A stretch of 64,000 nt of DNA from Candidula unifasciata (Eukaryota; Mollusca; Gastropoda; Stylommatophora; Geomitridae). The stretch spans positions 124,001 to 188,000 of the forward strand of contig CAJHNH020001160.1 in assembly GCA_905116865.2 (NCBI GenBank), written 5' to 3'. The notes beneath the pieces were generated by a model, which was not told where the DNA came from, did no database searches, and saw only the letters and a program-made list of their open reading frames with translations. The stretch's first letter is position 1. The number at the start of each line of letters is the position of its first letter. The position numbers and the translations under genes are program-made. This document shows, in pieces, positions 1 to 64,000 of this stretch.

Positions 1-185
1 GGATGCTAAGTATGTGATGTTGGCTGTGCAACATGTTAAGGAATAACTTAGAAAACTTGCTGGTAACTGGACTGATGGAAAGAGATCAAGGGGGAGACAA
101 AGGCAAACCTGGATGGCCTGGCCACATGCTTGGGGTGACAAGAGCAATGACCCTGTCATGATTTTGATGGTCGTGTAGAATGGCC
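1..185 (+). mobile_element. LINE C-terminal relic
   Basis: Broken reading frames resemble the C-terminal tail of APE-type LINE proteins: a leucine-rich stretch, a Gly-Lys-Arg-x-Arg-Gly-Arg-Gln-Arg motif near position 85, then a Trp-rich stretch. Frameshifts and stops are present and no reverse transcriptase core is visible. It may continue left of the window. The assignment rests on motif resemblance only. Confidence 0.45.
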
Positions 186-1539
186 TAAACTTATTGGCAA
201 GGTTCATTAAACTGATGATAGTGATGTGTAAAAATGTATAACATAGCTAAATCAGATGAAAGATCTTTCTGTTTTACTTTTCAGTTGACAAACAAGTTGG
301 AAGATGCTCTGGAACACTACAGCAATGTGTGATGGGACTCATTAGCCACTTTTTTGCCAGGTCACAGTCGCATCTTTAAACCAAGAGGATGTATAACTTT
401 TTGTGTGTGTCAGAGACAATTTTGTAATTGCATACACAGATGTTTCACATGGACACAGAAGTGGCATCTTCACACAGATTTTGATGTTTACAAGTTTTAT
501 GTTTCTTCACTTGTCGAACTTCTTGTGTCAGCTGCACAACTGATTTTCCTGAATGTAATTCCAAACAGATGTATTCAGCCAAAGTAAAATTATGCAAAAT
601 ATTTTTGCACTTTGATGTCCATACCAAAGTTATCGACCATGATAATTTTTCATTTAAATTTTGACAAGTTTATGTATGCTGATGATGCAGAGCGAATGGC
701 TGAGAGGTTAGAGTGTCCAGAAACCAGACAGATTCCTATCCACTGTCGTACAATTTAAGATACCAGTTTCATATTTAACAGCTGTTGTGAGGTGTTGTTT
801 AACATGGTGATACAATTTAAGATTACCATTTCTTAAGTAGTAGCTATAATGATGTCATTCTTAAGGCTCAGAGCCTCTCCTTCCCCTCTTGCACAGCAAA
901 AGTGGTAAATAAATACAGGCAGTAATTGGTGGCTCTTAGTAGTGGTGTAGTTGTTAGTGCAGCCACCTAACAACCCTGGATTTCATTTCCAGTAGAGGCT
1001 AGACTGGACCTGTTTCCAAGGAGTGTCAGTCTGACTTGATTTACTCTAATTATTCATTTATTCAGTGTTGATCATCTGCTTCTAGTCATGCAGTCTTTTG
1101 CCATTAACTTGCATTAGAAAAACATAGCAACAGTTCTTATGTTAGTTTTGGCTTCTTTGTCTTGTTGAGGCTGTTCGTTCCCAACAAGCAAGACGTGCAG
1201 ATGAGAGTGTTTTCTGAACAAAAATGTGCCGTAGAATTTTATATATTGATGGACCGATTTTTATGAGGACATTTGTTGTTAAATTTAGGGAATATGCTAT
1301 TGGACGCTCATAAGATTGCAGGACAGTATCTGGATGGGTTAAAGGTGTCAAAGTCTGCTTTGAATACAGTACAAAGATGTGTGCAAGTGGGACATGAATG
1401 ATACAGGTGTTGAGGTGGATTTGTGGGAACAGAATGCTTGGACCGTGTAGTATGGTGGAGGAAATAGGATAGGGGAGAAAATGAGTGCAGGTAAGTTAAT
1501 GTTTAATTAAGAATCGAGGTCACAGCCCTCGGGGAAAGT
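186..1539. other. No gene recognised; possible SINE scrap
   Basis: AT-rich sequence without a convincing coding frame. Around 940-1010 a tRNA-like head is suggested by an A-box-like TAGTGGTGTAGTTGTTAG and a decayed B-box region, probably an old SINE. The text near 905-935 (aaataaatacaggcagta) resembles part of the sequence at 54790-54815. Confidence 0.35.
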
Positions 1540-2045
1540 CCCATGAGCTCTCCATTCACATCTTCAGCAGCAAGGGCAGTGTTCCAGTTCCGATGGTACC
1601 AATAACAGTCTGTTTTTTCATCAGTCTCAGCTTTCCTCTTGAGTGTTGATCATCAACCAGCACTATTCTCAAACCACGATGATCCATCTGTGCCTCCGCA
1701 CTGTTCACTCACCCCCCAAAGGGCCTCTACAACATCTAGCTTGTCTTGCGTCAGTTTACCACCAAGTTGTGCAGAGCCAGTCAGCCATTCTGTTTTACTG
1801 TTCATTTCCCAATACACCAAAAGGATCTGGAGGGAATATCCAAAGGACATTACCTACCCAGGAGCTCTGGAGTGATGCCTGCTACTCTTCATGGAACATA
1901 CATGTTGCCACCTTTCGCAACATGCTCTGTGAGTCGATTACACTTATGACATGTATGTACAATTGATTCTCAAGCCTGAAGCAGGCTACAGTGACTGCCT
2001 CCACCTCCATTTTCGAACTAGATGTTGTGATGTCATATGCCAGGC
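1540..2045 (-). pseudogene. LINE RNase H domain relic
   Basis: Read on the minus strand from about 2045 down, the conceptual protein follows the RNase H domain found at the C-terminus of some LINEs. A TTSSSKMEVEAVT motif carries the catalytic Glu, IDSQSMLRKV carries the second Asp, and a decayed VLGNEQ stands where GNERAD would be. Stops and frameshifts interrupt it. The same domain order with related sequence occurs on the minus strand at 39540-40045, and a better preserved relative is at 9187-9938. No reverse transcriptase portion is visible upstream, so this is a truncated dead copy. Confidence 0.72.
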
Positions 2046-2529
2046 TTTGTTTTGCTAAGATTATGAATTTCGATAAATGCTGAGCATCTGAGAAGAATCA
2101 TATTAAATATGTGTGATGGCAACAACGGTCCTGAAGTCCAATTTGCTGCCTGTAAAAGGTTTTTTAATGCAAGCATGTCTGACTACGCACCTCGCCTTCG
2201 CCATGTGCTGTGATTTCTATTCCTCATAGAACAGTATGACATCGTCATCCAGAAAGATCAAAAGGTGTTTTACAAGCCAAGGCTGTTGTTTCTAAGTACT
2301 CAAGGCAGTCAGTGGTCATTTTTGTTAAATGTTTGTTTCCTGTCGTTTTATGTTAATTTTTAAAAGATTCTTTCGATATTTTTTTTTTCTGTAAAAAAAA
2401 AAAAACACTTGGTGAAAATAATTGACTTTTAAGTTTTCACATGGTGTGAAAATTCAGGAGCAGAAATTGTGTAATATTGTTCCTGTTCTTTGGGAGCTAA
2501 GATGTGAATTAGTGAAAAATAGAAGCAAT

Positions 2530-2790
2530 TAATAGATGATGATAAATGAACATTAGCAAGATAGTAGTAGTAAGTAATAGATGACAATTTTGGAGATAGA
2601 TGAATGTTTTCAAGATAGTGAGATCAATGGTTATTTTGCGGGAAATTAACATTAACAGTATAAAAACCGGTGATAGAGTGAAATGATGATGATGAATGAA
2701 CATTGACACAATACTAACCAGTGAAAGACATAAATGATGGTGATAAATGAACATTGACAATATAACAACCAGTTATAGATAGAAATATCG
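2530..2790. repeat. Loose diverged tandem repeat
   Basis: Three or more diverged copies of a 45-50 bp motif built around gataaatgaacattgaca and ataacaaccagt. Related text reappears after the following LINE scrap (3225-3260), suggesting the LINE inserted into the array. Confidence 0.45.
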
Positions 2791-3180
2791 AAAACATGGA
2801 GAACAAGTAAAACAGTTACTAATAAACTACAAAGATTCATTAACTGGTGCCTATGCAGAATAGAGGGGAAAAAACCGGAATGATAGAATCACTGATGTTA
2901 AGCTTTGGGAGAGAACGAAACTAGTTCCAGTAGACCAAGAGGGAAGAAAAGACGCTGGCATTGGATAGGGCACATATTGAGAAAGTGGAAAAACAATATA
3001 ACTAGAATAGAACCCACAAGGGCATAAGAATAAAGACAAACCAAAAACTTATGGAAAAGGGAGTTAAAGAGTGAATTAAAACGATGGGGAGAGAACTGCA
3101 TGCGATAGCGAAGGATAGAATAATGTGGTGTGTGTTAGTTGATGGCCTATGCTCCATTGAGGGATAGAAGGCAGAAGAGG
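2790..3180 (+). pseudogene. LINE C-terminal relic, copy 1
   Basis: A decayed C-terminal segment of an APE-type LINE. Fragments read RRWHWIGHIL-like, then a decayed GRPKNTW-like stretch, then a Cys/Leu-Val-x-Gly-Leu-Cys-Ser-Ile end. It aligns along its length with the copy at 24043-24452 on the same strand, which is less degraded. Stops in every frame show it is dead. Confidence 0.7.
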
Positions 3181-3360
3181 AATAGAGAGGTGGATAAAAA
3201 CAAATAAAATTACTGGAACCAATATTGATGTCAGTTTGTGATTAATGAACATTGAAAATCTCTGTTGATAAATGCATTTAAGGTAAATATAAATATGAGA
3301 AAATAATAATGGCCAGTTTTTGAGGACTTCTCTCAATAGCATAACAATATTATATTTGTT

Positions 3361-3660
3361 ACCCCCCCCCCCCCCACCCGTGTGGGTTCCGGGGCCCTAT
3401 TATAGGGAAAACAAGAATAGACCCATTGCCTACCCAAAAGTATGTCGTAAGAGTCGACTAATTGGGAGCTTTCTTCAAAGTCTGAGTGCATCTGCCTGAG
3501 AGGCAAGGAACCAACAGTCTGCACACAAATGTGTCAGATCTGTCAAACGGGTGCACACTCATCACTCAGGTTCAGGAACAGGACTGCAGTCCAGAAGTGG
3601 ATGAACAACCAGAGCTTTCCACCAGTTTAGATCTGGTGAACACGAAGAAGAAGAAGATAT
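3361..3660 (+). repeat. Dispersed repeat C, copy 1 (poly-C, GAAGAAG tail)
   Basis: Starts in a run of about 15 C, continues with a GTGGGTTCCGGGGCCC stretch and ctgcctgagaggcaaggaac, and ends in a GAAGAAGAAG tail. The same order of blocks lies inverted at 46678-47110. It is a non-coding dispersed repeat, probably the end region of a retrotransposon. Confidence 0.5.
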
Positions 3661-3897
3661 TTGTTACTGCGGCAGGTTTGTTTGTACAACATGATCTTGT
3701 GATAATGTTTTCCTTCGGATTTATTTGTTGATGTCAGTGATTACAGCAAGACCGGTAAACTTTGTGACTCTCAAATTGTGTATTTTTGTCTACATTAGTA
3801 GATTTTGTGTGATTGGTTCCAGGTCTGTTTTTGCTAAATTTAAGAACTAGGAGCTTTCGATGGCTTTATGATGGGAAGGTTAAAAAAATTAAGGAAC

Positions 3898-4950
3898 TTG
3901 TGATGGTAGCGTTCCCATCCACCTTCAAAAACTAGGAACATGATAGTTTCATTCCACCCAGCTTGAAACACTAGGAACTTGTTATGGCCTCATTCCACCC
4001 AGCTTGAAACACTAGGAACTAGTTATGGCTTCATTCCACCCAGCTTGAAACACTAGGAACTAGTTATGGCCTTATTCCACCCAGCTTGAAACACTAGGAA
4101 CTAGTTATGGCTTCATTCCACCCAGCTTGAAACACTAGGAACTTGTTATGGCTTCATTCCACCCAGCTTGAAACACTAGGAACTTGTTATGGCTTCATTC
4201 CACCCAGCTTGAAACACTAGGAACTAGTTATGGCCTCATTCCACCCAGCTTGAAACACTAGGAACTAGTTATGGCCTTATTCCACCCAGCTTGAAACACT
4301 AGGAACTAGTTATGGCTTCATTCCACCCAGCTTGAAACACTAGGAACTTGTTATGGCTTCATTCCACCCAGCTTGAAACACTAGGAACTTGTTATGGCTT
4401 CATTCCACCCAGCTTGAAACACTAGGAACTAGTTATGGCCTCATTCCACCCAGCTTGAAACACTAGGAACTTGTTATGGCCTTATTCCACCCAGCTTGAA
4501 ACACTAGGAACTAGTTATGGCTTCATTCCACCCAGCTTGACACACTAGGAACTAGTTATGGCTTCATTCCACCCAGCTTGAAACACTAGGAACTAGTTAT
4601 GGCTCATTCCACCAAGCTTGAAACACTAGGAACTAGTTATGGCTCATTCCACCCAGCTTGAAACACTAGGAACTAGTTGTGGCTTCATTCCACCCAGCTT
4701 GAAACACTAGGAACTAGTTATGGCTCATTCCACCCAGCTTGAAACACTAGGAACTAGTTATGGCTCATTCCACCCAGCTTGAAACACTAGGAACTAGTTA
4801 TGGCTTCATTCCACCCAGCTTGAAACACTAGGAACTAGTTATGGCTCATTCCACCCAGCTTGAAACACTAGGAACTAGTTATGGCTCATTCCACCAAGCT
4901 TGAAACACTAGGAACTAGTTATGGCTTTATTCCACCCAGCTTCAGAAACT
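3898..4950. repeat. 41-bp minisatellite with higher-order structure
   Basis: About 25 tandem copies of a 41-bp unit (40 bp in a later subset lacking one T) around the core gaaacactaggaactagtta. Between 4060 and 4470 variant units recur in a five-unit pattern (ctag/cttg and ggcctt/ggcttc/ggcctc variants), giving a 205-bp higher-order repeat seen about twice. The distal part (4590-4940) is homogenised for the 40-bp variant. Confidence 0.95.
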
Positions 4951-5311
4951 GGGATCTTTCTACTGCATATAGAAATAGGAATCAACATTTTACATACAGG
5001 TTCTCTGATGTTCCTAAAACAGATGATTCATTAAGATATTGGTGAAGCACAAAAAAGTCAGATATAATTTTAACATGTGTGGAGAAATTGAGAAGGAGAT
5101 TAGAGCCCCAATGGCTCCGTCTGGAATGCTGTGTTGGTAATCCTCACTAATCTTTAACAAGCCTTTTTATGATCATGTAAAGAATTATCCTTGTTGAATA
5201 ACGAACCAAAACCATGCATAGTTTTGTGCTTCTTTTAGAATCAAGACACTTCTGACCAAAGAAATACCTTGCCAGCCATGTAAGGCACTGAATGTTTTTA
5301 AAGAGATTCTG

Positions 5312-6200
5312 TGTCTTACAGCTGTCAATCATGGATCCAACTTGGTGGCTTCCTACAGCTATCTGTCATGGAGGTTCTCTGTCTTACAGCTGTCAATCAT
5401 GGATCCAACTTGGTGGCTTCCTACAGCTATCTGTCATGGAGGTTCTCTGTCTTACAGCTGTCAATCATGGATCCAACTTGGTGGCTTTCTACAGCTATCT
5501 GTCATGGAGGTTCTCTGTCTTACAGCTGTCAATCATGGATCCAACTTGGTGGCTTCCTACAGCTATCTGTCATGGAGGTTCTCTGTCTTACAGCTGCCAA
5601 TCATGGATCCAACTTGGTGGCTTCCTACAGCTATCTGTTATAGAGGTTCTCTGTCTTACAGCTGTCAATCATGGATCCAACTTGGTGGCTTCCTACAGCT
5701 ATCTGTCATGGAGGTTCTCTGTCTTGCAGCTGTCAATCATGGATCCAACTTGGTGGCTTCCTACAGCTATCTGTCATGGAGGTTCTCTGTCTTACAGCTG
5801 TCAATCATGGATCCAACTTTGTGGCTTCCTACAGCTATCTGTCATGGAGGTTCTCTGTCTTACAGCTGTCAATCATGGATCCAACTTTGTGGCTTCCTAC
5901 AGCTATCTGTCATGGAGGTTCTCTGTCTTACAGCTGTCAATCATGGATCCAACTTGGTGGCTTCCTACAGCTATCTGTCATGGAGGTTCTCTGTCTTGCA
6001 GCTGTCAATCGTGGATCCAACTTGGTGGCTGTCTTACAGTTATCAGTTATGGAGGTTCTCTGTCTTGCAGCTGTCAATCGTGGATCCAGCTTGGTGGCTG
6101 TCTTACAGTTATCAGTTATGGAGATTCTGTGTCTTACAGTTATTAGACATGAGACTCTTTCTTTTACAGTTATCAGTCATGGATCCAACTTTGTAGCACA
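5312..6200. repeat. 68-bp minisatellite
   Basis: About 13 copies of a 68-bp unit. The unit is itself an ancient dimer: cttacagctgtcaatcatgg and cctacagctatctgtcatgg are diverged halves. All three forward frames stay open because the repeat contains no stop in any phase, so the long open frames are not evidence of a gene. The last copies (6000-6180) are a diverged variant. Confidence 0.95.
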
Positions 6201-7391
6201 CGGGTGATCCCATCATTGCTCCATTGTGTGCCAGTGAAAACCTGCATTAAATGCCATAGTGAAAAGTCAATCAGTAACATTCCCAGTCAAATTGCACATG
6301 TATTACAAGCATAAGGCAGCTGCCAGAGTAACCAACATCTTTGTGACATAGTTATCAGCATCTTTGTTGTTTTTGTAACACTTAAATACCAAAGAAATGC
6401 AGATTTTACATTTTAATGAACATAGTATTTTCCTGCATTTGAAAATAGTTAAAACTGCCATTTGTAAATGGTATTTCGTGAAAGAAATTCAGTATGATAT
6501 GGTGAATCGTTTAATTTAAACATGTTTAGAAAATTACTTTTGATGATTTATATATTTATGTTTATTTTCGTGTAATTATTTTAGGCTTTTAAAGAGAAAT
6601 GTTGCTATTTGTGATGCATTCCATTATAGAATTTGCTTGGTTTCTACCTTATACAAATCTATACTTTATTAAAATATACAATTAGTACTTATTAATACGA
6701 ATTTCAATCCAGCTGTAATTTTTGTGTGTGTACATTTTTTAAAATAGCTTTAATTGTTTTGTTTTTTCTGTGAAATAGAATTGTTATTATATTTTGATAG
6801 GAATTTTTTATGAATATGGTTATTCTGTAATAGTAATAATAGTAATAATAACAGCATATAAACTACTGAAATGGTAAATATTCCTAATGTCAACATTTAT
6901 AATTAAATGACAGATTATCTATTTAGCCTCCTCCCGCTGATCTATTTCTGTATGTGAACAATGACGTATGACCCATATTTTCCATCAGGCTTGGGTACTT
7001 ATGTGTATTTATATTTGCATGATTTTCAGACAGTAAAATTGTGTTTATGTACCTAATGTTTTCTGTTATAACTAGATCAATCTGAAATGACAGCACAACC
7101 ACCCCTCACCCCCCACTCCCTCTGTGTTGCATGCTGTAACTAAATTTAGAACAGAATCTTTGGAGCAAAAGCATCATCATTCAGTGACTAACAGTGCTTC
7201 TTCTTATTGTTCATACTATGTGGCACTGGTAATCATGTCGGACACTTCTTTGCAGAATACTCACAGGAGGTTTCAGTTTCTGTGAGAACGGGTTGTCCTA
7301 GCCATTGTGCCTATAGAAGCATCCTCTGGCCAGCACAGTTAAAATGATGACCAGTAGTGAAGACAACTGTCCAGCTCTGACCACATTCATC
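6201..7391. other. No gene recognised, AT-rich
   Basis: AT-rich sequence with short TAATAA runs near 6830-6850. I see no coding frame, RNA gene or recognisable element. Confidence 0.5.
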
Positions 7392-7760
7392 CATCACCTG
7401 CCTGCTGTGACTTCATGTAACCCTGGCAGCGGCAGGGCAGGGGCTAAGCCGATATTCCACCCTTGCCTATAAGGTGTCCTGCAGGCTAACAGTGGGAAGG
7501 AGGCACCTTGCATCACCTGCCTGCTATGACTTCATGTAACCCTGGCATGGGCAGGGCAGGGGCTAAGCCGGTATTCCACCCTTGCCTATAAGGTGTCCTG
7601 CAGGCTAACAGTGGGAAGGAGGCGCCTTGCATCACCTGCCTGCTATGACTTCATGTAACCCTGGCAGCGGCAGGGCAGGGGCTAAGCCGGTATTCCACCC
7701 TTGCCTATAAGGTGTCCTGCAGGCTAACAGTGGGAAGGAGGCGCCTTGCATCGCCTGGTA
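7392..7760. repeat. 119-bp tandem repeat, three copies
   Basis: Three copies (starts 7392, 7511, 7630) plus a short fourth start at 7749, beginning catcacctgcctgct and ending gggaaggaggcgccttg. Copies are nearly identical, so the amplification is young. The unit is GC-richer than its surroundings. Confidence 0.93.
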
Positions 7761-8292
7761 ACAGGGTTGACCCTACGCCACCACTACTGAGCTAGTCTGC
7801 ACATGCTTATTGACCATGCTTGTATATGTTTCTCTGTTCTGATCATGCTGATCTTTAGTCTAAACATTTGTCTTCTAATCTTTGATGCATTTAGTTGTAA
7901 ATCCAGACTAAGGGTCTTGATGATGCCGGCATATCTCATTGTTGACTCTCCACTAAGGTGACAGTGCCAGCTAGGCTGTCTGCGACTAGTCTGCTGTGTG
8001 ATAGACCTGGCTAATGATGACACTTTTTGGGGTTTGGGGGGGATCTGCTTGGTCATGTGTCTCAGTACATTTGTTTCTGCAGTGAGGCACTGTTGTCATC
8101 TGGAGGTGACAAGTTGGATTCCTGACATAATAACTATAGTGTTCAATTTTCATGTTGTCTAGTGTGTTCTTCTATCTTTCTATTTTTTTTCCCTTTAAGT
8201 GCCAGTAAATAAATTGTTTGTTCGTTATGTATGTTTTATGGCAGTAAGGGTTTCTTTTCTGTTTATTTCTCAATCTCTGCAGCTAGGCTGCA
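7761..8292. other. No gene recognised
   Basis: A 90-residue minus-strand open frame (8056-7784) has no recognised motif. Nothing else can be supported here. Confidence 0.4.
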
Positions 8293-8553
8293 GGTTAGGT
8301 TTGTGTAACCAGAATATGTGTGGTGAAGACAAGTTCATTTAGTTTTATGTGAACGTCTAAAGCAGTCAGTATCCATATGGGTTAGGTTTGTGTAACCAGA
8401 ATATGTGTGGTGAAGACAAGTTCATTTAGTTTTATGTGAACGTCTGAAGAAGTCAGTATCCATATGGGTTAGGTTTGTGTAACCAGAATATGTGTGGTGA
8501 AGACAAGTTCATTTAGTTTTATGTGAACATGTGAAGCGGTCATTATCCATATG
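8293..8553. repeat. 87-bp tandem repeat, three copies
   Basis: Three near-identical 87-bp units start at 8293, 8380 and 8467 with ggttaggtttgtgtaacc. Confidence 0.93.
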
Positions 8554-9171
8554 GTCTGATATTTGCTGGGAGAGACTGTGGCTCCTCTGTTCCATGTGCC
8601 TTGACATTAGTTTTCATAACAGTCACTGGGTACCTCAGCCCTTATGGTTGAAAACCAATGCAGTCTTTGTTATACAGTAAAACCTTATTAACGTGACCTG
8701 GCTTAAGACTAATGCTCTGTGAACTTGAATAAAATGTTCACCCAGGCAGGTTTGTTACAATTTATAGGTCCTTAATTTTAGTAAAAATGTTTTTAACATA
8801 AACCTTGATTTTTCAGTACTTTTGAATTCATATAAACAAGGTTTTACCGTATAACACAGAGGTTCTTAAAATATAAGTACCTTGGAGTCCTCTGTAATTT
8901 TCTCCAGCTTTTATGAAGTAGTTTGAGAGTATTTTACAGTGTAAAACAGCAAAGATGTGAAGAGTTCGTTTTTCCTCTATGAATAGTTTGTGTATCCAGT
9001 CCTCCTAAAACATTGTCAGATTCATAGGTTGTTGCGGAATGTTATATGTTTATATATATATATTCTATAAGTATATGTTCATAATAAGAATATAAATGTA
9101 TTTATAGGGAACATTATGGTATTTCAGAGTGAATTAAATGATCAAAATTGTACTTAAATGTTTACATATAA
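8554..9171. other. No gene recognised, AT-rich
   Basis: AT-rich sequence with a short TATATATA run near 9052. No feature supported. Confidence 0.5.
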
Positions 9172-9953
9172 AACTCATACACACACTCAACAGGCGATGT
9201 AGAGAAAATAATCCTGTTGCTGTTAATGCAGAGGTCAACGCTCTCATCGGTGAAAATTCAGACGAAGCAGATGCACTAATCTATACAGACGGATCAGTTA
9301 TACGCCAAAGAAGAAGCGCATGGGCATTTACAGCACGCTCAGCGGGCAGAACAGTCAAAGAAGCCAACGGCGCCTTCTCCATGACAACCAGCAGCATGAC
9401 GATGGAGGTGATGGCAGTGACGCAAGCGTTTGCCTGGCTTGAAGCACAAAAATACACCCGCATATGTATACTCAGTGATTCAATGAGTATGATCCGGAGG
9501 GTTCAGGCAGGTTCAGTGCGAAGACAATGTCTTGAATCAATTCAGAAGTCCACTGTGCGAGGAGTCACCTTTATTTTTGTTCCGGGACACGCAGGCGTCG
9601 ATGGAAATGAAAGAGCTGACAGGTTGGCTGGATCCGCTATCACTACCGACGGTCGGCCTATGGATGATGCTGATATTATCAATGCCCTCAGAGAAATGGG
9701 AAGGATAGAGGACTTTGGTGGCAGTGAATCCACATCACTCGCCAGAATGGCAGACTTGGGAATTAAGATCGGCACAGCAAAAAACAAGACGCACACCGGA
9801 CACGTCAGAAGACTTGTTAATCAACATAGAACTGGTACTATTAGCCATCGGACGTTGGGATTCATACTGAGGGGAGGATCTGAGCACCTATGGACATGTC
9901 CGGAGTGCAATGATGATAACCCAACTAACTAACTAACTAACTCATACACACAC
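9172..9953 (+). mobile_element. 5'-truncated LINE with 15-bp target-site duplication
   Basis: The direct repeat aactcatacacacac occurs at 9172-9186 and 9939-9953 and brackets a 752-bp insert (9187-9938). The insert encodes the C-terminal part of a LINE polyprotein and ends in a short AACT tandem tail (about 9922-9940). A truncated 5' end, target-site duplication and short-repeat tail are the signature of target-primed reverse transcription. The target was a CA-rich stretch, whose remainder continues to about 9965. Confidence 0.88.
9187..9932 (+). CDS. LINE-encoded RNase H domain (truncated)
   Basis: Open frame (counted from an ATG at 9138 in the flank) that becomes recognisable inside the LINE insert. 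The RNase HI catalytic set is complete: YTDGS with the first Asp, MTMEVMAV with the Glu, ILSDSMSM with the second Asp, and PGHAGVDGNERADRLAG with the histidine loop and final Asp. A downstream segment ends in a CPEC-containing tail followed by the stop and AACT repeats. RNase H degrades the RNA strand of the cDNA hybrid during retrotransposition. Only the 3' end of the parent ORF is here, with no reverse transcriptase or endonuclease, so the fragment is not autonomous. The frame is intact, suggesting a fairly recent insertion. Confidence 0.85.
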
Positions 9954-10098
9954 GCTCGCACACATGCATAATACTGATAATAACAATATTGTTTCAGTGT
10001 GCATTTATTTTCGCCTGAGGCAGCTTAAGTTAATTTTTGTCAGTGTATTGGAATAGATGTATATAGTGCAAGAATCTCTTGAGTGGAGCATATGTGGG

Positions 10099-10111
10099 AA
10101 GGGGGGGGGGG
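10099..10111. repeat. Poly-G tract
   Basis: An uninterrupted G run just before the 30-bp minisatellite. Confidence 0.9.
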
Positions 10112-10170
10112 GTGTTGGAAGATTTGAACAATTAGGAGTCCTTCCATTAACGGAAAGGGCCCAGCAAGGT

Positions 10171-10925
10171 ATCTTGTGCCCACAGTGTATGTTTCCCCCT
10201 ATCTTGTGTCCACAGTGTATGTTTTCCCCTATCTTGTGTCCACAGTGTATGTTTTCCCCTATCTTGTGTCCACAGTGTATGTTTCCCCCTATCTTGTGTC
10301 TACAGTGTATGTTTTCCCCTATCTTGTGTCCACAGTGTATGTTTTCCCATATTTTGTGTCCACAGTGTATATTTTCCCCTATTTTGTGTCCACAGTGCAT
10401 GTTTTCCCCTATCTTGTGTCCACAGTGCATGTTTTTCCCTATCTTGTGTCCACAGTGCATGTTTTTCCCTATCTTGTGTCCACAGTGCATGTTTTTCCCT
10501 ATCTTGTGTCCACAGTGCATGTTTCCCCTATCTTGTGTCCACAGTGTATGTTTTCCCCTATCTTGTATCAAAAGTGCATGTTTTCCCCTATCTTGTGTCC
10601 ACAGTGCATGTTTTCCCCTATCTTGTGTCCACAGTGCATGTTTTCCCCTATCTTGTGCCCACAGTGTATGTTTTCCCCTATCTTGTGCCCACAGTGTATG
10701 TTTTCCCCTATCTTGTGCCCACAGCATATGTTTTCCCCTATCTTGTTTCAACAGTGCATGTTTTCCCCTATCTTGTGTCCACAGTGCATGTTTTCCCCTA
10801 TCTTGTGTCCACAGTGCATGTTTTCCCCTATCTTGTGTCCACAGTGCTTGTTTTCCCCTATCTTGTGTCCATAGTGCATGTTTTTCCCTATCTTGTGTCA
10901 ACAGTGCATGTTGTCCCCTATTGCT
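10171..10925. repeat. 30-bp minisatellite
   Basis: About 25 copies of a 30-bp unit around atcttgtgtccacagtg and tgttttcccc. A 29-bp unit near 10523 shifts the frame. Because 30 is divisible by three and the unit lacks stops, frames of about 300 codons open on both strands (Leu-Cys-Pro-Gln-Cys-Met repeats forward, Gly-Lys-His-Ala-Leu-Trp repeats reverse). I read these as by-products. Confidence 0.95.
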
Positions 10926-11383
10926 AGGCATATTTCCCTGATATCTACATTGAATAACATTCCTTCTTGAGCACAGGAGTACAGTGAACCCAAATGGCTA
11001 AAATATACATTACAATGGAGTTTTGACTCACACAACTTATATATTTCATATAGATCAAGTATGTCAAATTGGGAGTTCTCTGGGGTCATATTTGTGTTGT
11101 CATAAAGGCCACACATGACAGCTAATTGAAGTCGTTTAATAAAAATTATTGCAGAATATTGTTGTTGTGGGCTGCGGGTGTGCTCTCAAAGGGTCGCATA
11201 TTTAACAATCCTGGTATAGACTGCACACAGTTGAAATATGTATCGTTGCAATGGTGTATTTATTAACCCAAATATAAGATTATCTTGTAAAAACATTGTT
11301 CCTATCAGTCAGAAACTTGTTCTCTTGCCACATCTCATGCACTTTCCTGCCCAGGGTATCGCTTATGACACGTGCCCATCTTC
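10926..11383. other. No gene recognised
   Basis: Unique-looking AT-rich spacer between two minisatellites. No feature supported. Confidence 0.45.
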
Positions 11384-11765
11384 ATTCTGCTCAGCCACTT
11401 ATCTTACCTCAGCCACTTCTCATCTTACCTCAGCCACTTCTCATTTTACCTCAGCCACTTCTTATCTTACCTCAGCCACTTCTCATCTTACCTCAGCCAC
11501 TTCTCATCTTACCTCAGCCACTTCTCATTTTACCTCAGCCACTTCTCATCTTACCTCAGCCACTTCTCATCTTACCTCAGCCACTTCTCATCTTACCTCA
11601 GCCACTTCTCATCTTACCTCAGCCACTTCTCATCTTACCTCAGCCACTTCTCATCTTACCTCAGCCACTTCTCATCTTACCTCAGCCACTTCTCATCTTA
11701 CCTCAGCCACTTCTCATCTTACCTCAGCCACTTCTCATCTTACCTCAGCCACTTCTCACCTCACC
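11384..11765. repeat. 21-bp minisatellite
   Basis: About 18 almost perfect copies of a 21-bp unit (cagccacttctcatcttacct). Period 21 keeps three forward frames open (Ser-His-Leu-Thr-Ser-Ala-Thr and similar), which I treat as non-coding. Confidence 0.96.
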
Positions 11766-12192
11766 AGGCACCATGCCCTACACTACTGTTCTTTCCAGTC
11801 CACCAAGGTATTTGATATGGATAATGTATTTCAATTTCTGAGACAAGATGTTTTTTACCAGCCAGTTTTCCCTCACTTTTAGATTTTTTAGGATGCCAGC
11901 TTTTCTTCTTGGTCCACTGTATTTTAAGAATCTATCTATAAGATTTCTTCTCAAAAGTCCTTATTTTCTTCTTTAATGATTGTATCACATCATAATTGCA
12001 TAGGGAATTCACACAGGGGAAATAAATGTTTTTGTAAAGATATATTTATTAACTCAAAGCTGATATACAACATCATCATAATACATTAATCACTCATCAG
12101 AAATGTACAACATTGTATTGGGACACAATTCATTCAGCCGACATTTAACACAGGTGTTGTACACCTGATGACTACATCCCGCAGGAAATATC
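11766..12192. other. No gene recognised
   Basis: AT-rich spacer between minisatellites. No feature supported. Confidence 0.45.
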
Positions 12193-12312
12193 ATTCACTC
12201 AAATAAAAGGTGCACTTTGTGTAAGTGCACTAAATCACTCAAATAAAAGGTGCACTTTGTCTAAGTGCACTAAATCACTCAAATAAAAGGTGCACTTTGT
12301 GTAATGCACTAA
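12193..12312. repeat. 40-bp tandem repeat with internal hairpin
   Basis: Three 40-bp units. Each contains gtgcactt and aagtgcac separated by five bases, a perfect 8-bp inverted repeat in units one and two; the third has lost a base (taatgcac). Confidence 0.9.
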
Positions 12313-12319
12313 ATAAATA

Positions 12320-12655
12320 ATGGGGACCAATTTAAAAAGACAAAGACAAAAGAGAAATGTATGGACAACAGCTAGTATCAATAATTTTAAGACAAAGAAG
12401 ATAGCAGTATATTGGGCAGATCCTGGGAGAATTGAACAGAGAATCACTAGACAGGCACATAAATAGGAAACCAATGGATTGAGTAGGTGAGGATGCCCAA
12501 AAGAACTACTAACACAGAAAATATTGGCAGAGGCCAAAAGGTTCTGGGCTGGATTCTATTGGTTATTTTGAAACAGTTTTACAGGATAGAATAGAATGAC
12601 AGTAGACTGCAAGCTTTATATAATGTGTAATGGCACAAAAGAATGATGATGATGG
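12320..12655 (+). pseudogene. Probable LINE C-terminal relic
   Basis: Broken frames contain RQRR-x-QYIGQIL and, in a neighbouring frame, RITRQAHK, followed by a Cys-Lys-Leu-Tyr-x-Met-Cys-Asn end and a GATGATGATGG tail. This order matches the C-terminal tail of LINEs such as those at 2790 and 24043, but degradation is heavy. Confidence 0.4.
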
Positions 12656-12769
12656 TTGGTGCACAAATTCACCTATCTTATTTATGCAACATCACAGTAG
12701 AATACGGAAAAATTCACACATCTGAAATATGCAACTTTATCATTTGAAATGCTATTGTTTTCTGTAGTA

Positions 12770-13870
12770 TCTGTTCTTTTTAAACAGCATAATTTATTAT
12801 TGTCCTGTTTATTTAAAAAGTTTCATTGTCCATATACCTGTAAGTAAAATATGTCTCTGTATAGCTAGTTTATTGATTTTTTGTAATTCATAATTTATTA
12901 TATTTTTTGGCATAATTTATCTCTGTCCTGTCCACATAATTTATTACTGTCCTATCACACATAAAATATCACTTTCCTATGAACATAAATTGACACTGTT
13001 GTATCTCACAAAAGTTAGCTCTATTCTGTCACACATAAAATATCACTGTTCTGTCACACATAATTAATCACTGTCCTATCATACCTAATATATCAGTGTC
13101 CTATCATACAAATTATCATTGTTCTATCACAAATAATTTGTCACTGTCCTGTGACACATAATTTATCATTGTTCTGTTACACATAAATTATCACTGTCCT
13201 ATGATATCTAATATATCATTGTTCTGTGACACATATAGTATCACTGTCTTATGACACCTAATATATCATTGTTCTATAACAAATACATTATCATTGTTCT
13301 CTCACACACAATTTATCACTGTCTTATCACACATAATTTTCAATTTTTCTGTGACATAAATTATCATTGTCCTACCACACAATATTTCACAGTCCTATCA
13401 CACAAGTATCATTGTCTTGCTATGGATTCGTATTTTTGTTCTTCTACACATAATTTATTTATTTCATTTCCCTAGTCCACTTATTTATTCCTCTCCCCTT
13501 GCAGTGAATGCTGTCTTCATTCTGTTACATGTAACTTATAATTAGTCATGCGACATATTATTCATTGCTGTCCTGTTATTCATGAATTTGCATCACCCAT
13601 TGACATTACACAGAATCAATTACTTTCATGTTATTCTTAATTTACCATAATCTGATTCGCATAATTTATTTTGGTGTTGCACGTAATTTATCAGTCATGC
13701 TGTTACAAAATTTATCATTCTGCAGTTACATTTCATGTAATCGCTGTTGTTTTAAATAACATGTATCTGTGTCATCTTTACACATATTCTATGATTGAGT
13801 TGTCATAATGTATCATTCTTCACATAAATCAATGTCTGTTTACACATAATTGAATCATTGTCCCGATGAG
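12770..13870. repeat. Old, diverged ~30-bp tandem repeat field
   Basis: Many imperfect repeats of an AT-rich motif of the form cataatttatcactgtcc with tatcacaca, at irregular 28-40 bp spacing. Density is highest between 12920 and 13420. It looks like an old minisatellite that has stopped homogenising. Confidence 0.75.
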
Positions 13871-14121
13871 TTCATCTTGCCTGTGTACTGTCTGTTGACA
13901 CATAATGTTTTTGTGTCCTAGTGCATGGTGTGTCTCCGTCCTGAGAGGACTGGAATGTTTTAAGTATTCGCTGCTGGTGTAAACCACACTTGTTTGTTCT
14001 TTCACAAGTGAGGACAATTTGGGTAAATGTTGACACACAAGATCTCCTTAATGTAGCATGTATCCTTCACCTCATTTTGACAGACAGGCAGTATGTATAT
14101 TTTGGGCTATCTCTACACCAA

Positions 14122-14310
14122 GCTGGACTTTTTCCAAAAATGACCTTGGCTCCCAGGTTGACCCAACCTTGAGTGGGTTCCTGGGAAGTAAAGGTGGCCG
14201 GCGTGATGCTGACCACATCACCCGTCTTGCGCCGATTGGTCTATAAAATAGGTCTTGCCCTATATGCCTAAAGGTGAGGAAAAGAGTCCTTTACTGTTTT
14301 CTTTTTTCAA
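14122..14310 (+). repeat. SINE family A copy (3' part)
   Basis: Carries the family block ggccggcgtgatgctgacca, the preceding gggaagtaaaggtgg, and the end cctttact. The tRNA-like head is not recognisable here. Related copies are at about 14860, 24935, 42105, 52040, 53430 and 57425. Confidence 0.75.
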
Positions 14311-14859
14311 CACTAGCTAGAAGAGGCAAGGCTAAGATTAATGTAGGTGACAGTTGTAAAATATTAATCAAATAATTGGTCTATCTGTTTTTTTTTGTAT
14401 AATGATACAGTTATACTGTCATTTTATATGTTTACTTCTGCTCTGTTTTGAGAACTGAACAACGTAGAGCATTGAAAAATTACATATTATGCCTCCTTTT
14501 TTGAGAGACTGCTAGAAGCAGAAATTTAGCTGATGATAGATTTCAGCTTATAAGGCAGACAAGAAAGAAAGAACACTCTTTCATCATTTAAGGACCTTAT
14601 GTGTAGTTTAGTATCTACAGTGTGTTACTTGTCACTTAGGGTACATGTCTGCCGGCTTTACATTTGACTCTCATTTTCATAAAATTATTTATATTCGTTT
14701 GCTGTGGCACAGTCTCTACATACCATGGAGGCAACAGTTTCATCCTTTTTTCTGTTATTTTTCGGGGTTTGGAAAAACCTAACTTTTGTATGTGTAATTT
14801 CTGCTCACATGCTGGTTATGTTTAAGGTTTAAATCAACATTGAAGCCTTTCCTATGCCT

Positions 14860-15018
14860 CACATGGGGCACCAGAACCAACACGGGGGACGCTCCCAGTC
14901 TAAAATGGGTACCAGGTAATGTCCTAAAAAGTAAAGGCGGCAGGTGTAGTGTTGACCACATCACACATCAAGTGCCTGATGTGGCAGACACATAAAAACG
15001 GTCCTTTACTTTTCCGTG
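14860..15018 (+). repeat. SINE family A copy
   Basis: Same block order as the other copies: aaaatgggtaccagg, aagtaaaggcggcagg, gttgaccacatcacacatca, and the end ggtcctttactt. Head diverged. Confidence 0.75.
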
Positions 15019-16759
15019 TAACTTCAAGACTATGTGATACCTCTACGCTGCAGAATAGAAGACGAGAATGATCAGTGAATCAGTGTTTATTTAGAAGGAA
15101 AAAAAAGGAAATCAATGTCAATTTTAATTGGATCAGTGATTTTCCCCCTTTATTTTTTGTATATACAATGAACGCACTGTGTGTTGTATTTTTTTTGACA
15201 TGAGTCAAGTATAAGATGTACAGTATTTTTACAAAAAAACTATAACTTAATAACTTTATTTACACAAACTATACCAGAGTCATTAGTGATTTCCGATTGA
15301 TCTTTTTCCCCCTGTGTACTTAATTAAAGCAGTGATATTTCTAAATATGTAATCTTTCTCAATTTTATGTCACGTAATGTAATTGAAGTCATATTTTTGT
15401 AATTAAATAATTTACATGAAAAACGTTAAACACTCTGTGATAACTCTCATTGACTTAATATGAAAGTGTTTTAGAGTTATATCTCTTTGTGCCTTTGATA
15501 TCCTGCACAAAGGTGCAGATGTAGTTGACTTCTGTAAAGATGGGAGGCTTATGTTTTGACAAGCTTCTGTAGCTTCTACAGTATGTTTTATTGACAATTA
15601 AACATTTAGTTTCCTTATCTTGGTTTTTAAGTCTGAATAGATTAGTTTCAGAATCAAGTGGTGTGTAAGATCATTTAAAGTTAAACATGACATTAAGATA
15701 ATCTGAAAGGAGTTTACAGATCTGATGCAAGGTGATCTAATGCGAGTTTGAAGGTGCCATATAAGATCTCATCTGAGACGACATAGAGCATGTTTATTTT
15801 GTGGGAGTTTAAACATGCAATTTAAAGTCAGCTGACAGGCGTTTACATGTGCAGTGTAAGGTCTCATCTGACAGAAGTTGCCAGAGTGGTTGATGTTTGT
15901 CTCCCTTGATAGTCTCAGTAATGGTTTGTCTCCACTGATAGTCTCAATAAGGGTTTGTCTCCAGTAAAGCTGCTAGTCATTTTGTTTTTCTGAAATAAAC
16001 TTGTAGATGTAACCAAGTGAAGACATCAGAGATTTTGAAACGGATGATGTATGCATTTAGTCTACATATTTGCACCTTGGTTTTTTTTGTTGGTTCCAAA
16101 TAGTATTTGATTTTTTTTTAACTTTTTATATTTTTTGAATTTTAAAATGTGCTCACTACGTGTATCACGTTTTGTTTGTGTTACACATATGCCAGTAATT
16201 ATTTTTTATTAGCTGTGGTTTTTACTCTCTTTTTTTCTCCTGTATAATTTGGCTAGTATTTATATTTTAGATGAAGTTTGAAATGAGTGCATACTCACAT
16301 ACTTAGTATGCTAGGATCTTTTGTTCACTCACCTTTTTCTAAACCTTTTTTTTTATTTTTTAAAATTACATTTAAAATTGAATAAGTTTTTGAATTAATG
16401 CTGTAGTAAAGCCACATGCCATGTTTTCCATAGCACTTCTTGTTGTTTTTGTTGTTGTTGATTTTGGATTTTTTTAGTTTCACACGCAGGGTATGGAGAA
16501 TCAGCATGACACTGAATATTCATGAACACACACACAAAATGCCATGAAAATTATTTTAGTGAGACGATTTTCTGGTACTGTTTCTACTTAGATTTTTTTC
16601 GGTACCGGTAGATTTTTTCCGATACCAGAGGACCGTTAAATGAGGTATAAATTAATGGGCAGAGTATTCCTTGATACGGACAGAGTTAAGAGAAACATCA
16701 AAACAGTATGATGCTAAACTGATAAAGGGCATATGAACACACTAGAAAGCATGTTATAA
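15019..16759. other. No gene recognised, AT-rich
   Basis: Long T runs and AT-rich text. There is a small duplication near 15905-15965 (gatagtctcagtaatggtttgtctcc). I see no exon, RNA gene or recognisable element. Confidence 0.45.
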
Positions 16760-16883
16760 AAGGCAACTAGTTCAAGGTTTGCTGAAATTGAAGGCAACTA
16801 GTTCAAGGTTTGCTGAAATTGAAGGCAACTAGTTCAAGGTTTGCTGAAATTGAAGGCAACTAGTTCAAGGTTTGCTGAAATTG
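16760..16883. repeat. 31-bp tandem repeat, four copies
   Basis: Four identical 31-bp units start at 16760, 16791, 16822 and 16853 (core aaggcaactagttcaaggtt). Perfect identity implies very recent expansion. Confidence 0.95.
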
Positions 16884-17175
16884 AATATGCAGGGCCTAAA
16901 GACACAGATATTGCAGTCTTGCTGTCACCACAACCTGCTAGAACAAACATAGTATCTCAGCAGTTTGTCTTCAGATTTCAGTTCATCTCTGTCAACTCCA
17001 GAAAGCAATTGTTGTTGTTTTTAGGGAGGCAAAATGACAAGAGTCTGCTGAAAGGTGTACTGCTTCCACAAGGGGCCAAACAGCTAACCCAAATAAATTT
17101 GTTTTCAAAGTTCTTTAAGGCTCTGACCGCCACACATGAATTTCTGGTCACACATTGTTTGTTCGTGAAAACATT

Positions 17176-17307
17176 AACTGTGTCCAGAAAATATATAGTT
17201 GTCTGCTCAGCAAAACATCAATTGTGTCCAGAAAATATATACTTGTCTGCTCAGCAAAACATCAACTGTGTCCAGAAAATATATACTTGTCTGCTCAGCA
17301 AAACATA
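17176..17307. repeat. 44-bp tandem repeat, three copies
   Basis: Three near-identical 44-bp units start at 17176, 17220 and 17264 (core tgtccagaaaatatata). Confidence 0.92.
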
Positions 17308-18031
17308 AAATCTGTTTAGGAAACAGCCGGTCAGAAAAGAAATGACTTTCTAGAAAATACACTGCATCTTTTTGTTTGGAGATATTTAATTTTTTCTTGT
17401 AAAATCATACATCTGCTGTTTTTTGGATGGGATCTAATTGTAAAAAAACGTTAGGTTCCCATTTTCATGAATGATCACTTTTCATGGCCAGGAATGTTAT
17501 AAGTGATATTTCTATGTCTCCCAAACTAGTGAAGAGTTTCAGCCCTGCCCACAAACTCTGTAGCTAGGGTGAAGACCCATAAATATATATTTACTAGACA
17601 ATACACATGTTGTAAATATTCTCTCGTGGGCAGAAGTTCTTCTGAAATTTATCAAAAGACAAAATATCAGTTTTCAGAACTCTGTTCAGCATTATCAAAT
17701 TGTTTGCAGGTGTCGTGTTGATTCTCCAAAGTTGAAGAACATTGAATTGTTCTAATTATGTGATGTATGTTGATATATTCTGTGACTATATGTTGTTTAT
17801 TCATTGAAGAGAGTTCTTTATGCAGCTTACTCTTGTTACATATATATGTATATGATTGATAAATAAAAGCTTAAACCAATATGCCGGCTAACCTTTTGGT
17901 TTTCATTGTTTCTGTATGCATGCTCATTTGGTGTTGAACAAGCAGGGGCATTTAAAGCAGTTTTTTGATACAGCTTCAGAAGTTTAACAGAATCTGCACA
18001 GTAATCTTTAAATGATTTCTGATTTACTGAT
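17308..18031. other. No gene recognised
   Basis: AT-rich spacer. No feature supported. Confidence 0.45.
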
Positions 18032-18308
18032 TTAACCCTGGTGACCTAGGAAAAACAACAATGCCAGTGACCTGGAATTAGGGAATTTCCGAAATTTTAT
18101 GTGTGTTGTTTTTAAAGATGTTACACAGGTCACCCCGAACAAAAAAAAATCATAACTATTCCATTTATTGACCAAAACAATATTAAATTCCATACAAAAT
18201 ATGTGGAGTCTTTATAAACATGAGTGTAGCATCTTTGTGTCAGGAAAAATATGTATGGTGCCCCCCCCCCCCCTTTTCCCCCCAATCTGTTACCCAGTCA
18301 CAGGTTAA
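18032..18308. mobile_element. TTAA-flanked MITE-like element
   Basis: Begins TTAACCCTGGTGACC at 18032 and ends in the inverted counterpart GTCACAGGTTAA at 18308, so imperfect terminal inverted repeats lie inside TTAA. TTAA targets are characteristic of piggyBac-type transposons. The interior is non-coding and includes C runs near 18260. At about 277 bp it can only be non-autonomous. Confidence 0.5.
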
Positions 18309-18612
18309 CAATGTGACCAGTTGGAAAATTATAACTTCATAATTTCAATTAATAAATCCCCCCCCCCCCCTTTTTTTTTTTTAAATAAGGAAAACCCACT
18401 AAATACTATTATATATTATTCTTGGCCCTTTTAAACGTGTGCACAAACGCAAGCAATAACAATGCTGTTGGCTAGGCATCTGGTGAGCAAGCTACTGTAG
18501 CCGTCAGAAAGGTGACTCTGAGAATTGAATGCAGCTAGAAATGTGAGTTTTGTGACTTCACAGGTCAATATTTTGACTGGTGACTGATTCTCAGTCAGTA
18601 CTGCAGGAGGTT

Positions 18613-21218
18613 CACAATGGACAAGTGTGGCATCAGTGGATGAGTGTGGATGAGTGTGCCATCAGTGGATGAGTGTGCCATCAGTGGATGAGTGTGGCAT
18701 GAGTGGATGAGTGTGGCATGAGTGGATATGAGTAGATGAGTGTGGCATGAGTGGATGAGTGTGGCATGAGTGGATGAGTGTGGCATAAGTGTGGCATCAG
18801 TGGATGAGTGTGGCATGAGTGGATGAGTGTGGCATGAGTGGATGAGTGTGGCATGAGTGGATGAGTGTGGCATGAGTGGATGAGTGTGGCATGAGTGGAT
18901 GAGTGTGGCATGAGTGGATGAGTGTGGCATGAGTGGATGAGTGTGGGATGAGTGTGGGATGAGTGTGGCATGAGTGGATGAGTGTGGCATGAGTGGACGA
19001 GTGTGGCATGAGTGGATGAGTGTGGCATGAGTGGACAAGTGTGGCATGAGTGGACAAGTGTGGCATGAGTGGACAAGTGTGGCATGAGTGGACAAGTGTG
19101 GCATGAGTGGACAAGTGTGGCATGAGTGGACAAGTGTGGCATGAGTGGACGAGTGTGGCATGAGTGGATGAGTGTGGCATGAGTGGATGAGTGTGGCATG
19201 AGTGGATGAGTGTGGCATGAGTGGATGAGTGTGGCATGAGTGGACCAGTGTGGCATGAGTGGATGAGTGTGGCATGAGTGAACGAGTGTGGCATGAGTGG
19301 ACAAGTGTGGCATGAGTGGATGAGTGGCATGAGTGGACAAGTGTGGCATGAGTGGATGAGTGGCATGAGTGGACAAGTGTGGCATGAGTGTGGATGAGTG
19401 TGCCATCAGTGGATGAGTGTGCCATCAGTGGATGAGTGTGGCATGAGTGGATGAGTGTGGCATGAGTGGATATGAGTAGATGAGTGTGGCATGAGTGGAT
19501 GAGTGTGGCATGAGTGGATGAGTGTGGCATAAGTGTGGCATGAGTGGATGAGTGTGGCATGAGTGGATGAGTGTGGCATGAGTGGATGAGTGTGGCATGA
19601 GTGGATGAGTGTGGCATGAGTGGATGAGTGTGGCATGAGTGGATGAGTGTGGCATGAGTGGATGAGTGTGGCATGAGTGGATGAGTGTGGGATGAGTGTG
19701 GCATGAGTGGATGAGTGTGGCATGAGTGGACGAGTGTGGCATGAGTGGATGAGTGTGGCATGAGTGGACAAGTGTGGCATGAGTGGACAAGTGTGGCATG
19801 AGTGGACAAGTGTGGCATGAGTGGACAAGTGTGGCATGAGTGGACAAGTGTGGCATGAGTGGACAAGTGTGGCATGAGTGGACGAGTGTGGCATGAGTGG
19901 ATGAGTGTGGCATGAGTGGATGAGTGTGGCATGAGTGGATGAGTGTGGCATGAGTGGATGAGTGTGGCATGAGTGGACCAGTGTGGCATGAGTGGAAGAG
20001 TGTGGCATGAGTGAACATGAGTGGACAAGTGTGGCATGAGTGGATGAGTGGACAAGTGTGGCATGAGTGGATGAGTGGCATGAGTGGACAAGTGTGGCAT
20101 GAGTGAACAAGTGTGGCATGAGTGGACGAGTGTGGCATGAGTGGACAAGTGTGGCATGAGTGGACAAGTGTGGCATGAGTGGACAAGTGTGGCATGAGTG
20201 GACAAGTGTGGCATGAGTGGACAAGTGTGGCATGAGTGGACAAGTGTGGCATGAGTGGACAAGTGTGGCATGAGTGGACAAGTGTGGCATGAGTGGACAA
20301 GTGTGGCATGAGTGGACGAGTGTGGCATGAGTGGACGAGTGTGGCATGAGTGGACAAGTGTGGCATGAGTGGACAAGTGTGGCATGAGTGGACAAGTGTG
20401 GCATGAGTGGAGTGTGGCATGAGTGGACGAGTGTGGCATGAGTGGACAAGTGTGGCATGAGTGGACAAGTGTGGCATGAGTGGACGAGTGTGGCATGAGT
20501 GGATGAGTGTGGCATGAGTGGATGAGTGTGGCATGAGTGGACGAGTGTGCCATGAGTGGACAAGTGTGCCATGAGTGGACAAGTGTGCCATGAGTGGATG
20601 AGTGTGCCATGAGTGGACAAGTGTGCCATGAGTGGACAAGTGTGCCATGAGTGGACAAGTGTGGCATGAGTGGACAAGTGTGGCATGAGTGGACAAGTGT
20701 GGCATGAGTGGACAAGTGTGGCATGAGTGGACGAGTGTGGCATGAGTGGATGAGTGTGGCATGAGTGGACGAGTGTGGCATGAGTGGACGAGTGTGGCAT
20801 GAGTGGATGAGTGTGCCATGAGTGTGGCATGAGTGGATGAGTGTGGCATGAGTGGATGAGTGTGGCATGAGTGGATGAGTGTGCCATGAGTGGATGAGTG
20901 TGGCATGAGTGGACAAGTGTGGCATGAGTGGACAAGTGTGGCATGAGTGGACAAGTGTGGCATGAGTGGACAAGTGTGGCATGAGTGGACAAGTGTGGCA
21001 TGAGTGGACAAGTGTGGCATGAGTGGACAAGTGTGGCATGAGTGGACAAGTGTGGCATGAGTGGACAAGTGTGGCATGAGTGGATGAGTGTGGCATGAGT
21101 GGACAAGTGTGGCATGAGTGGATGAGTGTGGCATGAGTGGATGAGTGTGGCATGAGTGGACAAGTGTGGCATGAGTGGATGAGTGTGGCATGAGTGGATG
21201 AGTGTGGCATGAGTGGAT
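18613..21218. repeat. 19-bp minisatellite, 2.6 kb
   Basis: Roughly 137 copies of a 19-bp unit (gtggcatgagtggacaagt) with variant classes ending gatgagt, gacaagt and gacgagt clustered in blocks. Rare variants recur at constant spacing: ggatatgagtag at 18724 and 19468, and tggcataagt at 18781 and 19525, both 744 bp apart, so a block was duplicated. All minus-strand frames remain open for hundreds of codons of His-rich repeats, an effect of the stop-free unit. Confidence 0.97.
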
Positions 21219-22128
21219 ACCAGGCTTCTGCACATCAACATCACAGGGACTCGGTGGAAAAACTGTCCAGGCTATGGAGGAGTGCGAGGGAAGGAAAGAG
21301 TGGATTGTTTGGCTACAAAAACAATAGCTACAGGAACACTCTTACTGAATGTAAGAGGCATTCTGAAGACCAGTTATGAATGAATGAATGATAGAAGGTT
21401 AGATGCAATAACATGTGTAAGAATGTGTGAATGAGGAATTAGGAGTGGATCTGGTAAGGAGAGATTTATAAGGGAAGAGAACGATAAATGTATAATCAGT
21501 ATGCTATAGGAGCAGTTAGTATCTACACCCTAAGTTATTTGCTATGGGAGACGGAGCATCTATGGGTATGCCCGGTGTACTATGATGTTGATTATTAAAT
21601 CAGCAATTGGCAAACTACCGAGGCAAATGTTTTAAGGTGCAGATCCAGTAGCGGACTGGTTGAACACGTCATATCTGTACTTTCACAACTCTTTTGGAAC
21701 AACATTTAATTCTAAATGCTTGCAGCCCTAAACATGTTGTTTCATACCTTGTATCAGGACTCTCTCATAATGATCTTCAGCGTACCTTTCTTGTTCAGTA
21801 TGAACGTTTCTTTAGCTTTTACTTTACAGCAACCAGAAAATCCATGCATTCATTCCCTTGCACTTGTGCATATCCGGGACAGTTAAGCTTTTCCAACCGC
21901 AAATAGTGCGCGTGTGTGTTCGACTCTATATGGGTTCCAGCCAGTGTGATGTGTTCTTAAACTTTTTACATTTGGTCTGAGTATACTAAATAAATCTGGC
22001 TCCTTAGGAAAAGCTTGCACTGTGTATCTGGCCTTTATAAAAGCACTGCTCTCATATCTATGGAGGCTCTCTCTTTCCCTCTGGACGTCTGCTGCACAAA
22101 CCTTCTCGAACTGGTACAGTTAGTGTCC
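21219..22128. other. 3' flank of the oxygenase gene
   Basis: Lies between the 19-bp array and the oxygenase stop codon. On the minus strand it would hold the 3' UTR; ATTAAA at 21710-21705 is a possible poly(A) signal about 420 bases after the stop. On the plus strand a TGAA tandem (21379-21394) resembles the four-base tails seen on other insertions here. Confidence 0.35.
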
Positions 22129-22271
22129 TCAAAGTTCACAGCTACTGCTAGTATTAACACTGTCGACTCTTTCTGCCGAGGACATGATATCTGTTCTCAC
22201 TGTATACTTGCGCCCAGCAGTAAGCTCTGATCCCTCATGGCAAATATCATGTTGAAATATGAGGACTGATC
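22129..22271 (-). CDS. Oxygenase exon 6 (distal His, Lys, stop)
   Basis: Codes SVLIFQHDICHEGSELTAGR, then KYTVRTDIMSS and a Ser-rich tail ending CEL and TGA (22131-22129). H181 is the distal iron ligand and K191 the 2-oxoglutarate-binding residue. Acceptor CCTTTTGTAG/GATCAG. Confidence 0.94.
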
Positions 22272-25200
22272 CTACAAAAGGAACAGAAAAGGTAGAATGA
22301 GTGCGCAGATGTGACTTTGTGGGTGATCAAATATTAACATTCAAACAACTTTCCCAAGATATTATTTTTTAAACTTTCACAATAAGCACTTTTTTCTGAA
22401 TAAATGTGATCATCATAAAACACATAATTATCACACTGAGTGATGACCATCGCACAAATACACTTAAAATCTTAAAATGCTACCGCTAAACACAATCTTC
22501 ATACACACAATTTCATCATAAACATTACTGGTCTCAATTAAAGCTGATCAGCTAAATATCAATTATCATGGTAATTATGATATGAACTTTAGTGCAATCA
22601 TCACATTAGTACTATGTAGTGAGTATGGCAATGGGTTTATGAAATAGGAACTGCTACAACTGATAAATGAGAATGCCAACTGATTACACTCGTATCGGGG
22701 ATCCCCATGGTGTAGTGGCCAAGCCTTTTGCTTCCTGCTCTGAAAGTCAGTTTTTTAAATGCCTGCATCATTTGTTTCTTGAGTGCCATCTTTACAGTGA
22801 TCAATGGGGATTGTCGCCAGAGCTATGGAATTTGTGCTTTGTGCAATGCTCTCAGTAGGCAGTTAGCCATTCTAGAAAGAGAAACGGCCATATTTGATCA
22901 AACCTGGTGCAACGAAGTCAATACTCTCGACTTCAACTCAACACTCGCATGTGCACAGACCATCTTCACTATCAGTCCATAAGTGCTCAAATCCCCTGCT
23001 CAGTATCTTACAATACCAGTTCTGTATTCGTTAACTATTCTTTCTTGGCTTTGTAGGTAGAGTTCTTGTCTGACTTCACACCTAATGATGCAAAAATTGT
23101 GCATGGTTGAGGTTGCTAACTTATAGTCATCACTTTATTCATTGTTTGTCCTGCCTCTCTGAGCACATTAACTATATCAGCCTGGTCCACCATTCACCAG
23201 CTTTACACAAAGCTGAGCCATCCAGCCTATCAGCCTGTTAATTTTCTCTCACACTTACATCACATAGCATGAAAATAAAAGTGATTTCATGTCAGTGATC
23301 TTCTCAATGATTACAGTTACCATCTCTATGCCTAGATAATCTCAACAGTCCTAGACATAAAATTCATGTTATTGCTCCTGACTGGACTCTTGCCAAGCAG
23401 GGCCAGCCACTAAACAGTTGTAAAAATACTCTTTTCTGTGGCCAAAGCATCCTCTGTAAGAATCCATTAGAAGAACCATAAATTTGTCAAGCTGTACTAT
23501 GTGTAGTTTATAAAACTGTGGAATTATTTAGGAACTGTCCCCCTAAAGAATCACAAAGTCAGCTGCATATAATTAACAGATTTGAGCAAGTCTTGTATTT
23601 TATGAACCTTAACTGGGTAATCTTTATTCTTCTTCTTTGTGTAAACTCCGACAGAAGTTTCTGGTTGTTCATTCACTTCTGTAATTCATGCTTGTTGGGG
23701 ATAGTAGATCTACTCTTGTTTTCTCCACAATACAGCTTCTGAACTCACAATGGTTCTCAGGAATTAACAAAAGGGCCCCAGAACCCACAGTGGCACCCTG
23801 GAACCCAAGCAGGGGTTTTAGTTTATAAAACTGTGAATGTTTTAGGAACTGTACCTATTCACAATCACAAAAAGGAGTTGCATATAATAAACACATTTTA
23901 TCGGTTCTTGCATTTTATGAAACTACATAAACTTTATAAATGAATAGGATTTACATCTGTATCGCTGTGGCACTCATTCTGATTTATTTTGAAGATTTGT
24001 TACTAATCGTTTTTTAATCACAATGTCAAATCAGTATTTTTGTATGGGGCGGAAACATGGAGAACAACTAAGGCAATTACTAATAAATTACAGACAATCA
24101 TTAACTGGTGCCCGTGCATAATAGAGTGAATTAAATGGTATGATAGAATATTTAATGTAGAGCTTTGAGAGAGAACTAAACAGGTTCCAGTGGAACAAGA
24201 GGTGAGGAAAAGACACTGGCGCTGGATTGGACACATACTGAGAAAACAGGAGAACAGCATAACCAGAATGTCTTTGCATTGGAACCTACAGGGGCATAGG
24301 AATAAAGGAAGGCCAAAAAACACATGGAGAAGAGAGCTGGAGAATGAAGTTAGAAAGATGGGGAAGACATGGGGAGAGCTCTATGCAATGGCGAAGGATA
24401 GAATGACCTGGTGTGAGTTGGTTGAGGGCCTATGCTCCATTGGGGGATAGAAAGGCAAAAGAAGAAGAATGGAGGCAGGGTATTCAAAACTATTTGCACA
24501 GTCTTCATTAATTGTAATTTTATTTTTCAGTTTTTTTTAAATCTGTAGGCATTTTAATATTTTTTCTTCCTCTATTGAGATATTGGGAACAGTAGCACGA
24601 TTTGAGTAAAACAGGTGAGGCATGGAGATAATGTATATATTCATGTATTAAATTTAAAAAAATTAAAATTTTGCATTCTTGTATTTAAAATAAACATACC
24701 CCCCCCCTCTCCCCCCCCCCCAAAAAAAACGTACCTGTCTTTGGAATTACTGGCACAAGATCATGTTGGACCCCAATAAAAGTTGTTGCACCTCCTTCAA
24801 AACCCTTGATGATAGATAATATACAGGATGAGTTATATCGCCAATGTGCAGCTAAATAGTACTCATTTTTAACATTTAGTGTAAATGCTGTTTTTTTTTT
24901 TTTTTTTCAAATGGTTGTAGTAAATAAAGTAAAAAGTAAAGTGAAGATCCCTTTTCACGCCCTTAGGCGCATCAGGCATACAGGAAGAGCACCCATATTT
25001 TTACAGACACTGGGTGGGTAATGTGGTCAGCATTACGCCAGCCGTCTTTACTTTCCCAGAACACCCATCCAGGTACCCATTTTAGGCTGGGTCCACCTGC
25101 TACGCCCCATAGCATGAAAAAAATCCATGTAGCCTGCAGTGGGTTTCAATCGCAGTATGTTATAAGTAAAGATCCCTTTTCACGCCTTTGGGCGCATCGG

Positions 25201-28200
25201 GTATATGGGAAGAGCGTGGTTGTAGTAAATATCTGGTGATAATTATCATTCATATTTTGAAGTTCTTTACATTAATTAGACAATACAAGCCCTGCTGCGT
25301 TAGATAATTAAGCTAGAAATTAAAAAATTAGACACAAGAATCACCTTCTTAAGTTAGACAATCAGGCACATATTACCTCATTAAGATACAGCTGAAATGT
25401 AATGTAACTTCGCTCCCCATTATCACGTTTGTATGAGCCATCAAAATGTGGTCTGAAGTAGTCTCCGGCATCATATCTAAGAAATCTCAAGCTGAGATAA
25501 AACAACAGTTAACATTAAACAATATTAAGAAAAGATATAAAACCAAACAAAAAGTATATTATCAAGCTTCACAATATAACTATTACAAACAAAATGTGAA
25601 CGTTGCTGCTATTGAGCCTTCATCAGCACATACAAATGAAACAATACTACACAGACACACAAAATCACTTAGCTGGTATCTCGAAGCAGCCGGGTCAGTT
25701 GTTTCTCAGCAGAATCACAACACGTCTGACTGACTGACTGACTTTCTACCCCACCAGGACATCACACAAGCGATAAACATCCCATGACACATTGTGCCAC
25801 CATGTGGATGAGGATCACTGTGGAGAGGTCCCAGAAACTGCATCAGCCATTAGGCCATATTAATGGCTGGGCTATTTTGCGGCCCCTAGCAAGAGCCAGA
25901 GTAGGGCTTCACATAACGAAAAATGTTATCCTAAAAAGGATGGAAAGTGATGTCTACTCATGACTACATGTGTCGGCTGTAGGAATAAATACCCCCTTTG
26001 GAATACCAGGGTCCATAACTGGGGGGTTGGAGATAAAAATGTGAGGGCAGTTCAATCCCCTGGGAGTTTAAATGAAACCGTGTTGGCAATTCAGTCCAGA
26101 GGGATTTAAAGTCCCCAGAGTATAAATAAAGTGATTCTCAAGAGACTTGCGGACTCTGTCACCTCCATGTCGGTACTGGTTTCAGAGCACCATTGTGCAC
26201 ATCCAAAGCATGTTGTCTGAACCTGTCGGCCAGCCGAAGACCTGTTTCACCAATGTATTTTTCATGCCACATCTCTTGCAGTTGATGGCATAAATTACAT
26301 TGCGGCTGGTACAATAGAATGCTTCACGTATGTGGAAGGTGGCGTTTAAAAAAAATGAGTCAAAACCCACTGGAAAACATTTTTTAAAAAAAAAAATTTG
26401 CACAGGGCATAACAAAATTTTTTTAAAAGTTTGACCTTTTTTTTAAATAATAAAAGATATGAGAAATAATTTAAAAAATAAGGTGGGGCGGGTTAAAAAA
26501 GAAATACATTCCCGGGCCCCAAAAAAATTGTATCTTTTGAAANGGTGGCGTTAGGGAATTCTAGACTAGCCACCTGTACCACATATGGACAGGTTCTGCT
26601 TACAGGTCTGTGGCAAGAAACCGTGTCGAAGTGGGGCTCAGACATGGGGCATAACCTACTCTTGACTAGAATGTCCTTGAGGTTACGATCGTGCCTGAAA
26701 TACTGGCACTAACTCAGCCAGACGAATCAAGGGGTCAGTGGCTATGGCAGGACTGACTCTCTGATCTAGAAAGAACCGAAAAGTCTGGAGGCCATCGGAA
26801 TGTTGAATAGAGGTGTAGAGGGAGGTAACATGTAAGGTGAAGATGTGGCACCTGGAAGAAGAGGTGAACCAGATAGACTGAAAGATAGAGATAGCATGGT
26901 TGGTGTCTTTGATGTAAGACGGGAGATCAACGACCAGAGGCTCCAAAATCTGGTCGAGGAACCCGGATATGAGCTCTGTGGGACAAGCGCAGGCGGACAT
27001 GATAGGTCTACCCGGGTTGTCCGGTATATGTATCTTGGGAAGCATGTGAAGGCCAGGCTTTCCCAGACAACTGTCCTGGACAAATAGAGAGCTGGCCCGT
27101 CCAGGCCTGGATGAAGGTTGTGATGGTACTTTTCACTATTTTGTTGTTTTTTACCGTAACATCCTGTGTCTGGGTTCATAGAAAGATGTGTCACTAAGCT
27201 GACTGTCCCCTTCTTGCACATATAAATCTTTTCTCAAGACTACTATCGCACCTCCCTTTCGGCAGCTTTGATAAAAATATCATCACAAAGTTTAAAACAT
27301 GTGAGTGCCTGAAGTTCTTGAGGTGAGAGGTTTACATTACAACATTACAACATTTACAACATTAAACAATGTGCTTCATATAGCCTGTTATTTTATTGTA
27401 TTTAAAACTGCAGAGGTAGCTTAACCCTATTGTTCCAAGAACTCTAAAAAAAATGAGTCAAAACCCCACTGGAAAGACATTATTTAAAAAAAAAAAATTC
27501 AGCACAGGTCACTAACAAATTTGTTTAAATGTGTTGACCTTTTTTCAAATATATAAAAGATATATCGAGAAGTAATTAATAAAATAAGGTGGAGCGGTTA
27601 AATGAAATACATTCCCGGCCCTAAAAACATATGTATCTGTGACCCTGTAACCTCTATCCCTGAGGCTTATGGGAAAAGAACATGTCAGCTTGGCTTTAAG
27701 AAAGCTGTTTGGCTCAAAAGCAATCTTCCCTAAATGATATTTTAAATTAATGTATTTACAACCTGACATTCTGAATGTATGTGCAGACACGAATACAGCA
27801 GATAGCATTAACTATGTATCCCGTAAACAGGCCACTGTAGACAAGTCAAAGAAGTTACATGTGTGGGAAATTTGTCAGACTAGAAACTGCCAGTTTTGCG
27901 GCTTCTCAGAGCAAAAAGTTAAAAGGCTTTGCTTAATCATTTATTTTCTACCCAGGTGCACAGAGATAGCTAACGAGTTTTAATGTGAAATACACTTCTT
28001 CTGTTTATAATACAACACTGTCCATTGGTCAGGAAATTACAGCTGAACAATGAGGTCTCTTCATTTCTGGTGATCTAATGTGCTGGACTGTTTTTTTCAT
28101 TTTTTTATTTGAGGCCCATTGAGTCTGCCAGATTGTAAATTGCTATCTTTTTTGGCCTACCTTATCTTTTCTTTCCTTGTACATAGCCATTGTGTCCTTT

Positions 28201-31200
28201 ATACCTGCTAATGATAGTGTTTCACATTTAGGTTTCTATTAAATGTTCATCAAGAAATATTCAGAAGTCACATCTGTTGCCTTCCTGAACCATCTCTGGA
28301 CCCTGAAGGCATCACACCCTTGTTCAAGCCCCAATGTCACTTCACAGCTGAGGTGCTGATGGTACTTTCTGTTCTACTAGCAACATTGTCACAAGAAGCT
28401 CTATACAAAACTGCTGCTAAAAGTTCAATCCAACACTGCCCCAGAAGTTCTGTCCAGTAGGTGACCTCAAGTGTTTGTAGTAGGTGACCCCGAGTGTTTG
28501 TAGTAGGTGACCCTGAGTGTTTGTAGGTCTGCCTGGATATTATCTTTCATTGTCTTCTTGGTCTGCCTCATTGTCTACAGCCTCATACTTGTGTACACAG
28601 TTTTGCTTTTCTGTCACCAGCCAATCTCTCTATATGACCAAGTCATTTCAGTCTATTATCCCTCATAATGCCAGCGATCAGTGGGGATTTATACATATTA
28701 TACTTTACTTACAAGGACTTAGCTCCAGATGTGCCAAAGCTAATCAAGTAATGGGTCAACTATCTCCCCTGTTGACACACAAGCAGATACCTCGGAGTAC
28801 TAAACTGAATCTTGTCAGAACTATTTTTTGGCCAACACTATGCTATCAATGCCAAACGTGGACACTTACATCCTCCAATGAACGTAAAATTGTGACAACA
28901 GAGATGAAATGCCTTAGAAGAGCTGCAGGAGTTTCAAGGAAAGACAGAATACGAAATCATGAAATCAGACAAATGCTAGGAATAAAGCCAGTCTTACAGG
29001 TCATCAAAGAACAACAAATGAAGTGGTCTGGACACCTAACAAGAATGCCCTGGTACCATCCGCCACAACGAGCCACACTAAAACGTTACAACGGGTATAG
29101 AGCGAGTGGAAGACCTTGGAAAACATGGAGTGATGGTATTAAGAACAGCCTTACAGAAATGAACATCAGTCTTAATAGTGCTCTTGACAGAGCTCATCAA
29201 CGAACATTACATCTTCCCCCGACACTTCGATGAGGTACAAGGTGGAAGAGAAGAAGAAGAACTTACAAGGACTTTACCTTGTATCCATTTCAGTCTGTTC
29301 TTGACCTGATGTGTAAAGATAAACATATGAAGAAGAAGAAGAAGAAGAAACAAATACAACTGAATAAACCAGAGAATAAGAAACAGCAGGAGAAGAAGAA
29401 AAGAAAGAACAAGAAAAAAAAAACAGACAAAGAAAAATAAAAGAAAGAAGGAGAAGTTTTTACCGCTCATTCAGACCAAGAACTCTGTGCTCCTTAAACA
29501 CAGATGGAATGAACTCTTTAATCCGTTCCCACAGCTCTTGCACGTAAGGTACAGAATCTACAATGCAGCGCTTACTGCTACGTACATCAGTCATCATCTT
29601 TTCCCTGAAATATAACAAACTAAGGCATAATTCCCTTAAATACAACAAACTAAGGCATAATTCCCTTAAATACAACAAACTAAGGCATAATTCCCTTAAA
29701 TACAACAAACTAAGGCATAATTCCCTTAAATACAACAAACTAAGGCATAATTCCCTTAAATACAAACAAACTAAGGCATAATTCCGCTTAAATACAACAA
29801 ACTAAGGCATAATTCCCCTTAAATACAACAACTAAGGCATAATTCCCTTAAATACAACAAGCTAAGGCATAATTCCCTTAAATACAACAAGCTAAAAGCA
29901 TAATTCCCTGAAATACAACAATACTAAGCATAATTCCCTGAAATACAACAAACTAAGGCTAATTTCCTGAAATAACAACGCTATTCAGCTAAAGCATAAT
30001 TCCCTGAAAATACAACAAACAAAAAGCCTAATTCACCTGAAATACAACAAGCTAAAAGCATAATTCCCTGAAATACAACAACAAAAGCATAATTCCCTGA
30101 AATACAACAAACAAAAGCATAATTCCCTGAATACAACAAACTAAAAGCATAACTCCCTGAAATACACAAGCTAAAGCATAATTCCCTGAAATACAACAAG
30201 CTAAGCATAATTCCCTGAAATACAACAAGCTAAAGCATAATTCCCTGAAATACAACAAGCTAAAGCATAATTCCCTGAAATACAACAAGCTAAAGCATAA
30301 TTCCCTGAAATACAACAAGCTAAAGCATAATTCCCTGAAATACAACAAGCTAAAGCATAATTCCCTTAAATACAACAAACTAAGGCATAATTCCCTTAAA
30401 TACAACAAACTAAGGCATAATTCCCTTAAATACAACAAACTAAGGCATAATTCCCTTAAATACAACAAACTAAGGCATAATTCCCTTAAATACAACAAAC
30501 TAAGGCATAATTCCCTTAAATACAACAAACTAAGGCATAATTCCCTTAAATACAACAAGCTAAAGCATAATTCCCTGAAATACAACAAACTAAAGCATAA
30601 TTCCCTGAAATACAACAAGCTAAAGCATAATTCCCTGAAATACAACAAACTAAGGCATAATTCCCTTAAATACAACAAGCTAAAGCATAATTCCCTGAAA
30701 TACAACAAACAAAAGCATAACTCCCTGAAGTACAACAAGCTAAAGCATAATTCTCTGAAATACAACAAGCTAAAGCATAATTCCCTGAAATACAACAAGC
30801 TAAAGCATAATTCCCTGAAATACAACAAGCTAAAGCATAATTCCCTGAAATACAACAAGCTAAAGCATAATTCCCTGAAATACAACAAGCTAAAGCATAA
30901 TTCCCTGAAATACAACAAGCTAAAGCATAAGTCCAGCTGCTTGTTGTTTTTTAAACCATTTTTAAATGGCAAAAATACAAGTGGTTTAAAGGGGCAGTTT
31001 GCACATTATGTTGTGGTTTACTGATAAGCTGCAACAGCTGTTTTCTTTCAGCTCCTTATCCTGACCTCAGCCAACATCATGTTAGTCACTTTTATGACAT
31101 GTTTGTTATGCCTCCCTGCTCCCATGGAGCCCCAGCATCCACACAGGGAGGTTCACTGTATCCACACAGGGAGGTTCACTGCATCCACACAGGGAGGTTC

Positions 31201-34200
31201 ACTGCATCCACACAGGGAGGTTCACTGCATCCACACAGGGAGGTTCACTGCATCCACACAGGGAGGTTCACTGCATTCACACAGGGAGGTTTACAGCATC
31301 CCGTCAGGTTCTGGTTATTAGAGGGTTTCTGTAAACTTTATTACTGTCAAAGAGGAACGATTGTTGTAGGTAGCCAGTTGTACTAGAAACTAATAGACAC
31401 ACACAAAGATCTAATGTACAGTCAGCAAATTCACAAACTGTGATCTTCAACACGTATCAATCCATGTGTTAACAAAACCATGACACAAAGCTATCTACAA
31501 TGACCTCACATTGTCTTCAATTGCCTGTCTATATAATTTATATTTCTTTATTATATGCATAACATTGATAACAGTTGATAACAATTGATAATATTGATAA
31601 CAGGTATTAGTACTCTGAAGAATGAGTACTTAAAAGGGCTGAATGTCAGACGAGCCTGCGTGCCCAATTTTTAACCCTTTGAAAATAAAGTTTGTTCGTT
31701 CTCTTTCCACAGTTCTTTCCAGTGGTCACAATAGGTTCCAGTTTCCTTCGTCTCATAATATGACCCAAAACACTTGAAATACAGATACTTCAGTTTGTTA
31801 TGATCTGCATTCAATCAGGTCTGTGGCTTAGGTACTGTGAATGTGCTTCATAATTTCAAAGTACCTGGTTCAATTTTAGCTACAGGTGATTTAGCAGCAA
31901 ACTGAATTATGTTGATTATGACAGAGGTTAACACCACAATGTCCTGTTTGCTTATTGTAATTGGTTTGTAAAGTTGACATAAACCTTTTGTCTTTCCTAC
32001 CTCTTTCCTTCTTTTCTTCTCTTCCCTAAAATGTCCTATCTTTTAAAACTTGTACAGGATAGTTACTAATTTTGTTCCCCCTGATTCTGAAATTATTTCA
32101 ACGCATTTCAAACTACTTGCAAATTATTCTAAAAGAAACAGTTATAAATCATCCTTACCTACCGCCCCCCACGTTGACAAGTGCAGGGATGTAGCCGATC
32201 CTCTCTGTTTCTTGTATAAACCTGTTGCACTCCTGACACAAGACAGGGTCAAGGCCATTTTTGAAACATTAAATACATGTGAGATTTTTACTAAGAATCT
32301 TCAATGACATTATGAAGCCTTTTTTGCACTAAATTACCTTTATCTGCTTTATCATTTGTGAAACACATCATAAATCTATCTCATTCTTAATCACATCATT
32401 AGTTTATCTCATTCTCAATCACATCATTAGTTTATTTCATTCTCAATCATATCATAAGTTTATCTCATTCTCAATCATATCATAAGTATATCTCATTAAA
32501 AACAAGAATAGTAACTAGCAAAAGACAGGAAACTACATCTAACGCCTCTCTGTGACACTTTACAGCATAATCAATACGACAGAAGAAGACGAAGGGATGT
32601 TTAATTCCTGACATGTACAAGAGTTTCTCCAGTCTTACCATTGTCTAAGAAAGGTCAAACATTCAATCCCTGTACACATACCAAAAACATAATTTTTAAA
32701 AAAAAGGTGAGGGGGTGTCGCATGCTGACATACAAGAGACAGCACGGATAGTTGCTGTTATCACCAAGACATCATAAAAAGGTGATGATGATATTTGCAT
32801 GGTTTTGGTTGCCGGTGAACAGAGTTTGAGATCCTGATCCAACAGTTGTTCCCTGGAATCATAGGCCATTTGCTCTGGTAAGTCCTTCTCACAATATGCA
32901 GCACTGGCCAGTCATACAATGAGCATCATAATTGGTTTTGGTAGTGGGGGGGGGGGGGGGGCGATGTACAGTGAGGCTTCGACTGCAATTCAGCCTAAGG
33001 CTAGTATCAAGTTGAAGAAGATAATGTGTCACCTGTTCTTGCTCATATATATCAGACACCTACACTGATCATGAACTATTATTTATCAGTACATCATGTT
33101 TAGACTACACGAACTAGTTACAACTATTTAACAACTGTTTTGCAATTCCCTGTTGATGAGAGTCAGGAGCACAGAACTCCAACAAACCTATGAAGTCCGT
33201 ATCTACACACTTTTGAGCTTAACTGATTTTAAATGACAGTTTTGCATTCAAATTTTACAACATGTTCTTACTTAACTGTTGTATAATACTTAGCTTTATA
33301 CTACATTGTTCAGCATGCAAATGGGACATGTTTTACTGCCATCATGCATGCTTCAGGGTGAGCTTATTCTGAAGGATCATCTGAATATTAATAAGCTCAT
33401 CTGTGGGCAATACACAGCTCTCATCTTAAAAATAAGCTTATTTGTACGAAGACTGTTAGTTCCTTACCTCTCTGAATTAAAGTCCACCCAAAACTTTCAA
33501 CCGGAGTTTACAGCCATGAAAATGAGGAGGAGGAAGAAGAAAAAGAAGAAGAAGAAAAAAAAGAAGAAGAAGAAGAATAAGAAGAAGAAGAAAGAGGGAA
33601 GAAGAGGAGGAGGAAGAAGAGAAGGAGAGGATGAAAAAGCAAAAGGAGGAGGAGGAGGAGAAGAAGAAGAAGAAGAAGAAGAAGAAGAAGAAAATAAATG
33701 CTTGCCTTGGTGCGACTAAACTTAAAGCTTTTGTGGGCCTAATGAGCTATGGGCTGGACATCCCTCACCACTACTGAAAAGAAAGAATAAATACTGTCTG
33801 TGGATAATTTCTCTAAAACTGGTACCCAAGTCTGGCTGAAGAACACAACTGCTTCATGCATCTTCAGAAGTAATGGGTACCCATGACTGCCTGTATAGAG
33901 GCTGCAAGGAAGCAGCCTCTCAACTGTGCAAAGACACAACAGGATAATCTGTTTGCCTTAAACTATGATTGCAAGTTATCACAGACAGAAAACTGGACTT
34001 AACGGAAATCTGCTGATGGAGAAGTCTGGTGATGTCTCTGGCAATACTCTACTCCCCAGGGTAGAAGAAGATCAACTAATTGAAGTGAATGTGAATACCT
34101 AACAAGTCAGTCTCATTTACGTGTGTGAATGTTAAAATGCAACAACACAACAGTTACCACAAGTCTACCTCTTCTGTGAGGACATTATGCAATACAAAGG

Positions 34201-34276
34201 CAAGTTTTCCTTGATAACCAGATGGCAGATTGATATCCTCCTTCGTAACATGAGGTCTCATGCCTTCAGTAAACAT
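22129..34276 (-). CDS. 2-oxoglutarate/Fe(II) oxygenase, prolyl 4-hydroxylase type (6 coding exons)
   Basis: Joining 34276-34169, 32232-32159, 29604-29464, 25491-25377, 24804-24735 and 22271-22129 on the minus strand gives an uninterrupted 216-codon frame. All five introns are GT-AG, with phases 0, 2, 2, 0, 1. The product has the double-stranded beta-helix features of the P4H family: HNVLTEEECNRFI near the start, GLNERLRFLRYDAGDYF before the first iron ligands H123-F-D125, and distal ligand H181 in CHEG. K191 lies ten residues after H181, the spacing used by prolyl 4-hydroxylases to bind 2-oxoglutarate. Such enzymes hydroxylate a protein or small-molecule substrate with Fe(II), O2 and 2-oxoglutarate; the substrate cannot be told from sequence. 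No signal peptide is visible, so a cytosolic or nuclear enzyme is likely. The start is the ATG in a strong context (gccaccATG), but the frame is open upstream to a possible acceptor at 34308, so a 5' extension is not excluded. Confidence 0.94.
22400..24042. other. Intron 5 of the oxygenase, left part
   Basis: No exon recognised. At 22695-22720 an A-box-like TGGTGTAGTGGCCAAG hints at an old SINE head. The 84-residue plus-strand frame at 22728-22982 has no motif that I recognise. Confidence 0.4.
24043..24452 (+). pseudogene. LINE C-terminal relic, copy 2 (in oxygenase intron 5)
   Basis: Antisense to the host gene. After a decayed YGAETWRTT-like start, an open stretch reads RHWRWIGHILRKQENSITRM, then NKGRPKNTWRRELENEV and ends in LVEGLCSIGG. 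This is the C-terminal tail typical of APE-type LINEs. It aligns with 2790-3180. In-frame stops at about 24125 and 24170 and absence of the catalytic core show it is dead. Confidence 0.78.
24700..24720. repeat. C-rich tract
   Basis: Runs of 7-10 C adjacent to an A run, only 15 bases beyond the exon 5 donor. Confidence 0.85.
24735..24804 (-). CDS. Oxygenase exon 5
   Basis: A 70-bp exon encoding GFEGGATTFIGVQHDLVPVI and PKT plus one base of Gly170. Acceptor ATCATCAAG (an AAG type), donor ACAG/GTACGT, phase 1. The paralogous exon at 41950-41881 has exactly the same length and boundaries, which supports this model. Confidence 0.92.
24935..25215 (-). repeat. SINE family A copies in oxygenase intron 4
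   Basis: Minus-strand copy with the family end (gatcccttttcacgcc as seen on plus), the block gtaatgtggtcagcattacgcc, and a B-box-like gatcgaaacc-type motif near 25140. A second tail (aagtaaagatcccttttcac) at 25164-25213 shows a second, truncated copy inserted next to it. Confidence 0.75.
25377..25491 (-). CDS. Oxygenase exon 4 (H-x-D)
   Basis: A 115-bp exon beginning with the last base of Arg108 and encoding LRFLRYDAGDYFRPHFDGSY, then a stretch ending FQLYLNE. It holds iron ligands H123 and D125. Acceptor TTTTATCTCAG, donor AATGAG/GTAATA, phase 0 out. Confidence 0.95.
25745..25955 (-). repeat. Dispersed repeat B, copy 1
   Basis: Shares ordered blocks with 39168-39374, 46232-46310 and 60650-60842 (gagaggtccc, aagcgataaacac, agccagagt). 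Its 3' end (low coordinates) carries a GACT tandem tail at about 25725-25744. Confidence 0.8.
25985..27340 (-). pseudogene. Penelope-like element relic (RT and GIY-YIG)
   Basis: Minus-strand fragments follow the domain order of Penelope-like elements. NLSPQELQAL and IKAADKGGAIVVLRKDLY start the RT region near 27330-27220. MLPKIHIPDNPGRPIMSA and LHVTSLYTSIQHSDG are RT signatures in the frame 27045-26683. Then comes a GIY-YIG endonuclease region with FYCTSRNVIYAINCKRCG (26340-26270) and a C-terminal LGTLNPSGLN near 26070. Frameshifts and stops break all domains. The copy sits in intron 3 of the oxygenase in the same orientation as the gene, and is interrupted by the anomalous segment at 26347-26543. 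Confidence 0.85.
26347..26543. other. Anomalous segment with ambiguous base, inside the Penelope relic
   Basis: The sequence ggtggcgtt occurs on both sides (26338-26346 and 26544-26552). The interior is a poor copy of 27445-27640, differing mainly by homopolymer lengths, and ends at the only N of the window (26543). It lacks the MITE ends. A gap-fill or consensus error is the simplest explanation. Confidence 0.7.
27421..27922. mobile_element. TTAA-flanked MITE family M, intact copy
   Basis: Starts TTAACCCTATTGTTCC at 27421 and ends gagcaaaaagTTAA at 27922, with inverted ends inside TTAA. The interior aligns with the MITE interrupted by the RTE-like LINE at 48167-51942 (shared gtcagttttctggttctc-type end and ataaacaggtcac-type motif). 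The TTAA target points to a piggyBac-mobilised non-autonomous family. It lies in oxygenase intron 3. Confidence 0.7.
28452..28527. repeat. Short 23-bp tandem repeat
   Basis: Three near-identical copies of a gtaggtgacc...gtgtttgta unit. Confidence 0.8.
28723..29233 (+). pseudogene. LINE C-terminal relic (in oxygenase intron 3)
   Basis: Antisense to the host gene, with a long open frame. Signatures in order: LSPLLTHKQIPRSTKLNLVR, FWPTLCYQCQTWTL, EMKCLRRAAG, QQMKWSGHLTRMPWYHPP and YRASGRPWKTWSDGI. These are the post-RT C-terminal domain of an APE-type LINE. The frame is open to a stop at 29233, followed by a GAAGAAG tail. The start upstream of about 28723 is not family-like, so the copy is 5'-truncated. 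Confidence 0.82.
29464..29604 (-). CDS. Oxygenase exon 3
   Basis: A 141-bp exon encoding residues 61-108 (EKMMTDVRSSKRCIVD ... RVLGLNE). Acceptor TATATTTCAG/GGAAAAG, donor GAGCG/GTAAAA, phase 2 in and out. The acceptor is directly abutted by the 30-bp minisatellite at 29605-30931, whose unit is a copy of this splice site. Confidence 0.94.
29605..30931 (-). repeat. 30-bp minisatellite made of exon 3 splice acceptors
   Basis: About 44 units abut exon 3 without a gap. Read in gene orientation a unit is TTGTTGTATTTCAG/GGAATTATG, against the true site TTGTTATATTTCAG/GGAAAAGATG, so the first unit is the exon's own acceptor region. Two unit classes exist: TTTCAG (most of 30050-30360 and 30550-30931) and TTTAAG (29625-29760, 30361-30545 and a single unit near 30655). 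Units at 29605-29765 are in exact 30-bp register and in frame with the exon, with no stop. Units between 29766 and 30180 carry many one-base indels. Confidence 0.95.
31136..31305. repeat. 23-bp minisatellite (intron 2)
   Basis: Seven copies of a 23-bp unit (cactgcatccacacagggaggtt). They are nearly perfect except for the last. Confidence 0.93.
31306..32158. other. Intron 2, right part
   Basis: AT-rich, with a short repeat of tgataacaattgataa near 31565-31605. No exon recognised. Confidence 0.4.
32159..32232 (-). CDS. Oxygenase exon 2
   Basis: A 74-bp exon encoding ECNRFIQETERIGY and ALVNVGGG plus two bases of an Arg codon. Acceptor CTTGTGTCAG/GAG, donor GGTAG/GTAAGG, phase 0 in and phase 2 out. 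It completes the family motif begun in exon 1 (LTEE-EC). Confidence 0.93.
32366..32498. repeat. 28-bp tandem repeat (intron 1)
   Basis: About four and a half copies of a 28-bp unit (ctcattctcaatcacatcat). Confidence 0.88.
32499..33519. other. Intron 1, middle part
   Basis: No exon recognised. A poly-G run of about 17 lies at 32946-32962. Confidence 0.4.
33520..33697. repeat. Purine-only GAA/GGA tract
   Basis: About 175 bases of almost uninterrupted purine on the plus strand (GAAGAA and GGAGGA). In the sense of the oxygenase transcript this is a long TTC/TCC pyrimidine tract inside intron 1. Such mirror-like tracts can form triplex DNA. Confidence 0.9.
33811..34085 (+). mobile_element. Internally deleted RTE-like derivative
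   Basis: The left 195 bases match the 5' end of the LINE at 48314-51529 (gtctggctgaag, tgcttcatgcatctt, gcctgtatagaggctgcaag, aaaactggacttaacgg). The right 75 bases match that LINE's extreme 3' end (ctgctgatggagaagtctgg, ggtagaagaag). The roughly 2.9 kb between is missing, leaving a SINE-sized non-autonomous element. It lies antisense in oxygenase intron 1, 84 bases from exon 1. Confidence 0.82.
34169..34276 (-). CDS. Oxygenase exon 1 (coding part)
   Basis: Codes residues 1-36, ending ...VLHNVLTEE. The donor is GAAGAG/GTAGAC (phase 0). Upstream, TTGTTGACACCTACAG at 34323-34308 is a plausible acceptor, so this may be the second exon of the transcript with a 5' UTR start. Confidence 0.88.
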
Positions 34277-34389
34277 GGTGGCACAATTCTTTCTTGACCT
34301 GTCAATACTGTAGGTGTCAACAAATTTACATTTAGATGGAAACAAATATTCCATTATCTTATTACATAAGTAAATGAAAACTGATTTGA

Positions 34390-37080
34390 AAAGGTTGACA
34401 TACTTAATGATATTGGTGATGATGATGGTAGTTGTGGTGGTGGTGGTGGTGATGTTGGTGATGATGATGGCAATTGGGGTTGTGGTGGTGGTGGTGTTAA
34501 TGATGTGTAGTTGAGGTGGTGATGGTGTTGACAATGTGTGGTTGTGGTGATGGTGGTGTTGATAATGTTTGGTTGTGGTGATAGTGGTGTTGATGATGTG
34601 TTGATGTGGTGATGGTGGTGTTGATGATGTGTGATGGTGGTGTTGATAATGTGTGGTTGTGGTGATGGTGGTGTTGATGATGTGTGGTTGTGGTGATGGT
34701 GGTGTTGATGATGTGTGGTTGTGATGGTGCTAATGATGTGTGGTTGTGATGGTGTTGATGATGTATGGTTGTGGTGGTGTTGATGATGTGTGGTTGTGAT
34801 GATGGGGGTGTTGATGATGTGTGGTAGTGGTGGTGGTGTTGATGATGTGTGATTGTGGTGGTGGTGTTGATGTGTGGTTGTGGTGGTGTTGATGATGTGT
34901 GGTTGTGATGATGGGGGTGTTGATGATGTGTGGTTGAGGTAGTGATGGTGTTGATGATGCGTAGTTGAGGTGGTTGTGGTGTTGAAAATGTGTGGTTATG
35001 GTAATGGTAGTGTTGACAATGTGTGGTTGTGGTGTTGCTGATGATGTGTGGTTGAGGTGGTGGTGATGTTGATAATGTGTGGTTCTTGTAATGGTGGTGT
35101 TGATAATGTGTGGTTGTAGTGGTGTGGTTGACGATGTGTGGTTGTAGTGGTGGTGTTGATGATGTGTGGTTGTGGTTGTTTTGATGATGTGTGGTTGTGG
35201 TGATGGTGTTGATGATGTGTGGTTGTGGTGGTTTTGATGATGTGTGGCTAAGGTGGTGGTGATGTTAATGATGTGTGATTGTGGTGGTGATGGTGTTGAC
35301 GATGTGTGATTGTGGTGGTAATGGCGATGATGGTGTTGACGATGTGTGATTGTGGTGGTGATGGTGTTGACGATAGCGATGATGGTGTTGACAATGTGTG
35401 ATTGTGGTGATGATGGTGTTGGCGATGTGTGGTTGTGGTGATGGTGTTGACGATGTGTGGTTGTGGTGATAGTGTTGACAATGTGTGGTTGTGGTGATGG
35501 TGTTGATGATGTGTGATTGTGGTGGTGATGGTGTTGACGATATGTGGTTGTTGTGGTAATGTTAATGATATGTTATTGTGGTGGTGATGGTGTTGATGAT
35601 GTGTGATTGTGGTGGTGATGGTGTTGGCGATGTGTGGTTGTGGTGATGGTGTTGACGATGTGTGGTTATGGTGATGGTGTTGACGATGTGTGGTTGTGGT
35701 GATGGTGTTGATGATGTGTGATTGTGGTGGTGATGGTGTTGATGATGTGTGGCTGTGGTGATGGTGTTGACGATGTGTGGTTGTGGTTGTGGTGATGGTG
35801 TTGACGCTGTGTGATTGTGGTGGTGATGGTTTTGACAATGTGTGGTTGTGGTGATGGTGGTGTTTATGATGTGTGGTCGAAGTGGTGGTGATGTTAATGA
35901 TGTGTGATTGTGGTGGTATTGGTGTTGGCGATGTGTGGTTGTGGTGGTGATGGTGTTGGCGATGTGTGGTTGTGGTTGTGGTGGTATTGGTGTTGGCGAT
36001 GTGTGGTTGTGGTTGTGGTGGTATTGGTGTTGGCGATGTGTGGTTGTGGTGTCATGATGTGTGGTTGAGGTGGTGGTGATGTTAATGATGTGTGATTGTG
36101 GTGGTGATAGTGTTGGCGATGTGTGGTTGTGGTTGTGGTGGTGATGGTGATGGTGGTGGTGATGGTGTTGGCGGTGTGTGGTTGTCGTGGTGATGGTGTT
36201 GGTGATGTGTGGTTGTGGTTGTGGTGGTATTGGTGTTGGCGATGTGTGGTTGTGGTTGTGGTGGTATTGGTGTTGGCGATGTGTGGTTGTGGTGTCATGA
36301 TGTGTGGTTGAGGTGGTGGTGATGTTAATGATGTGTGATTGTGGTGGTGATAGTGTTGGCGATGTGTGGTTGTGGTTGTGGTGGTGATGGTGATGGTGGT
36401 GGTGATGGTGTTGGCGGTGTGTGGTTGTCGTGGTGATGGTGTTGGTGATGTGTGTTTGTGGTTGTGGTGGTGATGGCGATGTGTGGTTGTGGTTGTGGTG
36501 GTGATGGTGTTGGCGATGTGTGGTTGTGGTGGTGATGGTGTTGGCGATGTGTGGTTGTGGTGGTGATGGTGTTGTTGATGTGTGGTTGTGGTGGTGATGG
36601 TGTTGTTGATGTGTGGTTGTGGTGGTGATGGTGTTGGCGATGTGTGGTTGTGGTGGTGATGGTGTTGGCGATGTGTGGTTGTGGTTGTGGTGGTGATGGC
36701 GATGTGTGGTTGTGGTTGTGGTGGTGATGGCGTTGGGGATGTGTGGTTGTGGTTGTGATGGTGTTGGCGATGTGTGGTTGTGGTGGTGATGGCGATGTGT
36801 GGTTGTGGTGGTGATGGTGTTGGCGATGTGTGGTTTGTGGTTGTGGTGGTGATGGTATTGGCGATGTGTGGTTGTGGTGGTGATGGCGATGTGTGGTTGT
36901 GGTGGTGATGGCGATGTGTGGTTGTGGTGGTGATGGCGATGTGTGGTTGTGGTTGTGGTGGTGATGGTGTTGGCAATGTGTGGTTGTGGTGGTGATGGTG
37001 TTGGCGATGTGTTGTTGTGGTTGTAGTAGTGATGGCGATGTGTGGTTGTGGTGGTGATGGCGATGATGGTGACGGTGGTT
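34390..37080. repeat. GTGGTG/GATGTGTGG minisatellite, 2.7 kb
   Basis: An irregular tandem array of triplet-like modules (gatgtgtggttgtggtgg, tgatggtgttg) strongly biased to G and T on the plus strand. A 243-bp block is duplicated in tandem: gtcatgatgtgtggttgagg recurs at 36051 and 36294 with near-identical surroundings. Its edge is about 80 bases upstream of oxygenase exon 1. His/Asn/Thr/Pro-repeat frames on the minus strand are by-products. Confidence 0.95.
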
Positions 37081-38254
37081 ATGAAAAAATATTAAATAAA
37101 ATGGCTTGGCACTTTGTGCGCTTGACACCAATGAAGTGATCTAGTTTCGATACCCAGCATCTAAAACAATGACTGTCTTTGGCCTGTGCAGTCCGGGAGT
37201 CGACCACAGCCTCATAAAATAATTACCTGAACAATGTTCACAAGTGTCATTGGATGACAATTCTTATCCTGCCGTATTATACCATCTCACAAAATATTTA
37301 CGAAAGCCCAAATCGGCATACTTCAGTGTTGTAATACACACATGCGCGTGCGCGCGCACGCTTTTTACACACGTACGTAGGCACAAACACAATCAGACAC
37401 AGACAGACACGGGCATACAGATACACAGACAAACATTCACACCCTATACACAGACAGACAATCAAATAGTAAAGTTAAACTATACGCGCCCGTACGCAGT
37501 CACACACAGAGAGAAACATAAACATATACGCCTGCATGACAACACGCTCTTCAACAAAACTCACCTGCCTAGAATGGAGACTGTTCGAAACTGGAATAAC
37601 TGTCCCTTTTTTTCTGTTCACGCACCCAACCGAGCCCTTGGTGTCAGTCAGAACTACAGTACGTCGATTTCTTGTTTTGTATCTCCTCTTTAAGAAACAT
37701 GACTAAACTTCTAATCCTGACACGGTAAAGTTAAAAAAAAACTGGGAATGTTTTCACCATGACGCAGTAACATGACAACACGGATCTTTAACACAAGTTC
37801 CTTGAGTAATACGATTATAGCTATCTGACCTCTGTCCGATAACATCTAATAGTAATTTTATCAAACCAGGAATGATAACATAACACCGTATTGAAAACAA
37901 TTTGTCTATCCTACTTCTGTGTTGTTTTCACTGAGTTTCACTTCAAACTTGGGGAACCCCTGGCTCTGCCCATTCCAGGAACTAACCAGGTCAGTCTAAA
38001 TATAGCTCATTGAAAGGCTACATTTTCAGGGGTTTCCTGTGTGGTGTGATGGAATGCGCATGTTCCTGTGAGTGGAATATGTTTACTACGACCTCCCTTA
38101 GCTTGATAAAGGAGGCTGCGATGTGTACTTATGTGTGTATAGGAGAGTTAACAATTATTTGGAAGCTGCAGGCGTATGATTTTACAGATAATGATAAGAA
38201 TACCCTGGACAGACACAAAAAGAGTAATGAAGATATATCCTGAAATAAACTGAT
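37081..38254. other. No gene recognised; alternating purine-pyrimidine stretch
   Basis: Around 37337-37362 an alternating CA/CG run (cacatgcgcgtgcgcgcgca) is Z-DNA-prone, followed by CAGACA-rich text to about 37510. If the oxygenase has an upstream non-coding exon or promoter it should lie in this stretch, but I cannot identify it. Confidence 0.35.
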
Positions 38255-38530
38255 TAACGAAGACAACTGACTGCCCACATCAGAGAGAGAGAGAGCGCGT
38301 CTAGATTCTTTGGTCATGTGACGAGAAGGAGAAAACTAGACTACATTGTGACAGAGGAACGTTGGAGGGGAAGAGAGACAGAGGGAGACCGAGAGAACAG
38401 ATGCTGGATAGTCTGACATAATAACATGGAGGATCATCGGTGTCAAAGTTGATTGAAAGTGCACGAAACAAAAGGTTACAGATAGACATGACTACCAACG
38501 CCACACGGCATGGACGTTAAGAAGAAGGGA
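38255..38530 (+). pseudogene. LINE C-terminal relic
   Basis: A frame reads RFFGHVTRRRKLDYIVTEER, then a decayed GRERQRE stretch, and continues to AARDR-like and Trp-Thr-Leu-Arg-Arg-Arg ends. This is the GHV...GRxR tail of APE-type LINEs. Stops and shifts are present; the core is absent. Confidence 0.65.
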
Positions 38531-39167
38531 GAGTGATGCTACTGATTGAGATGTGTGATGAGTATTTTTGTGTTGAGTAAATACGGTTTAACTCTTAATG
38601 GACGGAAGTCCATGAGATGAAGTAGTGTTTATGGGGTTAGGGGGGGGGGGGAACAAAATTGTTGTCAGTTCGTAACGGAATACCTTATAGTGAACTGTTT
38701 GTTTTGTGTTGTCCTGGTTTTTCTATTAAATGTTCCATTGATGCGCACTTATAATGCACAAACATGCGAAATAGATTAATGTTTTGCTTGATTACCGCTG
38801 GCTGGCACAGATCACAGTGTTGACAAATGCTTTCAACAAACTGGTAAGAAGGGCAGTAACCGCTCACAGATCCGTGGTGGCGATGGTGAAGGCGTCATGC
38901 AAGGGCTAAAAGCTTCCAGGAACCTCAGTAGTTGGAAATTGAAGAGAACACGCTAAAAGTGCTAAATTAGAAAAACTACCAATTAAAAACCGAATATTTA
39001 GAGCATGTGTGATTTTACCTATTCATATTTCGATCATCAGTAGAACTAGGAAGTGTGTCTTAGTTTATACATTGTGCTGAGTTTCTGCTTGTCCAGTATG
39101 GTACAATGCGCCTTGGTAATCAGTGGGGGCGAGTACGTGGGCTGACCTTTAAAAATCTGTGATTTAA
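38531..39167. other. No gene recognised
   Basis: Contains a 12-base poly-G at 38640-38651. Nothing else supported. Confidence 0.4.
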
Positions 39168-39390
39168 AAAGCGTCGTCCCCATATGGATGCAATTTTTCG
39201 TTATTTTGAAGCCCCACTCTGGCTTTTGCCGGGGACCGCAATATAGGCGGGCCTTAAAAATGACCTAATGGCTGAACGCAATTTTCGGGATCTCTCCACG
39301 GATGATCCTCATCCGCATGGTGGTACTTTGTGTCACCGGGTGTTTATCGCTCTGTGTGAGGTCCTGGGTAAAATGTACTTACTTACTTAT
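39168..39390 (+). repeat. Dispersed repeat B, copy 2
   Basis: Shows blocks gcaatttttcgttattttga, gccccactctggctttt, ggatctctccacggatgatc and gggtgtttatcgct. It ends at about 39374 and is followed by a TACT tandem tail (39375-39390). Confidence 0.82.
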
Positions 39391-39539
39391 CTGGTATGAT
39401 ATTTGCCTCTGGTCAAAGTCTGCTTCCGCATATCCCCCATACATGGACTGAAACTGAAAGTAAATATTTCTGTGGCGCAGCTAATGGACTGAATGCATGG
39501 TGCGACCAGACGAGCTGTGAATATCATGTGTAATGCCTT

Positions 39540-40045
39540 TAGTCTGTGTGCAGCGCCACCTGTGTTGAGAACAGCAGATTGAAAAAATGATGTGTGGCCT
39601 GCTGCCCTAGAATTGGCAGAACTTCAGCAGCCAGTTCCATTTTCAATGGTGCTAGTAGCAGTTTGGTTATATGTCTGTCGTTCCATTTCTCTGGGCGTAG
39701 AGTGTCGGCCAGATGCCGTGGCCCCGCTCGGCCGCACCATTCTCTACTGACCATAGTGATCTGTTCGTTCCTCTCCATTGTTCAGCTGCTCCCAAAGGGC
39801 CCTGGCCACATTGTGCTTGTCATGTTTCAATTCACTGCCTAGTGGTGCAGAATCAGCCAATCTGTCCGCTGCGCATTTCCCAACACACATGCACAACTTG
39901 AAGAAAATCTCCAAAGGACGCTAATTACACTAGACCTTTGAAGCGAAGCTTGCCACTCTGCACCAAGTAAAACTGTCTTCACCTTTCTCAGCATGTTTTG
40001 TGAACCGGCTATAGTCACATGTGTATGCTGCTAGTATGTAAGGCA
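39540..40045 (-). pseudogene. LINE RNase H domain relic
   Basis: Minus-strand fragments match the RNase H region of the relic at 1540-2045. HTHVTIAGSQNMLRKV stands where the Asp-Ser motif should be (Asp apparently lost), followed by QASLQRSSVISVLWRFSS and VLGNAQ. Then a GRHSTPREMERQTYNQTAT tract corresponds to the segment after RNase H in the 9187-9938 copy. It is frame-shifted and interrupted by stops. Confidence 0.7.
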
Positions 40046-40626
40046 GAAGCACGTCCGGCTGTATATTGGGCCTGACAACTGAATCACGCTACATTTTCGA
40101 GGAGTCCCCTCGAAAATAGGTTACTGGAATCGTTTCCATGTTGCATTGTGTGACATTTTAACAAGCTTACAAAGTCCTGTGTTCTAAAGGTATTCGTATT
40201 ACAAATCTACAAGCGGATATTGTGAAGTGGATATACAGCAATTTTAATTTTAATTCACGGAAGACAGTCTAGAGAAGGCCGTGCACACGACTTACCGTAG
40301 GTATTAAAAGTCACGGTCTTTCAGAGAATTGTGAGACAACAGTTCAACAGTAAGCTAGCATTTTATTCAATGATTTATATAAGAGGATATAGCAGGCAGA
40401 AATACCATCTAGCATGTTCAAGACTGGCACGTAGGCGGCAACAGTTTTATCATGGTCTATTTTATTCCTCAGTTATGCTTTATTTATAAAAATGAAAGAA
40501 CTTAAATGTGGCGTCAGCAGATTCCAACAAATAGTTCCCTGTAATGTCTTGATGAAATCTGCTAACTGTATGAGAGATGTAAAAGTGGAGATTTAAACAC
40601 AAACAAAGAAGATGAAGCCAGCTGCC
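40046..40626. other. No gene recognised
   Basis: A short inverted pair (cattttcgaggagtcccctcgaaaatag, 40092-40120) forms a potential hairpin. No gene supported. Confidence 0.4.
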
Positions 40627-41290
40627 GTGCTCATAACGTCTGTTCCGATTGTGTATATGCTGAGCTCATAACGTCTGTTCCGATTGTGTATATGCTGAGC
40701 TCATAACGTCTGCTCCGATTGTGTATATGCTGAGCTCATAACGTCTGTTCCGATTGTGTATATGCTGAGCTCATAACGTCTGTTCCGATTGTGTATATGC
40801 TGAGCTCATAACGTCTGTTCCGATTGTGCTGAGCTCATAACGTCTGTTCCGATTGTGTATATGCTGAGCTTATAACGTCTGTTCCGATTGTGTATACGCT
40901 GAGCTTATAACGTCTGTTCGGACTGTGTATATGCTGAGCTTATAACGTCTGTTCCGATTGTGTAAATGCTGAGCTTATAACGTCTGTTCGGACTGTGTAT
41001 ATGCTAAGGTCACAACGTCTGTTCCGATTGTGTATATGCTGAGCTTATAACGTCTGTTCCGATTGTGTATAATATGCTGAGCTCATAACGTCTGTTCCGA
41101 TTGTGTATAATATGCTGAGCTCATAACGTCTGTTCCGATTGTGTATAATATGCTGAGCTCATAACGTCTGTTCCGATTGTGTATAATATGCTGAGCTCAT
41201 AACGTCTGTTCCGATTGTGTATAATATGCTGAGCTCATAATGTCTGTTCCGACTGTGTATATGCTGAGGTCATAACGTCTGTTCGGGCCG
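40627..41290. repeat. 35-bp minisatellite seeded by a paralogue exon
   Basis: About 18 copies of a 35-bp unit (gctcataacgtctgttccga plus ttgtgtatatgctga). A 38-bp variant (tataatatgctga) is confined to 41050-41232. In minus orientation the unit contains CGGAACAGACGTTATGA, which matches the exon at 41359-41235 where CCGAACAGACGTTATGA codes Arg-Thr-Asp-Val-Met, so the array probably grew out of that coding end. Confidence 0.92.
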
Positions 41291-41359
41291 TGTACTTGCG
41301 CTCCTCAATCAGTGGCGAGCCTTCGTGTAGTATGGCATGGTGGAATATCAGAGCCGACC
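41235..41359 (-). pseudogene. Paralogue of oxygenase exon 6 (decayed)
   Basis: Conceptually SALIFHHAILHEGSPLIEER then KYTARTDVM, clearly homologous to residues 171-199 of the intact enzyme, with the distal His and the Lys at +10 conserved. The acceptor AG expected just upstream (41361-41360) reads GG, so the splice site is lost. After RTDVM the frame runs into the 35-bp array and stops 12 residues later. Confidence 0.85.
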
Positions 41360-41880
41360 CCGTTGAACGAAACACAATGTTGCAATAAATTTGGTGCATA
41401 AAAGCGTTGTCTGTAGAGATTCTACAAGCACATCCGCCAAATGCAGCATTTGTATACATACACGCACACATGCACGCGCGTGCACACCCACACACAAAAG
41501 ACACACACACTCACGACTGTAAACAAAAGTAGCACCATAAAATGTGGCGGTTGTTTCATTACAGAACTTTCCCTACTTTTGATTTTGCCGACTCTTTTAA
41601 GACAGACACAATAATTCAGTCTACCAGTTAACCAGAGGTTTAACTAGCCATTTAAAAGGGTACACATACATAAAATACATTCACGCGACACATATTCACA
41701 CTGCAGACGACACATGGATGTGTCATGTCCTGACACAGTTATAAAAGCTCTGGACAAAGCCACTGGGCTACAGCAGCTCACCTACTGAGACATAGGCCTA
41801 ACCATTTATATTAAACTGGCTGGACAACACAAAAATCACTTTCCTGCGGAGAGATTCTTGTGAACATTGCAGAAACATAC

Positions 41881-41950
41881 CTGTCCTTGGAATCACCGAG
41901 ACTGTGTCGTTGTTGCTTCAAATAAAGTTTGTGAAGCCACCTTGAAAACC
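41881..41950 (-). pseudogene. Paralogue of oxygenase exon 5 (in-frame stop)
   Basis: Exactly 70 bp like exon 5, with acceptor TTTGCCAG/GGT and donor GACAG/GTATGT. It reads GFQGGFTNFI, then TGA at 41920-41918 where exon 5 has Gly, then a stretch ending VSVIPRT. The intron to the next exon is about 520 bp. Exons 1-4 of this copy were not found between here and the window end. Confidence 0.85.
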
Positions 41951-42104
41951 CTGGCAAACAACGACAGATGTGCTCAAGTTTCCCAAACATTACAATGTAT
42001 TTTCTTTTTAGGACAGCACTGCTTGAATCTGTTTTCGTCTTCATTTCCGCTTATATATGCAACTGCGTTTCCCACATAGGCTGCAAATACTGCAGATTTT
42101 GCTA

Positions 42105-42265
42105 TACGCTGGCCTCCTAGTCCAAAGATCTAGGGTTCAAAACCGCATTGAGGCAGATATTTCTTTTTAAAATTACCCTTGGCTTCTACGTCGGCCCATC
42201 CTAAAATGGGTACCAGTTTAAAGTTACAGGAAAAAAAAGTGGCTGGCGTGATGTTTCATATTCAT
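42105..42265 (+). repeat. SINE family A copy
   Basis: The head retains a B-box-like gggttcaaaaccgc at 42132-42145. The body shows aaaatgggtaccag and gtggctggcgtgatg. Confidence 0.7.
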
Positions 42266-43171
42266 TTGATAAACTCCGGTATATATTGATAAAACAGCTA
42301 AAGAAGAGAAGCACTCAGCGGAAGAATTCAAATGAGGTAATATTGACTGCCAGTCGAGCCCGTTTGTACAAAGATAAGGATGACCTCCAACACCACATAG
42401 TTAGTCTATAATACCGTGTCTCTATCCTACGCCTGTTTAGCCAGTGGTGAAAATAGGTCTTTTACGTAGAAAATAGATCGTCATAAATTATATTTGGTAC
42501 AATATTGTAGATAAGGACGGTATTCGCAGGCCTGGATTTTCAAGAGACATTTGATAACCTTATACTTTTGAGCTCTGGGATTAGAATGGAAATCAAGCTT
42601 TCTCGAGGGAACAGTAGCCACTGTATGTAAGTTAAACATTCGTCGGAAGTTGGGAACAGAACAGTTAACCTTTATTATCTGAAAAATGTCAATATGACCG
42701 AACAACATAAGGACTCTACAACAGGAAGAGAAGGACAGCCAACAAGGACATAAAGGAGGATGAGATCTCAAGGGCAGGAGACAAGAGATAATACCTCTGG
42801 ATGAAAAACATCACACAGGATACAAGAAGTGCAGCTAAAATTACACATACAGTTACAACCAGAAGACAGGGACAAGAAAAGCGGAACCCTGATCCGGACC
42901 ACAGACACGCTCAGAGCGTCGCCATGACACAGTTAGGGACAACAGACAACTCTTGGCCCAGCAAACCGTTTAAGAAACGGAATTTAACGCAAAAAAACAA
43001 ACGTGTCCACAAATATAACCAAAGCTGTTTCCAGCAGACTTGAACGTGGTCAGTTCTTTTTCTACCAAACTAATAGCATCAAAGTCAATATTTGAACAAC
43101 AGCTCCATACAGAGATTGTAACGTATGCATAGAAGGGCAGTTTGCCTGGTAATACAGGTGATGAGCTAAAG
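42266..43171. other. No gene recognised
   Basis: A 96-residue minus-strand frame (42771-42481) has no recognised domain. No other feature. Confidence 0.35.
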
Positions 43172-43330
43172 TCGGGGGGGGGGGGGGATAATTATCAGTC
43201 ATTATCATCATCATTCACACCATCATCATCACCTTGCCGATGACGTGGGTGATCATGTCTCTCCAGAACTTGCTGCCTCCAACAGCATGTATCAGTTTGT
43301 GTGCTGAGACACTTCCATTGTGGAAGAAAA
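43172..43330 (-). pseudogene. Possible LINE 3' end with poly-G neighbour
   Basis: On the minus strand a frame ends HKLIHAVGGSKFWRDMITHV and IGK, then a GATGATGATGG repeat, resembling the Trp-Arg-x-Met end of LINE proteins with a short-repeat tail. A run of about 17 G adjoins at 43172-43188. Weak evidence. Confidence 0.35.
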
Positions 43331-43369
43331 GCCTGCCAAGAATCTTCTGACGTCGTCTTTCCTCAAACT

Positions 43370-44560
43370 CTCTACAAAGACTCAATGGAGACCTTAGAAG
43401 ACTGCATGAGTACTGCCAAAGATGGAAACTCAAGGTTAACTATACAAAGACGGTATACAGTCTTTACCAAAAGCCATCAAGTAGCAAGAAAGAATATTAA
43501 CCTGAGGTTATACAAACACCAAGTGATGAAAGAAGAGCATCCTACATACCTTGGAGTCACACTTGACCGGCAGCTCAGCCTCAAGAACCATTTTGAAAAC
43601 GTAAGGAATAAGGCATTGAGGCGGTTACAGTTATTAAAGAGACTTGCAGGTACATCATGGGGATCAGACAAGGAAACTCTGAGGGGCTTATATCTATGAT
43701 ATGTTCGCTCTGTGATAGAGTACAACAACTCACTGCTTACAACTTGCTCCAAAACTAACCTAGAGACTCTTGACATAGTACAAAATAATGCCCTCCGATT
43801 AATCAGCGAAGCTATGCGGTCTACACCAACTGCTGCATATGAAATCCATACAAATGTGGAACCCCTCGGGTTGTGGAGAGAAAAAGCCACTTAAGAAATT
43901 TAAGAAAGATGCGTTAGAATGAATCGTAACCATCCTAAACACCTTATAGAAAACTGGGAATACAAACAAAGAATAAAGCACAAATCGGTTTTACACTGTG
44001 TTTATGAAATTCAGGACAGATACCACCTCCCAGAAAGACGTCAAGGCATTCAGAATGTTGCAATAAGCCTACCACCACATGCTCGCTTTGAAGCTCAAGA
44101 AGTCCGAATTAAATTGGTAGGCGAGGAAACCAAACAGTCCGACCCAATCGCTCTTATGAACTCATCACTAAAGACCGTTGATTTTTACCCCCAAGAATGG
44201 ATTCATGTTTATACTGATGGATCTTCATTTTAAGCAACCATTAAAGCAGGTTACGGAATCTACATAGGTTATCCAGATGGATCTGTTGAAGAGATTTTTT
44301 TATGCATGCGGGGAATTCTGCTCAAATTATGAGGCGAAATATTGCACCGGAAACAGCAGTATACCACCTAAAGACTGTAATGGATGTTTACCCTTCAAAG
44401 GCCCAAAATATTGTCATCTTCACAGACTCAATGTCTGCCCTTGAAGCTCAGCGAGACTAGAAGAACGCTACTCCCTCCGAGACCAGACAAGTGGAACACC
44501 TTGTATGGAGGAAAAGAACAGCTTGTGAAAACATGCAAATTCCACTACATGGCAACAACA
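43370..44560 (+). pseudogene. Decayed LINE, late RT to RNase H
   Basis: Family signatures in order across several frames: LHEYCQRWKLKVNYTKT (43405-43455), HPTYLGVTLDRQLSLKNHF (about 43540), RLQLLKRLAGTSWGSDKETL, a stop at 43699, VIEYNNSLLTTCSKTNLETL, then RNase H motifs WIHVYTDGSSF (44190-44232) and VIFTDSMSALEAQ (about 44415). This is the Jockey-type order of late RT followed by RNase H. Several stops and frameshifts make it dead, and the 5' part with the RT catalytic core is missing. Confidence 0.85.
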
Positions 44561-44649
44561 ACATATATTTATCCAGCTGCAGATAAGAGGGATGATTCGG
44601 CTATGAGACATTACAGAGCGAGACCGTTCCTGGTGTTCAAGTGATCACG

Positions 44650-46231
44650 GCCACCTAAATCGAACTTTCCCCTTTTCAAGCTGAGAGTATGTGCACTGCT
44701 AAACTCAACATTAGTATAAATGATTTAATCTAGCAGTCCAATCGTTTCATAACTAACTAGCTGTGAAAATGGATGGCGACATAGAAGCCGGCAGACTTAA
44801 TTGGGTCAGCACACAGTTTCACCGGGCAGCTGGGAACACACACACAGTGACGTCTGGGGTTATTTTTAGGTAATCTCAGGCACACTGTGGAAACCTATAG
44901 GGACTAGAGTCAACTTGTGGAGAATATAGAATACATGGTTGTGTGAATGGTGGTAGGTGTAACTACAGGTGCAGATATGGATGTAGAGAGATAGTGTTCT
45001 CTGTCTGAGAGACTTCTGTCTATCTCCCTTTGTGGGACTTGTGTCTCATGTCTCTTTTACAGACTGACTCACACAGGTACATGGAGACTAACTACTACTG
45101 TCTCATTATCCTGAGAGCTGTCCTCTGAGTGATTATTAAGTGTGGATAATAAAAGCATGAGCTAGGATTGTGAACTGTGAGATGACTGCTAATTCTGAGT
45201 TCCTTCTTGTCACAGGACGATATCTTCTTGGAAGCCAGGCAGTCAATCAATCAGCAGTCCACAAAGCCACCAGCATGGAAGCCATCAGCTTGTAAGCCAG
45301 TTTGTAGGCATCAGCTTGCAAGCCATCAATTTATATCCATCAACATGTAAGCCACCAGCTTGTAAGCATCAACTTGTAATCCACCAGCTTGCCAACAGAC
45401 ATTATCATGCGTGATGCAACTTCACCATCCCTTTGCCCAGCAGTTGTTCGGGGCTACCAGTAACAGTAACAGACTTAGTGCCAGAGTATCCTCTCAAGGA
45501 GTTTGTTTGTGCCTCCAGTGATCGAGAACAGAGTGTTTGACTGTCTTTATCATATCAACAGTGTGATTGAACATTCCCGAAAGTGTCAGCCAGTCCAATT
45601 AACCATGAAGCCAGATGAGTGCAGTGGACCAGACGTGTAATCAGATAAGTGGCATCAGTCGATGGTTCAATGCCAGGCTTTTCTATTAATTGTCCACATG
45701 TTAACCATGATGATTACGGCTGCCTCTGGGAATCTCTAAGAGTACCAGTCAGACATACTGTGTTTTTGGTCTCTCATCATTCTGGTTGTTCTTGAATTCC
45801 TTTTACTTGACTCTAATATGATGCATATGTTGAATTTATTACATGTCTTTGGAATTTTTCATTATTGACTTGAGTGTCCATCATTCACTGTTCTTAGCTG
45901 TCTGGGGTACATGTGTGTATAAACAGTAATCTTAATCTGTGTTAACATGACTGTGATAGTAAACTATCATAGTCTGGGGGCTATTTTCTTGTAGTAGTGG
46001 GGACATCCGGCCAAGTTGCGCCTAGGAATATATATATTCTGTAGTGCCATAACTTGTGTTGCCCCACACCTGAAATAGGTTGGGTGTATATTGGCCGCGG
46101 GATACCGCCTAGACCAAACGAGCCGACATCCCAACATTTATACTATTTCAGAGTGCTGTTGGTTAATTAGGAGAAATCCTTAATCAGGCACTTGACATGA
46201 GCAGTCTGTGACACTCTGATATATACAGGGG
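44650..46231. other. No gene recognised; possible LTR-like stretch
   Basis: Unique-looking sequence. An AATAAA at 45149 and the surrounding text are reminiscent of a solo LTR, but I see no paired repeat. At 45285-45400 a loose 15-18 bp repeat (catcagcttgtaagcca) occurs about seven times. Confidence 0.3.
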
Positions 46232-46310
46232 CCGTGGCGGAAGCCAGAGTGGGGCTTCAAATTAAAAAAAAATTGCATCCCACATAGGGACGACTTCGAC
46301 AACAATACGC
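46232..46310 (-). repeat. Dispersed repeat B, fragment
   Basis: Minus-strand fragment containing agccagagtggggcttcaaa and aaattgcatcc. It corresponds to the 5' part of the copies at 39168 and 60650. Confidence 0.75.
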
Positions 46311-46677
46311 ATCAAGTAGTAGTTCTAGTCATTAAAATTTACTGGATACCGTTGACTTCGCGTGTTGTATATTTCAGCAGGTCGGCGCTTTTAACGCTCG
46401 AAAAACATGCAGGAATGGCCCTAAAACAAACACCCCCTACAAGAGTGCTGCAACCTATGTCACACGCATTCTTTTTCTTGGAATGAAAACGTACATGGAA
46501 GACAATGGAGAAAGCTTTTCAAGCAAACAGTACACAGGGACACCCCCGTAACCTTCAGGGAAAGTTGACGAGCCGAACGTAATATGAATAAAAAGGGACA
46601 TAGTACGTAAATGGGCAGAGCTGTCTGTGTTTTAATTGGGATGTGTAGTTCTTGTTAATGCTGCTTTTCTATAGTTG

Positions 46678-46911
46678 TTTTCTTCTTCTTCTTCTTAGCG
46701 TTCAGCAGCTGTCAACTCCCGTGGAAGGTTTTGGTTGTTGGTCCACTTTCAGACTTTCTGGTTCCAGAACTTGAGCTTTGTGTGCACATAGGTTTTACAT
46801 ATCTGGCTTGTTTGTATGCAGACTATTGGTTCCTGGCCTTTCAGGCAGATGTACTATTACTTTGAAGGTAACACTCATAATCAGTTGCCTTTTTAGGGGC
46901 AGTGAGTCTAT

Positions 46912-46943
<32 letters not shown>

Positions 46944-47110
46944 ACAAAAAGGGGCCTCTGAACCCACCCGGGAGGTACTTCAATACTGGATGTTTATCCT
47001 TGTGAACTACTTGTGGTGGTCCTAACTGCTGATGAAGGGGACGGATTACATGTGTGGATGCCCTAAACTTCTGATAAAGGGAATGCATCCCACACAGGGA
47101 TGTCCCGAGT
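46678..47110 (-). repeat. Dispersed repeat C, copy 2, with poly-C of 31
   Basis: Inverted relative to 3361-3660: tattggttcctggcctttca matches the complement of the first copy's ggcaaggaaccaacagt region, and a CTTCTTCTTCTT tail sits at the 46678 end. A run of 31 C occupies 46913-46943. Confidence 0.65.
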
Positions 47111-48166
47111 CCAGAGAGGATGTGAATTCCTGATTCATTCATTCGACATTAAAAAAAAACTATACTTTTACTGGGATATCCTTATAATTCTCTCTCTCTC
47201 TCTCTTTCTCTCACACACACACATTAATTCTTGCAGCTTTATAATAGAAAAGACATACATTTCATAAATAGATCACATAACAGCTACAACCATCTGCATT
47301 ATTTTATTGTGTTCAATATGTCCATTAATTATTTCATTCTGTTCTATAACATACACTCAATTTATCAGACATCTTCCTATACTATCTAATCTATACTTGA
47401 CATTGTCCATTACTATCTAACCTATCAACTATTACAATAAGACTTCCCCACTGGGGTAAATGTATGGCAAAACACCCATCTTGTGTTTATGCAAATGGCC
47501 TGGCTACACCTTCTGCGCACTTGTTCATTCAAATCATTCTTTAGTTTTCCTTTAATCTCAAAACATAATGGCACACATTAAAACTAAACTATCTGCACAT
47601 AATACTGTTGACACCTCTACCCTGGCACTCACGACACACACATATGATCTATAAATAGACACATGTCACGTGAGATACAAGCACACATTGACAACCAGGC
47701 CCATGGGCTCGCATCAATACTGCAGGAGTCCTTTTCAGGACTTTTGGTGGTATGCGATGCTAAAGGCATTTTATATGGCACACATAATGTAGTCATGATT
47801 ATAACCTAAATCATTCACTTCGTGGATGATGATTGACAATTTCTTTTTCCAGCATAGCACCTTCCTATCTGAGATACAAGCTCTTTATCAGAGTTGAACT
47901 GGTGCCCAAGTTCACAAGACTAGAAACCAAACCAGACTATAAAAAAACCCTGTGTAGCCATTAAAATATGCAGTTATATAAATATCTGAACACAATTAAC
48001 TTCAGTTATGACACTTGATGGTAAAAACAAGGCGATTTAATAATATAAGGCAAAAATGTTGTAAGTGGGAACACAGTGTGAAGTAATCAAACAAAGAACA
48101 ATGCATTAACAAGTCAGAGACAATTATGAAATTGAAATACTTGGATTATGCACACACAAAACAAGG
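47111..48166. other. No gene recognised
   Basis: A CT then CA microsatellite at 47190-47223. The rest is AT-rich without supported features. Confidence 0.45.
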
Positions 48167-48297
48167 TTAACCTTTCACCCCGAGAACTCCTAAAAAAATT
48201 GGTCATGACCCTGTTAGGCTTATAGAAAAAATATGTAAAAACAACTATTTTTACACAGGTCAGTAATAAATTCATTACAAATGTATTTATGGACATT

Positions 48298-51200
48298 TTA
48301 AAATTATTTTTAACTCCGCTAAGACCGGTCCCAAGCCCGGCTGTAAAAGGAGGAGGGTCTGGCTGAACCTGAGTGCTTCATGCATCTCCGGAAGTAGTGG
48401 GTAACCGTGAATCAGCCAGACGGCCTGCATGGAGGCCGCAAGGAGGCAGCCCCTCCACCATGCAAAGGCACAACAGGCCAATCACCTGTTTGCCTTAAAC
48501 CACGATTACAAGTAACTACAGAGAGAAAACCGGACGGATCTTAACGGCGACGAACTGGCATGGCTTACGGACTACGATTTATGGAACATGGAATATAAGA
48601 GGCATTAACGGAAAGGAAAACGAGTTAGTAGGGGAGATGAGGAAAGCAAAATTAGGAGTCTTGGCTCTGACTGAAACCAAGAAAAAGGGGCAAGGAATCA
48701 CAGATCACGATGGAAGTATGCTGCTCTACAGTGGTGTCCCTATGACGGAGAGAGCCGTTGGCTGTATTGTGGCCAGGAATCAAGTTAGTAACATCAAGGG
48801 ATGGAAATTCATCTCAGAGCGAATAATGGTGTTAGATCTGAAAGAAGAAGATAAAATTGTCAATTTTGTCATTGTGTACGGGCCAAATGAAGATGAGCGA
48901 GTAGATGTTAAAGAAGAATTCTTTGAACTGCTCCAAAAGACCATAGATGACTGTCACGATGAAATTATCCTCCTAGGAGATCTAAATGCCAGAGTAGGAA
49001 ATGATCACTCTAGATGGGGTGGAGTGATCGGGAGATATGGTGAAGATGTTTTGAATGAAAATGGCAAGCGACTTCTCAGATTCTGCAGGGAACAGAACCT
49101 TGTCATTACAAACACAAAATCCCCCACAAGCGTATACATGCATACACAAGATGTGAACCTTCAAAGAATGAAAAATCCATCATTGACTACGCCATAGTTA
49201 GGAAAAGTTCATTCAAGTTTGTGAGAGATGCCAGAGTCATGAGAGGACCAGAGATTGGAAGTGACCACTATCTGGTCACAATAAAGAGAACAACTGAAAG
49301 AACTGCTCCAACAAGGCAACACCGACAACTATGCAAGAAACCAAGCAACCAAGAAGGGATGAGGATTAAAGCATACAAGCTAAGAGAGCCAGATATTAAG
49401 GCTAGATACCAGGAGCTTATAGTGAAAGCAATAGGAACTGAAGAAGAATCATCAGAGGACACTGAAACTCTCTGGTGCAGATTCAAGAATATCCTCACAG
49501 CAGCTGCAGTAGAAGCATGTGGTGAAGTCCCAAGTGGAAGGCGGGGACACAGGACACCTTGGTGGACAGAAGAAGTCAAATTGAAAATAGGAGAAAAGAA
49601 AAGGGCATGGAAGAAATACCTGGCAGCCAGGAACACAGCTGAAGAAATAGAAAAATATAAACAATATGTGGCACTCAGAACAGAGACCAAAAATATTGTG
49701 CTTAAAGCAAAACAGAAATCATGGGAAGAGTTTGGAGAAAAGTTGGAAAAGAATGCAAGAGAAAACCAAAAACTGTTCTACAAGACCCTTAAGAACATGA
49801 GGAAGGAGAAAGAGTGCCCACTTAAATTCATAAAAGACAAGGAAGGGGCTCTGCTTACTTCTACAAATGATATCATGGGCAGATGGAAAGAATACTTCTC
49901 AGAGCTCCTCGGCGCTGAGGGAAGTCATGACCCAGAAATAATGGACCTCACTGCTGAGAAGGAATCCAATCATGGGGAAGATAACATCAGGATGGAAGAA
50001 TTGAAGGCAGCTATTGAGAAGATTAAGCTGGGAAAAGCAGCAGGTCATGATGGTATAACACCAGAGATGGTCAAATATATGGGAGTCGAAGGTGAGCGCC
50101 TTCTACTGAAGGTTCTCCAGGCAGCCTGGTGTAGCAAAACTATACCAAAAGATTGGGAGATTGCCATCATTATACCTATATTTAAAAAAGGTGATAACAG
50201 ACAATGTGAAAACCACAGAGGCATATCCCTCCTCAGCATTCCCGGTAAAAGTTACTCTAGAATTCTTGAGCAGAGACTTAGAAGTCTGGTAGAGCCACAG
50301 CTGGACGAGGCCCAGTGCGGCTTCAGAGCAAACCGAAGTACTCAAGACCTTATCTTCACACTGAGACAGATGAGTGAAAAAGCCCTGGAATATAAGAGTG
50401 AGATTCACTTATGTTTTTTGGATCTGGAAAAGGCATTTGACAAGGTACCCTGGAACAAGCTCTGGGACTGCTTGGCAGGGAAAAACATCCCAGCACCCCT
50501 GATCAGTGCAATACAAAGTTTCTACAAAAAGTGCAGAAATTATGTAAGAACAGCAGACCAAAAGTCAGAAGAATTTAAGACCACCAGCGGTGTTAGACAA
50601 AGGTGATATTCTCTCACCTTACCTCTTCATTCTTATGATGGATGATGTCATCAAGACCTGTAAGGAGAAGACAAAGAAGTACTCTGTAGGGTACTGGAAG
50701 ATGAGACCAATCTGTATATCAGAGCTGGCTTTTGCAGACGATGTGGCCCTGATAGCTAAATCAGAGGCACACCTTCAGTCCAACTTACTTGTCTGGAAGG
50801 AAGAGCTTGAAAAGAAAGGGATGACCATCAGTGTCTCCAAAACTAAAACCATGGTGATCTCAAGAGAGGAGAAGAAACACCAGATCATGATGGGTCAGTA
50901 TGCGTTGGAGCAGGTTAACCAGTTCAAATACCTTGGAGTTGTATTAGACCAAAATGGAGGCATTAAGACTGAGCTGGCTACACGAAAAGCAGCTGCTGGG
51001 AGAATCTTCCAGGCCATAAACCGAGGGTTTCTTAGCAAAAGAGAAATTGGCAAGAGGACGAAAATGGCTGTTTACCGCTCTACCTATGTACCAGTCCTGA
51101 CCTATGGGTGTGAGTCATGGGCAATGACAACAGCTCACAGAAGCCAGCTGCAGGCCTCGGAAATGAGATACCTGAGAAAGGTGGTCCAAGTGACAAGAAG

Positions 51201-51545
51201 GGACAAAGTCCGCAATCAGACAATACGTCAAGATCTTGATACCCAGCCCTTACTAACCCGAGTGGATCAGTCACAGTTACGATGGTTTGGACATGTGTGC
51301 AGAATGGGAGAAAATCGGCCACCATGGCAAGCATGGGAGGCTAAGAACCAGGGAACCAGACCTCCGGGACGACCCAGGGTGCGCTGGGAAGGCAACATCC
51401 GACAGTCCCTGACTGACAGAGGACTGGAATGGAACAAAGCCAGAAAGAAAACTGCTGATAGAGACGTCTGGCGATCTCTCTGGCAAACCTCTACACCCCA
51501 AGGTAGAAGAGGAGCGACTAAGTACTAAGTTAAAATTATTTTTAA
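48298..51545 (+). mobile_element. Full-length RTE-like LINE with 16-bp target-site duplication
   Basis: The direct repeat ttaaaattatttttaa stands at 48298-48313 and again at 51530-51545. Between them lies a 3216-bp element with a 5' leader of about 185 bp, one long coding region and essentially no 3' UTR: the stop TAA ends one base before the duplication. Size, single APE-RT frame and tiny 3' end fit the RTE clade. There is no poly(A). The insertion landed inside a TTAA-flanked MITE. Confidence 0.92.
48499..51528 (+). pseudogene. RTE-like endonuclease-reverse transcriptase, two frameshifts
   Basis: The endonuclease half opens with YGTWNIRGINGKEN (48577-48618) and LGVLALTETKKKG. It continues with VIVYGPNEDE, LLGDLNARVGND and, after a shift in the C run at 49123-49127, KSIIDYAIVRK and GSDHYLVT, the APE catalytic landmarks. 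The RT half has GHDGITPEMVKY, CGFRANRSTQDLIFTLRQ, motif A LCFLDLEKAFDKVPW, motif B TTSGVRQ (shift in the AAA at 50598-50600) continuing GDILSPYLF, motif C FADDVALIA, and FKYLGVVLDQ. The tail has WFGHVCRMGENRPPW and RPPGRPRVRWEG. No upstream ATG is in frame before 48637. Only two indels, both in homopolymers, separate it from an open frame, so it is young, or the indels are consensus errors. Confidence 0.92.
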
Positions 51546-52039
51546 GAAAATTTTAAGATATATAAAAACAGTAATCAGTACACATTTACGGGCCAAAGCA
51601 ATCAATTGCATACATCCTGCCAGGGCCTTAAAAACATGTTTTGGATGGCCCATGCCGTGACCCATGGTCTTTACCACGGAGGATTATGATAAAATCTGAC
51701 CTCATCTGGGCTTTAAAAAAACAAAATGCCATTAAGCGCAAAGGAAAACCACTATAAATGCTTTTGTTAATTTATTAACACTGTAACCTCCTGATCATTT
51801 GCACAGGTGCAAACACAGCCAATTGCATTCAACTATACGTCTCATAAACAGGTCACGATAGTAAGTTGAAAAAACAATACTTATGGAGAATAAGAGCCAA
51901 CAGGACGTGTCAGTTTTCTGGTTCTCGGGGCAAAATGGTTAAAAGCAGCAGAGAAAGAGCTTCGAAACAGAGGTGAAACTGATCTCAGGTCTTACAAAGA
52001 GAAATGTCACTCACAGTGACGAAGCAGCACCCATGCTCT

Positions 52040-52305
52040 GTAAAGTAAGGGACCCTTATTTCATCAGTGGTGCACATGGTATACGATACTAGATTGATAT
52101 TTTCATAGACCAGTCAGCACTATGTGATAATGTGGTTAATATCACACTGGCCACCTTTACTTCCCAGGACATTACCCGGTACCTATTTAAGGTAACTGGG
52201 AGCCAAGGTAAATTTAAAAAAAAGAAGAAAACCTGGGTCGGCACGGATTCATAACCATCGGGACAGCGGGCAAGCTTCTATTCACTACGCCACTGGCTCC
52301 CAAAT
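52040..52305 (-). repeat. SINE family A copy with tRNA-like head
   Basis: In minus orientation it starts gggagccagtggcgtagtga (A-box-like) and has ggttatgaatcc (B-box-like) near 52245. It continues to the body block complementary to ggttaatatcacactggcc and the gtcccttact-like end. Confidence 0.78.
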
Positions 52306-52565
52306 CTCCTTAAAGAGGTAGAAGAAACCACGGAAAGTAAACATGAATATGGTCCATTTTACTGCTCCAACCAACTAAAAGCATAAATAAATAAAAGAGG
52401 AGTTTCACAGGAAATGTCAAAGACTACAGGCTGATCAAAGAAATGGCAACATCAACATATTTATGGGTGACTACAAGGTCAAGATAGGGTGGGATAACAC
52501 GGGTATGCAGAGGACAAAGTTAAACATGGACTTCTTGTTCACTTTCACTTTTAATGCTACATGTC
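52306..52565. other. No gene recognised
   Basis: Short unassigned stretch; no feature supported. Confidence 0.4.
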
Positions 52566-52597
52566 GGGGGGGGGGGGGGGGGGGGGGGAGGGGGGGA
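52566..52597. repeat. Poly-G tract (23 + 7)
   Basis: A G run interrupted once by A. Such tracts can form G-quadruplexes and are hard to sequence. Confidence 0.9.
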
Positions 52598-52721
52598 TTC
52601 TGGTTCTAATTCTCTTGGCCGCCTCAACCATGGATAAACTGTAATCTTATAGAGTATCTCTGATGTTATCTATCTACCTATTGGTCTACCTTATGCGCTA
52701 TGCCCCTCTCCTCTTTCGTTT

Positions 52722-52877
52722 TTCTATGGCATGGTGTGGTATAGTATGGTGTGGTAAGGTATGGTATAGTATGATGTGGTATGGTGTGGTATGGTATGGT
52801 GTGGTATGGTGTGGTATGGTATGGTGTGGTATGGTGTGGTATAGTATTGTGTGGTGTGGTATGGTGTGGTATTGCAA
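52722..52877. repeat. TATGG/TGTGG pentanucleotide array
   Basis: Alternating ggtat and ggtgt pentamers; the forward frames of Trp/Tyr/Gly are by-products. Confidence 0.92.
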
Positions 52878-52924
52878 GGCATCTTCTCTAAGTGGGCTGT
52901 TTCTGTAAATTAAATGGCTATCAT

Positions 52925-53190
52925 AAGAGCAAGAAGCAGAAAGTTATATCTCCCTCAACACCCAAACTGGCAAAAGCCAAAGGGAAGAAGAAGCAAGAAG
53001 AAGAACGTTATAGCTCCCCCAACACCTAAAGTGGTAAAAGCTGAAGGGAAGAAGAAGCAAGAAGAAGAACGTTATATCTCCCTCAACACCCAAAGTGGTA
53101 AAAGCTGAAGGGAAGAAGAAGCAAGAAGAACGTTATAGCTCCCTCAACACCCAAAGTGGTAAAAGCTGAAGGGAAGAAGAAGCGAGAAGA
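52925..53190. repeat. ~63-bp tandem repeat, four copies
   Basis: Four copies of a unit containing gttatatctccctcaacacc and gaagggaagaagaagcaag. Confidence 0.9.
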
Positions 53191-53429
53191 ATGTCAAGAT
53201 AGGATTGGACTACAAAGTTATCCAGAGATCAAAGTTAAACATGGACTTGGGGTAATGAATGAAAATAAAAAAATGTTTATAATTTTTGCACAGGGAAACA
53301 GTGTGTCATAGAAGAAAATGTTTTCCCACATGAAAAAAGCAGCATGGGTAGAAAAAGACCACAATATAGAAAATCTGTGAGATCTACACAAATTATTTTA
53401 AAAAACAATGAAAACACTGCAGCATATAT

Positions 53430-53697
53430 GGGAGTCGTCGTGGCATAGCGGCTAGACACTCACGTATGAATTAGAAGGCCGTGGTTCCCCACTGGCGAGC
53501 CAGACTTTTTTTTAAAAACGACATTGACTCCTAGATTGACCCAGCCTTGAGTGGGTACCGGGTGGAGTCCCGGGAAGTAAAGGCGGCCGGCGTGATGCTG
53601 ACCACATCACCAATCTTGTGCCGAATGGTCTATAACAATATAGGTCTAGCCCTATATGATCTATACGCCTAAAGGTGAGGAAAAGGGATCTTTACTT
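53430..53697 (+). repeat. SINE family A, best preserved copy
   Basis: A tRNA-like head (tcgtggcatagcggctagac, A box; ccgtggttccccactgg, B box) is followed by a T/A spacer. Then come ttgacccagccttgagtggg, ggcggccggcgtgatgctga, ccacatcacc and the end gggatctttactta. The RNA polymerase III boxes identify it as a tRNA-derived SINE. Confidence 0.85.
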
Positions 53698-54644
53698 ACC
53701 GGAGCACATAAGGAGGTATGCAGACGTGCAAGTAGCATTTCTTCCAGCCCCCACCCTTTCTACCAGGATGCTATACCTAGAGGTTTGACCATGTTGAGAT
53801 TACAAAATCGTTACATGGATGGCAAGCCAACTCGACAAATCCCAGACATCCCATTCAACTTCCATTTGTTATAACGGGAACACCTGTAACGGTTACACAA
53901 GCTTAGTTTAACCTGTAGTCCTATATGGATAAGAATGGGTCTGTAACGAAAATAACCACAAATAAATGAAAGCAAAGTATTGTACATTGTTATGGTAATT
54001 TTGTGCCAATGTTAGGGTATGTAAGCTGGCATTTTTGACCCAAGAAAATATGGTACCAAAGTAAAGTAACCACATATATTTGCAGGTTTCAAACTCTTTC
54101 TGCCCCAGGCCACGATCACTTGCAAAATAAAAACAAATGTCTTGTTTAGAAGAAATTAAAAGTTACAAACATCTGGAATATATGCGTATAAATGAATAGT
54201 TAGACACAGTCAGATGTGCCTTCTTCTTCCAAGAGGAATGCATCAGCCCTAACTGTGCACTTTTCTAGCTCCGACAAAAGCGTTTCTGACTTTAGCATAT
54301 TTTTGTGCCAGGTATACTCTGTTCGATAGATTCCAGCCAAAAAATCTGGCTCTGCCCACCAGTGCCAAAGTCCCCCCCCCCCTCCCACCATTATACGAGC
54401 ATAGCGACCTCGTTACCCACGATATTTACACTGCTATAGGATTTGTATTGTGTGCACAAAGGACTTATCATTCTTATCAGAGATGGGTACTTTCTAAGGA
54501 CCGAACTTCAACCTACCGAGCTAGAAGCACACATATCACTGTGGCTCTAATTTTGAAATCTGTCAAACATGTAACATCAGAACATTTCCCCATCAAGGGA
54601 TGAGAAAAATAACAAAAATCAGGTAATCAAACAATGCACTCCGC
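53698..54644. other. No gene recognised; one weak exon-like frame
   Basis: At 53752-53873 a plus-strand frame follows a possible acceptor (catttcttccag) and ends in TAA, but no homology is recognised. A C-rich run lies at 54371-54385. Confidence 0.3.
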
Positions 54645-54835
54645 TCTCGTGCCGGTGACTCAGGTACGAATCCTGGTTAATGTAATGAGTTTTTCTGTTG
54701 GGGCAAAAATAACATCCTAGCCTGCACAGTCAATGGCCACAGCATTAGCCATGCAGCCCTAAATCCTCAGACCCAAAGACCCCACTGCCTGTGCCGTACA
54801 AGTAGTAAATACAGGCGGTATTGGCAGGTTTTTTG
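54645..54835 (+). repeat. Possible second tRNA-derived SINE
   Basis: A B-box-like aggtacgaatcctgg at 54663-54677 is followed by a non-family-A body ending near gtagtaaatacaggcgg. Part of this tail resembles 905-935. Confidence 0.4.
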
Positions 54836-55087
54836 GCTGTTATTCTGAACTCTCATAGTCGTCATATTAAAATGTTTGTTTCAACATTAAAAAAAAAAAA
54901 ATTTTTAAATACTTTTCACCACTTGTCCGCTAAATATTATCTTGTTAAAAAATAAATGCAACAATAAAGCTCTGTCCAGGGAAAGAGACAATATGTTTGA
55001 TGCAAGACACTCCAGTCTGAGAGGTATAACCTTCCTCTACAGCCCAGACTAGATAAAGACAACAAAGAGAAGAGAATAACTAAACCT

Positions 55088-55444
55088 TCAGTTGCTCTGC
55101 ACATGCTTGTGGGGAAGTAACTCTCTCCGTCCCCTGATGACCCCATTCACCAGGTAAACCACCATGACGGAGAAGGTGGAAAAATGCAGCACAGTGAGGC
55201 CGGCGATCAGGAACAAGGTCTGCACTAGCACCCACATGTAAATGAACAGAGTTTCAACCTTCGACCTCAAAATTCTGAAGAAACCAGACGGTCGTTGTGG
55301 TGAGTTGTACATGGACTGGTACATGTTGTACAGGTCCTTGGGCGGAACCGCAGATGCCAGTTTTGACGACGGCAGTGAAGATGAGGACGTCACTGCTGTA
55401 GCTGACAAATGATGGACGTCAGTTGTAACTGCTTGAACAGTCAT
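55088..55444 (-). CDS. Predicted small membrane protein, 118 aa
   Basis: An open frame from ATG 55444 to TGA 55088. I do not recognise the family. The N-terminal half is Ser/Thr/Ala-rich without charge clusters and contains PPKDLYNMYQSMYNSPQRPS (about residues 34-53). Residues 64-102 are strongly hydrophobic (VETLFIYMWVLVQTLFLIAG onward) and suggest one or two membrane spans, followed by a basic RGRR and a short polar tail. An in-frame TAA lies about seven codons upstream of the ATG, so the start is bounded unless there is an upstream exon. Composition is unlike the repeats and shadows around it and the frame is GC-richer than its flanks, which suggests a real exon. It could be a single-exon gene or the last exon of a larger one. 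Confidence 0.5.
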   Translation of the reverse strand: MTVQAVTTDVHHLSATAVTSSSSLPSSKLASAVPPKDLYNMYQSMYNSPQRPSGFFRILRSKVETLFIYMWVLVQTLFLIAGLTVLHFSTFSVMVVYLVNGVIRGRRELLPHKHVQSN

Positions 55445-56239
55445 GTTCAGGAGACTTCTAGTATTTTACAATTTATTACAGCAGACCAAACTGTCATCAA
55501 TCTCTGAGATCTATAAAGCGAATGTAGCAAATCTGTTTTCCAAAAGTCTGTTGTGCTCATTAACTGATATATATTACTACAATATTATTGCAATTTTTCA
55601 TGAATGTCAATAAGTTTTTAACTGCAGCTTGTATTGATACAATTTAATCCTAGAATAATCACATCTGTGGTCTTAAATGCAATTACAGAAAATATATCTC
55701 ATTCTGTCTATTGTGTGCAAGTTGAAATGTTTTATCTATAAATGAGGAATAAGATTAACCTCCCATGAGATGCAAATAACACAAATTATGAGATGGATCC
55801 CATTCATATGCACAGTGGGTTACGTCTGATCCTGGATTCTTGAATGTGTCTTTACATAACCTACAGAGGAAAAACACAAATAATGAATGTCAGTCATCAG
55901 TAGAGGTTGCAACATCACTGCAGAGAGGTTGCCCCATAACTGCTCAAAGTAATCAATATCAGAGTTTAATAACGTTAACGTCAGTAATGACCATGTTTTT
56001 CCATTTCATTCACCCTATAGAGAGTGGTGCTATGTTGTGTTGCAGTTTACAGATATGCTTCAATATCTGCACCTTTTGGTCAAACCCTTCTGACTTCAGC
56101 AGATCTTGAATTAGTTTCCTTGTATGACATGCCTGTTTGGGGAAAGAGGGAGGGGCATAGGTCTATCCAGCTTCAGTTCCTAAATGAACTCCCACAGGGA
56201 GTTGTGGTGTAATGACAGTCATAGTAAGTTTCATTATAA
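55445..56239. other. No gene recognised
   Basis: AT-rich; contains the possible 5' region of the preceding minus-strand ORF. No further feature supported. Confidence 0.4.
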
Positions 56240-56735
56240 CAAATATGATGTTACCACTGATCTTATTATCAGAGCAATACCACAAGCAGCAAAAAACATC
56301 TATATCATGTGTTCATTGATTTGAAAAAAGCCTTTGATACAGTATGGCATGCAGCACTCTGGGACGCTATGAAAAAGTACAATATGGGTAAAACCCTCAT
56401 ATTTTGTATAGAACAGCCAAGGCCAGGAGTGCTGGCCTGTCACGCTGAACGGACAAATAGGTAGTGGGTTCCGAACAACAGTAGGAGTCTATCGGGGCTA
56501 GACTGAAGCTGCCAGAACTGCAGCAGAAATTCAGAAAAGACAAGCCTGAAAAGAGATTGAAGCAAATCACAAGAGAGAGGTGGCTTCTATTCCCTGTCCA
56601 CATTGCTCAAGAACTTTCAGTACCAGAACTGGCCTTATCAGCCATGGCACACTTCACAAAACCTAACCCAGTCAGTGAATGAGTCACTAGTGGGTGAAAG
56701 TTAAAGTACTAATTATCATCACTTGCGATGGACGA
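56240..56735 (+). pseudogene. LINE scrap: RT motif A joined to C-terminal zinc finger
   Basis: The frame around 56306-56395 reads LYHVFIDLKKAFDTVWHAAL and continues to DAMKKYNMG, RT motif A with its catalytic Asp. Only about 200 bases later, EIQKRQA and CPHCSRTFSTRTGLISHGTL (56590-56655) give the C2H2 finger found at the extreme C-terminus of a LINE group. Everything between (motifs B and C and the thumb) is missing, so the copy carries a large internal deletion. Confidence 0.72.
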
Positions 56736-57424
56736 ACAACAACGTAACGACATCACAGTATTATAAATGATGTGTAACCTGCACTCTATGCGGATAAGAA
56801 GGCAGTTGGGGAAAAAAAGTCGGGTGGCAATGGGGAAGGCTGGCCACAAATCAAAACAAAAGTTGGCTGACTAGCCTCAATCAAACAATAACATGCAAGC
56901 ATCAAGTTTCCTGCGTCTGACCGATAGACTGATAGGGGTGAAGGGAGCTGGTCACACAGTCAACAGAACCTGGTGATATAACAACACGCAGTTTTACAGG
57001 ACAATGTTGAAGATCAATTCTGTGATATTTTGTTTCACTTTCACAGTACATCAAAGATCAACAGACAACACGGTTCAACACCGCCATTGAATTTCAAAAC
57101 AATGGACTGTCCAAGACCGGCAGACGCCCAAGAAAGGACAAATCTGCACAGTATATTATTCGGCTAGTCCGCTGCCTGTTACTTGTCTTTTAATTTGTTT
57201 CGATTCACTATTTTACTAAACAAATGACGACTTATGCTGCAGACAGCACTGCTAAACGAGGTGAGGAGACGCTTACCTTGCTCCGTCTGTGCGGGCTGTC
57301 GGTGACCTCTGAACTTTGGCCTGCAGTATCGTACGTTGTAGGGGAGATCACCGCCGGTGCCTGCACAAGGTGGGCGGTATCACACGGGATGATATCAATA
57401 ATTGTTAATAATTTGTGATATATC
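56736..57424. other. No gene recognised
   Basis: No exon, RNA gene or element supported. Confidence 0.4.
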
Positions 57425-57600
57425 GGAAGCCGTCGTGTCTAGCAGTGGGTACCAGGGGCGGTCCTAGGAAGTAAAGGCGGTCGGCATGATGCTGACCACA
57501 TAACACATCAAGTGCCGTTTAGTCTATAAAATAAAGGTCTAGTCCTCTATACCAAAAAACACTTGCAAGGCAAGGAAACAGTTCTTTACTTTGTTTTATT
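57425..57600 (+). repeat. SINE family A copy
   Basis: Blocks gtgggtaccaggggcgg, aagtaaaggcggtcggca, tgatgctgaccacataaca and the end cagttctttacttt. The head is short or lost. Confidence 0.75.
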
Positions 57601-58156
57601 TGTGATATATCGATGTTGTTGGGCTACTTGTTACGTCGTTATACTGGGCGTTTCCCTTTATTTCTAGATTTGGTTTATCTTATTTGACCCTCCAAGGGCA
57701 TCTCTGCATCTCAAATTCAACATTTATTCAATCCCAGGTGAGTCGCCGCGAAGATATGGCGATTGCGGCCCGGGGGAAAAGGGGTTAAAAAAAAAGGGGG
57801 GGGGGGGGGGTTGCTACAATTGGGGAGATTGTAGCGTAAGTCTAATGAGAATGAAACCAATGATGCCAGCAGCAAAAGCGTACAATCTGAAAATCGAAAC
57901 ACGAAGAGGCAGGAGAAAATCGAGAAGAAGAAAAAGTGAGGGAGTTACGGAGCACGCCATCGCTCGGCTGCCGATCGTCTGATGAGCTGCGACGCCTAGC
58001 GGCATAAGAAGATTTTAATAAAAGTAAGAAGAAGACGTAGCGTGAGTGAACATGTGCACCCAAGCTATTTAGTTATTGTTTCTTTGGTGTAATTTCTATT
58101 TATGAACAGTGCGAATGTACATATATCTGGTTGATGAGCACACATAGTATTTTATT
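57601..58156. other. No gene recognised; poly-G near 57800
   Basis: A G run of about 17 at 57796-57812. Nothing else supported. Confidence 0.4.
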
Positions 58157-58925
58157 GTCTATGCCATTCCTGAGTATGTTGCTTCCCTGGCATCAATCTC
58201 TCTGTTGTTAAGTTCATACAGAAGTGCGCATGTCATTCCTGAGTCTGTTGCTTCCCTGACATCAATCTCTCTGTTAAGTTCATACAGAAGTGTCTATGCC
58301 ATTCCTGAGTATGTTGCTTCCCTGACATCAATCTCTCTGTTGTTAAGTTCATACAGAAGTGCGCATGTCATTCCTGAGTCTGTTGCTTCCCTGACATCAA
58401 TCTCTCTGTTGTTAAGTTCATACAGAAGTGTCCATGTCATTCCTGAGTCTGTTGCTTCCCTGACATCAATCTCTCTGTTGTTAAGTTCATACAGAAGTGC
58501 GCATGTCATTCCTGGGTCTTTTGCTTCCCTGACATCAATCTCTCTGTTGTTAAGTTTATACAGAAGTGCGCATGTCATTCCTGAGTCTGTTGCTTCCCTG
58601 ATATCAAGCTCTCTGTTGTTAAGTTCATACAGAAGTGTCCATGTCATTCCTGAGTCTGTTGCTTCCCTGACATCAATCTCTCTGTTAAGTTCATACAGAA
58701 GTGTCTATGCCATTCCTGAGTATGTTGCTTCCCTGACATCCATCTCTCTGTTGTTTAGTTTATACAGAAGTGTCCATGCCATTCCTGAGTCTGTTGCTTC
58801 CCTGACATCAATCTTTCTGTTGTTAAGTTTATACAGAAGTGTCCATGCCATTCATGAGTCTGTTGCTTCCCTGACATCAATCTCTCTGTTGTTAAGTACA
58901 TACAGAAGTGCGCATACCATTCGTA
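58157..58925. repeat. 69-bp minisatellite
   Basis: About 11 copies of a 69-bp unit (66 bp in some) containing cattcctgagtctgttgctt. A 289-codon plus-strand frame of 23-residue repeats (SYRSVHVIPESVASLTSISL) exists because 69 and 66 are divisible by three. A shorter frame also opens on the other strand, so coding is unsupported. Confidence 0.95.
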
Positions 58926-60119
58926 AGTTATTTTCTTTGTTTATTTACATTACAATAAAAGTAACAAATAGGGCACTTTTCCCCATTATGAAGTGTACTG
59001 GGTATATGATGCTAGTCTACATTTTTAAAATTCCAATAGGTGTGCTAGATATCACACCGGAAACCGTTTCTTAGCAGAACGTTTCCTGACACCTGTATAT
59101 CTTTTAGGCCAGGTTTACTTGCAAAGGAGTTAATTAACTTTTTTTTTTTTTTTAAACTGGACGAGTCCGTAGTTTTTCAGTATCGCTTGTGACCTGTTAT
59201 GATTGTCTTTAGGAAACATTTTTATGTGAAACTAGACCGGCTGAAGACTGTGGTATTCTTAATGTAAGCAAGGCTGTCTGTCATTTAACCAGAAACAGTT
59301 AAACGTTTTCTCACAGTGAAAATTTTGAGGTCCCCAGGGCTACTTATGTTATTATCATAATTCACCCAAATGATTGTAACTGTGGCTAAAGACGTAATGT
59401 TTCTTGTATTACTGGTTCTAGCACCATGTGACTGAAAACAACAAATGGCTAATTGGTGCTATTTTAGCAATTGAAAAACTGACGGTACTTGTTTTGATTC
59501 ATCTAGTTTTTAGAAATTGTAATGTGGTGAACCCGAGGCTGTCTTTAAGTTACTTAGGATTTGTTACGGCCTTGGTGAACCCGCACAGTAGGTCATGTGT
59601 ACTCATCGCTTAGTTATCTCGATACGGAAGACCGTTAGGAAGATTCATGTAATAGATTTCTGGAAAATAGTTTTTAAATTCTAACACGGATTTTTAAATA
59701 AGTGCTCTAGCGGTGGTTTGATGAGGTGATCATTATTGTAATAGTTCTGTCAGTGACCGCCTTTCGTGTCGCGGTTCACTAATGGATGGTAAAATACAAG
59801 ATGTTGCCACTTTGATTTATTAGATTAATGCATTTGTTTCATGGTGTGGTGTGGTTAGGGGTGGAGTGGTATTAAATGCTGCTTTTTTATCCAGTCCATT
59901 TACTTCGTTGACTTTTATCAGTTTATGCTCTTCAATTCTGGTGGTAGTGGGATGCGTCTTGTTGAGAAAAATCTGCTTGTCCCCAAATTGCTCCGCAATG
60001 TTTGGTGTGATGGATACATCCAGCCAGTTGTGGTAAACCAGACCAATGATGGTGTTTTACAGAAAAATAGATACCCAGTTACTTCCAGCGCCCATAATCA
60101 AGGCCACACTGTAACTGGT
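58926..60119. other. No gene recognised
   Basis: A T run near 59139. The 85-residue plus-strand frame at 59925-60182 is not recognised. No other feature. Confidence 0.4.
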
Positions 60120-60300
60120 CTCGAGGTATGTTATCCGCCTCGAGTGCTGGAGGTCCGGGGTTCAATCCCCAGTAAAGGCTGATATTTTTTCGGGTGGACT
60201 TCTAGTAATTTCCCCTGCCGTATGTATTCTTGCGTAGGTAACAAATCCTTTGGCAGTAGGCAATCGAAAAGAGTAGCCTAACGGCGCTGTCCGGCAAAAT
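60120..60300 (+). repeat. tRNA-derived SINE head (family distinct from A)
   Basis: A near-perfect B box ggggttcaatcccc at 60152-60165 is preceded by a stem-like ttatccgcctcgagtgctgg. The body lacks the family A blocks. The head is tRNA-like but no cloverleaf closes, so I do not call a tRNA gene. Confidence 0.55.
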
Positions 60301-60413
60301 TTAAGGTACTTAATTTATAACTTAACCCTGACGTCACGACAACGTCACGGGAGACATTCCCAATAAATTCTAGGGTGTTCAGGTTGTAGTTTCTCGCGAT
60401 TTATCTACAGCCA

Positions 60414-60445
60414 AGTTTAGGGTTAGTGTTAGGGTTAGGATTAGA
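60414..60445. repeat. Short TTAGGG-like stretch
   Basis: TTAGGGTTAGTGTTAGGGTT, i.e. about four telomere-type hexamers with one variant. An A run and a CA microsatellite follow at 60465-60503. Confidence 0.6.
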
Positions 60446-60649
60446 AGACACTAGATGAACACTCAAAAAAAAAAAAAAAACCCACACACACACACACACA
60501 CACAACAGCACACTTCCACCCCTTTAAATAATGGACTGTCAGGTCAGCTGTGGATTTCCCACGGGGATTTCGTGTTTGGTGTACGTTATAAATTAAGAAC
60601 CGAAAGTCATTCAGTCAGTCAATTCTTCCATATGTTATCTTGTCATTCC

Positions 60650-60858
60650 CTTGTGGGATACAATTTTTCGTTATTTATAGCTACTCTGGCTCTTGCCAGT
60701 GGCCGCAATATAGCTCGGCCATAAATATGGTCTAATGGCTGAATGCGATTTCTGGGACCTCTCCACGGGTGATCCTCATCCCCATGGTGGCACTTTGTGT
60801 CAACGGGTGTTTATCGCTTGTGTGATGTCCTGGTGGGGTAAAAGAAGATAGATAGATA
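60650..60858 (+). repeat. Dispersed repeat B, copy 3
   Basis: Blocks acaatttttcgttatt, ctactctggctcttgcc, gacctctccacgggtgatcc and gggtgtttatcgctt. It ends at gtcctggtggggta (60840) and is followed by a GATA tandem tail (60846-60858). Confidence 0.82.
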
Positions 60859-61299
60859 TAATTCTTCCACAACAGTCTGCTACAATAATAACACTCTCGG
60901 TATTTTGGCTAAGGTTGGGCACCTGGGAGACCTACCTGGTACAAAAATAAATACACACACGCACGCACGCACACACACACAATGGGGGGGGGGGAAGGGC
61001 TGTTTGGGGTTCAATGCTGGAAGCACACTAATATTATTGTGGAACATACAAATTCAGATCAGCATCGACAATCATGACAGTATATTTGAAGTACAATGAA
61101 GAAACCTAAGTGTCGATTTTTTGTTACTTAAGCGACATCGCTCACATCAGAAATAGTGGCATAAAGTGTTGAAACGTATAATTTCTGTAACTGGCTTTCT
61201 TGCCTCCAGAGGTTCCCATTTACAGCACACTACATTAAAGGCTTTCAAGTTGTGAAGACTGCTGTGGGTTGTCTTAATGAGAACACAATTCCATTATTA

Positions 61300-62555
61300 A
61301 ACTGCCCTGATCAGTCATAGAACAATGCCTCAAATATGTCTGCACTATATCCTGAATTGTAAGCGGGAATTCATCATCTTAATGAGCTTGTCATCTATAT
61401 CCCCTGTGCTGGAGACAGCCGGAACTTGGTTGGTGTCAAAGCAGCAGAGAGCTATCTACATTGTGTAAACTTCTTTGACTTTGTTCAGCATCGGTATTCA
61501 TTGTTTGCTGCCTCTACTCCTCGGGGGATGTATGACATCAAGTTGAGGAAAAGATTGTGAGGTCAAGCGTCTGTCTGACACACAATGGTCAGCACACGTT
61601 AATGCTCTACATGTTTTGTGCTGAGGGTTCGGGATAACAAAATATGCACTGGATTCTCTATCAGCTGACAATGAACAGCTAGTCGATACAAGGAGAGAGG
61701 AAGAAGGATTAAGGACAAAATTGAAAATCTGCAGTCTTTCTTACAATTCTTTGAAATGACATGCCAGAAAGAATGAATAAAACAAGTAATGTCCTGCAAT
61801 CAAAGGATGTGAACATCAATGTTGAAACAAATCTTTTGAGTCCCGGAAACTAGAGACATTTAGGGAGTATGATTTCAAAGCCAGGAGTGAGTGGTCAGGT
61901 AGAGATTACATTGACTGCAAAGGGACAGGAGCAACACAGAAGTCCGCGTCTCAGCAGATCTGATGGATCAGCAGTAGTGCCAGAAGATGTACTTCTCGAT
62001 ATAACCGAACAGTTCAATATGGAAACGTTCCTCCCTATTCTGGAAACTCTAATCTTCGAACTATAATATGTGCATGGGCTTATTCACTGATTGGAGGTCT
62101 GTTATCTGTCTTCAGTGAATTGAAAACCATTGCTTCTGATGCCCTTGAGAAAGAGTTTAAACATCTGGCTTCTATTTTTGACAAAGGCCTGCATTATAAT
62201 GACCTTTTAAATGAATGCGAGTATCTCAAGCACTACATGGCTTTTAATGCAAAATGTGAGATTCCCTGCGCTGTACAGAATTGTAATATCGGACATTTTG
62301 ATATCTGTTTTCCCGAATGTTGAAATTTCACATAGAGTGTTCATGTGCACGATGGTAAACAACTTGACAGGAGAACGTTCTTTTCAAGACAGAAACACGT
62401 AAAACAAAAAAGAAAACGTGCTTCATGGCACAATGAGACAGTATCGTTTTAACTAGCTTTCACTCACGTTCATTAAAAAGGACATCCTGAAGAACTCTGA
62501 ATTCAAGCCAGTAATACAGCAATTCTGTGAAAGCAAATGCCACACATACTTGTTA
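61300..62555 (+). pseudogene. hAT-type transposase relic
   Basis: Fragments in order match hAT transposases of the ZMYM/Zn-finger-fused type. NASNMSALYPEL (about 61325), IYIPCAGDSRNLVGVKAAES (61395-61455) and FFDFVQHRYSLFAASTPRG come first, then FLPILETLI (about 62030). At the C-terminus stand VFPNVEISHRVFM and LTGERSF, the hAT dimerisation landmark (62305-62385), and a MRQYRFN...KKDILKNSEF tail to about 62550. Stops and frameshifts occur throughout. No terminal inverted repeats were identified. The next LINE starts directly after it. Confidence 0.82.
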
Positions 62556-62559
62556 TGAT

Positions 62560-64000
62560 AAGAAGTGCGAGTAATTTTTTACCTCGCCATCTAATGTATG
62601 TTTATGTTTTACCACCGTTTACAAATGTGTTGCAGGATGTCACATTAAAAGGCCGTAACATAAATAGAGATAGTTCACTAAAATATCTAGGAATTACTTT
62701 TGACAAAAGTGTGTTTTCAAATACCATATAGAAGAGGTGGTTTTATGTACATGGAAAGCACTCAATGCTTGAAGGTGATGGCATCAGCGGACATGGTACA
62801 GAAAATGCTCCATACACTCTACCAGCATCTGATTATTTCGATGATGGATGATGGTTTGGGACATCTAACATTATCTAGCACCCAAATAGAGAAGCTAGAA
62901 CGTAATCAGAATGTAGCCATGCGAGTCTTCCTGGGATGTATACGAGACCCGCCAATTATGTATACTTACTTGCATTGCCATCCGTATATGAAAGATACAA
63001 TGTTTTACAGGCGGTAATGTACCTTAAAATCGCAACGGACAGGGAACAACTTCTGCATGAGGCCATAGGAGATAGCAAGGGACAACGGCTGAAAAGAGGT
63101 GGCTCTTGGATGGTACAGGCAAAAGTCGTGATCAGATCTGTTTGTGCTGCTGACAAGTTAGTGCACGAAGAACGGGTTACAGTGCCATCCAGCAAAACAG
63201 ACTTGCACAGAGTGATGATAGTTTCCTTGGACCGAGGGTACAGGGAATTGAAAGCTGGCGAAACAGTCAGCGGTGCAAGAGCTGATCAATTAAAATTCAC
63301 GCCCAGGTGATTTCATGATAGATACAGATGGGTCAGAGGTAAGAAGAGTGGATGGGACTTCATTACAAAGGTGAACTGACACCGCTTGAAAACAGCCTCG
63401 AGTACGCCGTCACTACATCAAATATGAGAATGGAGGCAGAGGCAGTAACGGCTGCTTCACGTTGGATTGAGAGCATCACAGGCCAATATGTTGTAACTGT
63501 AACAGCATGCTTCGGACAATTGAAACTGGTGTCCTGTGCACAGAATGGCTTACATCACTCTATAAGACTCAAATTTAGAGCATATCGTGAATGTTATGTC
63601 CAGGAGATTCAGGAGTGCGATGTAACAAGCAGGCTGATAAACTGGCTGCTGCCGCTCCTTTGGGCAGTGAGCTACTATGTGATAAAGCAGATGTGGTGAA
63701 GGCTCTATGAGATCAAATGGACAGTGCAACAGAACAGAAAGAGAATCCACAAACTGAAAGAATCATTCAACGGAGGTGTGTTGGAGTTCTGGAAGATATT
63801 TAATACTGAAGGATGCCAGAGAGTTACTTATCGCCTTAAGGGCTAATAGATCGCTGGCAGCTCTTTGACAGAGATGTCTATCGCAAACACAACTAACCCA
63901 ACACAGTTAGAGCGTATATATCAGCCTTTAATATAATTTACCACAAGCGACTGGCAGTACGCCTCAGAGGTGACTCGCAGACACAGCCCCAACCGGTGGG
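62560..64000 (+). pseudogene. Decayed LINE (late RT to RNase H), runs off the window
   Basis: Signatures in scattered frames: SLKYLGITFDKS (62677-62712), QIEKLERNQNVAMRVFLGCI (62888-62947) and the matching second-frame DPPIMYTYLHCHPYMKDT, a long connecting frame to 63310, then MIDTDGSEVRRV (about 63315) and VTTSNMRMEAEAVTAASRW (63415-63465). The last two carry the first Asp and Glu of RNase H. Further broken frames continue to position 64000. It belongs to the same RNase H-bearing class as 43370-44560, and its 3' end is outside the window. Confidence 0.8.

Follow-up and report, generated by a model that had tools for sequence, protein, structure and literature searches.

How does a gene keep an exon boundary when the intron before it ends in dozens of copies of its own 3' splice site? 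The question is raised by an intron of a Fe2OG dioxygenase gene of the land snail Candidula unifasciata, located in a stretch of 64,000 nucleotides (hereafter the window). With a probability of about 0.7, we favor the interpretation that a minisatellite was seeded in this intron, in a minisatellite-rich genome, by a 30-bp duplication of the exon-3 acceptor, and that the last unit of the array would be the one mainly used.

The host gene and the origin of the array

The host gene lies on the minus strand and has six exons, and PF13640 appears in the precomputed domains of its protein. The best protein match was a C. unifasciata protein (100% over 168 residues), and the six-exon model is identical to this public protein in 242/242 residues. 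As this model was built with the exon-3 start at 29604, the start given in the preliminary description reproduces the public protein letter for letter. RNA-seq is named among the inputs of the public gene model (PMC8496239), but the prediction was partly guided by homology, so the public protein does not prove acceptor use. The coding part of the gene is arranged as follows:

34169..34354, minus strand: exon 1 in the public model, with its start at 34354; the start of the Bradybaena protein corresponds to the ATG at 34276
32159..32232, minus strand: exon 2, 74 nt, donor GTAAGG, followed by intron 2 in phase 2 (gene model)
29601..30934, minus strand: 30-bp minisatellite of 44 units, the last of which carries the real exon-3 acceptor (TRF and unit table)
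29464..29604, minus strand: exon 3, 141 nt, donor GTAAAA (gene model and homolog alignment)
25377..25491, minus strand: exon 4, acceptor TCTCAG (gene model)
24735..24804, minus strand: exon 5, acceptor ATCAAG/GG, with its AAG at 24805-24807 (gene model)
22129..22271, minus strand: exon 6, to the stop codon (gene model)

Among 12 homologs from other animals, picked for alignment from 120 listed, none carries an insert at the exon 2-exon 3 junction; the alignment is ungapped nearby in ten of them and has a one-residue gap in two. Searched on its own against Pfam and solved structures, exon 3 returned nothing useful. At least six matches to the gene were found in the genome, corresponding to exons 2 to 6 at the locus and a degenerate fragment at 41262-41405 of the window, and a second intact copy was not seen among eight candidates scored (a lower bound). 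A paralog was considered as an outgroup for the acceptor and discarded, as the genome search gave only the degenerate fragment. An exon-5-like piece containing a stop is located at 41879-41950.

The reported 30-bp array at 29605..30931 was recovered by TRF at 29601-30934, with period 30, 44.1 copies and 92% matches. A 23-base degenerate form of the unit, allowing up to two mismatches, had 36 matches in the window, all of them within the array and on the minus strand, with 0.00 expected from 100 shuffles. Across the assembly of 1,344,651,174 bases (7176 contigs), no copy with up to two mismatches was found elsewhere, 35/35 matches being inside the array. Its units are tandem, head to tail and within the range of about 10-100 bp usual for minisatellites (30 bp x 44.1), and the variant units occur in blocks, with two types, A and B, arranged in runs in the one assembly available. 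The array at 29601-30934 is real and unusual.

Spacing between units is exactly 30 in 32/43 cases and otherwise takes values of 29-37, and the units of other lengths are clustered in the middle of the array. This clustering, together with the way the assembly was made (25.6x PacBio reads, processed with wtdbg2, Racon and Pilon; PMC8496239), would fit an artefact in which the copy number or the indels are wrong. Nevertheless, reads with an N50 of 9.9 kb span a 1.3-kb array (PMC8496239) and the unit variants form coherent blocks, which makes such an artefact very improbable.

In each unit, 26 nt correspond to the end of the intron and 4 nt to the start of exon 3. On the minus strand, the common unit reads TTATGC...TTTCAGGGAA; the unique flank ...GCAGCTGGAC is followed by unit 1, and unit 44 continues into the coding sequence AAGATGATG, so that units 1 to 44 are bracketed as ...TGGAC/TTATGC...TTTCAGGGAA/AAGATG.... 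This composition of intron and exon indicates that the array expanded through tandem duplication spanning the acceptor and derives from it by descent, beyond mere likeness. The unit table thereby agrees with the preliminary description both in treating the unit as copied from the exon-3 acceptor and in having the array begin at the exon boundary. The seed would have been a 30-bp tandem duplication straddling that acceptor. Two main unit types are found, A (CTTTAGC...CAG) and B (CCTTAGT...AAG), along with some intermediates; the real, last unit is B-like, has one private change and retains its CAG.

Decoy acceptors and the probable choice of the last unit

Acceptor-like sites were defined as TT before CAG or AAG. 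The scanned stretch contained 45, and a match within exon 3 at 29493 was dropped, leaving 44: the real CAG at 29605 and 43 decoys, of which 26 are CAG and 17 are AAG. The earlier count of about 44 acceptor-like sites ahead of the real one holds as to the existence of such a series, but the number is 43, the 44th being the real site itself. Likewise, a perfect CAG is present in many decoys, as had been stated, but the 17 AAG sites, which include all nine nearest to the exon, had gone unmentioned. The sites are distributed as follows:

29605..29630, minus strand: real intron-2 acceptor, the intron part of unit 44, ending in TTTCAG (reproduces the public protein)
29631..29903, minus strand: nine exon-proximal decoy units, all AAG and predicted to be base-paired (unit table and folding)
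29635, 29665, 29695, 29725, 29755, 29787, 29818, 29847 and 29877, minus strand: G of the AG in the proximal decoys
29904..30930, minus strand: 34 distal decoy units, 26 CAG and 8 AAG (unit table)

The nine nearest decoys (29635-29877) reach 272 nt from the real site, and the closest CAG decoy is 303 nt away, so that all decoys within 300 nt are AAG. By the usual preference AAG acceptors are poorer than CAG. However, an AAG acceptor precedes exon 5 in this gene model, and the AAG decoys are therefore not dead. The AAG units form three runs, one of seven, one of nine and one single, and since these were spread by duplication we do not ascribe the nine proximal AAG units to selection. Another AAG run lies far from the exon, at 30365-30545. 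In most units there is also a TAG located some 16 nt upstream of the CAG or AAG; units 8, 28, 29 and 31 are among the few that lack it. These internal TAGs were left out of the decoy count.

Sequence strength alone does not select the real site. In a rough position score, with assumed base frequencies rather than ones derived from this snail, the real site reached 3.19, below 23 of the 26 CAG decoys (19 at 3.66 and four at 5.45) and above the other three. Choice among units should depend on branch-point and U2AF binding and on exon definition, the latter favoring nearness to the donor. Exon definition from the exon-3 donor would thus favor the nearest site, and the decoys within 300 nt would be at a disadvantage as AAG sites that are also predicted to be paired.

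The preliminary description had argued that, under the rule by which the first suitable AG after the branch point is used, the true site should be disfavored. This argument is weak, as the rule covers AGs downstream of the branch point used, where scanning begins (Smith et al. 1989, 1993, cited in PMC10946897 and PMC3250501), and nearly all decoys are probably upstream of it. Predicted human branch points are located 29.3 +/- 11.9 nt upstream of the acceptor (PMC8531310), which would put the branch point of the real site in the last unit or the one before it. If this human distance is carried over to the snail, nearly all decoys should lie upstream of that branch point and outside the scan.

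The best branch-point candidate in the last unit matches yTrAy at 4/5 positions and is located at -32, within the AAG of the last decoy; from there, the TAG of the last unit itself, at -16, would be reached before the real AG. A best match of 4/5 is also found in intron 4, and introns 1 and 3 have 5/5 matches within 40 nt. Weak candidates of this kind recur across the units, including near the real site. A CTAAC near 31085, noted by eye, would place the branch point upstream of the array; this possibility was rejected, as many AGs lie between that site and the array. Recursive (ratchet) splicing was also discarded: AG/GT occurs in 1/44 units and is absent from the real site. That single case, unit 30 (CAG/GTGAAT at 30037), fuses an acceptor to a donor-like site.

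To evaluate the consequences of decoy use, exon 2 was joined to each decoy and then to exons 3 and 4. The unit length of 30 nt is divisible by three, and no in-frame stop occurs in the five exon-adjacent units; the five nearest decoys, all AAG, retain the frame, with 10 to 50 residues added to the protein. In the assembled sequence, the remaining 38, including 26/26 CAG decoys, run into a premature stop, although the frames and stop positions of distal decoys depend on array indels that are possible assembly errors. Any use of stop-yielding decoys would probably lead to mRNA decay.

These data also bear on the idea, suggested in part by the preliminary description, of a noisy locus where several decoys are used appreciably, CAG decoys giving stops and decay and near AAG decoys giving longer proteins, so that copy number and unit type would tune the amount of productive mRNA. 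The scores of the 23 CAG decoys and the recurrence of weak branch-point candidates are consistent with such noise, and minisatellite units of human IFI6 can act as used splice sites (PMC4526556). On the other hand, the public gene model, with RNA-seq among its inputs (PMC8496239), takes 29604, and 303 nt separate the nearest CAG decoy from the real site. We consider appreciable decoy use unlikely. If the last unit is the main acceptor, as we favor, any decoy use would end in a premature stop or, for the five nearest sites, in 10-50 extra residues.

Predicted folding of the array

Folding predictions suggested a further possibility, namely that the array masks itself. In type-B units, which carry C at position 7 (C7) and A at position 24 (A24), UUAAGG pairs with CCUUAG of the next unit in a hairpin predicted at -5.0 kcal/mol, compared to -0.2 kcal/mol for type A. 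Such units would hide their own AG, and as type B occupies the exon-proximal end, the decoys that matter would be off and the real site open. The probability of an open AG was computed under six window and temperature settings. Predicted medians for AAG decoys were 0.007-0.066, with the nine proximal ones at 0.110 or less, and the real site reached 0.60-0.91. The unit table points in the same direction, a CC unit coming next after 16/17 AAG decoys vs 1/26 CAG decoys.

However, the predicted medians for CAG decoys were 0.48-0.74, and the real site ranked 2 to 12 of 44 in openness by AG and 1 to 3 of 44 by NAGG. The distal CAG decoys thus overlap with the real site, and predicted openness does not select it. 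Moreover, the AG was closed equally well by 131/3000 random triple changes, or 72/3000 with the A fixed, and A24 with one random change equaled C7 plus A24 in 11/400. By itself, the position-12 change, which falls outside the stem, was sufficient to close the AG in tandem modeling (0.013 vs 0.947), and the AG was less open in most random variants (median 0.12) than in type A. Just two mutations are involved, spread by unit duplication, and the second AAG run is far from the exon. Global folding as a masking device was rejected, the array being no more structured than its shuffles (z +3.41, +0.35 and +1.45). In any case, the AAG of the last decoy cannot both serve as the branch point at -32 and pair in its hairpin within one molecule. 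Self-masking by type-B units is in our estimate quite improbable. Equally doubtful is the related model of a partly self-disarmed minisatellite. In this model, two changes in the exon-proximal units convert CAG to AAG and bury that AG in a hairpin formed with the following unit, so that the 43 decoys would coexist with faithful splicing and gene output would depend on both copy number and unit type.

Genomic background and comparison with known systems

We examined how common such arrays are in this genome, for which 22,464 genes and an assembly of 1.29 Gb in 8586 scaffolds have been published (PMC8496239). In a sample of 20 stretches, one from each fiftieth contig in numerical order and always at the same offset, 36 pieces of minisatellite array (period of at least 10, at least four copies) accounted for 40,204 of the 171,602 non-N bases (23.4%); in the window, 17 arrays covered 19.5%. 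With 23% of the genome sample in minisatellites, the presence of such an array is not astonishing. The motif TTTCAGG in three successive units gave 5082 matches in the genome vs 4123 for the reversed control, figures that are not array counts, since matches overlap. Acceptor-like arrays are ordinary in this genome. We take the number of acceptors to be about 150,000, that is, 22,464 genes times the introns per gene, the latter being our assumption. As a rough estimate for random seeds, 36/171.6 kb x 35 bp gives about 0.7% of positions that were once seeds, so that if seeds are random, hundreds of acceptors would, on this rough figure, have seeded arrays before selection.

Other repeats are present in the window. 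A 35-bp array of 18.5 copies (40629-41284), with units encoding YT-GTDVMSSA-like pieces that resemble the coding end of exon 6, adjoins a degenerate exon-6-like fragment of the same gene family (41262-41357) and apparently is a minisatellite grown from coding sequence. A 2.7-kb CCACCA-rich array (34414-37079; 31-bp unit, 86.8 copies) begins about 60 bp upstream of the annotated dioxygenase start, and an open frame at 34154-34729 runs from it into exon 1. A 19-bp array of 138 copies with several open frames occupies 18646-21218. By eye, open frames at 48499-51528 resemble a LINE reverse transcriptase with endonuclease, and 9138-9932 is RNase H domain-like.

In a limited open-access literature search, judged mostly from titles and the starts of abstracts, no comparable minisatellite or VNTR of acceptor sites was found. 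The earlier statement that no case had been described thus stands for acceptors but not for donors, as human IFI6 (6-16, G1P3) has a published splice-donor minisatellite (Turri, Cuin and Porter 1995, cited in PMC4526556). Both arrays sit at an exon boundary and have units carrying a splice-site consensus. Unlike the donor units of IFI6, which are reported as used, the snail units are 43 acceptor decoys known from sequence alone. The snail array may also resemble NAGNAG and other tandem acceptors, where neighboring in-frame AGs compete and where the base before the AG and the distance to the branch point matter; NAGNAG sites are 3 nt apart, close enough for one branch point (PMC3250501). The snail sites, by comparison, are about 30 nt apart, 44 in number and accompanied by recurring weak branch-point candidates. 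In Epstein-Barr virus IR1, each tandem unit brings a splice acceptor, and whole W exons are repeated and used in series. An acceptor per unit is common to both arrays, whereas repetition of whole exons is found only in IR1. The MSY2 minisatellite of DDX3Y, as described in its source, supplies a start site and not an acceptor array.

With its 30-bp unit, its 44 copies and its variant units in blocks, the snail array is like an ordinary intronic VNTR or minisatellite, from which it differs in that it was seeded by a working splice acceptor and ends in that acceptor. It shows that, in a minisatellite-rich genome, functional splice signals can give rise to arrays that persist, and it offers a natural experiment on how the spliceosome selects one of 44 near-identical acceptors that vary in strength, position and distance.
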